From a virus, in IMG/VR virus record IMGVR_UViG_3300025889_000025, positions 1 through 40,629 of that record: a DNA stretch of 40,629 bases, one strand, 5' to 3'. A program made the position numbers and the translations under genes. Within the stretch, counting starts at the first letter, position 1. Each line of letters starts with the position of its first letter. Positions 1-40,629 of the stretch are shown piece by piece. The notes beneath the pieces were generated by a model. It had not been told where the DNA came from. It saw only the letters and a list, made by a program, of their open reading frames with translations, and made no database searches.

Positions 1-100
1 GCAATATCTGAATACAAAAATTTCTTTGGCACAGGTCAAGGAACTTCAGGAACAAATGGCGCTATCAACGGCGGTGCTAAAGATGATGGCGGTGGCACAG
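1..100. repeat. Terminal redundancy: identical to 40530-40629
   Basis: The first 100 bases match the last 100 bases exactly. The match includes 27 bases of unique sequence upstream of the 66-bp tandem repeat, so the overlap is not caused by the repeat alone. The round length of 100 suggests an assembler k-mer overlap from a circular or circularly permuted molecule rather than a biological terminal repeat. The unit length is then 40,529 bp. Confidence 0.95.
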
Positions 101-1881
101 GTCAAGGAACTTCAGGAACAAATGGCGCTATCAACGGCGGTGCTAAAGATGATGGCGGTGGCACAGATCAAACTCTTACACCAACAAATGTTCCACGAGG
201 TGCCGTTTTAGAACCTGCAGATTTAGGTGTTGTTTCAATTAAGTCAATCAATGATATGACTCAAGAAGAGATTGATGCTTTTACTCAAGCAACAGTTGCT
301 GCTGGTGGAAAATCAACGGATCCGGCAAATCGTTTGCCAGGTGAGTCTGCAAGTGCAGCAAATGCCCGCATAACTGAAGGATACAAAAAATTCCTTGCAA
401 AACCAGTAGCAAGTGAAGATGCCATAAATGCAGGTGCTGAAGTAAAATTTGTTCGTACGGGTTCTGGTGGCCAAGGCGAATATACAGTTGTGACACCTGT
501 TGGCTACACTGGTCCAGAAATCAAAACCACAAATTGGACTGAAGGTATTATTCCAAACACTGGTAAATATACAACAGGCTCAGATGCTGGAAAATTTGTT
601 GATGCAGAAGGAAATGTTACACCAGTTCCAACATTTAATGATTTAGCAAGTGGCACAGTTACCCCACCACCTGCCGTAGATTATACATCTGGTTTAAGCG
701 TAACTCAATTAGCACAAGAAGCCAATAGAGAACGTGGTGGATATTATGGAGGAACTGTAGGACCTACAGGACCTAATGTTCCTTCTATCGCTGGAATTAC
801 TGGTCCAACAGGTTTAACTGGTCCAACTGGTCCTATTATAACTCCAACAGGTCCAACAGGTTTAACTGGTCCAACTGGTCCTGGATTTGTTCCTGGAATT
901 ACTGGTGCAACATTACCTATTGGACCAACTGGTGCAGCCGTACAAACTTATACAGCACCAGATGGAACTAAATTTACCGATGCTGCTGCTTATGTTAATT
1001 ATACAAATATGCTTCAATCTGGTCAGCAAGCACGCCAGTCAGCATATGATGTACTATTAAATGAATTTAATAAATATGGCCTTGGTTCGTTAGTAGAAGG
1101 CATTAAGGATTTAATTAAATCTAATGTTTCGCCATCAGAGTTTTCTATTGCCTTACAAAATACTGATGCTTATAAGCAGCGTTTTGCTGCTAACCAAGAC
1201 CGTATTAAGCAGGGTTTACGTGCATTAACTCCAGCAGAATACATTGGTCTTGAGGACCAGTATCAAAACATTATGCGTAACTATGGACTACCTGCTTCTT
1301 ACTACAGCAAGGATTCTATAGGAACCCAAGCTGGGTTTAATAAGTTTATTGCTAATGACGTATCAGCAGCAGAGTTAGAAGATCGTATTGCTACAGCGCA
1401 GAAGCGTGTTATTAACGCAGACCCTGCAGTAACTGATGCACTACGCCAGTTCTACCCAGACATTACCAATGCAGATATTTTGGCATACACACTTGACCCT
1501 ACCAACGCACTTGAAAATATCAAGCGTAAGGTAACTGCCGCAGAAATTGGTGGTGCTGCATTAGGTCAAGGACTTATGACTAACGCAGCAAGCGCTGAAG
1601 ATTTGGCTAAGTATGGAATTACTAAAGCACAAGCACAGCAAGGTTATGGAACTATCGCTGAGTTCCTACCATCAGCAACCAAACTTGGTGATATCTATGC
1701 TGAACAAGGACTTGGTGCCTATGACCAAGCAACTGCGGAACAAGAAGTATTTGGAACAAGAGGTGCAGCAGAGGCTGCACGTAAACGCAAGAAACTTGCA
1801 GAACTAGAAACACGTGCATTCCAAGGTCAAGCTGGAACAGCACAAGGAGCATTAGCGCGAGACCGCGCTGGCTCAATTTAA
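1..1881 (+). CDS. Large virion-type protein, 3' part of a 771-aa gene that crosses the contig ends
   Basis: This is the continuation of the gene that starts at 40095. Joining 40095-40529 to 1-1881 gives one open frame of 771 codons. The ATG at 256 is in the same frame and is internal, not the real start. Residues 155-198 are two exact 22-residue Gly-rich repeats. Residues about 396-460 hold short collagen-like GPTG stretches. The C-terminal half is helical and Ala-rich and ends in a basic segment with an [16 protein letters not shown] stretch. The gene sits between a 532-aa virion-type protein and the scaffold and capsid genes, so it is probably a structural or internal (ejected) virion protein. 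That role is inferred from position; I recognise no catalytic motif. Confidence 0.85.
28..159 (+). repeat. Two perfect 66-bp in-frame tandem repeats
   Basis: Bases 28-93 and 94-159 are identical, and a partial third copy starts at 160 (ggcacaga). Each unit encodes 22 residues that are Gly/Thr/Asn/Asp-rich ([11 protein letters not shown] then [11 protein letters not shown]). Because a unit lies inside the contig overlap, the true copy number could be higher than two. Confidence 0.95.
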
Positions 1882-1890
1882 TAAAGCCTG

Positions 1891-1968
1891 CCAACAGAAC
1901 CACCGGCCTGTTGGAGCGACATCAATAACCGGTAGTGGGAGCCATACTGCGTCACCCCAAACAGTATG
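1891..1968 (+). other. Two tandem stem-loops upstream of the scaffold/capsid genes
   Basis: The gap between the 771-aa gene and the scaffold-like gene holds two inverted repeats. The first is CCAACAG (1891-1897) with CTGTTGG (1908-1914), loop 10 nt. The second is CATACTG (1943-1949) with CAGTATG (1962-1968), loop 12 nt. Neither is followed by a U-tract, so they are more likely mRNA-processing, stability or attenuation elements than classic terminators. The function is inferred. Confidence 0.45.
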
Positions 1969-2003
1969 TGGCCTACGTCAAACATAGAATGGGAGATGGA
2001 CTA

Positions 2004-2462
2004 ATGTCCAATTACGAGTACGAGGACGACGATGACTTTTTAATGGAGTCAAATGATCTCGTTAAACAACTACGCAAACAACTAAAGCAAAGAGATAAAG
2101 AGCTTAATGAATTTAAGTCTCAATTTGAAAATCTCTCTAAGGCGCAACGTGAACGAGCAATTAAAGATGCCCTCGAATCGCGTGGAGTAAATGGCAAAGT
2201 TGCTAAATTTATTCCACAGGACTTAGACCCAACTGAGGAGTCTTTGTCTAAATGGCTTGAAGATAACGCCGATGTATTCGGCTTTCAGGTCGAAGATAAA
2301 CAACCAGTAGTAGACCCAGCACAAGCTGCTGCTTATAAGAAAATGAATAATGCCGTTGACCAAGGATTAACTCCTGATTCAACAGATGACATTATGCGTA
2401 AACTCCTATCTGCAGATAGTAAAGAGGCGCTGGACGAAATTATTCGTAACTCTGGTCTCTAA
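2004..2462 (+). CDS. Scaffold-like protein
   Basis: A 152-aa protein with an acidic N-terminus (YEYEDDDDF), a Lys/Glu-rich helical, coiled-coil-like segment (about residues 18-55) and an acidic C-terminal half. It lies directly upstream of the major capsid gene, which is the usual place for a scaffolding protein. The frame is open from 1935, but ATG 2004 is preferred because GGAGATGGA precedes it and the leader region 1891-1968 forms hairpins. The assignment rests on composition and position only. Confidence 0.65.
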   Translation: MSNYEYEDDDDFLMESNDLVKQLRKQLKQRDKELNEFKSQFENLSKAQRERAIKDALESRGVNGKVAKFIPQDLDPTEESLSKWLEDNADVFGFQVEDKQPVVDPAQAAAYKKMNNAVDQGLTPDSTDDIMRKLLSADSKEALDEIIRNSGL

Positions 2463-2488
2463 TCAACTCTAACCGAAAGGCACTATAG

Positions 2489-3412
2489 ATGGCAATTCCA
2501 TCAGGTACGCTCACCGGTACCAGTGCGATTAGCAACCTCGTACAAACAGCATATGATCAGTACGTCCGTATGGCGTTACGTTCTATTCCTGTTATGCGTG
2601 CTCTTGCTGACGTAAAGCCGGTGCAGCAGGCGATGCCAGGTTCATCAGTTGTATTCTCAATCTACTCAGATTTAGCTCAGGCTACATCTACTTTGACAGA
2701 ATCAACAGATGTTTCTTCAATCGCTCTTGGTAATCCAAATCAGATTACTGTAACACTTCAGGAATACGGTTCAGCCGTAACCACAACCAAGAAGTTAAAC
2801 CTAACTTCATTCAACGATGTAGACGCTGCTCTTGCAGATATCATCGCTTATAACGCTGCAGACTCTATTGATGCTGTTGTTGCTGGTGTTCTTACATCAG
2901 GCACAAACATCATCTACGGTGGTACTGCAACAAACACCGCAGGTATCACAGCAGGTTCAACAATCTCTGTATCAGATATCCGCGCTGCTGTAACAAACCT
3001 TCGCTCAAACAAAGCTCTGCCTCGTATCGGCGAACTATATGCAGCATACCTACATCCAAAGCAGACAGCTGACCTTCGTGCAGAAACAGGTACTGGTGGA
3101 TTCCAGGATCTATCTAAGTACGTAGACCGCACACCATTCGTGGCTGGTGCAGTTGGTGTACTTGAAGGTGCATTCATTGTTGAAACACCTCGCGTACCTT
3201 ACACATCAAACGGTTCGGTAAACGTCTACTCTGCAATCGTTGCAGGTCGTGAAGCACTTGCTGAAGCTCAAGGACAAGATATCTCTACAGTTATCGGTCC
3301 ACAAATTGACGCGCTTCGCCGCTTCCATACAATCGGTTGGTACTACTTCGGTGGATGGAATCTACTGCGTACCGCTGCTTTGTACAATATCCAAACTTCA
3401 ACAGCTTACTAA
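2489..3412 (+). CDS. Major capsid protein (N4-gp56-like)
   Basis: A 307-aa protein that would build the head shell. The C-terminal half has features I associate with N4-gp56-type capsid proteins: a YLHPKQTADLR segment, a GxxxGVLEGAFIVETPRVP segment and an AGREALAEAQ segment near the end. Length fits a HK97-fold coat protein. Context agrees, with a scaffold-like gene 26 nt upstream and small head genes downstream. The start ATG follows GAAAGG. Codons are regular and C-ended compared with neighbours (ATC, AAC, CGC frequent), consistent with high expression. Confidence 0.88.
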   Translation: MAIPSGTLTGTSAISNLVQTAYDQYVRMALRSIPVMRALADVKPVQQAMPGSSVVFSIYSDLAQATSTLTESTDVSSIALGNPNQITVTLQEYGSAVTTTKKLNLTSFNDVDAALADIIAYNAADSIDAVVAGVLTSGTNIIYGGTATNTAGITAGSTISVSDIRAAVTNLRSNKALPRIGELYAAYLHPKQTADLRAETGTGGFQDLSKYVDRTPFVAGAVGVLEGAFIVETPRVPYTSNGSVNVYSAIVAGREALAEAQGQDISTVIGPQIDALRRFHTIGWYYFGGWNLLRTAALYNIQTSTAY

Positions 3413-3427
3413 TAGTTGATTGACTCT

Positions 3428-3455
3428 AACGTAGGGGGAGAAATCTTCCTACGTT
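3428..3455 (+). terminator. Stem-loop after the capsid gene
   Basis: AACGTAGG (3428-3435) pairs with CCTACGTT (3448-3455) across a 12-nt loop. It starts 15 nt after the capsid stop codon. The following sequence is only weakly T-rich (TTTGGG), so it may be a partial terminator or an mRNA 3' stabiliser that sets capsid transcript excess over the downstream genes. Confidence 0.5.
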
Positions 3456-3479
3456 TGGGTAAGTTCGCTAGGAGAACTA

Positions 3480-3806
3480 ATGGCATACGCAGCAACAACA
3501 CCTTGGCAATACCAGACTTGGGGTGCAGGCAAAGCCTGGCCTGATAAGTATTCACGTCTTGCCGGTAGACCAATTACTGGTGGATCATTGTCAGGTCCTA
3601 TCAATCCATTTATGACTGATATTGCTCGTGGTGTTACATTAATTGTAAAAGATGGTGTAGTTGAAGAAACGCTATATCCATATCAAAACACACTAGCTGA
3701 TGCAGACTTTTATATCCTTGGTGGTCATACACAGACCATTACAGATGCACAAGCAGCAATCCTAATAGCCGCAGGTTACAGCGATTATGTAACACCAATA
3801 GTCTAA
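3480..3806 (+). CDS. Small head-region protein of unknown function
   Basis: A 108-aa protein encoded just after the capsid gene and its hairpin, with a strong AGGAG site before ATG. It has Trp/Tyr-rich beginnings (PWQYQTWGAG) and a predicted beta-rich middle, with no catalytic motif. It ends in a TAATG overlap with the next gene. Position suggests a head decoration or head-completion protein, but I do not recognise the family. Confidence 0.7.
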   Translation: MAYAATTPWQYQTWGAGKAWPDKYSRLAGRPITGGSLSGPINPFMTDIARGVTLIVKDGVVEETLYPYQNTLADADFYILGGHTQTITDAQAAILIAAGYSDYVTPIV

Positions 3807-4156
3807 TGCCAAGATACGATTACACCTGCCAAAAATGTCAGGTAACAGAAGAAGTAAGTAAGTCTTACGCAGACTTTGATAGAGAAGAAATCCACACTTG
3901 CGGTAGCAAGATGGAAAGAGGATTTAATCTAAAGCCATTCTTTGATGGTGGCTTAATGCCAACCAGAGGTGGTGCATCATTAGGTGCAATTAAGAAAGAC
4001 GATAAGGAATTATCTTCTTACTACTCTGCAGTAAAGCAAGGCATTGAGCCTATCTCTACCAAGCAGAAAGACATTGATGCAGCAGTAAACATTTCTAATG
4101 AAATGGGTAAAGCATTTGATGGAAACAATATCGGCGCAAGTTTATTAGGTGATTAA
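3806..4156 (+). CDS. Zinc-ribbon protein, FmdB-like N-terminus
   Basis: A 116-aa protein whose start (MPRYDYTCQKCQ) matches the FmdB/CxxC zinc-ribbon type. The first CxxC pair is at residues 8-11. A single Cys follows in HTCGSKM where FmdB proteins usually have a second pair, so the metal site may be incomplete. The C-terminal 70 residues are a polar extension. It starts in a TAATG overlap with the previous gene. A second, shorter FmdB-like gene lies at 23759. The role in the virion or in regulation is unknown. Confidence 0.7.
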   Translation: MPRYDYTCQKCQVTEEVSKSYADFDREEIHTCGSKMERGFNLKPFFDGGLMPTRGGASLGAIKKDDKELSSYYSAVKQGIEPISTKQKDIDAAVNISNEMGKAFDGNNIGASLLGD

Positions 4157-4158
4157 TT

Positions 4159-4461
4159 ATGGCAACTCCAGCGTGGCAGAAAAAAGAAGGTAAGAACCCA
4201 AAGGGTGGATTAAATGCTAAGGGCAGAGCATCTGCTAAAGCACAAGGTCACAACCTAAAGCCTCCAGTTAAGTCAGGTGATAATCCAAGACGAGCATCAT
4301 TCTTAGCTCGTATGGGTAATGCGTCAGGACCTGAGCGTAAACCAAATGGAGAACCAACAAGATTGCTCCTATCTCTACAAGCGTGGGGAGCATCAAGCAA
4401 AGCTGATGCAAAGAAAAAAGCAGCAGCAATCTCAGCAAGAAACAAGAACAAGAAAAAATAG
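4159..4461 (+). CDS. Basic small protein (DUF6321-like pattern)
   Basis: A 100-aa, Lys/Arg-rich protein. The patterns PAWQKKEGKNPKGGLN, RRASFLARMGN and PTRLLLSLQAWG resemble a small phage family I know as DUF6321; this is recognition by eye, not a search. It begins a run of five tiny basic or Cys-rich genes behind the capsid gene. A DNA-binding or head-internal role is possible because of the charge and location. Confidence 0.7.
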   Translation: MATPAWQKKEGKNPKGGLNAKGRASAKAQGHNLKPPVKSGDNPRRASFLARMGNASGPERKPNGEPTRLLLSLQAWGASSKADAKKKAAAISARNKNKKK

Positions 4462-4469
4462 GAGCAACT

Positions 4470-4640
4470 ATGAAGTTCGCAAAAGCAATGAAGGGTGACG
4501 GCGGAGCGCAGTCAACTCAAGATAAAGGATTCGGTGGCGGATCTAAAAAGGGTATTCCTGCTTCCACTATGAAAGGCAAAGTTGGAATGTCTGGTAAGAA
4601 AGCAACATTCAAAGCTGGAAAGAAAACGGTAAAGAAGTAA
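4470..4640 (+). CDS. 56-aa Lys/Gly-rich protein
   Basis: The frame starts with ATG at 4470 after a perfect GGAG site and stops at 4640 in a TAATG overlap with the next gene. The product is rich in Lys and Gly, with repeated GKK/KKG motifs (KGKVGMSGKKATFKAGKK). No family is recognised. The Shine-Dalgarno site, tight packing and composition shared with its neighbours support it as a real gene. Confidence 0.65.
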   Translation: MKFAKAMKGDGGAQSTQDKGFGGGSKKGIPASTMKGKVGMSGKKATFKAGKKTVKK

Positions 4641-4741
4641 TGTGCGCTGTATGTGGATGCGGATACGCATCATATGATGATATTGAAACAGGCGCTCCAG
4701 GCGCTAAGCCAATGGAAGAAAAAGTTGGCGAAAAAGAATGA
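4640..4741 (+). CDS. 33-aa Cys-rich micro-protein
   Basis: A very short frame starting in a TAATG overlap. It begins MCAVCGCGYASYDD, so it carries Cys at positions 2, 5 and 7, and has an acidic/Lys-rich tail. The stop overlaps the start of the following gene by 4 nt (ATGA). Support comes from tight coupling on both sides and the zinc-knuckle-like cysteines. The function is unknown. Confidence 0.55.
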   Translation: MCAVCGCGYASYDDIETGAPGAKPMEEKVGEKE

Positions 4742-4893
4742 AGAAGCCTAAGTCTAAAGAGGCAAAGGTAATGGGAGAGTTCAAGCGAGGAACTCTTCAC
4801 TCTGGTTCTAAAAAAGGACCAGTAGTTAAATCTCGTAAACAAGCAGTAGCTATCGCATTAAGCGAAGCAGGTAAGTCAAAGAAGAAGAAATAA
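4738..4893 (+). CDS. 51-aa basic protein (DUF6496-like)
   Basis: A short protein with MGEFKRGTLHSGSKKGP followed by SRKQAVAIALSEAGK and a poly-Lys end. That combination is the pattern I associate with DUF6496, a small family seen in phage and environmental genomes. It starts in an ATGA overlap and ends in a TAATG overlap with the next gene. The role is unknown; the basic charge suggests nucleic-acid contact. Confidence 0.65.
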   Translation: MKKPKSKEAKVMGEFKRGTLHSGSKKGPVVKSRKQAVAIALSEAGKSKKKK

Positions 4894-5090
4894 TGGCTAA
4901 AAAGTCAGAAAAGTATTCTGAGAAAAAAGACAAACCTGTTGATAAAAAGTTAACCGCTAAGTTAACGCCTAAGCAAAAAGCTGCCTTTGAAAAGGCAGAT
5001 AAGAAACAAAAGCCAAAGCCAAAGACTATGGCTGAGGATAAGGCTTGGGATAAAAAGAAAATAGCACAAATTCGTAAAACAGTTAAGTGA
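4893..5090 (+). CDS. 65-aa highly basic Lys-rich protein
   Basis: About a third of the residues are Lys, arranged in alternating charged segments (LTPKQKAAFEKADKKQKPKPK). It starts in a TAATG overlap and is the last of the run of small basic genes after the capsid. It probably forms a charged helix or a disordered segment and could bind DNA or RNA. No family recognised. Confidence 0.65.
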   Translation: MAKKSEKYSEKKDKPVDKKLTAKLTPKQKAAFEKADKKQKPKPKTMAEDKAWDKKKIAQIRKTVK

Positions 5091-5098
5091 GGTTATAA

Positions 5099-5391
5099 GT
5101 GGCACAGTACGGTAATGATGGTTCAACGCTGAATGATGAACTAAATCGTTTAGCTAATGGCGGTGCCACTTATCCTTCTTATACTGACTACAAGGATCAA
5201 GCGGGTGCAGCACAGGCTTGGGCTAGTGCAAAAGCGGTATCGCTTGGAAAGGTGACTGACCTTGTTGGAGTTCTTAATCTTATTGGCGGCATTACTGCTC
5301 GCCCTAATATGTTAGATGTTGCAGGTATCTGTAACAAAATTGCTGGTACTACAGGGCTAGAACCTGCAGCCGCACTTCGTGAGGTGGCTAA

Positions 5392-5395
<4 letters not shown>
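5099..5395 (+). CDS. Hypothetical protein, 98 aa
   Basis: It starts with GTG after GAGG and overlaps the next gene by 4 nt. The product is Ala/Gly-rich with a central hydrophobic helix (TDLVGVLNLIGGI) and polar flanks. It lies between the basic small proteins and the tail/fibre genes, so a minor virion role is likely. No family recognised. Confidence 0.65.
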
Positions 5396-6650
<1,255 letters not shown>

Positions 6651-6659
6651 ACTACAACT

Positions 6660-7751
6660 ATGAAAGTTGCGGTTTATACGATAACATTAAATGAAGCAAA
6701 ACATATCAAGCGTTGGTATGAATCAGCAAAAGAAGCTGACTATTTATTAATAGCAGATACTGGTTCAACCGATGACACAGTGACAATAGCTAAATCACTT
6801 AATATTAAGGTAGTTGAAATTTCAATTAAACCTTGGCGCTTTGATGATGCTCGTAATTATGCGTTAGCAAGTCTGCCATACGATGTGGATTACTGTATCT
6901 CTATGGATGCAGATGAAGTATTAAAACCAGGTTGGCGTGCAGAACTTCAGAAAGCATACGATACCAAAACTAATAAGTTACCAAGACCAAAGCATAAATT
7001 GGTAACTGACTTTGATGCAGAAGGTAATCCAACAGTAGACTTTTTTGCTAATAGAATCCACGCAAGGTTTGGATATAGATGGAGACATCCTATCCACGAA
7101 GTGATAGTACCTTATGGTGATATCAACGAAGTATTTTACCAAATAGATTTACAGATACATCACCACCCTGATAACGAGAAAAGTCGTGGTCAGTATCTAC
7201 CAATGCTAGAGATGGCAGTGGATGAAGAACCATTCAATCCTCGTAACCTTTATTACTACGGCAGAGAGTTATTCTTTCATAAAGAGTATCTAGCAGCTAA
7301 GAAAGTATTTGAGGAGTATCTAAAATATTCTAGGTATCCAGGTGAAAAATCATATGCGCTTAGATACCTAGCAAAGTGCGATCCTAAAAATGCTGAAAAA
7401 CATCTCAAGGAATCTATCAAGACTTTGTATTGTAGAGAAGGAGTATTGGCGTTAGCCAATCATTACTACATAACCAAAGAATGGAAAAAGTGCTTAAAAG
7501 TATCGCTTGAGGCAATAGAAATTAAAGAACGACTTAATGAGTTTATGTCCGAAGAATGGGCTTATGGGCATATGGCATATGACTTAGTTGCTATTAGTGC
7601 GTGGCAATTAGAACAATGGGATGACGCATTACGTTATGGTGAATTAGCCGCAGAAATGTCACCTAATGATGAACGGCTTATTAACAATGTTAAGTTCTAT
7701 CGTGAAAAAAAGGAGCAACTAGATGCCGACATTCGCGCAACTGGTGGATGA
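6660..7751 (+). CDS. Family-2-type glycosyltransferase
   Basis: A 363-aa GT-A enzyme that should transfer a sugar from a nucleotide donor. The N-terminus has the YTITLNEAKHI start, an ADTGSTDDT donor-binding segment (residues 32-40) and the metal-binding DAD motif at residues 83-85. The C-terminal 170 residues are helical and TPR-like (YYYGRELFFHKEYLAAKKVFE), perhaps for acceptor binding. It lies 9 nt behind the collagen-like fibre gene, which makes the GPT repeats a plausible acceptor. No Shine-Dalgarno site precedes its ATG, so it may depend on coupled translation. Its 3' end overlaps the next gene by 29 nt. Confidence 0.85.
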   Translation: MKVAVYTITLNEAKHIKRWYESAKEADYLLIADTGSTDDTVTIAKSLNIKVVEISIKPWRFDDARNYALASLPYDVDYCISMDADEVLKPGWRAELQKAYDTKTNKLPRPKHKLVTDFDAEGNPTVDFFANRIHARFGYRWRHPIHEVIVPYGDINEVFYQIDLQIHHHPDNEKSRGQYLPMLEMAVDEEPFNPRNLYYYGRELFFHKEYLAAKKVFEEYLKYSRYPGEKSYALRYLAKCDPKNAEKHLKESIKTLYCREGVLALANHYYITKEWKKCLKVSLEAIEIKERLNEFMSEEWAYGHMAYDLVAISAWQLEQWDDALRYGELAAEMSPNDERLINNVKFYREKKEQLDADIRATGG

Positions 7752-8625
7752 AGTCAGGGCTAATCTTAGTGGTTATACCTTGCGCCAAGATCGCATCACC
7801 AATCTAGCAAACGTAGGTGGTATTAATACTACTGATCTTAGTATTAAAATTGGTAGTTCCGATAACCTAGCTAAAGGTATTATTGAAATTGATGATGAAT
7901 TGATATGGATTAATTCATTTGATAACACTAATTTACAATTAAATGTCATTCAAGGTTTTGGTCGTGGTTATGGTGGAACTACTCCATCGCCTCACGCTCA
8001 GAACGCAATGGTTACTATGACTCCTACATTCCCACGAGTAAATGTCAAAAAAGCCATTAATGATACTATTAATTCTTTTTACCCAAAATTATTTGGTGTA
8101 GCATCAACAACATTTACATTTAACGCAGCGCAGGTAGCGTATCCATTACCTGCAGAAGCGCGAGATGTTTTATACATTTCGTGGCAAACAGTAGGTCCGT
8201 CTAAAGAATGGCTGCCTGTCAATCGTTGGAGATTTGACAGAATGGCAAACGTGGCAGCATTTGATACTACAAAGACGGTGAACATTTATGAAAAGATTAT
8301 GCCTGGTCGTACAGTCCAAGTCTACTATTCCATTATCCCAAATGATCTCACTAACAACTCTGATGACTTTGCTACTGTTACAGGCTTACCAGAAACGTGC
8401 CGAGATGTTGTTATCTTTGGAGCTTCGTACAGGCTCCTTAGTTACCTTGACACAGGTCGAATTAACCTCAGTTCAGCAGAAGCAGATATAAACGATAATA
8501 AGTTACCGTCAACTGCCGGTGCCTCTGCATCTAAATATGTATTTGCTCTCTATCAGCAACGCTTAATGGAAGAGTCAACTAAGTTACAGGATCGTTTCCC
8601 AATCCGAGTTCACTACAGCAAGTAA
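7723..8625 (+). CDS. Putative head-tail connector / tail structural protein
   Basis: A 300-aa protein. It opens with a helical MPTFAQLVDEVRANLSGY segment, followed by a beta-rich middle with GFGRGYGGTTPSPHAQNA, and ends in a helical region with Arg-rich turns. Paired helices and beta strands of this size behind the head genes fit an adaptor or tail-tube-like (T7 gp11-like) protein. The start has a strong AAGGAG site inside the end of the glycosyltransferase gene. Assignment is positional; no diagnostic motif is visible. Confidence 0.6.
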   Translation: MPTFAQLVDEVRANLSGYTLRQDRITNLANVGGINTTDLSIKIGSSDNLAKGIIEIDDELIWINSFDNTNLQLNVIQGFGRGYGGTTPSPHAQNAMVTMTPTFPRVNVKKAINDTINSFYPKLFGVASTTFTFNAAQVAYPLPAEARDVLYISWQTVGPSKEWLPVNRWRFDRMANVAAFDTTKTVNIYEKIMPGRTVQVYYSIIPNDLTNNSDDFATVTGLPETCRDVVIFGASYRLLSYLDTGRINLSSAEADINDNKLPSTAGASASKYVFALYQQRLMEESTKLQDRFPIRVHYSK

Positions 8626-8634
8626 GGATAACTA

Positions 8635-9159
8635 ATGCAAGTTAGAAAATATAGTTCTATCAGTCAAGATACTAATCTTGCTGCTGGTGGTATATCGGCA
8701 GCAGCTACATCTATGACGGTAGCAAGTGGCACTGGCAATTCACTTATGGGTGGCATTACGCTAACTGCAGGAGATACCTTTCAGGTAGCGATTGACCCAG
8801 ATACAGTAAATGAAGAACTTGTTTATATCACTGCTCAATCAAGTGATGTATTTACAATTACACGTGCGGTTGCTGGTACATCTGCAGTAGTTCACGCTGC
8901 TGGTGCAACCGTTCGCCACGTTATGTCTAGTGATGATCTTAATTATTTTAACACCACAAGCCCTGCAAGTTTAGCGCTTGCTAAAGGTAGCATCACCGTT
9001 GCTACTGGAGCGCAGGCTGTTGCAGGACTTCCTGTAGGAACAAACGGATACATTCTTACTGCTGATTCCACTCAAGCTACTGGTGTTAAATGGGCTGCAA
9101 GTGCTGCTCCTAGTGGTGACAGTGACCAAATTATCATTCCAACCCAAGTCTTTAATTAA
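8635..9159 (+). CDS. Fibre-like structural protein, 174 aa
   Basis: A beta-rich protein with an N-terminal Thr/Ser/Gly domain containing FTITRAVAGTSAVVH and a C-terminal VGTNGYILTADSTQATGVKW segment. That second pattern is common in tail-fibre proteins of actinobacterial phages. It ends DQIIIPTQVFN, which resembles the QQVFS end of the collagen-like protein. AAGGA precedes the ATG. Likely a tail-fibre or appendage protein. Confidence 0.65.
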   Translation: MQVRKYSSISQDTNLAAGGISAAATSMTVASGTGNSLMGGITLTAGDTFQVAIDPDTVNEELVYITAQSSDVFTITRAVAGTSAVVHAAGATVRHVMSSDDLNYFNTTSPASLALAKGSITVATGAQAVAGLPVGTNGYILTADSTQATGVKWAASAAPSGDSDQIIIPTQVFN

Positions 9160-9168
9160 AGGATACCA

Positions 9169-9531
9169 ATGGCAACATTTACAAAAACACTCCTCTCTGG
9201 TTCTACCCAGGGCAAGGGAATCAAGGTAGTAGCAACCGCTTCTACTGGTACTACAATTCACGCAACAGGCACATCTTCTTCAACCATTGATGAAGTATGG
9301 CTATACGCATACAACTCATCTACTGGACCTGTGACTTTAACTATTCAATATGGTGGAACTACATCTCCAGATAATGATATTAAGATTGATTTACCAGCAA
9401 CTTCAGGTCTTACATTAGTTGTACCTGGTTTGATTCTTACAGGAACAGGTGCTGCAGCTAATACCGTTTATGCTTATGCTGGAACCGCTAACGTAGTTAC
9501 AATTTCAGGTTATGTGAATAGGATTTCTTAA
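9169..9531 (+). CDS. Minor structural protein, 120 aa
   Basis: A small all-beta protein rich in Thr, Gly and Val (TKTLLSGSTQGKGIKV start, VTLTIQYGGTTSPDN middle). The pattern suggests a jelly-roll-like minor virion protein or decoration domain. It has an AAAGGA site and ends in a TAATG overlap with the first glycine-rich fibre gene, so the two are translationally coupled. Confidence 0.6.
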   Translation: MATFTKTLLSGSTQGKGIKVVATASTGTTIHATGTSSSTIDEVWLYAYNSSTGPVTLTIQYGGTTSPDNDIKIDLPATSGLTLVVPGLILTGTGAAANTVYAYAGTANVVTISGYVNRIS

Positions 9532-10481
9532 TGTCTGCTAGACAAGATAGAGGACAATCAGGTAGCCAAGTATCTGCTTGGATGCCTTCTAATAATAAAT
9601 TTACTCCACTTGTGCAACAATCAGTTGTTGCCCCGTATGGATTAAAATTACAGCAAACCATTCAAGCATCGGGTTCCGTTACTATCCCTGCAGGCATTAA
9701 CTTTGTTTATGCGATTGTTGTAGGCGGTGGCGGTGCTGGTAGCAGTTCTACAGTTCTTTCAGGTGGAGGAGCAGGTGGTGTTTCTTATGGTTGGACACTT
9801 GCTCAATCAACCTGCATAGTTGGTAGTGGCGCATCTAGTGGTGGAACAAGTGGTGGTTATTCTCGTTACGGAAATATCATTGCAGGCGGTGGTGCTGGAG
9901 CCGCAAACCAACCTGGTCCTGGTAGTGCTGGCAATGGTGGCAGTGGTGCTACTGGTGGTAATGGTGGTGCAGGACTTGTAAGTTATTATGGCGCTCCAGC
10001 AGGTAGTGGTGGCACTGGAGGTAGCACAACCGCAAATGGCGGTAATGGTATTGCTGCAGTAGGTGCTGGCGGTGGCGGTGGAACTGCATTTGCTGGTGGT
10101 ACTGGTGGTAATGGTGGAAATGGTGTTTCAGGCGGAGGCGGTGGCGGAAGTCAAGCATCTGGATCATCTACTCAAACTGGTGGTAATGGTGGCAGTGGTT
10201 TAGTAGGCGGTGGCGGTGGTGGTGCAGGAACCACAACTGGCACACGCACTGGTGGTAGTGGTGGTAATGGTTTAGGAATTGATGGAACCGCTTATACAGG
10301 TGGAACAGGAACTACTGGAACCAATACTAATGGCGCAGGCGGTGGAGGAGCAGGAATTGCTGGAAATGGTAGCAACGCTGCAACAACCGTAGGTGGCGCA
10401 GGTGGTTTAGGTGGCGGAGGCGGTGGCGGTGGCGCTACTGCAGGCGCTGGTGGCGCAGGAATTATTTATCTTTACTACTAA
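9531..10481 (+). CDS. Glycine-rich fibre/adhesin protein 1
   Basis: A 316-aa protein. The N-terminal domain contains YGLKLQQTIQASGSVTIPAGI and a hydrophobic VYAIVVGGGGAG strand. From about residue 65 to the end it is dominated by GGxG and GGGG runs. It finishes in GGAGIIYLYY. Such sequences can form polyglycine-II helix bundles, as known from phage S16 gp38-type adhesins. It is a paralogue of the next gene. Likely a receptor-contacting tip or fibre. Confidence 0.75.
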   Translation: MSARQDRGQSGSQVSAWMPSNNKFTPLVQQSVVAPYGLKLQQTIQASGSVTIPAGINFVYAIVVGGGGAGSSSTVLSGGGAGGVSYGWTLAQSTCIVGSGASSGGTSGGYSRYGNIIAGGGAGAANQPGPGSAGNGGSGATGGNGGAGLVSYYGAPAGSGGTGGSTTANGGNGIAAVGAGGGGGTAFAGGTGGNGGNGVSGGGGGGSQASGSSTQTGGNGGSGLVGGGGGGAGTTTGTRTGGSGGNGLGIDGTAYTGGTGTTGTNTNGAGGGGAGIAGNGSNAATTVGGAGGLGGGGGGGGATAGAGGAGIIYLYY

Positions 10482-10490
10482 AGGAAACTT

Positions 10491-11375
10491 ATGAGTGCAA
10501 ATTTTAATATCAATCCATCATTCTCTGATACACCATACGGATTAAAGTTACAACAAACTATCACATCAAGCGGAGCAGTAACTATCCCATCAAACATCAA
10601 GCGTGTATATGCAATATGTATTGGCGCTGGTGGTGGAGGCGGTGCTACTTCTACTTATGCAGGTGGCGGAGCTGCAGGAAGTTTTTCTGCTGGCTGGACT
10701 TATGCAACTAACACTTGCACCGTAGGTGCGGGTGGAACAGGTGTTGCTGGAGCAACTGGTAATAATGGTGGTTTTACGCAGTATGGAATGATTTTAGCAG
10801 GCGGTGGTCGTGGCGGTGCTGGTGCAACTACACCTAGTACAGATGTTACTTCTACAAATTATGGTTCTAGTGGTCAAGGTGCTGGTAATGGTGGTAGTGC
10901 AGGTGCAGGACTTGTAAGTTTTTATGGCAGTCCAGCAGGAAGTGCCGGTTCACCTAATGGTCTTACTTCTTATGCTGCAGGCGGTGGTGCTACTGGTGCT
11001 ACCACAGGCGGTGCTGGTGGAGCTGGTGTAATTGGTGGAGGCGGAGGTGGAGCGTCAGGCTCTACTGGAACTCAAACAGGTGGCGCTGGTGGTAGAGGTT
11101 TAATTTGTGGTGGTGGTGGTTCTGCTAACACTACAGGTACTGGCACAGGCGGTGCTGGTGGTAATTCTGATTCTTACACAGGTGGTTCTGGTTCAACTGG
11201 AACTGGTGTTACTTTTGGTGCTGGTGGAGGTGGAGCTGGTTACACCGGTAATGGTTCTAACGGATCTGGAAATACTGGCGGTGCTGGTGGCTCAGGCGGT
11301 GGTGGCGGTGGTGCTGGATGTAACAGTGGCACTGGTGGCACTGGTGGAGCTGGCGTAATTTATCTTTACTACTAA
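10491..11375 (+). CDS. Glycine-rich fibre/adhesin protein 2
   Basis: A 294-aa protein that is a tandem paralogue of the preceding gene. It shares the YGLKLQQTI-SSGAVTIPSNI start region, the VYAI-GAGGGGG strand, the YG-ILAGGG turn and the GGAGVIYLYY end, while the glycine-rich interior differs. It has its own AAAGGA site. The pair probably arose by duplication and may give different receptor contacts. Confidence 0.75.
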   Translation: MSANFNINPSFSDTPYGLKLQQTITSSGAVTIPSNIKRVYAICIGAGGGGGATSTYAGGGAAGSFSAGWTYATNTCTVGAGGTGVAGATGNNGGFTQYGMILAGGGRGGAGATTPSTDVTSTNYGSSGQGAGNGGSAGAGLVSFYGSPAGSAGSPNGLTSYAAGGGATGATTGGAGGAGVIGGGGGGASGSTGTQTGGAGGRGLICGGGGSANTTGTGTGGAGGNSDSYTGGSGSTGTGVTFGAGGGGAGYTGNGSNGSGNTGGAGGSGGGGGGAGCNSGTGGTGGAGVIYLYY

Positions 11376-11383
11376 GGAGTGTA

Positions 11384-11563
11384 ATGGCTACATTTGCAAT
11401 GATGTCTGGTAATTCGGTAAGTAATATTATCGTTGCAGACAATAAAGAAGAAACAGAAAAAGCACTTAATTGTGTGTTAATTGAGTTTACAACAGAAAAC
11501 CCTGCAGGTATTGGTTGGACTTGGGATGGTTCTAAGTTTATTGAACCAATCATAGAAGAATAA
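11384..11563 (+). CDS. 59-aa protein following the glycine-rich fibres
   Basis: A short frame with an AAGGAG site 5 nt before ATG. The product starts MATFAMMSGNSVSNIIVADN and contains NPAGIGWTWDGSKF, a pattern seen in small phage proteins that sit near fibre genes. It is acidic at the C-terminus. The role is not known; a fibre-associated or chaperone function is possible. Confidence 0.7.
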   Translation: MATFAMMSGNSVSNIIVADNKEETEKALNCVLIEFTTENPAGIGWTWDGSKFIEPIIEE

Positions 11564-11628
11564 TTATATAAATATCGTCCTGAGTATGACGCGAAACTGC
11601 TCCGTTTTTTATTTTAAAAGGAGATTTA

Positions 11629-13815
11629 GTGTCAACGCTACCCCCAAACATTACTGAACCAATTCCTGCCGCCGTTGGTAATCCAGTTAATAATCAAATA
11701 TATGCAGGTAGTAGTGTTGCTTATGATGTCTCTATTGGTGGTCAACCATTCTTCCTGCTTAACGATGATAACAATCCTTACCGTCGTGTAACAGCGCAGT
11801 ACCGTAAGAATCAAGTTGATATGTCCAGAGAACCAGGTGAGCAGACGCTTACTGGTTGGTGGCTACGTTCACAGTCATCATTCCATTTAGGTCAAGGCAT
11901 TACTTTTTATGAGCCTACACAGGATGAATCGCTACGCTTTCAATACACCTACTCAAAAGGTTGCGATGTATGGACTAAAGGACAGGTAACACTTCTACCT
12001 AATACCTTTACAAGCCACTACACAACAGGTGACTTACAGCCTAACAAGCGACCATACCAGGTTACTCGTTCTATCCGTCCAAGTTATACGGTAACTAACA
12101 AGGCTCTTACATCTAACGTAGCAACCTTAACTATCGGTACTCATTACCTAACTGTCGGTGCTACCGTTACTGTGGATAACATTGACGCTACCTTTAATGG
12201 TAGTTATGTTCTTACTGCAGTTACATCAACTACTATCAGCTACGCTTGTACTGCATCAAACGTAACATCAGTTGCTGCATCTGGTCTAGTAACTCAGGAT
12301 GCAGTCCTTCTTTGGGATAAGTATGACGTAGATAAGATTGACGTAGGTGGCAACCTAGTTCACTTTATTGACTACACCGCTGGCGTAAACGATCCTGTTT
12401 ACTCTATCTGTGATGATGGTGTAAATGCTTACTGGGTAACCAACGTAACTTCTGGTGGTAGTAGCAAGTTGCACGTCTATAAGAAGGCATTAACTGCAGA
12501 TACATCTGTTTCTCCTACCTTGATGTTTAATGCTACTGGTGTTGTAGTAACCAATGCGGTTATTGAGTTCACCAAAGAACGTCTAGTTCTGGCAGCAAAT
12601 AACAAGGTTTATGAATTTGCAACTACAGCAACTGCGTTGCCATCTCCTGTCTATACACACCCAACAGATAACTTTGTATATACCAGCATTACTTCATCTG
12701 GTGCTGCTATCTACTTAGCAGGTTACACAGGTGTTCAATCAACTATCAGTAAGTTTACGCTTACTACTGCTGGTGCTATGCCTACTCTTACATCTGCTAT
12801 CACAGCAGCTGAACTACCAGTAGGTGAGATTGCATTTAGAATCTACTACTACTTAGGGTTTATGGCTATCGGTACCAGCCTTGGTTTACGTATGGCTGCA
12901 GTATCTGATACAGATGGGTCTATTGCATACGGTCCATTGTTATTTGAATCAGAGCAACCAGTCTATGACGTAGCAGGTTATGACAAGTATCTATGGTGCA
13001 CAACTAACGTAGATGGTAACCCTGGCGTTACTCGCGTTAACTTAGGTCAACAGATTACTAGCCTTGTCTTTGCTTACGCTTGGGATTTATATGACCCATC
13101 AACTACAGGCTTTACTACTACATCCTGTTCATTCTCAGGTAACACTAACCAACTTGTATTCTGTACTGCTAATAATGGTACATCTAATGGTTCTAATTAC
13201 ATTCAGTCTGCAACAGATTTAATTGAACAAGGTTATATACAGACAGGTTTTGTCCGTTATAATACAGTTGAAAATAAAATATTTAAATATGTTGTTCCTA
13301 AATTTAATACTGAAAATGGTTCATTAATTGTTAAATCTATAGATCAAAATAATATTGAATATTCGTTAGGTTCTTATGCTCAAGGTTCTGATGTAGGTCA
13401 GGTTGGTATAAGTTATCCGATTGGCGCACAGCAATATTTAGCATTTAAATTTATATTCAATCGTAATAATATAGATGCAACTTTAGGTCCAGTATTTACT
13501 GGCTATCAGCTCAAGGTACTACCTGCCGTTCCACGTCAGCGTCTGATTCAGTATCCGTGCTCCTTATTCGATAGTGAATCAGATAAGTTCGGTAATAAGG
13601 CAGGCTATGATGGGGCCGCATATAACCGTTTAAAGGCCATAGAAGCCATTGAGAGCAACGGAGATACGATTGTTATCCAAGACTTTAGACCTACCTCTGG
13701 TGAGACCTATACAGGCATTATAGAAGAAATTGACTTTATCAATAAAACACCTACCGACAAGCGTTATTCAGGATGGGGCGGTCTCTGCCTTATCACGATA
13801 CGCACTATCTCTTAA
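11629..13815 (+). CDS. Large tail protein (putative nozzle/tail-tube-like)
   Basis: A 728-aa, beta-rich protein with GTG start behind a strong AAAGGAG site. The N-terminus has QPFFLLNDDNNPYRRVTAQYRK and WWLRSQSSFHLGQG. Repeated beta modules and YxxG turns suggest a propeller or barrel. A C-terminal domain is rich in Tyr and Asp. In this gene order it matches the second, large tail component of short-tailed phages (T7 gp12-like in position). From about 13200 to 13500 synonymous codons become more A/T-ended than in the flanks, which could mark a module swap. Confidence 0.65.
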   Translation: MSTLPPNITEPIPAAVGNPVNNQIYAGSSVAYDVSIGGQPFFLLNDDNNPYRRVTAQYRKNQVDMSREPGEQTLTGWWLRSQSSFHLGQGITFYEPTQDESLRFQYTYSKGCDVWTKGQVTLLPNTFTSHYTTGDLQPNKRPYQVTRSIRPSYTVTNKALTSNVATLTIGTHYLTVGATVTVDNIDATFNGSYVLTAVTSTTISYACTASNVTSVAASGLVTQDAVLLWDKYDVDKIDVGGNLVHFIDYTAGVNDPVYSICDDGVNAYWVTNVTSGGSSKLHVYKKALTADTSVSPTLMFNATGVVVTNAVIEFTKERLVLAANNKVYEFATTATALPSPVYTHPTDNFVYTSITSSGAAIYLAGYTGVQSTISKFTLTTAGAMPTLTSAITAAELPVGEIAFRIYYYLGFMAIGTSLGLRMAAVSDTDGSIAYGPLLFESEQPVYDVAGYDKYLWCTTNVDGNPGVTRVNLGQQITSLVFAYAWDLYDPSTTGFTTTSCSFSGNTNQLVFCTANNGTSNGSNYIQSATDLIEQGYIQTGFVRYNTVENKIFKYVVPKFNTENGSLIVKSIDQNNIEYSLGSYAQGSDVGQVGISYPIGAQQYLAFKFIFNRNNIDATLGPVFTGYQLKVLPAVPRQRLIQYPCSLFDSESDKFGNKAGYDGAAYNRLKAIEAIESNGDTIVIQDFRPTSGETYTGIIEEIDFINKTPTDKRYSGWGGLCLITIRTIS

Positions 13816-13823
13816 GGAGAGCA

Positions 13824-14018
13824 ATGACCATAGACCAATGGGCAACCACTATCTCAGGCTTCCTTGCTGTAATTCTTGCAGTTGGAGCTTCCTTTAGATG
13901 GCTAATCAAACACTATCTTAAAGAGTTGAAACCTAATGGTGGAAATTCTATGAACGACAGACTCACCAAATTGGAGACAAAGGTAGAGATTATCTACGAC
14001 TTACTTAAGGACAAGTAA
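13824..14018 (+). CDS. Small membrane protein of the lysis cassette
   Basis: A 64-aa protein with one N-terminal membrane helix (about residues 6-25, TISGFLAVILAVGASFRWLI) and a C-terminal helical segment with MNDRLTKLETKVEIIYDLL, typical of a coiled coil. AAGGAG precedes the ATG; the frame is open further upstream but inside the tail gene. It ends in a TAATG overlap with the endolysin. It could be a holin or spanin-like partner. Confidence 0.7.
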   Translation: MTIDQWATTISGFLAVILAVGASFRWLIKHYLKELKPNGGNSMNDRLTKLETKVEIIYDLLKDK

Positions 14019-14518
14019 TGAAAACTAAGCAAGAGAAGTTTGTTGAATTGGCTCTCGCTGAGGTTGGTACCAAAGAGGGTCCTAAGAATAATGAGACTAA
14101 GTATGGCGCTTTTACAAAGCATAACTTTCAACCTTGGTGTGGCAGCTTTGTTATGTGGTGTGCTGCTCAAGTAAAGGCTAAATTACCAAACGTAGTCTGG
14201 ACTCCTGGCGGAGTCGAGTCATTTAAAGGAATAGGACAATGGTCTAATGCAGAGTCTGCTATGCCTAAGCCTGGCGATATTGTTTTTTTTGATTTCCCTG
14301 GCGGGGATAAAACTGATCACGTTGGCATTGTGGTCAAAGATAATTTAGATGGCACGGTAACTACCGTAGAAGGTAACACCATCGCAGATGGTAAACAGGG
14401 TTCCCAGTCTAACGGCGGGGAGGTATGCAAGAAGGTTCGTGCATACAAGAAAAACAATCGCAAGAAACTACCGGTATATATCAGTGGATTTGGCCATCCA
14501 CGTTGGGAGAAAATGTGA
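14018..14518 (+). CDS. Endolysin, CHAP-type amidase/endopeptidase
   Basis: A 166-aa cell-wall hydrolase. CHAP/NlpC-like residues are visible: catalytic Cys41 in PWCGSFV, His101 in TDHVGIV, and Glu118/Asn120 in VEGN. The domain fills almost the whole protein, with no separate wall-binding domain, only a basic C-terminal tail. It would cut peptidoglycan cross-links or stem peptides at lysis. It is flanked by two small membrane proteins in an overlapping lysis cassette. Confidence 0.85.
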   Translation: MKTKQEKFVELALAEVGTKEGPKNNETKYGAFTKHNFQPWCGSFVMWCAAQVKAKLPNVVWTPGGVESFKGIGQWSNAESAMPKPGDIVFFDFPGGDKTDHVGIVVKDNLDGTVTTVEGNTIADGKQGSQSNGGEVCKKVRAYKKNNRKKLPVYISGFGHPRWEKM

Positions 14519-14724
14519 AGATCAATAAGAAAGTATTTGAAGTTTGGGCAAAGTGGTTTGTAGGAAACCTACTAACTGCAGTAGTAGTAATTGGCAAGTC
14601 ACCACTTGACTTTTCTACCTCAGACTGGAAGCACGCAGCTAATGCAGTATGGCTTGCATTGGTACCAGTAATCATTGCTTGGGCTAACCCTAAGAATGAT
14701 TTAACTATGACTGTTAAGAAGTAA
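14515..14724 (+). CDS. Holin-like membrane protein
   Basis: A 69-aa protein starting with GTG in a GTGA overlap with the endolysin stop. Two hydrophobic segments are visible: NLLTAVVVIG (about 18-27) and AVWLALVPVIIAWA (about 44-57), with charged ends. That topology and its position behind the endolysin fit a holin. It is the last gene of the late operon, 24 nt before a strong terminator. Confidence 0.72.
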   Translation: MKINKKVFEVWAKWFVGNLLTAVVVIGKSPLDFSTSDWKHAANAVWLALVPVIIAWANPKNDLTMTVKK

Positions 14725-14747
14725 CCGCTTTAACTGCGAGGCACAAG

Positions 14748-14777
14748 CCCCACCCGAAAGGGTGGGGTTCTTTTTTT
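14748..14777 (+). terminator. Rho-independent terminator of the late operon
   Basis: CCCCACCC (14748-14755) and GGGTGGGG (14760-14767) close a GAAA tetraloop and are followed by TTCTTTTTTT. This is a textbook intrinsic terminator for rightward transcription, placed just after the holin-like gene. It also separates the late operon from the convergent leftward gene at 14988-14788. Confidence 0.95.
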
Positions 14778-14787
14778 ATGCCTAAAA

Positions 14788-14988
14788 TCAGGGGATGTAA
14801 CCGGGCCTATCAACTTCACAAGGCAGAATAACTATTGCATCGCAGCTAAGACATTCGCCTTCAAGGTAGTAGTAGGAAGGCTTGTAATCTTCAAAGGCAA
14901 CTATTGTTTTGAACATAGTGCAACCACAGATGCAGACGTGGGTAGGGCCAATGGCTCTTAGATCTGCTGCTTGCTTCTCTGGTAACAT
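14788..14988 (-). CDS. 66-aa Cys-rich protein
   Basis: A leftward gene with CICGC and CLSC cysteine pairs, compatible with a zinc ribbon, and a Tyr-rich linker between them (DYKPSYYYLEGE). The frame can start at GTG 15021, but ATG 14988 follows a good AGGAAACT site and is preferred. It converges on the late operon and stands alone, between the late terminator and the early promoter region. It is possibly a regulator or accessory protein. Confidence 0.7.
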   Translation of the reverse strand: MLPEKQAADLRAIGPTHVCICGCTMFKTIVAFEDYKPSYYYLEGECLSCDAIVILPCEVDRPGYIP

Positions 14989-15032
14989 AGTTTCCTGGCA
15001 GGGTTGGTAGACGGAACCCACCCAGTTAGTTA

Positions 15033-15061
15033 AAGGGCCTTATCAGGGCCGTCAGGCCCTT
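15033..15061. promoter_or_regulatory. Two mutually exclusive hairpins between divergent genes
   Basis: GGCCCTT at 15055-15061 can pair with AAGGGCC at 15033-15039 (loop 15 nt). Its GGCCC part can instead pair with the second GGGCC copy at 15046-15050 (loop gtca). The element sits upstream of both the leftward Cys-rich gene and the rightward early operon. Competing stems suggest a switch or a protein-binding site, but no function is proven. Confidence 0.4.
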
Positions 15062-15102
15062 GGTTAATTAATGCTCGCTTCGCTCGCAATTATACACATT
15101 CT

Positions 15103-15126
15103 CCCTACCATCGTGTCTACGACACG
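15103..15126 (+). promoter_or_regulatory. Candidate operator: CCCTACCATC plus inverted repeat
   Basis: The 10-mer CCCTACCATC (15103-15112) runs into the inverted repeat CGTGTC-TAC-GACACG (15112-15126). The repeat lies where the -35 region of the early promoter would be. The same 10-mer occurs at 28586-28595 upstream of terminase, again directly before an inverted repeat. This placement suggests a shared regulator site. Confidence 0.4.
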
Positions 15127-15143
15127 CCGAAGCCACGCGGTTG

Positions 15144-15152
15144 TGATATGAT
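15144..15152 (+). promoter_or_regulatory. Extended -10 promoter for the early operon; leaderless start
   Basis: TGATATGAT is an extended -10 (TGn + TATGAT, five of six consensus bases). Its last base is 7 nt before the A of the ATG at 15159. Transcription would start at or next to the A of ATG, giving a leaderless mRNA. This agrees with the lack of any Shine-Dalgarno sequence before that gene. No good -35 is visible, as is usual for extended -10 promoters. Confidence 0.6.
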
Positions 15153-15158
15153 TCTCCT

Positions 15159-15557
15159 ATGCCTCGCATCTACACCATCAAGATATTCGGACAGAAGTAC
15201 AAGGTTGATTACGCACATAACGAAGAAGATAGTTATGGCATCACTGACTCTGCTACTAATCGTATCTCTATCAGACATCGCCTACCGGAAGATAAACTTG
15301 TACGTGTACTAATGCACGAGGTAGCACACGCAGTTATCTTTGAATCATTACTTGCTAATCGCAAGCGATTTGATGTAGAAGAAGTCTGTGATCTGGTGGG
15401 CTATCACATTGTGGATGTACTACGTGATAATCCACAGCTGATGGAATTTGTACTTGGTTATAAAGAGCCAGAAGAAATAGTTGACAAACCTGCAGAGGTA
15501 GCCACTACAATAGTTTCCCCGCAGAAAGGTAACGATGAACAAAACATTGCAGATTGA
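15159..15557 (+). CDS. Zinc metallopeptidase-like protein (HExxH)
   Basis: A 132-aa protein with the zinc-binding HEVAH motif at residues 53-57 (preceded by RVLM). Such short HExxH domains are found in ImmA/IrrE- and SprT-like proteins, which cut repressors or process DNA-protein complexes. The C-terminal 30 residues are disordered and acidic. It is the first gene of the early operon, apparently translated from a leaderless mRNA, so an early role against a host or phage regulator is possible. The target is unknown. Confidence 0.7.
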   Translation: MPRIYTIKIFGQKYKVDYAHNEEDSYGITDSATNRISIRHRLPEDKLVRVLMHEVAHAVIFESLLANRKRFDVEEVCDLVGYHIVDVLRDNPQLMEFVLGYKEPEEIVDKPAEVATTIVSPQKGNDEQNIAD

Positions 15558-15711
15558 GAAAGCAGATTTGCTTTTACAAATCATTGACAGAATTTCACAA
15601 GAGCGAGTAAGTTACAACTTCTATGGAACTACCGCAGAAGATTCATACCTATCAGGTATCAACGAAGGAATTAACAGAGTGTTAGATGCACTGAAAGAAT
15701 TTGAAGAATGA
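15535..15711 (+). CDS. 58-aa hypothetical protein
   Basis: A short acidic protein starting at ATG 15535 behind AAAGGT, inside the 3' end of the previous gene (23-nt overlap), and ending in an ATGA overlap with the nuclease gene. Predicted mainly helical (KADLLLQIIDRISQE, then GINEGINRVLDALKEFEE). No family recognised; close packing supports it. Confidence 0.65.
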   Translation: MNKTLQIEKADLLLQIIDRISQERVSYNFYGTTAEDSYLSGINEGINRVLDALKEFEE

Positions 15712-16655
15712 AAGATTTTCTAGTAGAGATACTCCACGCTAAAGAGAACTCACGACCACGTTCTAACCAGGTACAGATTGGACCATCAGAACTTGGTGGT
15801 TGCCGTCGTAAAGTTTATTACAGACTACACGACCAGCATCAGACTAACGATAACGAGATGAAGTTAGCTGCCATTATGGGTACTGCTATTCACTCTGCTA
15901 TTGAGAATGCTTTAGCTCTTGCAGATCCTACTGGAACTAAGTATGTTGTAGAACAAGAAGTTGAATGGGGCGATATGAAAGCCCACATTGACCTATGGAT
16001 TCCTGAGACTGGTGATGTTGTTGATTGGAAAACAGTTAAAAAGAATAATCTTAGCTACTTTCCTAGCACCCAACAGCGTTGGCAGGTTCAGGTTTATGGT
16101 TACTTGCTAGACAAGAGCGGGAAGGGGAAGCCCGTTAATGTCAATCTTGTAGCCATACCTCGTGATGGTGATGAGCGTGATATCAAAGTCCACTCAGAAC
16201 CATACGACCCATCCATTGCAGAGGAAGCTCTGCGTTGGTTGGAAGAAGTTAAACAAGCAGAAGCTGCTCCTGAACCGGAACGTGATGAGAACTATTGTAA
16301 GTTCTATTGCAAGTACTACGACGCCAGCGGGGTAATTGGTTGCGTAGGACTTAAAAAAAAAGATGGTAAAGAAGCAGAAGAAAACTTAATAGCTGATCCA
16401 GATGCGGATAAGGCGGCCTTGCTTTATCTGCAACTGGATGAGCAAATCAAATCACTTGATGTAAAGAAGCAAGCGTTACGTGAACAGCTGCAAGGAATTA
16501 TAGGAACCACTATCAGTGGTATCTCAATTAACTGGCGCACCACACAGCGCAAGGTTGCAGACTTAGAAGCGCTTGAAAGTCAAGGGATTACGATTCCATA
16601 CAAAGAAGGTAAGGAATCATCAGCGTTATACATCAAACAAACTGGAGGAAAGTAA
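15708..16655 (+). CDS. PD-(D/E)XK exonuclease, Cas4/RecB-like
   Basis: A 315-aa nuclease. Visible motifs are the GTAIH motif (His62), Asp95 in HIDLW, and Asp106-Trp-Lys108 in VVDWKTV, followed by the QVQVYGYLL helix typical of the RecB-nuclease family. Cys32, Cys197, Cys201 and Cys212 are placed as in Cas4/AddB nucleases that hold a 4Fe-4S cluster. The last 90 residues are helical with a basic end. It probably processes DNA ends in replication or recombination. It is coupled to its neighbours by ATGA overlap upstream and immediate adjacency downstream. Confidence 0.85.
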   Translation: MKDFLVEILHAKENSRPRSNQVQIGPSELGGCRRKVYYRLHDQHQTNDNEMKLAAIMGTAIHSAIENALALADPTGTKYVVEQEVEWGDMKAHIDLWIPETGDVVDWKTVKKNNLSYFPSTQQRWQVQVYGYLLDKSGKGKPVNVNLVAIPRDGDERDIKVHSEPYDPSIAEEALRWLEEVKQAEAAPEPERDENYCKFYCKYYDASGVIGCVGLKKKDGKEAEENLIADPDADKAALLYLQLDEQIKSLDVKKQALREQLQGIIGTTISGISINWRTTQRKVADLEALESQGITIPYKEGKESSALYIKQTGGK

Positions 16656-17012
16656 ATGGCTGCAGGCCAAGAGACAGCGCTACAGATTAACTACAAGTTA
16701 TCTGATGGCACACTAATCAACATCTATGCAAAGGATCAGGCACACTTAGAATCTTTGCTTACATCACTCGGTGATGTTTCATCATTAATTCTTGCAACAA
16801 GTTCAGCACTTGGTATTAACAACTCACCTGCTGCTAACATTGCTAATATGCAAGCACAGCTAGGCGCTGTGGAAATCTCTGCTGATAAGCAGTGCAAGCA
16901 CGGAGCAATGTCATTTAAGTCAGGCACTGGAGCAAAGGGTCCTTGGAAGGGTTGGTTCTGCCCATCACCAAAGGGCACACCTGACCAATGCCAACCAGTC
17001 TTTATCCGCTAA
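16656..17012 (+). CDS. Hypothetical protein with C-terminal Cys/His cluster
   Basis: A 118-aa protein starting directly after the Cas4-like nuclease stop. The first 50 residues are a beta-helix mixture (YKLSDGTLINIYAKD), the middle is Ala/Asn-rich, and the C-terminus has CKHG, WFCP and QCQP elements that could bind zinc. Location between a nuclease and a helicase-like gene suggests single-strand DNA binding or recombination support. I do not recognise the family. Confidence 0.65.
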   Translation: MAAGQETALQINYKLSDGTLINIYAKDQAHLESLLTSLGDVSSLILATSSALGINNSPAANIANMQAQLGAVEISADKQCKHGAMSFKSGTGAKGPWKGWFCPSPKGTPDQCQPVFIR

Positions 17013-17015
17013 CCT

Positions 17016-17267
17016 ATGAAGGTTCCTTGGGAGTTTGAGGAACCGGCGTGTGCTGAAGTAGGTGGAGACTTTTGGTTTCCAGAAAAATCTGATACATCTA
17101 ATGAGATGTTTCTAGCTAAATCAATATGCGGTTCGTGCACCCATAAAGTTGATTGCTTTGAGTGGGCTGTTAACAATGAGCGCTTCGGCATCTGGGGTGG
17201 CACAACTGAAATGCAAAGAGCAAGTATTAGAAGAATGAGAGATAAGCGACGTGTTAACCCTAACTAG
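17016..17267 (+). CDS. WhiB-family Fe-S transcription regulator
   Basis: An 83-aa protein with the four WhiB cysteines Cys12, Cys38, Cys41 and Cys47 (C-x25-CxxC-x5-C) that hold a 4Fe-4S cluster. The GIWGG turn follows at residues 58-62, and then a basic RRMRDKRR tail. WhiB proteins are confined to actinobacteria and their phages and act through the sigma factor. No Shine-Dalgarno site precedes the ATG. The gene is in the early operon and overlaps the ATPase gene by 17 nt. It may redirect host transcription. Confidence 0.92.
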   Translation: MKVPWEFEEPACAEVGGDFWFPEKSDTSNEMFLAKSICGSCTHKVDCFEWAVNNERFGIWGGTTEMQRASIRRMRDKRRVNPN

Positions 17268-18093
17268 GGCGTGGAGTGGTGTTACAACCAAAGCTACTCC
17301 GCTGCCTGATGTTTGGAAAACACTTAAAGAAAAACAGATTAGGTTCCGTCGTGGTCAGTTAACTATGGTTGCTGCCGCACCTAATGCTGGTAAGTCTATG
17401 TTCGCTCTTGTGTATGCAATGAGAGCACAAGTACCAACTCTATTCTTTTCAGCAGATACGGATGTAACTACCGTTATGATCCGTGCTGCTTCTCACCTAT
17501 CGGGTCACGCACAGATAACAGTTGAATCTAACTTAACTACAAGCAGTACCTACTACGATGAACACTTTGACAAGTCAAAGCACATTCAATGGGTATTTGA
17601 TTCATCACCATCACTTGATGATATTGAGTTAGAAGTCAAGGCATATCAGGAACTTAATGGTGTGCCACCAGAACTAATAGTTGTAGACAACTTAATGAAT
17701 GTTGCAGCTGAGACTGACAACGAATGGGCAGGGCTTCGTGCAATTATGATGGAGTTGCACGACCTAGCCCGTAACACAGAAGCCTGTGTGCTGGTACTAC
17801 ACCACGTATCAGAGGCTAGTGAATATGGCGATGGCACCAATCCACCTGCTCGTAGAGCAATTCAAGGAAAGGTATCGCAACTACCATCGTTGCAGTTAAC
17901 TCTAGGTTATGACCCGTTGGGGAAGATACTTAAGGTAGCTGCTGTTAAGAACCGCTTTGGTCCTAACTCTGCTGACGGAAAAGATTATGTAACACTCAAT
18001 GCAAATTACGCAGCTTGTCAGATAGACGATGTAAACTTAAACCAGTACGTACAGAACAGACAATGGGATCAAGGAAGGTTATACAATGAATAG
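17251..18093 (+). CDS. RecA/DnaB-like ATPase, probable replicative helicase
   Basis: A 280-aa P-loop ATPase with Walker A APNAGKS (residues 43-49) and Walker B ELIVVDN (Asp146), plus a VLVLHH strand typical of DnaB/KaiC-type cores. Only the ATPase domain is present; the N-terminal DnaB domain is missing. It starts with GTG inside the WhiB gene. Together with the primase genes downstream it suggests phage-directed replication initiation, with the DNA polymerase coming from the host. Confidence 0.8.
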   Translation: MLTLTRAWSGVTTKATPLPDVWKTLKEKQIRFRRGQLTMVAAAPNAGKSMFALVYAMRAQVPTLFFSADTDVTTVMIRAASHLSGHAQITVESNLTTSSTYYDEHFDKSKHIQWVFDSSPSLDDIELEVKAYQELNGVPPELIVVDNLMNVAAETDNEWAGLRAIMMELHDLARNTEACVLVLHHVSEASEYGDGTNPPARRAIQGKVSQLPSLQLTLGYDPLGKILKVAAVKNRFGPNSADGKDYVTLNANYAACQIDDVNLNQYVQNRQWDQGRLYNE

Positions 18094-18754
18094 CAATCTA
18101 GTTATTCTACCTACTAGAAGTAGACCAGATAGCGCAGAGAGATGTATTAATGCGCTCAAAGAACATAGCGTTAGGTCAGACTTCCTTATTGCTATTGATG
18201 ATGACCAAGCAGATTTATATCCACGTCTAGATGGTGTTACCTATGAGGTAAACCCACGCTTGCGTATGAATGGCACACTAAACTTGGTAGCAAATAAGTA
18301 TGCAGATAAGTATGAGACTATCTTCTTTCTAGGTGATGACCATTTAGTGCAGACACCATCTTGGGATGAGTATTTAAGTAAAGCTATTGCACATAAAGGT
18401 TATGGTCTTGCCTATGGCAATGATTTACTGCAACGTCACCAGTTAGCAACAGCAGTAATGATGTCAACTAATATCATTAGAGCTGTAGGTTATATGGCAC
18501 CACCTAAGTTGGTGCATCTATATATGGATAACTACTGGATGATTCTAGGTCAGAGACTTGGAACTCTTTGGTACTTTGATAACGTAGTTATTGAACACCT
18601 ACATCCGGTGGCAGGTAAGGTTGCTTGGGATGAGCAGTATCGTGAAGTTAACTCAGATGATATTGCTAACGCAGATCGTATGGAACTTCACCGCTATATG
18701 GAAGAAGATTTTGCAGGTGAACTAGAGAAGATTACAACAGCACTCGGACTATGA
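18086..18754 (+). CDS. Glycosyltransferase-like protein, 222 aa
   Basis: A GT-A-fold-like protein. It has a LVILPTRSRPDSAERC start, an AIDDDQADLYP segment and a FFLGDDHL strand where the metal- and donor-binding acidic residues would lie. It overlaps the helicase gene by 8 nt and the next glycosyltransferase by 4 nt. Substrate unknown; phage DNA, a fibre or host surface glycan are all possible. Confidence 0.72.
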   Translation: MNSNLVILPTRSRPDSAERCINALKEHSVRSDFLIAIDDDQADLYPRLDGVTYEVNPRLRMNGTLNLVANKYADKYETIFFLGDDHLVQTPSWDEYLSKAIAHKGYGLAYGNDLLQRHQLATAVMMSTNIIRAVGYMAPPKLVHLYMDNYWMILGQRLGTLWYFDNVVIEHLHPVAGKVAWDEQYREVNSDDIANADRMELHRYMEEDFAGELEKITTALGL

Positions 18755-19497
18755 AGCAAGTAATATCTTATTCACTCTACGGTAATCAGCTACGCTTTCT
18801 AATTGGTGCTATTAAGAATGCACAGTTAGCGCAGCGATTCTTTCCTGGCTTTACTGTTCGTTACTACTATGGCAAGAGCGTACCTAAGTGGGTGCTATCT
18901 ACACTGCTTATGTTTGAACACGTAGAGTTAGTTAAGGTAGATGATGCTGAGGATAGCGTTGCTAGAACGTGGCGCTTTATGGCTTGCTGTGACCCTGATG
19001 TAGATGTAGTTCTATCAAGGGATGTAGATGCAAGGCTATCCTTGCGTGAGGCAGAAGCACACCAAGAGTTCTTGGATAGTGACTATGGCTTTCATATTAT
19101 TAGAGACCATCCAACAGGTCATAACTACAACATTAGTGCAGGTATGTTTGCTATGAAAACTAAAGCATATGGTGAACTAATGGGTCGTATGCTCTTATCT
19201 CAAGTTTTTGAAGATGAGTATATGGCAGACCAGAAGTTTATGATTGGTGCTATTTACCCTAACGTGGCAGGTGATTGCCTTATCCACGATGAGTATTACA
19301 ACTTTGTTCCAGTTGCACCGAGTGAGAAGCGAACGATTAAACGTAAGCCATTATCTACCCTAAGCCATATCGGTTGTGCGTTAGATGAGAATGATGTCTA
19401 TGTCTACCAAGCAGACAGAGATTTAGCAATACAAGAAACAGGTCACGTAACATATATGTATGATTGGGGTAAAGATGGACGTACTGATAACCGGTAG
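18751..19497 (+). CDS. Glycosyltransferase-like protein, 248 aa
   Basis: It starts in an ATGA overlap. It contains VVLSRDVDARL, in which DVD serves as the DxD donor/metal motif, followed by a ISAGMFAMK acceptor-side segment and an FMIGAIYP helix. The general order matches GT-A transferases of the type found in viruses and LPS clusters. It forms a unit with the preceding transferase and the following epimerase. Confidence 0.7.
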   Translation: MKQVISYSLYGNQLRFLIGAIKNAQLAQRFFPGFTVRYYYGKSVPKWVLSTLLMFEHVELVKVDDAEDSVARTWRFMACCDPDVDVVLSRDVDARLSLREAEAHQEFLDSDYGFHIIRDHPTGHNYNISAGMFAMKTKAYGELMGRMLLSQVFEDEYMADQKFMIGAIYPNVAGDCLIHDEYYNFVPVAPSEKRTIKRKPLSTLSHIGCALDENDVYVYQADRDLAIQETGHVTYMYDWGKDGRTDNR

Positions 19498-20332
19498 TCA
19501 CGGGTTTGTTGGTAGATACTTTGTTAACAAATTAAACACTCATAACCTAACGCTAGTTGATATAAAGAATGGTCAAGACTGTAGACAGTTCTTTCATCGT
19601 GAAGATAAGAAGTATGATCTAGTCATTCACCTTGCTGCTATCGTAGGTGGACGTGAGTCTATTGAAGGTAGACCACTTGCGGTAGCTGATAACTTATCTA
19701 TTGATAGTGAGTTCTTTCAGTGGTGCTTAAAGACTAACCCAAAGAAGATTGTTTACTTTTCTAGTAGCGCTGTGTATCCAGTCTATATGCAGACAGAGGA
19801 ATACCATCCATTACTTAATGAAGTTCATAGAAACATACAGAATGTTGTTGGTTCACCTGATATGACTTATGGTTGGGGCAAACTTATGGGTGAATATCTT
19901 GCACAATTTGTACCAAATGTCCATATTTTTAGGCCTTTTTCGGGGTATGGATGGGATCAAGACCTGACCTATCCGTTCCCAATGTACGTCAAGCGTGCCA
20001 TTGAAAGACAAGACCCGTTTGAAATCTGGGGTTCAGGCTTACAGACACGAGACTTTATCCATATGGCTGATGTGGTCAACGCAGTAATGACTGCAGTTGA
20101 AGAGAACATACAAGGACCAACTAACTTAGGCACTGGTCGTGCCACTACATTTATTGAATTAGCTCGTATGTGTATGGATGAGGTTGGTTATTCAGGTAAT
20201 TTTCAAACACGACCTGATAAACCTGTTGGATGTATGCACCGCGTAGCAGATGTTAGTAAACTACTTACATTCTATACACCAAAGATATCACTTGAGGAAG
20301 GAATCAGAGAGGCGGTTGATTGGCTTGGCTAG
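19475..20332 (+). CDS. NAD-dependent sugar epimerase/dehydratase
   Basis: A 285-aa short-chain dehydrogenase-type enzyme. It has the dinucleotide-binding TGSHGFVG motif near the start, a HLAAIVGG strand, the SSSAVYP serine segment and a YGWGKLMGEYL motif carrying the catalytic YxxxK. This resembles GDP-fucose-synthase or UDP-sugar-epimerase proteins. ATG 19475 is preferred because GGGG stands 5 nt before it. It likely supplies a modified nucleotide sugar to the two adjacent transferases. Confidence 0.85.
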   Translation: MDVLITGSHGFVGRYFVNKLNTHNLTLVDIKNGQDCRQFFHREDKKYDLVIHLAAIVGGRESIEGRPLAVADNLSIDSEFFQWCLKTNPKKIVYFSSSAVYPVYMQTEEYHPLLNEVHRNIQNVVGSPDMTYGWGKLMGEYLAQFVPNVHIFRPFSGYGWDQDLTYPFPMYVKRAIERQDPFEIWGSGLQTRDFIHMADVVNAVMTAVEENIQGPTNLGTGRATTFIELARMCMDEVGYSGNFQTRPDKPVGCMHRVADVSKLLTFYTPKISLEEGIREAVDWLG

Positions 20333-20642
20333 AAGTAAAGATAGCCAGTCAGTTGCTATTAGAACAGCGGTAGCTCATTTAAATAGATTAGACAATACAG
20401 GTTTTGACAATGGATACGCAGCTGGTTTTGAAGCAGCAGAAAGAATAAAGAATATGAAACACGAAACAGAGATTAATTATGTTAAGAATAAAATCCAAAA
20501 ATTGGAAGCTGATTTTGCTGGCTTCGCTTCTCTACTTATCGAGTCCGGTATTGTGGAAGTGGAAGAACAGAATGGTGAGCTACGTTACAAGGTTAACAAA
20601 GTCAAACTAGAAGAGGCATCTGATGGCAAAGAAAAAGAATGA
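20325..20642 (+). CDS. Hypothetical protein, 105 aa
   Basis: The frame is open from 20250, but TTG 20325, overlapping the epimerase stop by 8 nt, is the most economical start. It has GFDNGYAAGFEAAERIKNM and a coiled-coil-like ETEINYVKNKIQKLEADF segment with an acidic C-terminus. It overlaps the next gene by 20 nt. Function unknown. Confidence 0.6.
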   Translation: MARSKDSQSVAIRTAVAHLNRLDNTGFDNGYAAGFEAAERIKNMKHETEINYVKNKIQKLEADFAGFASLLIESGIVEVEEQNGELRYKVNKVKLEEASDGKEKE

Positions 20643-20934
20643 TGATGTAGAGTTTCAGTTTAATGAAGAATACATCAAGCGCTTTCAGGCTATGCAAGAA
20701 GAGCGTATTAAAGCAGAGCACGCTGACGATGAAGATAAAGCTCGCAGAATACGAGAGTATGAAGAGGCTAAGACTCACGCTAAACTTAACATTGCTAACT
20801 TAATGGATGAAATTTACAAAGATCATCTTAATTACGTTAAGCACGTGCTTCAACCTATGCACGATAAGTTGATTGTTATGGGTGCAAAATGCGAGCAATG
20901 TACTAGAAATCATTACGAGTATGACTCCTACTAA
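20623..20934 (+). CDS. Hypothetical helical protein, 103 aa
   Basis: A highly charged helical protein (DEDKARRIREYEEAKTH) that ends in a CEQC pair and a Tyr-rich tail. AGAGG precedes the ATG. It overlaps the nuclease gene downstream by 14 nt. No family recognised. Confidence 0.65.
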   Translation: MAKKKNDDVEFQFNEEYIKRFQAMQEERIKAEHADDEDKARRIREYEEAKTHAKLNIANLMDEIYKDHLNYVKHVLQPMHDKLIVMGAKCEQCTRNHYEYDSY

Positions 20935-21280
20935 TCCTAAGTATAACAAAACTAAGGGTGCAGCTTTTGAGATAGATGTTATCAAATGGTTTCGTAAATT
21001 AGGCTTTAATGCAGAACGCTTACGCCTTGCAGGTAAAGATGATGAGGGTGATGTAGTCGTAGTGGTTGCAGGTAGCACCTATCTCTTTGAATGTAAGAAC
21101 ACTGCCAAGCTGGAGTTAGATAACTTCTGGAATCAGATAGAGGTTGAAGCAAAGAACTATTCCAAAGCAAGAGGAGTAGATACACCATTCCATTACGTAC
21201 TATGGAAACGTAAACGTAAAGGAATCAATCAGACGTGGGTAATCTGCTCACTAGAACAGTGGTTAAAGGAGAAGGAATAA
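20921..21280 (+). CDS. Holliday-junction-resolvase/PD-(D/E)XK-like nuclease
   Basis: A 119-aa nuclease-like protein. The ordered acidic residues Glu17 (KGAAFEIDV), Asp44 (DEGDVVV) and Glu57-Cys-Lys59 (LFECKN) match the PD-(D/E)XK pattern of Hjc-type or VRR-NUC-type enzymes. ATG 20921 gives a start just before the KYNKTKGAAFE element. It could resolve replication or recombination junctions before packaging. Confidence 0.78.
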   Translation: MTPTNPKYNKTKGAAFEIDVIKWFRKLGFNAERLRLAGKDDEGDVVVVVAGSTYLFECKNTAKLELDNFWNQIEVEAKNYSKARGVDTPFHYVLWKRKRKGINQTWVICSLEQWLKEKE

Positions 21281-21432
21281 TGCCAGTACCAGAGGGAGAT
21301 ATAACTACCACGCAACAGTGGTTAACACCAGCTCAAGATGAGTTACTTGAAGTAGAAGATACCGAAGAAGAGATGCAAGAGAATGTTGAACTCTTTGATG
21401 CAGCAGTAGCAGAGGAGCAAAATGATTTGTAA
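21280..21432 (+). CDS. 50-aa acidic protein
   Basis: It starts in a TAATG overlap behind a strong AAAGGAGAAGG site. The product is very acidic (EVEDTEEEMQENVELFD) with a QQWLTPAQDELL segment and no metal or catalytic motif. It may bind a host or phage protein as many small acidic phage proteins do. No family recognised. Confidence 0.6.
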   Translation: MPVPEGDITTTQQWLTPAQDELLEVEDTEEEMQENVELFDAAVAEEQNDL

Positions 21433-21589
21433 GATGTGTAAGGGTGCAGGCAATGCCAACTCTAATGGAGATACCGGTAGTGCAGTAATCCTGCATCAAC
21501 AGTGCGAAGGAGATTGCTCGTGTCAGCACAAGGTTGGCAAAGGCCACGTTCAAACAAAAGACAAGACGAAGCCAAGTCAATCCCAATAG
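21422..21589 (+). CDS. 55-aa CxxC protein
   Basis: A short frame with GAGGAG before ATG, overlapping the previous gene by 11 nt and the primase zinc-domain gene by 70 nt. It has CKMC at the N-terminus and CEGDCSCQH later, suggesting one zinc site, and a basic tail. The overlap with the primase start casts some doubt, but the Shine-Dalgarno site and cysteine pairs favour it. Confidence 0.55.
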   Translation: MICKMCKGAGNANSNGDTGSAVILHQQCEGDCSCQHKVGKGHVQTKDKTKPSQSQ

Positions 21590-21888
21590 CTGATGTAATT
21601 AAGTATTACGGAGGCGAGGTTAAAGAAGGTAGAGCTGCCAATATCAAGTGCTTTATGCACAACGATAGTCGTAGTTCTGCTGTGTTAAATACGTATGACA
21701 ATCTGGTCTACTGCCATACGTGCGGTAAAGGTGGCAACGCGGTGAGCGTTGTAATGATTATGGAAAACTTGGAGTTTAAAGATGCACTCAAGCGAGCACT
21801 CGAAATTACTGCGGGAAGCGGCAACTCGGTACGCGGATCGAATAGACGAGGCCACACTAAAGTATCTAGAAGGACGTGGAATATCTGA
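21520..21888 (+). CDS. DNA primase zinc-binding (CHC2) subunit
   Basis: A 122-aa protein with GTG start after AAGGAG. The IPIADVIKYYGGEV helix and the zinc residues Cys44, His47, Cys65 and Cys68 (CFMH, then CHTC) match the CHC2 domain of bacterial-type primases. It normally guides template recognition. The catalytic Toprim part is on the next gene, which overlaps this one by 107 nt in another frame. The last 30 residues (NRRGHTKVSRRTWNI) are basic. Confidence 0.82.
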   Translation: MSAQGWQRPRSNKRQDEAKSIPIADVIKYYGGEVKEGRAANIKCFMHNDSRSSAVLNTYDNLVYCHTCGKGGNAVSVVMIMENLEFKDALKRALEITAGSGNSVRGSNRRGHTKVSRRTWNI

Positions 21889-22438
21889 AGAGGTAGCTGC
21901 GCTCTATCAGTTAGGTACAGTTACTGACCCAATACCAGGACACGAAGGGCATACTGGTTGGCTATCTATTCCATATATTACCGCTATGGGTTTATGTGTA
22001 GGCTTTAAGTTTCGTAGGCTTGATGATGGTAAACCTAAGTATGGTCAACCACTTGGGGCAACTACCCATATCTATAACGTATCTGATATCACTAAGCGGT
22101 CAGCTCGTATCGTAGTATGCGAAGGTGAGTTAGATACTGTTCTAGTATCAGGTGTATTAGGACTACCTGCTGTTGGTATTCCAGGTGTTGCCAACTGGAA
22201 GAACCACTATCCAAGATTACTTAATGGGTATGACACAGTGTATGTGGCAGGAGATAACGACATACCTAAAGAAGAGGGTGGCGATAACCCAGGTCAGATG
22301 TTTACTAAGCGTGTCGTAAGCGAGGTGATGAACGCGACACCAGTTACACTACCACCAGGTATGGACATAACAGACTATTACCTACAAAACGGATACGATG
22401 AGACGAGAAGGTTATTTGGTATAGCGTATGAGCAGTGA
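21782..22438 (+). CDS. DNA primase catalytic (Toprim) subunit
   Basis: A 218-aa protein with the LKYLEGRGISEEVA element of primase cores. The Toprim glutamate is in VVCEGELDTV (Glu114) and the acidic pair in VAGDND (157-160). It would make RNA primers with the CHC2 protein upstream. Its ATG lies inside the CHC2 gene, with GGAG 7 nt before it, so separate translation is plausible. A MDITDYYLQNGY segment near the end is typical. Confidence 0.82.
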   Translation: MHSSEHSKLLREAATRYADRIDEATLKYLEGRGISEEVAALYQLGTVTDPIPGHEGHTGWLSIPYITAMGLCVGFKFRRLDDGKPKYGQPLGATTHIYNVSDITKRSARIVVCEGELDTVLVSGVLGLPAVGIPGVANWKNHYPRLLNGYDTVYVAGDNDIPKEEGGDNPGQMFTKRVVSEVMNATPVTLPPGMDITDYYLQNGYDETRRLFGIAYEQ

Positions 22439-22748
22439 CTTTGAACAGACAGTAATGGATGTCTTTAGTGATTCCCTTCAAGTTCTTCTCAGTAAGCATA
22501 GAGATTACGGGCCACTTAATATAGCCAACGCACCAGGCGGTGCGCTTAATGGTTTACGTGTACGTATCCACGATAAGACAGCACGTATCAACCACCTAAT
22601 TGATAACTCTAAATATAAAAACCCTGAACACGAATCGTTACGTGATTCATTCTTAGATCTTATGAACTATGCAGCTATCGCACTGCTAGTTATAGATGGT
22701 AACTGGCCTACATCTGAACCTGCTGATGATGAGGCAGATTGTGGCTGA
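22428..22748 (+). CDS. Nucleotide-modification-associated protein (DUF1599-like)
   Basis: A 106-aa protein that overlaps the primase gene by 11 nt. The elements LLSKHRDYGPLNIA, LRVRIHDKTARINHLI and ESLRDSFLDLMNYAAIALL follow the DUF1599 pattern, a family often next to nucleotide-processing and base-modification genes. The His/Asp arrangement suggests a MazG-like fold. The substrate is not known. Confidence 0.75.
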   Translation: MSSDFEQTVMDVFSDSLQVLLSKHRDYGPLNIANAPGGALNGLRVRIHDKTARINHLIDNSKYKNPEHESLRDSFLDLMNYAAIALLVIDGNWPTSEPADDEADCG

Positions 22749-23373
22749 GATTCACCCATCTATCTACGACATAGTTCCAAGCGTAGTTAAGCAGGTAGCA
22801 CGCAGGTTTAAAGGTTATGCAGAAGAGTCTGATATTAGACAGGAATGCTACGCATTCGCTGCAGTTAAACACAGTATCCACAAAGAATTATTAGATGAGC
22901 CTGATGCTAAAAAGCGTAGGGCTAATGAGAGACGTATCGGTTGGCAGATTAAACGTGTAGCTGAACGCTATGCACGTAAGGAGAAGGCAGCTAAGGCAGG
23001 TTATCAGGTAACTGATGAGGCTTACTATGAGACCACCACTATCGCACAGCTACTACCATTTGTAATTGCATCCATCGTTACAGGTAAACCACTAGAGCAA
23101 GGGCAACAGTTGGTTGATGATGGACAACCTAGGAAGCAGTCTGCTCCTGCTGAGAGTGGTAACTTCTTTGCTATCCTGATTGATATTAAAAAAGCATACG
23201 TTGCTTTAGAGGTAGAAGATAAAGAGATATTAAGTAAGCGTTACTATGAGGACCATACTCTTGAGCAGATGGCTCAGTACCTTGAGTGCGCTATCTCTAC
23301 TGCTGATCGCAGAATTGAGAAGAGCCTTGCTAAGTTGCAGGATAATCTCGGCGGAGAGAATCCATATAACTAA
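22741..23373 (+). CDS. Sigma-factor-like protein
   Basis: A 210-aa protein with GTG start after GAGG. The first 65 residues resemble sigma region 2 (SVVKQVARRFKGYAEESDIRQECY). The C-terminus is a region-4-like helix-turn-helix (VEDKEILSKRYYEDHTLEQ and CAISTADRRIEKSLAKL). The middle is a basic and a Gln-rich linker. It may direct host RNA polymerase to late phage promoters. A DNA-binding protein without sigma function is the alternative. Confidence 0.72.
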   Translation: MAEIHPSIYDIVPSVVKQVARRFKGYAEESDIRQECYAFAAVKHSIHKELLDEPDAKKRRANERRIGWQIKRVAERYARKEKAAKAGYQVTDEAYYETTTIAQLLPFVIASIVTGKPLEQGQQLVDDGQPRKQSAPAESGNFFAILIDIKKAYVALEVEDKEILSKRYYEDHTLEQMAQYLECAISTADRRIEKSLAKLQDNLGGENPYN

Positions 23374-23762
23374 TGCTACTCAAAGAGCCTGAGCTATTTG
23401 CTTACCTTAAAGAGTTCTACTACCCAGACCTTGAGTTCTCTGAAGATAAGTATTCAAAGCACGACTGTATTTCTAGACAAGCAAGATTATATATAGAATT
23501 AAAGTCTCGCAATACACACTATGACGATTTACTTATTGAAAAGATTAAATACGATTCTATTATGGAGCAAGCTGGTAACCTTGCTTGTTATCCTCAGTAT
23601 ATAAACTCTACACCTGAAGGTATCTGGGCTTTTGATTTAAGCACTATGCCTGTACCTGAATGGGAAGATAAGTGGCTCCCTGCTAAGACAGAGTTTCCTG
23701 GTGGTGGCAACAAGACCAAAGTGATAGGCTATCTGCATATCAAAGATGGGAAGAAGTTATGA
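23373..23762 (+). CDS. Conserved phage protein, PD-(D/E)XK-like pattern
   Basis: A 129-aa protein starting in a TAATG overlap. The segment LYIELKSRNTHYDDLLIEK followed by KYDSIMEQA, then CYPQYINSTPEGIWAFDL, is a pattern I have seen in small conserved phage and bacterial proteins. The ELK and DxxLIEK residues could be the acidic/basic core of a restriction-type nuclease fold. Catalytic activity is not demonstrated by sequence alone. Confidence 0.62.
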   Translation: MLLKEPELFAYLKEFYYPDLEFSEDKYSKHDCISRQARLYIELKSRNTHYDDLLIEKIKYDSIMEQAGNLACYPQYINSTPEGIWAFDLSTMPVPEWEDKWLPAKTEFPGGGNKTKVIGYLHIKDGKKL

Positions 23763-23932
23763 TTTACCAATACGAATGTCCGGGTGATGGTACTCTTATT
23801 GAGATTGAAAGAAAGATTACTGACCCTGAAGAGAGTTATGTTTGCGGTACTTGCGGTGCAAAGTTAGTAAGAATTTGGAATAGTCCTGCAATTACATTTA
23901 ACGGACCGGGTTTCTACTCAACAGATAATTAA
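23759..23932 (+). CDS. 57-aa FmdB-like zinc-ribbon protein
   Basis: It starts in an ATGA overlap. The N-terminus (MIYQYECPGDG), a later CGTCGAK pair and the ITFNGPGFYSTDN end are typical of the FmdB/CxxC ribbon family. The first cysteine pair is reduced to a single Cys. It is the last gene of the early operon, before a strong terminator. Related in type to the gene at 3806. Confidence 0.72.
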   Translation: MIYQYECPGDGTLIEIERKITDPEESYVCGTCGAKLVRIWNSPAITFNGPGFYSTDN

Positions 23933-23940
23933 GCATAAGA

Positions 23941-23980
23941 AAACCCACCGGTGGAAAGGTAGTAAAAGACCGGTGGGTTT
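23941..23980. terminator. Bidirectional terminator between convergent operons
   Basis: AAACCCACCGGT (23941-23952) pairs with ACCGGTGGGTTT (23969-23980), a perfect 12-bp stem with a 16-nt loop. T-rich or A-rich ends lie on both sides, so it can stop both the rightward early operon and the leftward methyltransferase transcript that ends at 23997. Confidence 0.9.
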
Positions 23981-23996
23981 GTTCTTGGAAGAACTA

Positions 23997-24407
23997 TCAG
24001 ATAGTATCACATATATTCTGAATAATCCATTCAACGACAGGCACAGCTACCGCATTACCCATCTGCTTATAGCGGTTAGTATCTGACTGCCCCTCTGTCC
24101 AGTTATCAGGGAAGCCCTGTAACCTTTCACATTCCAAAGGTGTGAGCCTACGCACCTGTTGTTTATGTAATAGTGTTTGATCATTAGCAGTTGCAATAGT
24201 CAATGACTTATCCTCACTTATCAGTGGACCTTTACCTCCACCTGGTTTACCCTCACGCATACGTAGTAGCAGCGTGGTTGCACGAATGTCTCCGTTATCA
24301 AATGCGTTCAATGTTGGAACTACCCCCCCCTCTAACCAAGTCTCATAGTCATCAGGATTCTGTGCTCGTCTGCTCTTGTTGAACCACAAGTTTGTTCTCT
24401 GCAACAT
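23997..24407 (-). pseudogene. DNA cytosine methyltransferase, 3' part after a frameshift
   Basis: This 136-aa frame carries the C-terminal motifs of a C5-cytosine methyltransferase: a KSRRAQNPDDYETW segment, TLNAFDNGDIRATTL, motif IX-like RRLTPLECERLQGFP and motif X-like GNAVAVPVVEWI. It is out of frame with the N-terminal part (24352-25197). The ATG at 24407 has no clear Shine-Dalgarno site. The two halves would give one protein of about 400 aa if one extra base (or two missing bases) near 24370-24395 were corrected. Confidence 0.75.
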
Positions 24408-25197
24408 ACTGATTACCTACTCCTTTGTAATCTCTAGCTTGTAGCGTACCAACTTGGTCAGCATACACAACAACGTGTCCGTTATTTGCGTCTTGATTAA
24501 CAACAGTTCCGTGATGATACAACTCAGCTGGAATTGTATTGGCTACTGACTTTCCTGAACCGAGCATTGGGCTTCCAATGCCTGTTGTAGTGGTTGAGGC
24601 AATGTCTTGCCCCTCTTGTTTGCTCGTCTTAAGATTCCTTCGCAAGCCTTCTGACTTAAATAATACTTCTGCGGGGCTGTTTCCTCCAGCACGTCTGCCA
24701 ACGATGAAGATTCTACGCCTGCGCTGGGGAACTCCGAAGTGTTGAGCATCAAGGATCCTCCATCCAACAGAATACCCGAGTTCGGCCATCGTCCTGAGAA
24801 CGATTCCAAAGTCTTTTCCTGAGTTAGAGGATAAGAGACCAGGCACGTTCTCGATGACGAACCATTCGCTTTGCGTTTCTTCCACAAGTCTTGCAGCGTG
24901 CCAGAAAAGCCCGCTTCTTTCACCAGCAAGACCAGCGCGTTTGCCAGCAACTGAGAGGTCTTGGCAGGGAAATCCTCCTGTAATAATACCTCCGCTTGGA
25001 TTAAATCCTGCGTCAATTAAATCACTTCCTTTTGTTTCTGTTATGTCTGTAAATTGTTTTGCTTCTGGAAAATGTTTTGCAAGTACCTGGTTGCAAGCCT
25101 TATCTATCTCAACACTAGCCACAACTTTCACTCCGTTGCGTTGCATAGCTAAGTCAAAGCCACCAACGCCAGCAAATAAACTAACTCCAGTTCTCAT
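24352..25197 (-). CDS. DNA C5-cytosine methyltransferase, N-terminal part
   Basis: It encodes the catalytic half of a Dcm-type enzyme that methylates cytosine in DNA. Motif I is SLFAGVGGFD near residue 6. Catalytic PCQ (77-79) sits in GGFPCQDLS. ENV (116-118) and QRRRRIFIVG (motif VIII) follow. The frame stops at 24352, before motifs IX and X, which are found out of frame downstream. ATG 25197 is preferred because it shares its A with the TAA of the transglycosylase gene. The enzyme would protect phage DNA from host restriction; with the frame broken it may be inactive. Confidence 0.85.
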   Translation of the reverse strand: MRTGVSLFAGVGGFDLAMQRNGVKVVASVEIDKACNQVLAKHFPEAKQFTDITETKGSDLIDAGFNPSGGIITGGFPCQDLSVAGKRAGLAGERSGLFWHAARLVEETQSEWFVIENVPGLLSSNSGKDFGIVLRTMAELGYSVGWRILDAQHFGVPQRRRRIFIVGRRAGGNSPAEVLFKSEGLRRNLKTSKQEGQDIASTTTTGIGSPMLGSGKSVANTIPAELYHHGTVVNQDANNGHVVVYADQVGTLQARDYKGVGNQYVAENKLVVQQEQTSTES

Positions 25198-25646
25198 TAG
25201 TACCATCCTGTTCTGTTACTGTGATGGAGGGCAAGGCACGCAGAGTTACTGTATCTTTTCTCAATGTATCGTAGCCCGTGTAGGATTTGGATGGTAGGTT
25301 CTCTACTTGTTTCACTAAGGAGTTGAGCAATTCCATAAGCGGTAGAGGTAGGGTTGTTTGCGAGGTGATCAAACCTGCTCTCACGGGTCCAAAGGGCGAC
25401 AAGACACTGTTGCTCTCTTCCACTGTATCCGTAACCAGCGTGAGCGTAACTGATAGCGAGTGCTTTGTTATGTTTCTTTTCATACATTGTCGCTTTCGTC
25501 TTGTGTATTAGCTGTGGTATCTCTTCTATTCGTATCGTTGGGTCTATCGGTAGGAACCACCCAATTACCAGGAACAGAACCAGCAAGGTTATGCCACCTC
25601 TTGCCCTCCTGCTCATCCTTTTCTTTCTCTTCTGCCAAGTAGTCAA
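25197..25646 (-). CDS. Membrane-anchored transglycosylase-like protein (SLT type)
   Basis: A 149-aa protein. After a basic start a membrane helix or signal anchor is seen (GITLLVLFLVIGWFLP, about residues 18-33). The C-terminal part has LWTRESRFDHLANN with the likely catalytic Glu, then STAYGIAQLL and a GLRYIEKRY end, all typical of a lysozyme-like fold. It starts at TTG with a strong GGGAG site 6 nt upstream, although the first 167 nt overlap the previous gene. It may act in cell-wall remodelling or as a second lysis enzyme, outside the late lysis cassette. Confidence 0.75.
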   Translation of the reverse strand: MTTWQKRKKRMSRRARGGITLLVLFLVIGWFLPIDPTIRIEEIPQLIHKTKATMYEKKHNKALAISYAHAGYGYSGREQQCLVALWTRESRFDHLANNPTSTAYGIAQLLSETSREPTIQILHGLRYIEKRYSNSACLALHHSNRTGWY

Positions 25647-25776
25647 GATACTCTCCCTTATGAGCGTTAGCTAGGCGTGCAAGCGCACGATCTCTCGCTC
25701 GTCGATAGTTACGCTGACGCACCGCCATATTCTCGGCAGCAGCAAGCCTCTTTCTAAATAGTTTCTCATCTTCCAC
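25480..25776 (-). CDS. Basic hypothetical protein, about 98 aa
   Basis: A strongly basic helical protein with RLAAAENMAVRQRNYRRARD and a charged YLDYLAEEKEKDEQEGKRW segment, and an unstructured C-terminus. GTG 25776 with GGAG upstream is favoured over TTG 25794. The helical N-terminal two thirds resemble small proteins in other actinobacterial phages. Its C-terminal third overlaps the transglycosylase gene by 167 nt in another frame. Confidence 0.65.
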   Translation of the reverse strand: MEDEKLFRKRLAAAENMAVRQRNYRRARDRALARLANAHKGEYLDYLAEEKEKDEQEGKRWHNLAGSVPGNWVVPTDRPNDTNRRDTTANTQDESDNV

Positions 25777-25843
25777 GATATTCACTCCAAGCAAATAAGC
25801 CCCACACTATTCCAATGATAGCAAAGATAATAGGTAGGCTCAC
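25766..25843 (-). CDS. 25-aa single-pass membrane micro-protein
   Basis: It starts with GTG in a GTGA overlap with the previous stop and encodes a hydrophobic helix (SLPIIFAIIGIVWGLFAW) with a short charged tail. It ends overlapping the next gene. Support comes from the coupled start and the clean membrane helix; the function is unknown. Confidence 0.5.
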   Translation of the reverse strand: MSLPIIFAIIGIVWGLFAWSEYRGR

Positions 25844-26097
25844 GCTCGCCCTCTTCCGCTTGCGATAGCAGCTAAAACTAGAGGCGTAATATCCACACTC
25901 TCTCCAATAGGAGAAGCGTCCTCATCATCAGCAAACCAATTAGTTACTACCACGCGCTTGTTTAATGGGCTACGCGATAGCCACGCTAAGACTTCGTTAG
26001 CGTTCTCTGATCCGAACTCTGACTTATCGCCCTCTCCCACTACCTCATACATCACGATACGATTATTTTGTTTTGGTATCCAGCTCACTACTGCCAT
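25840..26097 (-). CDS. Hypothetical protein, 85 aa
   Basis: It starts directly after the stop of the preceding gene (no gap). The sequence is mixed alpha/beta with a NRIVMYEVVGEGDKSEF start and an acidic centre (WFADDEDASPIGES). No motif recognised. The GTGA overlap at its end couples it to the membrane micro-protein. Confidence 0.6.
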   Translation of the reverse strand: MAVVSWIPKQNNRIVMYEVVGEGDKSEFGSENANEVLAWLSRSPLNKRVVVTNWFADDEDASPIGESVDITPLVLAAIASGRGRA

Positions 26098-26355
26098 TTA
26101 ACTTGCCTTTCTCTTTCTCTTTAAATAGTCATTTACATAATCACTCTGTGCTTGCTTACATAAGGCGCAAGCCTCCTCGCCATTAGCTCGGTGTCGTTTA
26201 TAGCCAGAGCGTGTGCCACACTCAGCGATAGGTCGGTTGGTGAGGTTATTGATCGCCCTCACCCTCTCACCCGTAGGCTTACGCCTGCCTTCTGCGATAT
26301 CCTCACAATAAAGGCAGGTGTAAGTTTTCCAGCACATACACTCATTGAGCGCCAT
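26098..26355 (-). CDS. Cys-rich actinophage-type protein (CGTxxGYxxH motif)
   Basis: An 85-aa protein with CLYCEDIAEG and a CGTRSGYKRHRANGEEACALC block. The second block is a recurring element in actinobacterial phage proteins that resembles a zinc-finger or HNH-like site; it is followed by a basic tail (YLKRKRKAS). It is likely nucleic-acid binding. It starts in a TAATG overlap with the preceding gene. Confidence 0.7.
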   Translation of the reverse strand: MALNECMCWKTYTCLYCEDIAEGRRKPTGERVRAINNLTNRPIAECGTRSGYKRHRANGEEACALCKQAQSDYVNDYLKRKRKAS

Positions 26356-26465
26356 TAGTAGCCCTCTCTCTCGCTCTCGTTCTCTTTCCCATAGTGGGCG
26401 AACCTAGCGTGCGCCCCGTAACTGCCAAAGTAATATCTCTCGCAGGAGATACAGAAGTTAGTCAT
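26355..26465 (-). CDS. 36-aa CxxC micro-protein
   Basis: The frame begins MTNFCISCERYYFGSYGAH, with a CxxC pair at residues 5-8, and ends in an acidic segment. It overlaps the previous gene by 8 nt and shares its stop with the next start (TAATG). Translational coupling on both sides supports it. Function unknown. Confidence 0.6.
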   Translation of the reverse strand: MTNFCISCERYYFGSYGAHARFAHYGKENESEREGY

Positions 26466-26664
26466 TTTGCCCTCTCTCTCTTAACTCCTTGCGAGCTTGC
26501 TCCATACGATATTGCTCCACTTCTTCAAGCGCGGATACCATACGATTAAAACGCAAGTGGATCTTAGAAAAATCTAAGTCCACGCTATCTAGCTCTTTAT
26601 TTAATAGTTCTCTATTACTCTTAAATAGTTGCTCATAAACCGCAACCGGAATTTCGTTACTCAT
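26458..26664 (-). CDS. Hypothetical helical protein, 68 aa
   Basis: A charged, helical protein (YEQLFKSNRELLNKELDSVD, then RMVSALEEVEQYRMEQARKE) with coiled-coil character. It starts in a TAATG overlap with the upstream gene. No family recognised. Confidence 0.6.
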   Translation of the reverse strand: MSNEIPVAVYEQLFKSNRELLNKELDSVDLDFSKIHLRFNRMVSALEEVEQYRMEQARKELRERGQND

Positions 26665-26888
26665 TAGATAGCCTCGCTCTCTTGCATATTTTCATTGTGT
26701 AATTGCCATAAATCTAAATCATCAGCCCAATCAGGTTGAGTAATTAGTTTCCAATTATCGTCATACCAATCGGTATATGAATTATTATCACTTAAATACA
26801 TATTGCAGGTATATACTTTGCCCTCGTACTCAATTTCTAGCGTATAACAAGTTTCCATAACTCGTTCTTTTGCTCCAATTACTTTCAT
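26664..26888 (-). CDS. Hypothetical acidic protein, 74 aa
   Basis: An acidic protein rich in Trp, Tyr and Asp (YTDWYDDNWKLI, then DWADDLDLWQLH). The start ATG has AAAAGGT before it, and a TATAAA element about 20 nt upstream could be an internal -10. Its charge is like that of anti-restriction or host-binding small proteins, but no family is recognised. Confidence 0.6.
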   Translation of the reverse strand: MKVIGAKERVMETCYTLEIEYEGKVYTCNMYLSDNNSYTDWYDDNWKLITQPDWADDLDLWQLHNENMQESEAI

Positions 26889-26918
26889 TACCTTTTCACT
26901 TTCTTTTATAAGCGTGAG

Positions 26919-27008
26919 CTACTTGCTCTCGCCCTCTCCCTCTAGCGTGTTATATTCTAGGGCAGAATACCCCACCCAGACAAGTGCCTGGATAGGATAT
27001 TTCGCCAT
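26919..27008 (-). CDS. 29-aa micro-protein
   Basis: A short frame (MAKYPIQALVWVGYSALEYN start, acidic end) that begins 5 nt after the stop of the upstream 44-aa gene and fills the gap to the next start region. The Shine-Dalgarno signal is weak. It is reported because the hydrophobic/acidic composition and spacing look genic, with moderate doubt. Confidence 0.4.
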   Translation of the reverse strand: MAKYPIQALVWVGYSALEYNTLEGEGESK

Positions 27009-27013
27009 AGATT

Positions 27014-27148
27014 TCAGCTCAGTTTGCCCTCTATCTCTTTTAGTAGTGCGTAAGCGGAGTAATGAAGTAGAGCCTGATCATTTTCGCCGTCGTTCTCACA
27101 CTCTTTCGCGTTGTATAAGTGCCACTTGATAAGTTCCTGAAGTTCCAT
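27014..27148 (-). CDS. 44-aa helical micro-protein
   Basis: It starts at ATG 27148, one nucleotide after the upstream TAA. The product is helical and acidic (MELQELIKWHLYNAKECEN, then LLHYSAYALLKEIEGKL). The tight spacing and amphipathic pattern support a real gene. Function unknown. Confidence 0.55.
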   Translation of the reverse strand: MELQELIKWHLYNAKECENDGENDQALLHYSAYALLKEIEGKLS

Positions 27149-27149
27149 T

Positions 27150-27374
27150 TTATTCTGCCTCGCAAATGCACTCTGAAGGGTTAAGGTCGCAGTCCTCGCA
27201 GTTGTCGAGGCTATCTAGCCAATCATTAAAGCCGACACGAAACGCAATCGGGTCGCACTCCTTTAGGATAGTTCCTGCGGTGTATTCCATTCCGTTGAAG
27301 TTGTAGGTTGGATAGCACTCGTCGAGCATTTCCTCGTAACGAGTTTCCAACTCCCAAATGTATTGCTTTGCCAT
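27150..27374 (-). CDS. Hypothetical acidic protein with Cys cluster, 74 aa
   Basis: It has a helical start (WELETRYEEMLDECYP), a central FRVGFNDWLDSLD element and a C-terminal CEDCDLNPSECICE cluster that could bind zinc. AAGGT precedes the ATG at the usual distance, and a TATAAG element lies further upstream. The pattern is common in actinobacterial phages, but the function is unknown. Confidence 0.65.
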   Translation of the reverse strand: MAKQYIWELETRYEEMLDECYPTYNFNGMEYTAGTILKECDPIAFRVGFNDWLDSLDNCEDCDLNPSECICEAE

Positions 27375-27432
27375 TTTCTTTACCTTTTCTCTTATAGTCG
27401 GCTCATCAGTTGCGGGCGACTAACTCCGCAAG

Positions 27433-27450
27433 ACCGCCCCTGAGGGCGGT
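27433..27450. terminator. Stem-loop between small leftward genes
   Basis: ACCGCCC (27433-27439) pairs with GGGCGGT (27444-27450) around CTGA. It starts 6 nt after the stop of the 29-aa membrane protein in the leftward direction. No U-tract follows, so it may be a processing or partial termination signal. Confidence 0.45.
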
Positions 27451-27456
27451 TTCGCC

Positions 27457-27546
27457 TTAATACTTGAATACTCCTAGAAACGCACCGATTACAATCAGGG
27501 CGAGCCAAGAGCCGACAATTAGATTTACTTTGGTTTGGTCTTTCAT
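27457..27546 (-). CDS. 29-aa single-pass membrane micro-protein
   Basis: It starts in a TAATG overlap with the upstream Cys-rich gene. Residues 8-26 form a membrane helix (NLIVGSWLALIVIGAFLGV) between a charged start (MKDQTK) and FKY. The clear membrane segment and coupled start support it. Function unknown; an early superinfection or membrane effector is one option. Confidence 0.6.
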   Translation of the reverse strand: MKDQTKVNLIVGSWLALIVIGAFLGVFKY

Positions 27547-27809
27547 TAGTTTGCCTCACATTCGTGGTGTGCTTCGCAAGTGCAACCAACTTCTTCAAAA
27601 CAATTAGGGCAAGTTACTAATTCAAAGTTAAATGCAGGGCAATCGTAATCGTTTGCGTGAGTTTCATATTGTCCGCAGTTGTTGCAAAGTGGTGCGCTTT
27701 CAATGAATTGATTGCAAACATCGCAGTCAATGTTATTGAAGCCTGAGTGATAGTTATTGGTGCAAGTTTCACAATCAGTTTGGCAATCGCCTAAATGAAT
27801 TGTAGTCAT
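27546..27809 (-). CDS. Cys-rich multi-zinc-ribbon protein, 87 aa
   Basis: The first gene of the leftward block. Successive CxxC pairs (CETC, CDVC, CNNC, CPNC) and further cysteines suggest two or more zinc ribbons in an acidic, Asn-rich protein. It could bind nucleic acid or a host protein. AAAGG precedes the start, and a promoter candidate lies about 40 nt upstream. Confidence 0.7.
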   Translation of the reverse strand: MTTIHLGDCQTDCETCTNNYHSGFNNIDCDVCNQFIESAPLCNNCGQYETHANDYDCPAFNFELVTCPNCFEEVGCTCEAHHECEAN

Positions 27810-27847
27810 TTCATTACCTTTCTTTTGAGTGGTTATCCACTAACACA

Positions 27848-27877
27848 AGCATAGCGTAGTCTCCCCTAGTTTTACAA
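27848..27877 (-). promoter_or_regulatory. Candidate promoter for the leftward block
   Basis: On the reverse strand TTGTAA (27877-27872) and TATGCT (27853-27848) are spaced by 18 bp and point at the gene starting at 27809. The inverted repeat AGTGG-TTAT-CCACT (27828-27841) lies just downstream and could be an operator. Box matches are 4 of 6 each, so confidence is limited. Confidence 0.4.
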
Positions 27878-28143
27878 TACGCCAACATTAAAAGTGGTCA
27901 TAGTTTTAGATGACTAGTCAAAGCTCAGATTAGAACACTTGTTCGGTTACTGCCTGGTAATAAACGATTAGTCTAATAAGTTACTCAAGTCAAAGATCTG
28001 GTAACTTGTGAGAAACCTGAGAGGAAACTGAGAGCTAGAAGTTAGGGCAGATAGTTAGGAAAGGTTAGGAAGTTATTTAATTAAGTCACAATAATGTTGC
28101 GTTAATCTGCCCAATGGCTAGTCCGCCCTTTCCTTTATCCTTA

Positions 28144-28155
28144 TGTAACGTTACA
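28144..28155. promoter_or_regulatory. Perfect 12-bp palindrome TGTAACGTTACA
   Basis: A perfect dyad in the gene-free region, of the size and symmetry expected for a dimeric regulator. It is about 500 bp from terminase and 335 bp from the start of the leftward block, so either transcript could be controlled. No cognate protein can be named. Confidence 0.4.
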
Positions 28156-28396
28156 CGCTTTCTATGTAAAAGTCTGCAACAAAAGCCCTCGTTTCAGCAA
28201 AAAACGCGACCCCCCGTTGTTTAATTTATGTACCACTGTATGTTATGTACCCCCAAAAAATATATTTGCTAAACCCTTGTGTGCGATCTAATAATTAGTT
28301 AAATATGCCTCTGACCTGCGGTTTTATAGGTAGTGACTAACATCACATTTCAAAAACGAAAAATGGCCTTTTTTTTCTGCCTTAGTATATATTAGA

Positions 28397-28450
28397 GGGG
28401 TATTACGGCGGCGGGGATAGTAATACCCCGATCGGGCCTCTGCCGAGGCC
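28397..28450 (+). other. GC-rich hairpin cluster
   Basis: GGGGTATTAC (28397-28406) pairs perfectly with GTAATACCCC (28420-28429) over a 13-nt loop. Directly after it, GGCCTC (28435-28440) pairs with GAGGCC (28445-28450) over TGCC. A further CCGCC-cttaa-GGCGG stem follows near 28480-28495. The cluster is much more GC-rich than its surroundings. No U-tract is present. It could be a structured RNA, an origin element or a packaging site. Confidence 0.5.
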
Positions 28451-28585
28451 GCTAGGCCGAGCACTAACTTACCCCTCGCACCGCCCTTAAGGCGGCTCGG
28501 GAGCTTTTACAAGTTCGTTGGGTTTCAAGCGGGTGTAGTGTATCTATAGCCTACTATAAATCACTAATGCCTACCATACTTCCTT

Positions 28586-28611
28586 CCCTACCATCTACTC
28601 GCTTTAGCGAG
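28586..28611 (+). promoter_or_regulatory. CCCTACCATC element with inverted repeat upstream of terminase
   Basis: CCCTACCATC (28586-28595) is followed after 2 nt by CTCGCT-tt-AGCGAG (28598-28611). The same 10-mer with a different inverted repeat lies just before the early promoter at 15103. A second partial copy (CCTACCAT) is at 28570. The arrangement suggests one regulator acting at both operons. Confidence 0.4.
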
Positions 28612-28656
28612 AATTAATCACGGCGCTTGATTGTGACCCGCGCCACAGAAGGAATT

Positions 28657-30519
28657 ATGTCAGATAAAGCAACAGCAGACCTAGCCAAGAAGGTAATCCT
28701 TCAATGTATGGCAGAAGGTATGACGGTAGAGAAAGCCTGCCAGCAGGCAGGTAAGTCAGTTAAGACATATGACTACTACCGTAGATCAGATAAGAAGTTT
28801 GCAGAACTTGCAGATAGAACACGCCTCGGCGCTAAGACTAAAAGCTTTGCAGAAGCTGACGTTCACGATATCGGCTTTGCCGAGTTCAGAGAACGCTTCC
28901 TACATTCAAAGACTTTTGCCCACCAGCAAAATCTTATTGATGTCATAGAAGGTAGAGAACCATCTTGGTTGCACCCTGCTATGAAGTACGAAAAGGGTAT
29001 CGCCTCTAACCGTATCCTTATTAACATCCCACCAAACCACGCGAAGTCAATTACGGTCACTGTGGATTATGTCACCTATCGAATTGTACAAAATCCTAAC
29101 TTTCGTGTACTAATAGTTTCTCAGACCCAGCAGCTTGCAGCTGACTTCCTATACGCTATCAAACAGCGCCTTACAGCGCCTATGTATGAAGAACTACATC
29201 AGGCCTATGCTGCCGGTGTAGGCTTTAATAGTAAGTCTGCAACCTGGACTGCTACTCGTGTGGTATTCGGTAATGAACTACGTGAGAGTAGTGAAAAAGA
29301 CCCGAACATCGAGGCAGTCGGTATCGGCGGTCAGATCTACGGTAAGCGTGCCGATATGATTATTGTAGATGACGCGGTTACTTTAAAGAACGCAAATGAG
29401 TTTGAAAAGCAAATACGTTGGTTAACTCAGGACGTGAGGTCACGTCTTAACCCAACAGGTAAACTGATTGTGGTAGGTACACGAGTTGCAAGTGTGGACC
29501 TATACAAAGAATTACGGAACCCTGATAGATATCCAGGCGGTATTGTACCTTGGACCTATCTGGCAATGCCTGCACTATTGCAAGCAGATGAGAATCCTGA
29601 AAAGTGGGAAACACTTTGGCCCGCATCTGACCAACCATTCGATGGTCAGTTGGAAAATGAAAAAGATGAATACGGCCTCTATCCAAGATGGAATGGCAAG
29701 CATCTTTATAATGAACGCCAAGCTATGGATAGCGTAACGTGGGCGCTAGTTTACCAACAGCAAGATGTATCTGAGGATGCAGTATTTGACCCTATATGTG
29801 TCAGAGGTTCCATTGACGGAATGAGAAAGTCAGGACCTATCAATGCAGACGCACCAGGACATCCCAAGGATCTTCATAATTATACTATTGTCTGCGGCCT
29901 TGACCCTGCAATCGTTGGAGATACTGCCGCCGTTGTTTATGTTATTGACCGCAATACTCATAAGCGCTACATTCTGGATGCGATTAAAATTACGCGCCCA
30001 TCTCCACAAGCTATTAGAGACCTTATATTCAACTGGACTCAAATTTATAAACCGGCTGAATGGATAGTAGAGAAGAACGCTTTCCAGGCTTTTCTTACTC
30101 AAGATGAGGGTATTCGTTCCCATCTTAATACCCGCGGTATTTATTTAAGAGAACATCACACAGGCAATAACAAGTGGGATGCAGGATTCGGTGTGGCATC
30201 TATGTCTACCTTGTTTGGTACAAAGCAAGCAGACGGCAAGCACCACCGCGACAATCTTATCCATCTGCCTTCAGATCAAACCGAGAACATCAAGGCTCTT
30301 ATCGAGCAGTTGATTACTTGGTCGCCTACCACAAAGGGTAAGACCGATATGGTGATGGCGTTATGGTTCTGTGAGATTAGAGCACGCGAGATGCTGAATA
30401 ATGGTCAGTACTCACGTTCTCATATGCACAATCCATTCTTAAATAGGGCAGAGAGAAGTAAGCGAGTTGTCATTAACATTGACGAAATGCTCGCACAAGA
30501 AAACAAGTATTTCGTCTAA
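28657..30519 (+). CDS. terL: Terminase large subunit with N-terminal HTH-like extension
   Basis: A 620-aa packaging motor. The ATPase domain has a Walker A variant PPNHAKS (about 125-132), Walker B ADMIIVDDA (231-239) and the coupling segment VVGTR (271-275). The nuclease domain starts with VCGLDPAIVGD (Asp415) and has a WIVEKNAF strand. The first 60 residues (MTVEKACQQAGKSVKTYDYY) look like a helix-turn-helix found in small terminase subunits. ATG 28657 follows AAGGA; an upstream TTG at 28627 lacks such a site. No separate small terminase gene is visible, so the extension may recognise DNA. Confidence 0.92.
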   Translation: MSDKATADLAKKVILQCMAEGMTVEKACQQAGKSVKTYDYYRRSDKKFAELADRTRLGAKTKSFAEADVHDIGFAEFRERFLHSKTFAHQQNLIDVIEGREPSWLHPAMKYEKGIASNRILINIPPNHAKSITVTVDYVTYRIVQNPNFRVLIVSQTQQLAADFLYAIKQRLTAPMYEELHQAYAAGVGFNSKSATWTATRVVFGNELRESSEKDPNIEAVGIGGQIYGKRADMIIVDDAVTLKNANEFEKQIRWLTQDVRSRLNPTGKLIVVGTRVASVDLYKELRNPDRYPGGIVPWTYLAMPALLQADENPEKWETLWPASDQPFDGQLENEKDEYGLYPRWNGKHLYNERQAMDSVTWALVYQQQDVSEDAVFDPICVRGSIDGMRKSGPINADAPGHPKDLHNYTIVCGLDPAIVGDTAAVVYVIDRNTHKRYILDAIKITRPSPQAIRDLIFNWTQIYKPAEWIVEKNAFQAFLTQDEGIRSHLNTRGIYLREHHTGNNKWDAGFGVASMSTLFGTKQADGKHHRDNLIHLPSDQTENIKALIEQLITWSPTTKGKTDMVMALWFCEIRAREMLNNGQYSRSHMHNPFLNRAERSKRVVINIDEMLAQENKYFV

Positions 30520-30527
30520 GGAGCAAT

Positions 30528-31034
30528 ATGGCAAAGAAAGATAACAAAAAACAATCTACGGGCAGCCCAACAGTTGACGCAGCAAATGCTGCTAAAAAGT
30601 TTAAAGCACCTAAAGATTACAAACCTTTGTCTACTGTAGAAAAAGCATCAATGGCTGCTTCAGTTGTTCCTACTGGTAAACTTGTAAAGACTGCTGCTCA
30701 AGTAGCATCTCGTGTTACTGCACGTAAAATGGTTCCTACCGAAGCAAAGACAGTAATCCGTAAATTTACTCAAGGCAAAAAAGCAAATATTGTTGAACAA
30801 GCTCCAAAGAAATATAACCAAGGTCCAAAGTCTCCAGTAAAAGGAACAAAGGTTACTGTAGAAAAACAAACCAAAGGTCAAAGCCCTTTGCAGCAAACAA
30901 CATTTACAACTGGCGCTACAGTGCGTAAAAAAGGATCTCGCTTGGCAAACCAAGTTCAAGGTGCCGCAAGATTAAAAGCCGCAGAAACAGTTGTAAACAA
31001 AAACGCAGATTCTAAAAAGAAGGACAAGAAATAA
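30528..31034 (+). CDS. Basic Lys-rich protein, 168 aa
   Basis: It starts 8 nt after terminase with a GGAG site. The protein is rich in Lys, Thr and Ala throughout (KKFKAPKDYKPLS, RVTARKMVPTEAK), probably disordered and DNA-binding. It ends in a TAATG overlap. It may be a head-internal or packaging-accessory protein; no family recognised. Confidence 0.7.
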   Translation: MAKKDNKKQSTGSPTVDAANAAKKFKAPKDYKPLSTVEKASMAASVVPTGKLVKTAAQVASRVTARKMVPTEAKTVIRKFTQGKKANIVEQAPKKYNQGPKSPVKGTKVTVEKQTKGQSPLQQTTFTTGATVRKKGSRLANQVQGAARLKAAETVVNKNADSKKKDKK

Positions 31035-31234
31035 TGGCAATTACACCAAGCTGGGAAGTTTCAACCGAAGCTACCGAAAAAGAATACGAATACATTGACA
31101 AGGGCGCTGTAACTACCCCTCAGGTTAATCCTATGGTGGAATCAAAGTACCGTATGGCAGAGGCAGAAGCTAATGCTAAAGACAAAGTTGAATGGCCTAC
31201 TAAAGTTTCAGGTCAGACTTCACAAGGTTTCTAA
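31034..31234 (+). CDS. Hypothetical protein, 66 aa
   Basis: A small acidic protein (SWEVSTEATEKEYEYIDKGA, then ESKYRMAEAEANAKDK) between terminase and portal, starting in a TAATG overlap. No motif. Its position suggests a head-assembly accessory role. Confidence 0.65.
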   Translation: MAITPSWEVSTEATEKEYEYIDKGAVTTPQVNPMVESKYRMAEAEANAKDKVEWPTKVSGQTSQGF

Positions 31235-31247
31235 GTAAGGAATTAAA

Positions 31248-32990
31248 TTGGCTCTAGATATTAAAGCGATTACCGCGAAGGTATCACGCTTACAGACCCG
31301 TTACGCATCTCGTGATGGTCGTATGCGCGATGTTCTTTCGGCGCGTCAAGGAGACATCAGTAAGGTCTATCCTTCTATGTTCAGCGAGGAATATCCAAAG
31401 CCGCTTGTTGCAAATATGATTGACGTGGCAGCGCGTGACCTTGCTGAAGCAATGGCACCACTGCCTGCATTTAACTGCTCTGCATCTAATATGGTTTCTG
31501 ACTCAGCACGTAAAGCTGCTGATAAGCGTAGCCGTATTGCAAACTACTATGTAGACCGTTCAAAGCTACAGGTGCAGATGTATACCGGTGCTGACTGGTT
31601 TAATACCTACGGTATGTTAATTGGTCGTATTGATATGGATTATGAGAACAACGAACCAACCATTTCACTTATCAATCCATTCGGTGCATACCCAGAGATT
31701 GACCGTTTCGGTCGCGTACTATCACTAACACAGATTGTTGGTATGGATGCTGAATCCCTTGCATCTATGTTCCCAGAACACGCAAACCAAATTCTAAACC
31801 GCAACCTATACACACCAGGTTCTCCTTACCTATCCCTTGTTCGTTATCACGACAAGGATCAAGATGTGCTCTACTGCCCAGAGCGCAAAGATTTAGTTTT
31901 ATCTCGAACACCAAATCCAATCGGTGAGTGCTTAGTATCTGTAAAGATGCGTTCATCTATTGATGGAGAAGCACGCGGTCAGTTCGATGACATTTTGGCA
32001 GTACAGCTTGCTAAGGCACGCTTTGCTGTTCTACAGATTCAGGCAGCCGAAAAGTCTATCCAAGCGCCTATCGCAATCCCACAAGATGTACAGGAATTAG
32101 CTCTCGGCCCTGATTCTATTATGCGCTCTGCAAATCCACAGGCTATTCGCCGTGTTCCACTAGAACTACCTGCTGGTGTATTTACAGAGTCAGGTGTATT
32201 AGATAGAGAACTTCGTATTGGTGCTCGCTATCCTGAAGTTAGAGGTGGTCAGATTGATGCTTCAGTTGTTACGGGGCGTGGTGTTCAGGCATTACAAGCA
32301 GGCTTTGATACACAAATTAAAGCAGCTCAAGCACAGTTTGCAATCTTCTTTACAGAACTTATCTCGCTTGCGTTCAAGGTAGACGAAAAGTTATTCGGTT
32401 CCACCAAGAAAGAAATCAAGGGTCTTGATGATGGTATGCCATACACAATGTCATACATTCCATCAAAAGATATCGCAGGCGATTATTCAGTAGATGTTCG
32501 TTACGGCATTATGTCTGGTATGAATCCAAACAATGCAATCGTGGCTCTACTACAGATGCGTAGCGATAAACTTGTATCTCGTGATTATGTACGCCGTGAA
32601 CTTCCAGTTGATATCAATATCAGCCAAGAAGAACAAAAGGTGGATATTGAAGAGATGCGTGATGCTCTTCGTGTTGCTGTTGCACAATATGCACAAGCCG
32701 TTCCTACTTTAGCAGCACAAGGTGCTCCAGTAGATCAAATCATTACACGCATTGCAGATGTAATTAAGGGCCGTCAAAAAGGTCAGTTAATTGAAGATAT
32801 TGTGGAAAAGGTCTTTGCACCAGAACCACAACCGATGGCACAACAAATGCCTCAAGCTCTAGGTGCAGGTGCGGCCCCCGTCTCTGCCTCGCAGCCAACT
32901 CCAGTACAACCTGGCGGTGCGGCCCCTGCGCCTGGTGCTGGACGACCAGACATTGCATCATTGCTCGCCTCAATCGGCGGCGCGGCATAA
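31248..32990 (+). CDS. Portal protein
   Basis: A 580-aa protein that would form the dodecameric DNA entry ring. It starts with TTG behind AAGGA. The order of a helical N-terminus (SRLQTRYASRDGRMRDVLSA), a DWFNTYGMLIGRIDMDY segment, an INPFGAYPEID turn and a helical middle with VRGGQIDASVVTGRGVQAL is typical of portal proteins of short-tailed actinobacterial phages. The C-terminal 60 residues are Pro/Ala/Gln-rich and disordered. It stands between terminase and the virion proteins, as expected. Confidence 0.88.
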   Translation: MALDIKAITAKVSRLQTRYASRDGRMRDVLSARQGDISKVYPSMFSEEYPKPLVANMIDVAARDLAEAMAPLPAFNCSASNMVSDSARKAADKRSRIANYYVDRSKLQVQMYTGADWFNTYGMLIGRIDMDYENNEPTISLINPFGAYPEIDRFGRVLSLTQIVGMDAESLASMFPEHANQILNRNLYTPGSPYLSLVRYHDKDQDVLYCPERKDLVLSRTPNPIGECLVSVKMRSSIDGEARGQFDDILAVQLAKARFAVLQIQAAEKSIQAPIAIPQDVQELALGPDSIMRSANPQAIRRVPLELPAGVFTESGVLDRELRIGARYPEVRGGQIDASVVTGRGVQALQAGFDTQIKAAQAQFAIFFTELISLAFKVDEKLFGSTKKEIKGLDDGMPYTMSYIPSKDIAGDYSVDVRYGIMSGMNPNNAIVALLQMRSDKLVSRDYVRRELPVDINISQEEQKVDIEEMRDALRVAVAQYAQAVPTLAAQGAPVDQIITRIADVIKGRQKGQLIEDIVEKVFAPEPQPMAQQMPQALGAGAAPVSASQPTPVQPGGAAPAPGAGRPDIASLLASIGGAA

Positions 32991-33008
32991 AGAAGAGGAG
33001 GTGCAAAT

Positions 33009-33149
33009 ATGAAAAAGGGAACACAGGCTCCAGCTCCAATGTCCAAGCCAGTTGAGGGCAAAAAGGGTGGCGACAAGGTTCAAGGTGGCAAGGTGATGGC
33101 TCCATTTGCGGGAGCAGCCAAGCCAGGCAAGAAAGTCAAGAAGGGCTAA
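33009..33149 (+). CDS. 46-aa basic Lys/Gly/Pro-rich protein
   Basis: It starts at ATG 33009 behind a strong AAGAGGAGGTG site. The product is rich in Lys, Gly and Pro (VEGKKGGDKVQGGKVM, then KPGKKVKKG), like the small basic proteins after the capsid gene. No family recognised. Confidence 0.65.
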   Translation: MKKGTQAPAPMSKPVEGKKGGDKVQGGKVMAPFAGAAKPGKKVKKG

Positions 33150-33174
33150 TAATTTTATGTGTGAGAGGTGCCGG

Positions 33175-33408
33175 ATGGAAAACAAAGATAACGTACGCCG
33201 TCCGGTACGTCTTGCCGACTTCTTTGTAGTCGGTGCAGGATTTTTGCACAATTTAGCAAGTTCATTTGATGTATTAACAGAAGAACTTATGGAGTTAGCA
33301 ATCTATAACGCTAACCGAGAAACAGAACTGAACAATATATGGAATCAGTTCTCAACAGATTTAGAAACAATTACGGAGGATACGGATGGCACTACAGGAT
33401 TCAACTAA
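33175..33408 (+). CDS. Hypothetical protein, 77 aa
   Basis: The frame is open from 33106; ATG 33175 is preferred for its GAGAGGTG site at proper distance, though ATG 33157 is possible. The product has a short hydrophobic segment (LADFFVVGAGFLHNLA) and an acidic C-terminus. It overlaps the next gene by 23 nt. Function unknown; a minor virion role is likely. Confidence 0.6.
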   Translation: MENKDNVRRPVRLADFFVVGAGFLHNLASSFDVLTEELMELAIYNANRETELNNIWNQFSTDLETITEDTDGTTGFN

Positions 33409-33808
33409 TCCTATGCAGGGCGTATCTGGTCCTGGATCATTTTCAAAACGTACAGATTTAGAATATCAGTCTCCAGAATATGGAGCAGGCGTAGAGTATG
33501 CAGCGCAAAAAGCAGGCGCTCCTCTTGCTAAGACTCCAGATGTTTCTGCTGCAACACCAACTGAAGTTCGTGCAGTAGCGCTTCAAGCAGCGCAAGAACC
33601 AATTACATCTTTATTCGCACCAACTACTCGCCCACAAGAACCAATTACTACTGGTATTGATATGGGTCCAGGTGCAGGTTCAGAAGTGCTTATGGGTGCA
33701 CCACAACAAACAGAAAAACTTTCAGATACATTGGCAAAGATGTTGCCATACGATTCAACGGGTGAAATAGCAATTCTTTATCAGAACGCTTTAGCGCGAG
33801 GTATGTAA
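33386..33808 (+). CDS. Hypothetical protein, 140 aa
   Basis: GGAGG stands before the ATG. The sequence is Ala/Pro/Thr-rich and low in structure (TNPMQGVSGPGSF, TTRPQEPITTGIDMGPGAG), ending in a helix (KLSDTLAKMLPYDS). It lies directly before the 1559-aa virion protein. It may be a chaperone or minor virion component. Confidence 0.62.
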   Translation: MALQDSTNPMQGVSGPGSFSKRTDLEYQSPEYGAGVEYAAQKAGAPLAKTPDVSAATPTEVRAVALQAAQEPITSLFAPTTRPQEPITTGIDMGPGAGSEVLMGAPQQTEKLSDTLAKMLPYDSTGEIAILYQNALARGM

Positions 33809-33811
33809 CAA

Positions 33812-36800
33812 GTGGCAGATGCAAAAACTAATTTAAAAGTTGCAGCTGTTCAGGCAAACCTAAACCCAAAAGAGAATGATCAAGTTAATTCTCTTATTAA
33901 GTTATTAGATACCCACCAGACTCTTTCTAATATGCCTGCAACACAGGCACAACAGACTTATAAAAAATTACCTGCAAATCAACAGCAGTCTTTAAATCAA
34001 ATGTTTGGTTCAGCAACTCCTGAAACAAACAAACGTGGTTGGTTTGGTAATGCTTGGCATTACACCGGTGGCGCAGTCTTTGGTGCGTTAAATGAAGTTT
34101 CTGATTTTATGACTCGCCTTTATCGCACAGGTCAAGTCATTCGTTCTGAAAAACAATATCAAGGTCGTGGAACTCAAGGTATTATTGATGCTTGGAACAC
34201 AGCAAACGACAAGGGCGATTTAGTATTTAATCCAGACCGTATTACAAAAGCAAAAGCTAAGTTTGGCGATGAGCGCACAAACCTAGCAATTAAGGTAGCA
34301 GAGGGTAACGCACTTGCTGATATTCTTGCTAATGGAACAGATGAAGAAAAGATTCTTGCAGCCAAAGTATCCAAAGGTGAAGATAATCTATTCCAAGATA
34401 CGCTTGATGCAGTACAGGCGGCTAAGTATTCTCCAGGCCGTGAAGTTGCTAATGCGCTACTTCCAGCACAATTAGAGGGTTCAGGTTTTCTTTATAAAGG
34501 AATTTCTGGTTTTGTTGACGCATCTTATCGCGTATTTGCAGATCCTACACTCGCACTTGGTAAGGCTAAGAAAGCATATGATGCTGCTAACTATGCACTT
34601 TTTAAGATTGCCGGAGATGCCAACAAGGTAGACCAAGTATTTACTAAACCTGCTGTTGTTAACTTCTTTAACCAGTACGGTGCAGAACTAGAAAAGTTGG
34701 GCACAGCACGTAAGTCTAAAGATATTAAGGCTGCTGTTGAAGCATCTACAAATCTAAAGCGTCTTGCTCCTGAGTTTGGCCCAGCATCTGTTGATGAGTT
34801 CATTAAAGCTGGCGTTAAGGATGCTGCTACTGCTAAGAATTATCTAGCAAATCACGCAGACGTATCTAAAATTATGCAAGGCCAACCAGGTCGCGTAACT
34901 CCATTAATTCCAAAGATGGACCCTGCTCGTAGACTTCGTGTTGCTACCTATACCACTGCAGATAAAGTATTTAACATTGACAAAGTAGGCAATAAGATTG
35001 TTACCGCTTTGTATGGTCAAGCACCACAATATGAAGATATTACCACAGGTTTAACTGCTGGCGCAGAGGCTATTGCAGGGTTAGAAAAGAATGTTGGAAA
35101 ACTAAAGAACGTTAAGGATGGCGTTGTTCGTTTTTCTATCAATCAGATTCAAGGTCGTTTAGACCGCTTTGCTCGTAAGTTTACAACTGTTCCTTATTTC
35201 AAGGAAGGTTTTTTTGATGTAAACTCATTTGACGCACCTACTAAAATTTATCAAATTGCACGACTTGCTAACAGCCGTTACCACTCAAAGATTATTCAAG
35301 AAGCATTTACTGCAGGTAACGAAGGTCAGCGCAAGCAAATCTTTACAGGTTTATGGAATACAGTTGCTGAAGTTCGTGGCGTAAGTAAATCTGCTGAAGG
35401 TAAATCATTTATGAATGAATTTGCAGGACGTGGTTTAGATAAGATGTACGCAGCTGATGTAGTGCGTAATGGTGAGAACTTAGGTAATCCTGCTAACTTT
35501 GATGGTCAGCAGATGGCTTTATTCCCATATCAGTTATCATCAGGTATTGCAGTTCCAAAGATTGTTGATTTAGATCGTCTTGCTGTACGTTCAGGTTTAA
35601 TTAATCGTATTTTAGGTTTATCGCATCAGCGTTGGGCTGATAAGTTAACTAGCGGTTGGGTTATTGCAACCCTTGCTGGTCCACGTTTTGCTATCCGTAA
35701 CGCAACTGAAGATTTAATGCTACACCTTGCAGTAGGTGACTCTGCTTGGGGTATTGTAAAAGGTCGCGCTTTATCCACACGCCTACGTATTGCTCGTGGA
35801 ATTGGTGGAAATGAGCCTGCAAAAGAAACCTTAAAGCGTACTTTAAAATTAGATACTGAAGCTGGTGAACTCGGTGTTATTAATAAGTTTGTTTATAAAA
35901 AAGAATTATCAAAATATGCAACAAAATTAGAAGCAGCTAAAACACCAGAAGAAGTGCGTCAGGTATTTGCTGAGTCTGTATTAGAAAACAAACTTGCCTA
36001 TAAGTTAGACCCACAAGGTGCTGAGTATTTAGCTGATATTGCTAAATTTGGCAACATTGACGATACTCTTGCTGGAATAGCAGAAGGTTCTAAAAATGCT
36101 TTGCGTGGTGGAGACCGTTACTTATCTGTAACCGATGACGTATCTCGTTTCGGTAAGATGGGCGAATTAGAAATCAACGGCGTTAAGTACAAGCAATCTA
36201 CTGGAGATAAAGCGTTTACTCAGTTTAACCCAGTAGCAAACCAACAGAGCCGTGTATCTTGGCTTGTTCAACTTGGTATTAGTTCTAATGACTCACTTGC
36301 ATCTATTGCAGTTAAGCACTTAGATAATAAAGAAGTTGCTGTTGCAGAAATGCGTAAGTATTTAGAAGAACTTAGCCCTAAAGCACGTGAACGCTTTCAG
36401 CTTTATAGCGTTGGCGGTAACATAAATGTACACGCAGAACGTGCATATGAGGCAGTAAAGAATCTTTTCTCTAAGCGCAATGGCGATATTAATATGGACC
36501 TACTAAATAAGGTTCGTTATATTGATAAAGAGGGCAAGTTAGTTGTCTCATCTAAGAATTTAACACTAGATGATCTACCAGGCGTAGGCGATGCAAGCCT
36601 AGTTCCTGAATATATTTCTGGTCCAACCCTTGTTCCAGTAGCAGATAGCGCTAACTTTGCTGGTTCACTTGCTAATAAAACTTGGGATGCTATGGGTGAA
36701 GCCAATGCTCGTTTCTCTCGTGAGCCTATTGTCATCAATGAGATGATTCGTTTGCGTAAAGAGATGGCAGAGTCAGGTTTTGAAGCTCGTTTTATAGAGC

Positions 36801-38491
36801 AATACACTAAAGGCGTTGAAGCAGATGCGTTAGAAGCTGCTACAAACTACGCTAAGAAAGAACTTGTAACCCTAACTGAGCAGTTATCTATGAATCGCGT
36901 ACTTGCATACGTAGATAACCCTGCAGTTCGTAGCCAATTAGCTATGACTTCACGCAACTTCTCACGTTTCTACCGTGCAACTGAAGATTTCTACAAGCGT
37001 TTCTCACGTGCTGTGCGTTACAACCCAGAATCTATCGTACGTGCTTCTCTTACATACGAAGGTATTCACCATTCTGGCTTTGTGCAGACTGATGACAACG
37101 GAGATATGTACTTTTTCTACCCAGGTTTGACACCTGTGTACCAGACAATGCAGGGTGTTGCTAACGGATTTGATTTCCCAGAGGCATTTAAGATTCCAAT
37201 GCCTGTGGAATTTGGTGGTAAGTTAAATATGATTACCCCATCATTAAATCCTGACTCATTGTTCCCTACATTTGCAGGACCATTAGCGGCAGTACCAATG
37301 AAGTTCGTATTTGGTATGGTTCCACAGTTAGATTCACTAGAATCTGTATTCCTTGGAACATATGCTCAAGACCAACCTATGGTTAATGCTATATTCCCAG
37401 CACACGTAACTCGTTTACTTGCAGGTCTAGATCGTAATGAGCGTAATTCTCAATATGCTTCAGCATTTCGTAAAGCTGCTACCTATTTAGAGGCTACCGG
37501 TCACGGCGTTAAGCCACGTTGGGATGAAGAAACTCAGACTTGGATTCGTCCATCTGAATCAGAACTAAATGATTACAAGAAAAAGATTTCAGCTGCAACT
37601 GTTACTGTATTAGGACTTCGTTTCCTATTTGGTTTCTTTGCACCAGCATCTCCACAGGTAACTTTAAAGTCAGAGATGGAGAAGTGGGTACGCGATAACG
37701 GTAGCGTAAGCTACAAACAAACATTTAACCAACTTATCTCTAAGTATAATGATTTAGATAAGGCTACTGGAGAATGGCTACGCCTATATCCTGACCAGAT
37801 GCCATACACAGTATCTGAATCAGATGACAATGTGGTATCAGTAATTCGTGCTGTAGATTCTACAGTGGAATGGATTGGCAAGAACCAAAAGGTTCTTAAG
37901 GATTACCCACAAGGTGGCCCATTCTTGATGCCAAAAGTTGGAGATTTCAACTTTGATGCTTACCGCTTATTGTTTAAGTCAGGTATTAAATACAGCAAAA
38001 CTATAGATAACTTCTTACAAGATATATCTACAGCCCGTGATAAACAGTTTTATTATGACCAGAAAGATGCTTACGAAACTGAACTTGCTAACACTTATGA
38101 TGACTTTAGCAAGCAAAGATTGAAGCAACAGTGGACAGATTGGTCTAAGCAATTTAAAGCTGTTCGTCCATTACTACAGCGTGAATTATCAGGTGGAGCA
38201 GAAACTGCTATTAACCGCCGTAACGCATATCAAGACCTACAGAATATGTTAAATGATAGTTCAGTTCGTCAGGTAGCACCACAAACTTTTGATGTCTTAA
38301 AGCAGATGTCAGAAATCTACGATTCATACGTATACAACAGCAGCATTGCAGTAGGCAATGGCGCTGCTGCTAGTGCGTATAAAGATATGTTAAAGCAGAA
38401 CACCAAGGTAGCGTTACAGCAATTAGCTGCAACAAATGCTAATGCTCAGGATGCTTACAATGTGATGTTCTCAGGATTGTTGGGAGACTAA
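33812..38491 (+). CDS. 1559-aa virion protein, putative internal/ejection protein
   Basis: The largest gene. The protein is helical throughout with many Lys/Ala-rich segments; a GWFGNAWHYTGGAVFGALN element is near the start. Hydrophobic stretches occur around VIATLAGPRFAIRN (about residue 620) and VTVLGLRFLFGFFAPA (about 1267). The size and hydrophobic patches fit an ejection protein such as those of T7 or N4-type phages, which pass into the host envelope. It starts with GTG. No lysozyme or polymerase motif is seen, so the role is inferred from size and place between portal and capsid genes. Confidence 0.7.
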   Translation: MADAKTNLKVAAVQANLNPKENDQVNSLIKLLDTHQTLSNMPATQAQQTYKKLPANQQQSLNQMFGSATPETNKRGWFGNAWHYTGGAVFGALNEVSDFMTRLYRTGQVIRSEKQYQGRGTQGIIDAWNTANDKGDLVFNPDRITKAKAKFGDERTNLAIKVAEGNALADILANGTDEEKILAAKVSKGEDNLFQDTLDAVQAAKYSPGREVANALLPAQLEGSGFLYKGISGFVDASYRVFADPTLALGKAKKAYDAANYALFKIAGDANKVDQVFTKPAVVNFFNQYGAELEKLGTARKSKDIKAAVEASTNLKRLAPEFGPASVDEFIKAGVKDAATAKNYLANHADVSKIMQGQPGRVTPLIPKMDPARRLRVATYTTADKVFNIDKVGNKIVTALYGQAPQYEDITTGLTAGAEAIAGLEKNVGKLKNVKDGVVRFSINQIQGRLDRFARKFTTVPYFKEGFFDVNSFDAPTKIYQIARLANSRYHSKIIQEAFTAGNEGQRKQIFTGLWNTVAEVRGVSKSAEGKSFMNEFAGRGLDKMYAADVVRNGENLGNPANFDGQQMALFPYQLSSGIAVPKIVDLDRLAVRSGLINRILGLSHQRWADKLTSGWVIATLAGPRFAIRNATEDLMLHLAVGDSAWGIVKGRALSTRLRIARGIGGNEPAKETLKRTLKLDTEAGELGVINKFVYKKELSKYATKLEAAKTPEEVRQVFAESVLENKLAYKLDPQGAEYLADIAKFGNIDDTLAGIAEGSKNALRGGDRYLSVTDDVSRFGKMGELEINGVKYKQSTGDKAFTQFNPVANQQSRVSWLVQLGISSNDSLASIAVKHLDNKEVAVAEMRKYLEELSPKARERFQLYSVGGNINVHAERAYEAVKNLFSKRNGDINMDLLNKVRYIDKEGKLVVSSKNLTLDDLPGVGDASLVPEYISGPTLVPVADSANFAGSLANKTWDAMGEANARFSREPIVINEMIRLRKEMAESGFEARFIEQYTKGVEADALEAATNYAKKELVTLTEQLSMNRVLAYVDNPAVRSQLAMTSRNFSRFYRATEDFYKRFSRAVRYNPESIVRASLTYEGIHHSGFVQTDDNGDMYFFYPGLTPVYQTMQGVANGFDFPEAFKIPMPVEFGGKLNMITPSLNPDSLFPTFAGPLAAVPMKFVFGMVPQLDSLESVFLGTYAQDQPMVNAIFPAHVTRLLAGLDRNERNSQYASAFRKAATYLEATGHGVKPRWDEETQTWIRPSESELNDYKKKISAATVTVLGLRFLFGFFAPASPQVTLKSEMEKWVRDNGSVSYKQTFNQLISKYNDLDKATGEWLRLYPDQMPYTVSESDDNVVSVIRAVDSTVEWIGKNQKVLKDYPQGGPFLMPKVGDFNFDAYRLLFKSGIKYSKTIDNFLQDISTARDKQFYYDQKDAYETELANTYDDFSKQRLKQQWTDWSKQFKAVRPLLQRELSGGAETAINRRNAYQDLQNMLNDSSVRQVAPQTFDVLKQMSEIYDSYVYNSSIAVGNGAAASAYKDMLKQNTKVALQQLAATNANAQDAYNVMFSGLLGD

Positions 38492-38492
38492 A

Positions 38493-40091
38493 TTGGCATC
38501 TACTAAAGAAAAGTGGATTGCGTATTATAAAGCTATGCTGCCGCCAGATAGACAAGATCCAAAAATTATTGAAGCGCTTGCAGAACGTGCTATAAAATTA
38601 GGGTACCCTGTTCCTAAAACAACTCCTTCACCTACTGCTACACCTACACCTACTCCAACCGCTACACCTACTGCTTCACCTACTGCTTCAGCAAAAACTA
38701 CACCAAAGCCAACGCCAAAGAAAACATCTGTGTCATCACCGACTCAAGATCCTTATGCTGGATTTAAAGGTTCATCTCCGCAGGCAACAGGAGATCCTGT
38801 TGCAAAAGACATTTACAACAGCACTGATGCTTATCGTAAAGAATTAGCAATTTTACTCAAGAATGCTGGATTTAATGTTCCAACAACTGGTAAACAATCT
38901 ACATCTATTGCAATTGCGGATGCTTATATTCAAGCAAGACAGCAAGCTATTCTTGAAAATTCTCGCTTAGGAATTACTAGAACCGTTGAACAATGGCTTA
39001 AGGATAACGTAAAGACACCAACTGGTACCAAAGTAGGTGGTCCATCTACTCAGATTGCTACCAATGTTCTTAGCCCTACTGAGGCAACTGCAGAAATCAA
39101 CAAGGTATTTCAAGACCTTCTTGGCCGCGATGCTACATCTGAAGAACTTACAGCATTTAAAAAACAATTAGAGGCAGCAGAAAAAGCTAACCCTACAAAG
39201 ACTACATATAAAACAGTTAATGGAGTTACTACTTCTAGCACTACTGGTGGCATTGACCGTGACCAGTTTTTAACTAATCTTATTAATCAGGATAAGAATC
39301 TAAAAGCAGAACTAGGCAAGATAGAAACTACTGACGCTAATGTTCTTAGACGAGAAAAAGATAAGGCTATATTTGATAAGGCTGTTGCAGCAGCCGCTGG
39401 CGATGCCAATAAGATTGCTACAATTCAATCAACTACATCTTATGGCAAAGCACTTGAGAATGTTCGTCGTCAGGTTGAAACACTTGCAACTACTGCAGGT
39501 GCAGTTCTTACCGCTGAAGAACTTGATGCTATTGCTAAGGAAGCAACAGACCAAGCACTAGATACCAACATCTATCAGCTTAAGGCTTTCATTGATAGCA
39601 AGTTAAAGTTTGGTGCAGGTAAAGATGGCGTTTACAAAGGTGCTGCTGGTGAAAGCGTAGATGCTTTAACAAAAATTGCTGCAGCTAATGGCCTTGATTT
39701 ACAGAAAGCATTTGGTGCTCAACTACCTGATTGGCTTACTGCTATCAATAAGGGTGAATCTATTGAGACCTACAAGAAGATTATTCGTGATGTAGCCAAA
39801 ATTGGTATGCCTGAAAAGGTTGCTAAGTTAATAGATCAGGGTATTGACCTATCTACTATTTATGCTCCATATAAGAACATTATGGCTACTACGTTAGAAA
39901 TTAACCCACAGACTATTGATATAAATGACCCAACTCTACGCTCTGCTATTACCGCAGATACCGAAGTTCCTATCTATGAGTTTGAACGTCAACTTCGCAA
40001 AGATAACCGTTGGCAATATACCAATCAAGCTAAACAAGAAGTGGCTAGTGCAACACAAAAGATTTTACAAGACTTTGGATTTATGGGGTAA
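38493..40091 (+). CDS. 532-aa virion protein with Thr/Pro linker
   Basis: A TTG start follows GGGAG. Residues 1-40 are helical. Residues about 43-80 are a Thr/Pro/Ser repeat linker (PTATPTPTPTATPT). The middle has INKVFQDLLGRDATSEELTAF, close to the DUF4214-like helical pattern. The C-terminus ends RKDNRWQYTNQAKQEVASAT. The gene lies 3 nt before the 771-aa gene, and the two are probably partners in the virion. The linker could be flexible or glycosylated. No enzymatic motif. Confidence 0.7.
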   Translation: MASTKEKWIAYYKAMLPPDRQDPKIIEALAERAIKLGYPVPKTTPSPTATPTPTPTATPTASPTASAKTTPKPTPKKTSVSSPTQDPYAGFKGSSPQATGDPVAKDIYNSTDAYRKELAILLKNAGFNVPTTGKQSTSIAIADAYIQARQQAILENSRLGITRTVEQWLKDNVKTPTGTKVGGPSTQIATNVLSPTEATAEINKVFQDLLGRDATSEELTAFKKQLEAAEKANPTKTTYKTVNGVTTSSTTGGIDRDQFLTNLINQDKNLKAELGKIETTDANVLRREKDKAIFDKAVAAAAGDANKIATIQSTTSYGKALENVRRQVETLATTAGAVLTAEELDAIAKEATDQALDTNIYQLKAFIDSKLKFGAGKDGVYKGAAGESVDALTKIAAANGLDLQKAFGAQLPDWLTAINKGESIETYKKIIRDVAKIGMPEKVAKLIDQGIDLSTIYAPYKNIMATTLEINPQTIDINDPTLRSAITADTEVPIYEFERQLRKDNRWQYTNQAKQEVASATQKILQDFGFMG

Positions 40092-40094
40092 CTA

Positions 40095-40629
40095 ATGCCA
40101 AGAGATGAAGATTCAAGTTACAATTATATTGATTTTGCAGAACTTGCTCGCCTATTGGCACAAGCTGCTGTTGCTACCCCTGCCGTAGTTCAAGCACCTG
40201 CAAATACTGCCCCATCTGCACCTGCAGTTCAACAAGCAGTTACACAAATTGCTCAAGCAGTAGTGCCAGTTATTGCTCCAACAGTTCCACGTCAAGCAAT
40301 ACTTGCTTTGGCAAAAGAAATTGCTGATGAAGTTGTTACTACACCTGAGATTATTAAAGCAGATACTGGTGTAAGTGTTCCACCAAAAGTTATTGATAGC
40401 ATTGTTTCTGAAGTTTCAGATGTAATACCACAAAACGTTATAGATAGCATAGAAAAAAGTCTTTTTAATGCTAGTGCTAAACAAGTGGTAGTACCAACAC
40501 CTTCTCAGGCACTTGATGAGCGTTCACAAGCAATATCTGAATACAAAAATTTCTTTGGCACAGGTCAAGGAACTTCAGGAACAAATGGCGCTATCAACGG
40601 CGGTGCTAAAGATGATGGCGGTGGCACAG
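40095..40629 (+). CDS. Large virion-type protein, 5' part (continues at position 1)
   Basis: The ATG at 40095 lies 3 nt after the stop of the 532-aa gene. The first 145 codons (to 40529) join base 1 in frame, giving 771 aa. The start MPRDEDSSYNYIDFAELARL is acidic and helical. Then come Ala/Pro/Val-rich segments (VVPVIAPTVPRQAILALAKE) and [12 protein letters not shown], which leads into the Gly-rich repeats. Bases 40530-40629 repeat 1-100. See the entry at 1-1881 for the remainder. Confidence 0.85.
   Translation, partial: MPRDEDSSYNYIDFAELARLLAQAAVATPAVVQAPANTAPSAPAVQQAVTQIAQAVVPVIAPTVPRQAILALAKEIADEVVTTPEIIKADTGVSVPPKVIDSIVSEVSDVIPQNVIDSIEKSLFNASAKQVVVPTPSQALDERSQAISEYKNFFGTGQGTSGTNGAINGGAKDDGGGT
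40530..40629. repeat. Terminal redundancy, copy of 1-100
   Basis: Identical to the first 100 bases. It contains one complete 66-bp tandem repeat unit (40557-40622) and 27 bases of unique sequence before it. It should be trimmed when the circular genome is written. Confidence 0.95.

What the first reader, a model, noticed from the sequence alone, without database searches (positions are those of the whole stretch)
33812..40091. Three large unassigned virion proteins between portal and scaffold
Proteins of 1559, 532 and 771 aa lie in a row where podoviruses usually have no such genes; T7-type ejection proteins come after the tail genes. The Thr/Pro linker, the Gly-rich repeats and the hydrophobic patches suggest an ejection or envelope-crossing assembly adapted to actinobacterial walls.
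Basis: inference. Interest (0 to 1): 0.55.

Follow-up and report, generated by a model that had tools for sequence, protein, structure and literature searches.

The report
Swappable injection-protein cassette in actinophages
Three neighbouring genes in this phage most likely encode proteins it pushes into its bacterial host along with its DNA; the set is shared across short-tailed phages of Actinobacteria, is exchanged between phages with nearly identical heads, and in some relatives the giant protein carries extra enzymes.

Summary
The three proteins are real (1559, 532, 771 aa). The quoted coordinates cover two; the third crosses the circular joint (40095-40529 + 1-1881). The order portal - small gene - giant - 532-type - 771-type - scaffold - capsid is normal in Streptomyces Beephvirinae, cultured Planktophila phages E7/F5 and their relatives: 87 of 87 giants in complete blocks.

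My reading is an ejection (injected internal protein) cassette. Evidence: (1) the 532 C-terminal module is fused to NlpC/P60 or transglycosylase domains in relatives. (2) Some giants carry enzymes using cytoplasmic cofactors: ADP-ribosyltransferase in 5 and a ParB/Srx-like domain in 5 of 27 F5-type contigs, at one site; GNAT in 1 of 10 E7-type contigs. The window's giant has none. (3) Giants are exchanged independently of the capsid: at capsid identity above 95%, median giant identity is 38%. E7 and F5, 96-98% identical over most of their genomes, carry remote versions.

Unproven: virion presence, ejection, conduit. No T7/P22 sequence match was found; fold searches were inconclusive.

The parts
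33812..38491 (+). giant protein, 1559 aa; proposed injected internal virion protein (no enzyme domain found in this allele)
   Evidence: ORF; homologous to the E7 1764-aa and Beephvirinae ~1650-aa giants; no Pfam match at E up to 1, two PHROGs of unknown function only at E 0.09
38493..40091 (+). 532-aa protein: Thr/Pro linker, n532 domain, ct532 domain; proposed second cassette protein
   Evidence: ORF; phrog_6654, unknown function, E 1e-26; ct532 shared with Immanuel3 gp11 and gp12; model of residues 180-532 pLDDT 92.6
38601..38762 (+). Thr/Pro-rich linker, about residues 37-90 of the 532-aa protein
   Evidence: sequence
39066..39257 (+). n532 domain (residues 192-255), on a separate gene (gp10) in Beephvirinae and in some IMG/VR loci
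39486..40088 (+). ct532 domain (residues 332-532), fused to NlpC/P60 or SLT domains in some relatives
40095..40529 (+). first 145 residues of the 771-aa protein, which crosses the circular joint
   Evidence: 100-base terminal overlap; length of the joined reading
1..1881 (+). residues 146-771 and stop of the 771-aa protein; conserved C-terminal domain about bases 1000-1878
   Evidence: matches Immanuel3 gp13; phrog_8424, unknown function, E 2e-98
28..159 (+). two copies of a 66-base (22-residue) Gly-rich repeat
33386..33808 (+). 140-aa gene upstream of the giant; its distances track those of the giant (rho 0.68)
   Evidence: phrog_8200, unknown function, E 1e-15
31248..32990 (+). portal protein, upstream limit of the block
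   Evidence: phrog_104, E 1e-17; 50% identical to the E7 portal
28627..30519 (+). terminase large subunit
   Evidence: phrog_38, E 9e-65
1935..2462 (+). probable scaffold, downstream limit of the block
   Evidence: phrog_7813 of unknown function, weak scaffold hit phrog_648 E 0.005; homologue directly before the capsid gene in relatives
2489..3412 (+). major capsid protein
   Evidence: phrog_1357 E 1e-75 and PF13252 E 5e-14
17016..17267 (+). WhiB-like gene, indicator of an actinobacterial host
   Evidence: PF02467 E 1.2e-14 at 17037-17225

Best explanation
The 140-aa gene and the three large genes form the ejection-protein cassette of a podovirus of Actinobacteria. Proposed mechanism (inferred): the three large proteins are built into the head close to the portal, leave before or with the DNA, and help it through the wall and the single membrane. 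The 532-type protein supplies or docks wall-cutting activity through its ct532 module. In this phage that module carries no recognised enzyme, so wall cutting would have to come from elsewhere. The giant is the part that reaches the cytoplasm. In some alleles it carries an extra enzyme in an insertion slot that would act early in infection; the window's allele carries none that I could find. The cassette, above all the giant, is exchanged between phages as an allele largely independent of capsid type. Shown: gene order, homology, domain fusions, inserts, exchange. Inferred: packaging in the head, ejection, conduit, effector action.
For: Same order with 87 of 87 giants distinct in sequence in complete blocks. 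Profiles built without the reference phages hit the Beephvirinae proteins: giant E 3e-44 to 3e-40, ct532 of both gp11 and gp12 E 1e-29 to 1e-27, ct771 (gp13) E 7e-68 to 5e-64. ct532 is fused to NlpC/P60 (E 4e-30) and SLT (E 2.5e-5) in Immanuel3 and to SLT (E 8e-10) in L130. ADP-ribosyltransferase lies in the giant's frame in 5 of 47 records and nowhere else in those records; insert alone E 2e-18, and it also matches a solved ADP-ribosyltransferase at E 3e-4. GNAT lies in the giant of L161, over the Pfam cut-off for the insert alone and in the record search, below it for the whole protein. The 10 long inserts in 27 F5-type contigs lie at one site (L188 read). NAD+ and acetyl-CoA are cytoplasmic cofactors (established knowledge). 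Variability: at capsid identity above 95% (76 of 1275 pairs of 51 loci) medians are scaffold 92, ct771 81, 140-aa gene 64, ct532 49, giant 38%. In five P22-like phages gp7 is 65-94%, gp20 mostly 21-60% and gp16 mostly 22-26% identical (PMC10883804, section 20).
Against: No proteomic or structural proof for any member. No recognised enzyme domain in the window's own three proteins. No sequence match to T7 or P22 ejection proteins was found. Transmembrane segments, which the ejection review calls conserved in gp14 and gp16 homologues, are scarce. Enzyme inserts were seen only in F5- and E7-type giants: ADP-ribosyltransferase in 0 of 50 records found with the window's own proteins, and no ART, GNAT or ParB match in a Pfam scan of 31 giants. 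Most F5-type slots are empty (17 of 27). ct532 with hydrolases could equally be a tail-tip lysin anchor as in phi29. Giant and ct532 distances are uncorrelated (rho -0.02), so the trio does not always travel as one. F5's giant is found by the giant profile only with HMMER's filters off (not listed).
Confidence: 0.66

Rival explanations
1. Tail-knob or distal-tail proteins: the ct532 proteins are tail-tip lysins of the kind found in Gram-positive podoviruses, and the giant is a tail component.
For: Depositors call the Streptomyces ct532 homologues minor tail protein, peptidase or glycosylase. NlpC/P60 and SLT fusions. phi29 carries its wall enzymes at the tail tip (recalled).
Against: Other genes after the capsid gene, conserved in E7 and Immanuel3, are better tail candidates (7723-8625, 8635-9159, 11629-13815), though their roles are not proven either. 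Enzymes using NAD+ or acetyl-CoA inside giants make no sense outside the cell. The genes lie in the head/packaging block. Giant distances track the 140-aa gene (rho 0.68), not the capsid (-0.03).
Confidence: 0.14
2. Minor head proteins of the MuF or polyvalent kind: packaged at the portal and delivered as effectors, but not forming a DNA conduit.
For: Downstream of the portal gene, as MuF genes are (PMC5576092, passages). ADP-ribosyltransferase, GNAT and ParB/Srx-type domains are listed cargo of polyvalent proteins (PMC5512222, passages); the same kinds are found here.
Against: No MuF domain hit in Pfam for the window giant or 31 giants. The giant is kept without such cargo in most phages (17 of 27 F5-type slots empty), so cargo delivery cannot be its only role. 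Constant association with the ct532 protein.
Confidence: 0.15
3. External fibres or surface decorations; the 771-aa protein with its collagen-like Gly-Pro-Thr stretch is the best candidate.
For: In the part of the 771-aa protein read from bases 1-1878, residues 253-335 and 228-314 hit 'collagen like minor tail' and 'tail fiber protein' profiles at E 8e-6 and 6e-4.
Against: Those hits fall on low-complexity repeats; the conserved part is the non-repetitive C-terminal domain (phrog_8424, E 2e-98, function unknown). Better fibre candidates lie after the capsid gene (5727-6650, 8635-9159). Enzyme cargo in giants of relatives.
Confidence: 0.05

Closest known systems
Streptomyces Beephvirinae gp09-gp13 (Immanuel3, Manuel, FlowerPower, WRightOn)
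   Same: Same order between portal and scaffold; homologous giant, n532 (gp10), ct532 (gp11, gp12) and ct771 (gp13)
   Different: There ct532 exists twice; in Immanuel3 it is fused to NlpC/P60 and to an SLT domain. In the window n532 and ct532 are one protein without a recognised enzyme. The tRNA array between gp13 and scaffold is absent here
Planktophila phages LanE43AprE7 and LanE43AprF5, 8-kb island (Kavagutti 2023, PMC10202952, whole text read)
   Same: The island is this cassette: E7 8373-16921 holds most of the 140-aa-type gene, the giant, the 532-type gene and nearly all of the 771-type gene
   Different: The paper reports no homologues between the two islands; profiles built here show remote ones. 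The window giant is 27% identical to E7's
T7 gp14/gp15/gp16 and P22 gp7/gp20/gp16 ejection proteins
   Same: Set of adjacent genes with one very large member; wall hydrolase attached to one member in some phages; among the most variable virion genes in P22-like phages (PMC8954989 section 6; PMC10883804 section 20)
   Different: No sequence match found; genes lie before the capsid gene rather than after the tail genes; transmembrane segments scarce
Polyvalent proteins and MuF toxins; T4 Alt (PMC5512222, PMC5576092, passages)
   Same: Virion-associated proteins carrying ADP-ribosyltransferase, GNAT or ParB/Srx-type domains, proposed to be delivered into the host
   Different: No MuF or polyvalent-domain hit in 31 giants; here single inserts sit inside a giant that is usually cargo-free

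Membership tests
Actinobacterial podovirus cassette (Beephvirinae / E7 type) | Order portal - small gene - giant - ct532 protein - ct771 protein - scaffold - capsid | tested here: met
   Window order; 87 of 87 giants in complete blocks
Actinobacterial podovirus cassette (Beephvirinae / E7 type) | Sequence homology of all three proteins | tested here: met
Actinobacterial podovirus cassette (Beephvirinae / E7 type) | Peptidoglycan hydrolase fused to ct532 (seen in Beephvirinae and L130) | tested here: not met
   No such Pfam hit in the 532-aa protein
T7/P22 ejection-protein families | Sequence relationship to gp14/15/16 or gp7/20/16 profiles | tested here: not met
   No ejection or internal-virion family among PHROG and Pfam matches at E up to 1; giants match only PHROGs of unknown function. 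That these libraries hold T7/P22 ejection profiles is recalled, not checked
T7/P22 ejection-protein families | Shared fold | tested here: inconclusive
   Giant fragment pLDDT 63, 532-aa fragment pLDDT 93; no PDB match above noise
T7/P22 ejection-protein families | Transmembrane segments in gp14/gp16 homologues | tested here: not met
   Kyte-Doolittle only: one segment in the window giant, any in 6 of 78 giants; none in the 532-aa protein at >=1.3; two weak ones in the 771-aa protein
T7/P22 ejection-protein families | Wall hydrolase on one ejection protein (present in some members only) | tested here: not met
   None in the window; present in relatives
T7/P22 ejection-protein families | Packaged inside the head and released into the host | not testable with these tools
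   Needs proteomics or cryo-EM; the Abafar paper holds no 'mass spectrometry'
MuF minor head proteins | MuF domain | tested here: not met
   No MuF hit
Polyvalent proteins | Several effector or polyvalent-associated domains in one protein | tested here: not met
   Window giant has none; relatives have single inserts

The most novel reading that the evidence does not exclude
Podoviruses of single-membrane Actinobacteria have their own ejection system, unrelated in sequence to those of T7 and P22. Its core is a giant injected protein that doubles as a delivery vehicle with a cargo slot (ADP-ribosyltransferase, ParB/Srx-like nuclease or empty in F5-type giants; GNAT at another site in an E7-type giant). 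It circulates as a set of deeply divergent, freely exchanged alleles, perhaps to escape superinfection exclusion or host membrane targets.
Probability: 0.45. Interest if true: 0.78.

Novelty: new variant of a known kind. Interest (0 to 1): 0.6.

Why it matters
A review says ejection proteins are common in podoviruses of Gram-negative hosts and absent from phi29-like phages (PMC8954989, section 6), so how podoviruses cross an actinobacterial wall and membrane is open. This cassette is a concrete candidate, present in phages of the abundant freshwater order Nanopelagicales. The cultured pair E7/F5, same host strain and nearly identical except for the cassette and some other variable regions, is a natural experiment. 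The cargo slot offers new ADP-ribosyltransferases and other early-acting phage enzymes with testable targets. It also corrects a published statement that the E7 and F5 islands share no homologues.

Tried and rejected
Fold search of the giant (residues 195-1385, pLDDT 63): best PDB hit E 0.014 to an ion channel with TM 0.07, taken as noise; best VIA Z 4.2; the only BFVD hits at E <= 0.001 are two pieces of one uncharacterised phage protein, A0A6J5Q4K1. Weak tape-measure rows below it were not used. Fold search of residues 180-532 of the 532-aa protein (pLDDT 92.6): best PDB E 0.82, best VIA Z 4.5, no usable match; no T7 or P22 ejection protein appears in the lists shown, which proves nothing. 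PDB sequence searches with the giant and 532 families: nothing at E below 0.07.

A resemblance of the giant's conserved 'AGPRxxxRNAxED' motif to large polyvalent domains, recalled, was not supported: no such Pfam hit in 31 giants. A relation between the middle repeat of Immanuel3 gp11/12 and ct771 is only suggestive (hhalign E 0.0075, probability 5%). The ParB/Srx identity of the second insert rests on a recalled 'EGNHRL' motif plus ParB_N hits inside the insert in 2 of the 4 insert-bearing records searched, below the cut-off (E 8.5e-5, 1.6e-4). Against it: Pfam scans of the L144 and L152 inserts found nothing, and PDB searches of those inserts gave designed repeat proteins and one unrelated hit at E 0.05. 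The hypothesis that the trio always moves as one unit was rejected: giant and ct532 distances are uncorrelated.
Full report
What is there. The third, 771 aa, exists only on the closed circle: the contig has an exact 100-base terminal overlap, and 40095-40529 continues in frame at base 1 to 1881. The overlap holds 27 bases in front of the 66-base repeat, so the closure does not rest on the repeat alone; the true number of repeat copies is uncertain. The block is TerL 28627-30519, portal 31248-32990, a 140-aa gene 33386-33808, giant, 532 aa, 771 aa, a scaffold-like gene 1935-2462 and the capsid gene 2489-3412.

Relatives. tblastn against 50,697 phage records found the 532-aa protein in 30 records and the distal part of the 771-aa protein in 30; each set is 29 Streptomyces records plus one labelled ct2KA10. 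The giant hit only ct2KA10. The Streptomyces phages whose records I opened belong to the subfamily Beephvirinae; a short-tailed (podoviral) particle is described for Abafar (PMC11536984, passages). The ct2KA10 records are the Planktophila phages E7 (OX376640) and F5 (OX376641), named LanE43-AprE7 and -AprF5 in the records and described in PMC10202952 (whole text read). A WhiB gene, an actinophage marker according to that paper, was found in 10 of 10 records tested, the window among them.

Anatomy across the group. IMG/VR scans gave loci L007-L128; later scans added L131-L202, often several loci per contig. Profiles built only from the window and the first IMG/VR loci, without Beephvirinae or E7, hit the Beephvirinae giant (E 3e-44 to 3e-40), ct532 in both gp11 and gp12 (1e-29 to 1e-27), ct771 in gp13 (7e-68 to 5e-64) and n532 in gp10 (1e-13 to 2e-12), for a database size set to 1000. 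In loci that hold the 140-aa gene, an ORF over 1400 aa, ct532, ct771, scaffold and capsid, the order was the same for 87 of 87 giants distinct in exact sequence. Truncated loci were dropped before that count; the giant was taken by length because its profile scores F5-type giants weakly or not at all. n532 and ct532 are one protein in the window and many loci, and two proteins in others and in Beephvirinae.

Wall enzymes. Of 60 ct532 proteins scanned, NlpC/P60 was found in 2 and SLT in 1. Confirmed one by one: Immanuel3 gp11 (NlpC/P60, E 4e-30) and gp12 (SLT, E 2.5e-5), against none in 8 IMG/VR proteins. A further SLT fusion (E 8e-10) is in L130, a contig with portal, giant and capsid genes that was binned in a Nevskia MAG. 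The window's 532-aa protein has none. The ct532 module thus serves as a holder for wall enzymes in some phages.

Exchange of the cassette. E7 and F5 are 96-98% identical over most of their genomes (a stretch of about 3.5 kb around the record ends of E7 is patchier, 79-98% with gaps), but E7 8373-16921 and F5 22069-30335 (reverse complement) do not align. [quoted passage not shown] Profiles built here do find the same set in F5: giant E 2.5e-8 over part of its length only, ct532 E 1e-14, ct771 E 1.6e-10, 140-aa gene E 1e-11 (database size set to 100; the giant only with HMMER's filters off). With default filters ct532, ct771 and the 140-aa gene are still found, the giant is not. The island is therefore two remote versions of one cassette in two phages of one host strain. 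The same pattern recurs in metagenomic pairs: L086/L116, L100/L119 and L022/L047 are 90.6-92.5% identical up to a point inside the 140-aa gene and 88-94% identical again from inside the 771-type gene (L022/L047 also share 345 bases at 74% before it; L019/L060, the fourth pair checked, resumes there too but matches only 90 bases at 83% upstream). Among 51 deduplicated complete loci, capsid identity exceeds 95% in 76 of 1275 pairs; in these the median identity is scaffold 92, ct771 81, 140-aa gene 64, ct532 49, giant 38%, and 31 of the 76 have giants under 25% identical. For the window itself, L053 has capsid 97%, ct771 86% and giant 17% identity, while L010 has capsid 96% and giant 86%. Distances of the giant correlate with those of the 140-aa gene (rho 0.68, p 0.002) but hardly with ct771 (0.11, p 0.02) or scaffold (0.07, p 0.05) and not with ct532 (-0.02) or capsid (-0.03), while ct771 follows scaffold (0.51) and capsid (0.39). 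Pairs are not independent, and chimeric assembly cannot be excluded for single metagenomic contigs; E7 and F5 are sequenced cultures.

Enzyme cargo. The giant of L136 carries an ADP-ribosyltransferase domain (PF03496, E 1.6e-16; insert alone 2e-18), with the arginine, Ser-Ser-Thr and Glu-x-Glu elements present by eye (motif knowledge recalled). In 27 F5-type contigs that span the site, the slot after about F5 residue 821-828 is empty in 17, holds this domain in 5 (L136, L146, L186, L187, L188) and a ParB/Srx-like domain in 5 (L144, L181, L182, L183, L152). Not all are independent: L186/L187 have the same insert, as do L144/L181. L188 is cut by the contig end inside its insert; L185 breaks off just inside one of the first type and was not counted. 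F5 itself is empty. Of 10 E7-type contigs, 1 (L161) carries a 96-105-residue insert at another place with a match to part of the GNAT profile, over the cut-off for the insert alone and in the record search, below it for the whole protein. Record-wide searches found the ADP-ribosyltransferase in 0 of 50 records reached with the window's own proteins and in 5 of 47 others, always inside the giant's frame. GNAT was searched in those 47 only and hit 2: L161, and the Nevskia MAG as a whole genome. These enzymes need NAD+ or acetyl-CoA, so the giant should reach the cytoplasm (inference). The same three domain classes are listed for polyvalent proteins thought to be injected (PMC5512222, passages).

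How it most likely works. By analogy with P22, where gp16 and gp20 are among the most variable parts of the virion gene cluster, can be replaced by those of related phages, and are implicated as targets of the SieA exclusion protein (PMC10883804, abstract and section 20), I read the cassette as the ejection set: giant as gp16-like, 532-type as gp20/gp15-like, 771-type as the conserved partner. This is functional analogy. On sequence, position and transmembrane features the window's proteins do not qualify as members of the T7/P22 families. Both E7 and F5 infect the same strain, so the cassette type does not decide infection of that host.

What is known and what is new. The order and the proteins are on record in Beephvirinae annotations, and the E7/F5 island is in print. 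I found no paper that treats them as an ejection set or describes the cargo slot, in the searches; most subscription journals and bioRxiv preprints are not in that library. Virion presence, ejection and effector activity remain to be shown.

Noticed in passing
window 23997-24407 and 24352-25206, minus strand: Two overlapping ORFs in different frames match the end and the start of one C-5 cytosine methylase profile: a broken or split gene.
   Followed up: no
window 22696-23373: Sigma-70 region 4 match in a 225-aa protein; E7 and F5 also encode a sigma factor according to PMC10202952.
   Followed up: no
window 6660-7751, 18086-18754, 19460-20332: Two glycosyltransferase-type families and an epimerase/dehydratase, suggesting glycosylation of DNA, virion or cell surface.
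   Followed up: no
window 14018-14518: CHAP/NlpC-type endolysin after the 728-aa conserved protein; in Immanuel3 the endolysin lies between terminase and portal instead.
   Followed up: no
L130 (JADGHB010000036.1), whole locus: A contig of 302x coverage binned in a Nevskia MAG carries the full phage block of this actinophage group, so it is probably a misbinned phage.
   Followed up: partly
L139 (= L175), giant reading frame: The F5-type giant is split into two ORFs (1221 and 504 aa), a frame break or sequencing error.
   Followed up: no
L048 and L109, giants: A 70-residue insert at about window residue 696 plus further extra sequence; only a sub-threshold DUF3574 match in L048: possibly another cargo type.
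   Followed up: no
F5 (L129 reverse complement) 22465-22668: A 67-aa ORF between the 140-aa-type gene and the giant, present in F5 and not listed for E7; the window has no room for one.
   Followed up: no
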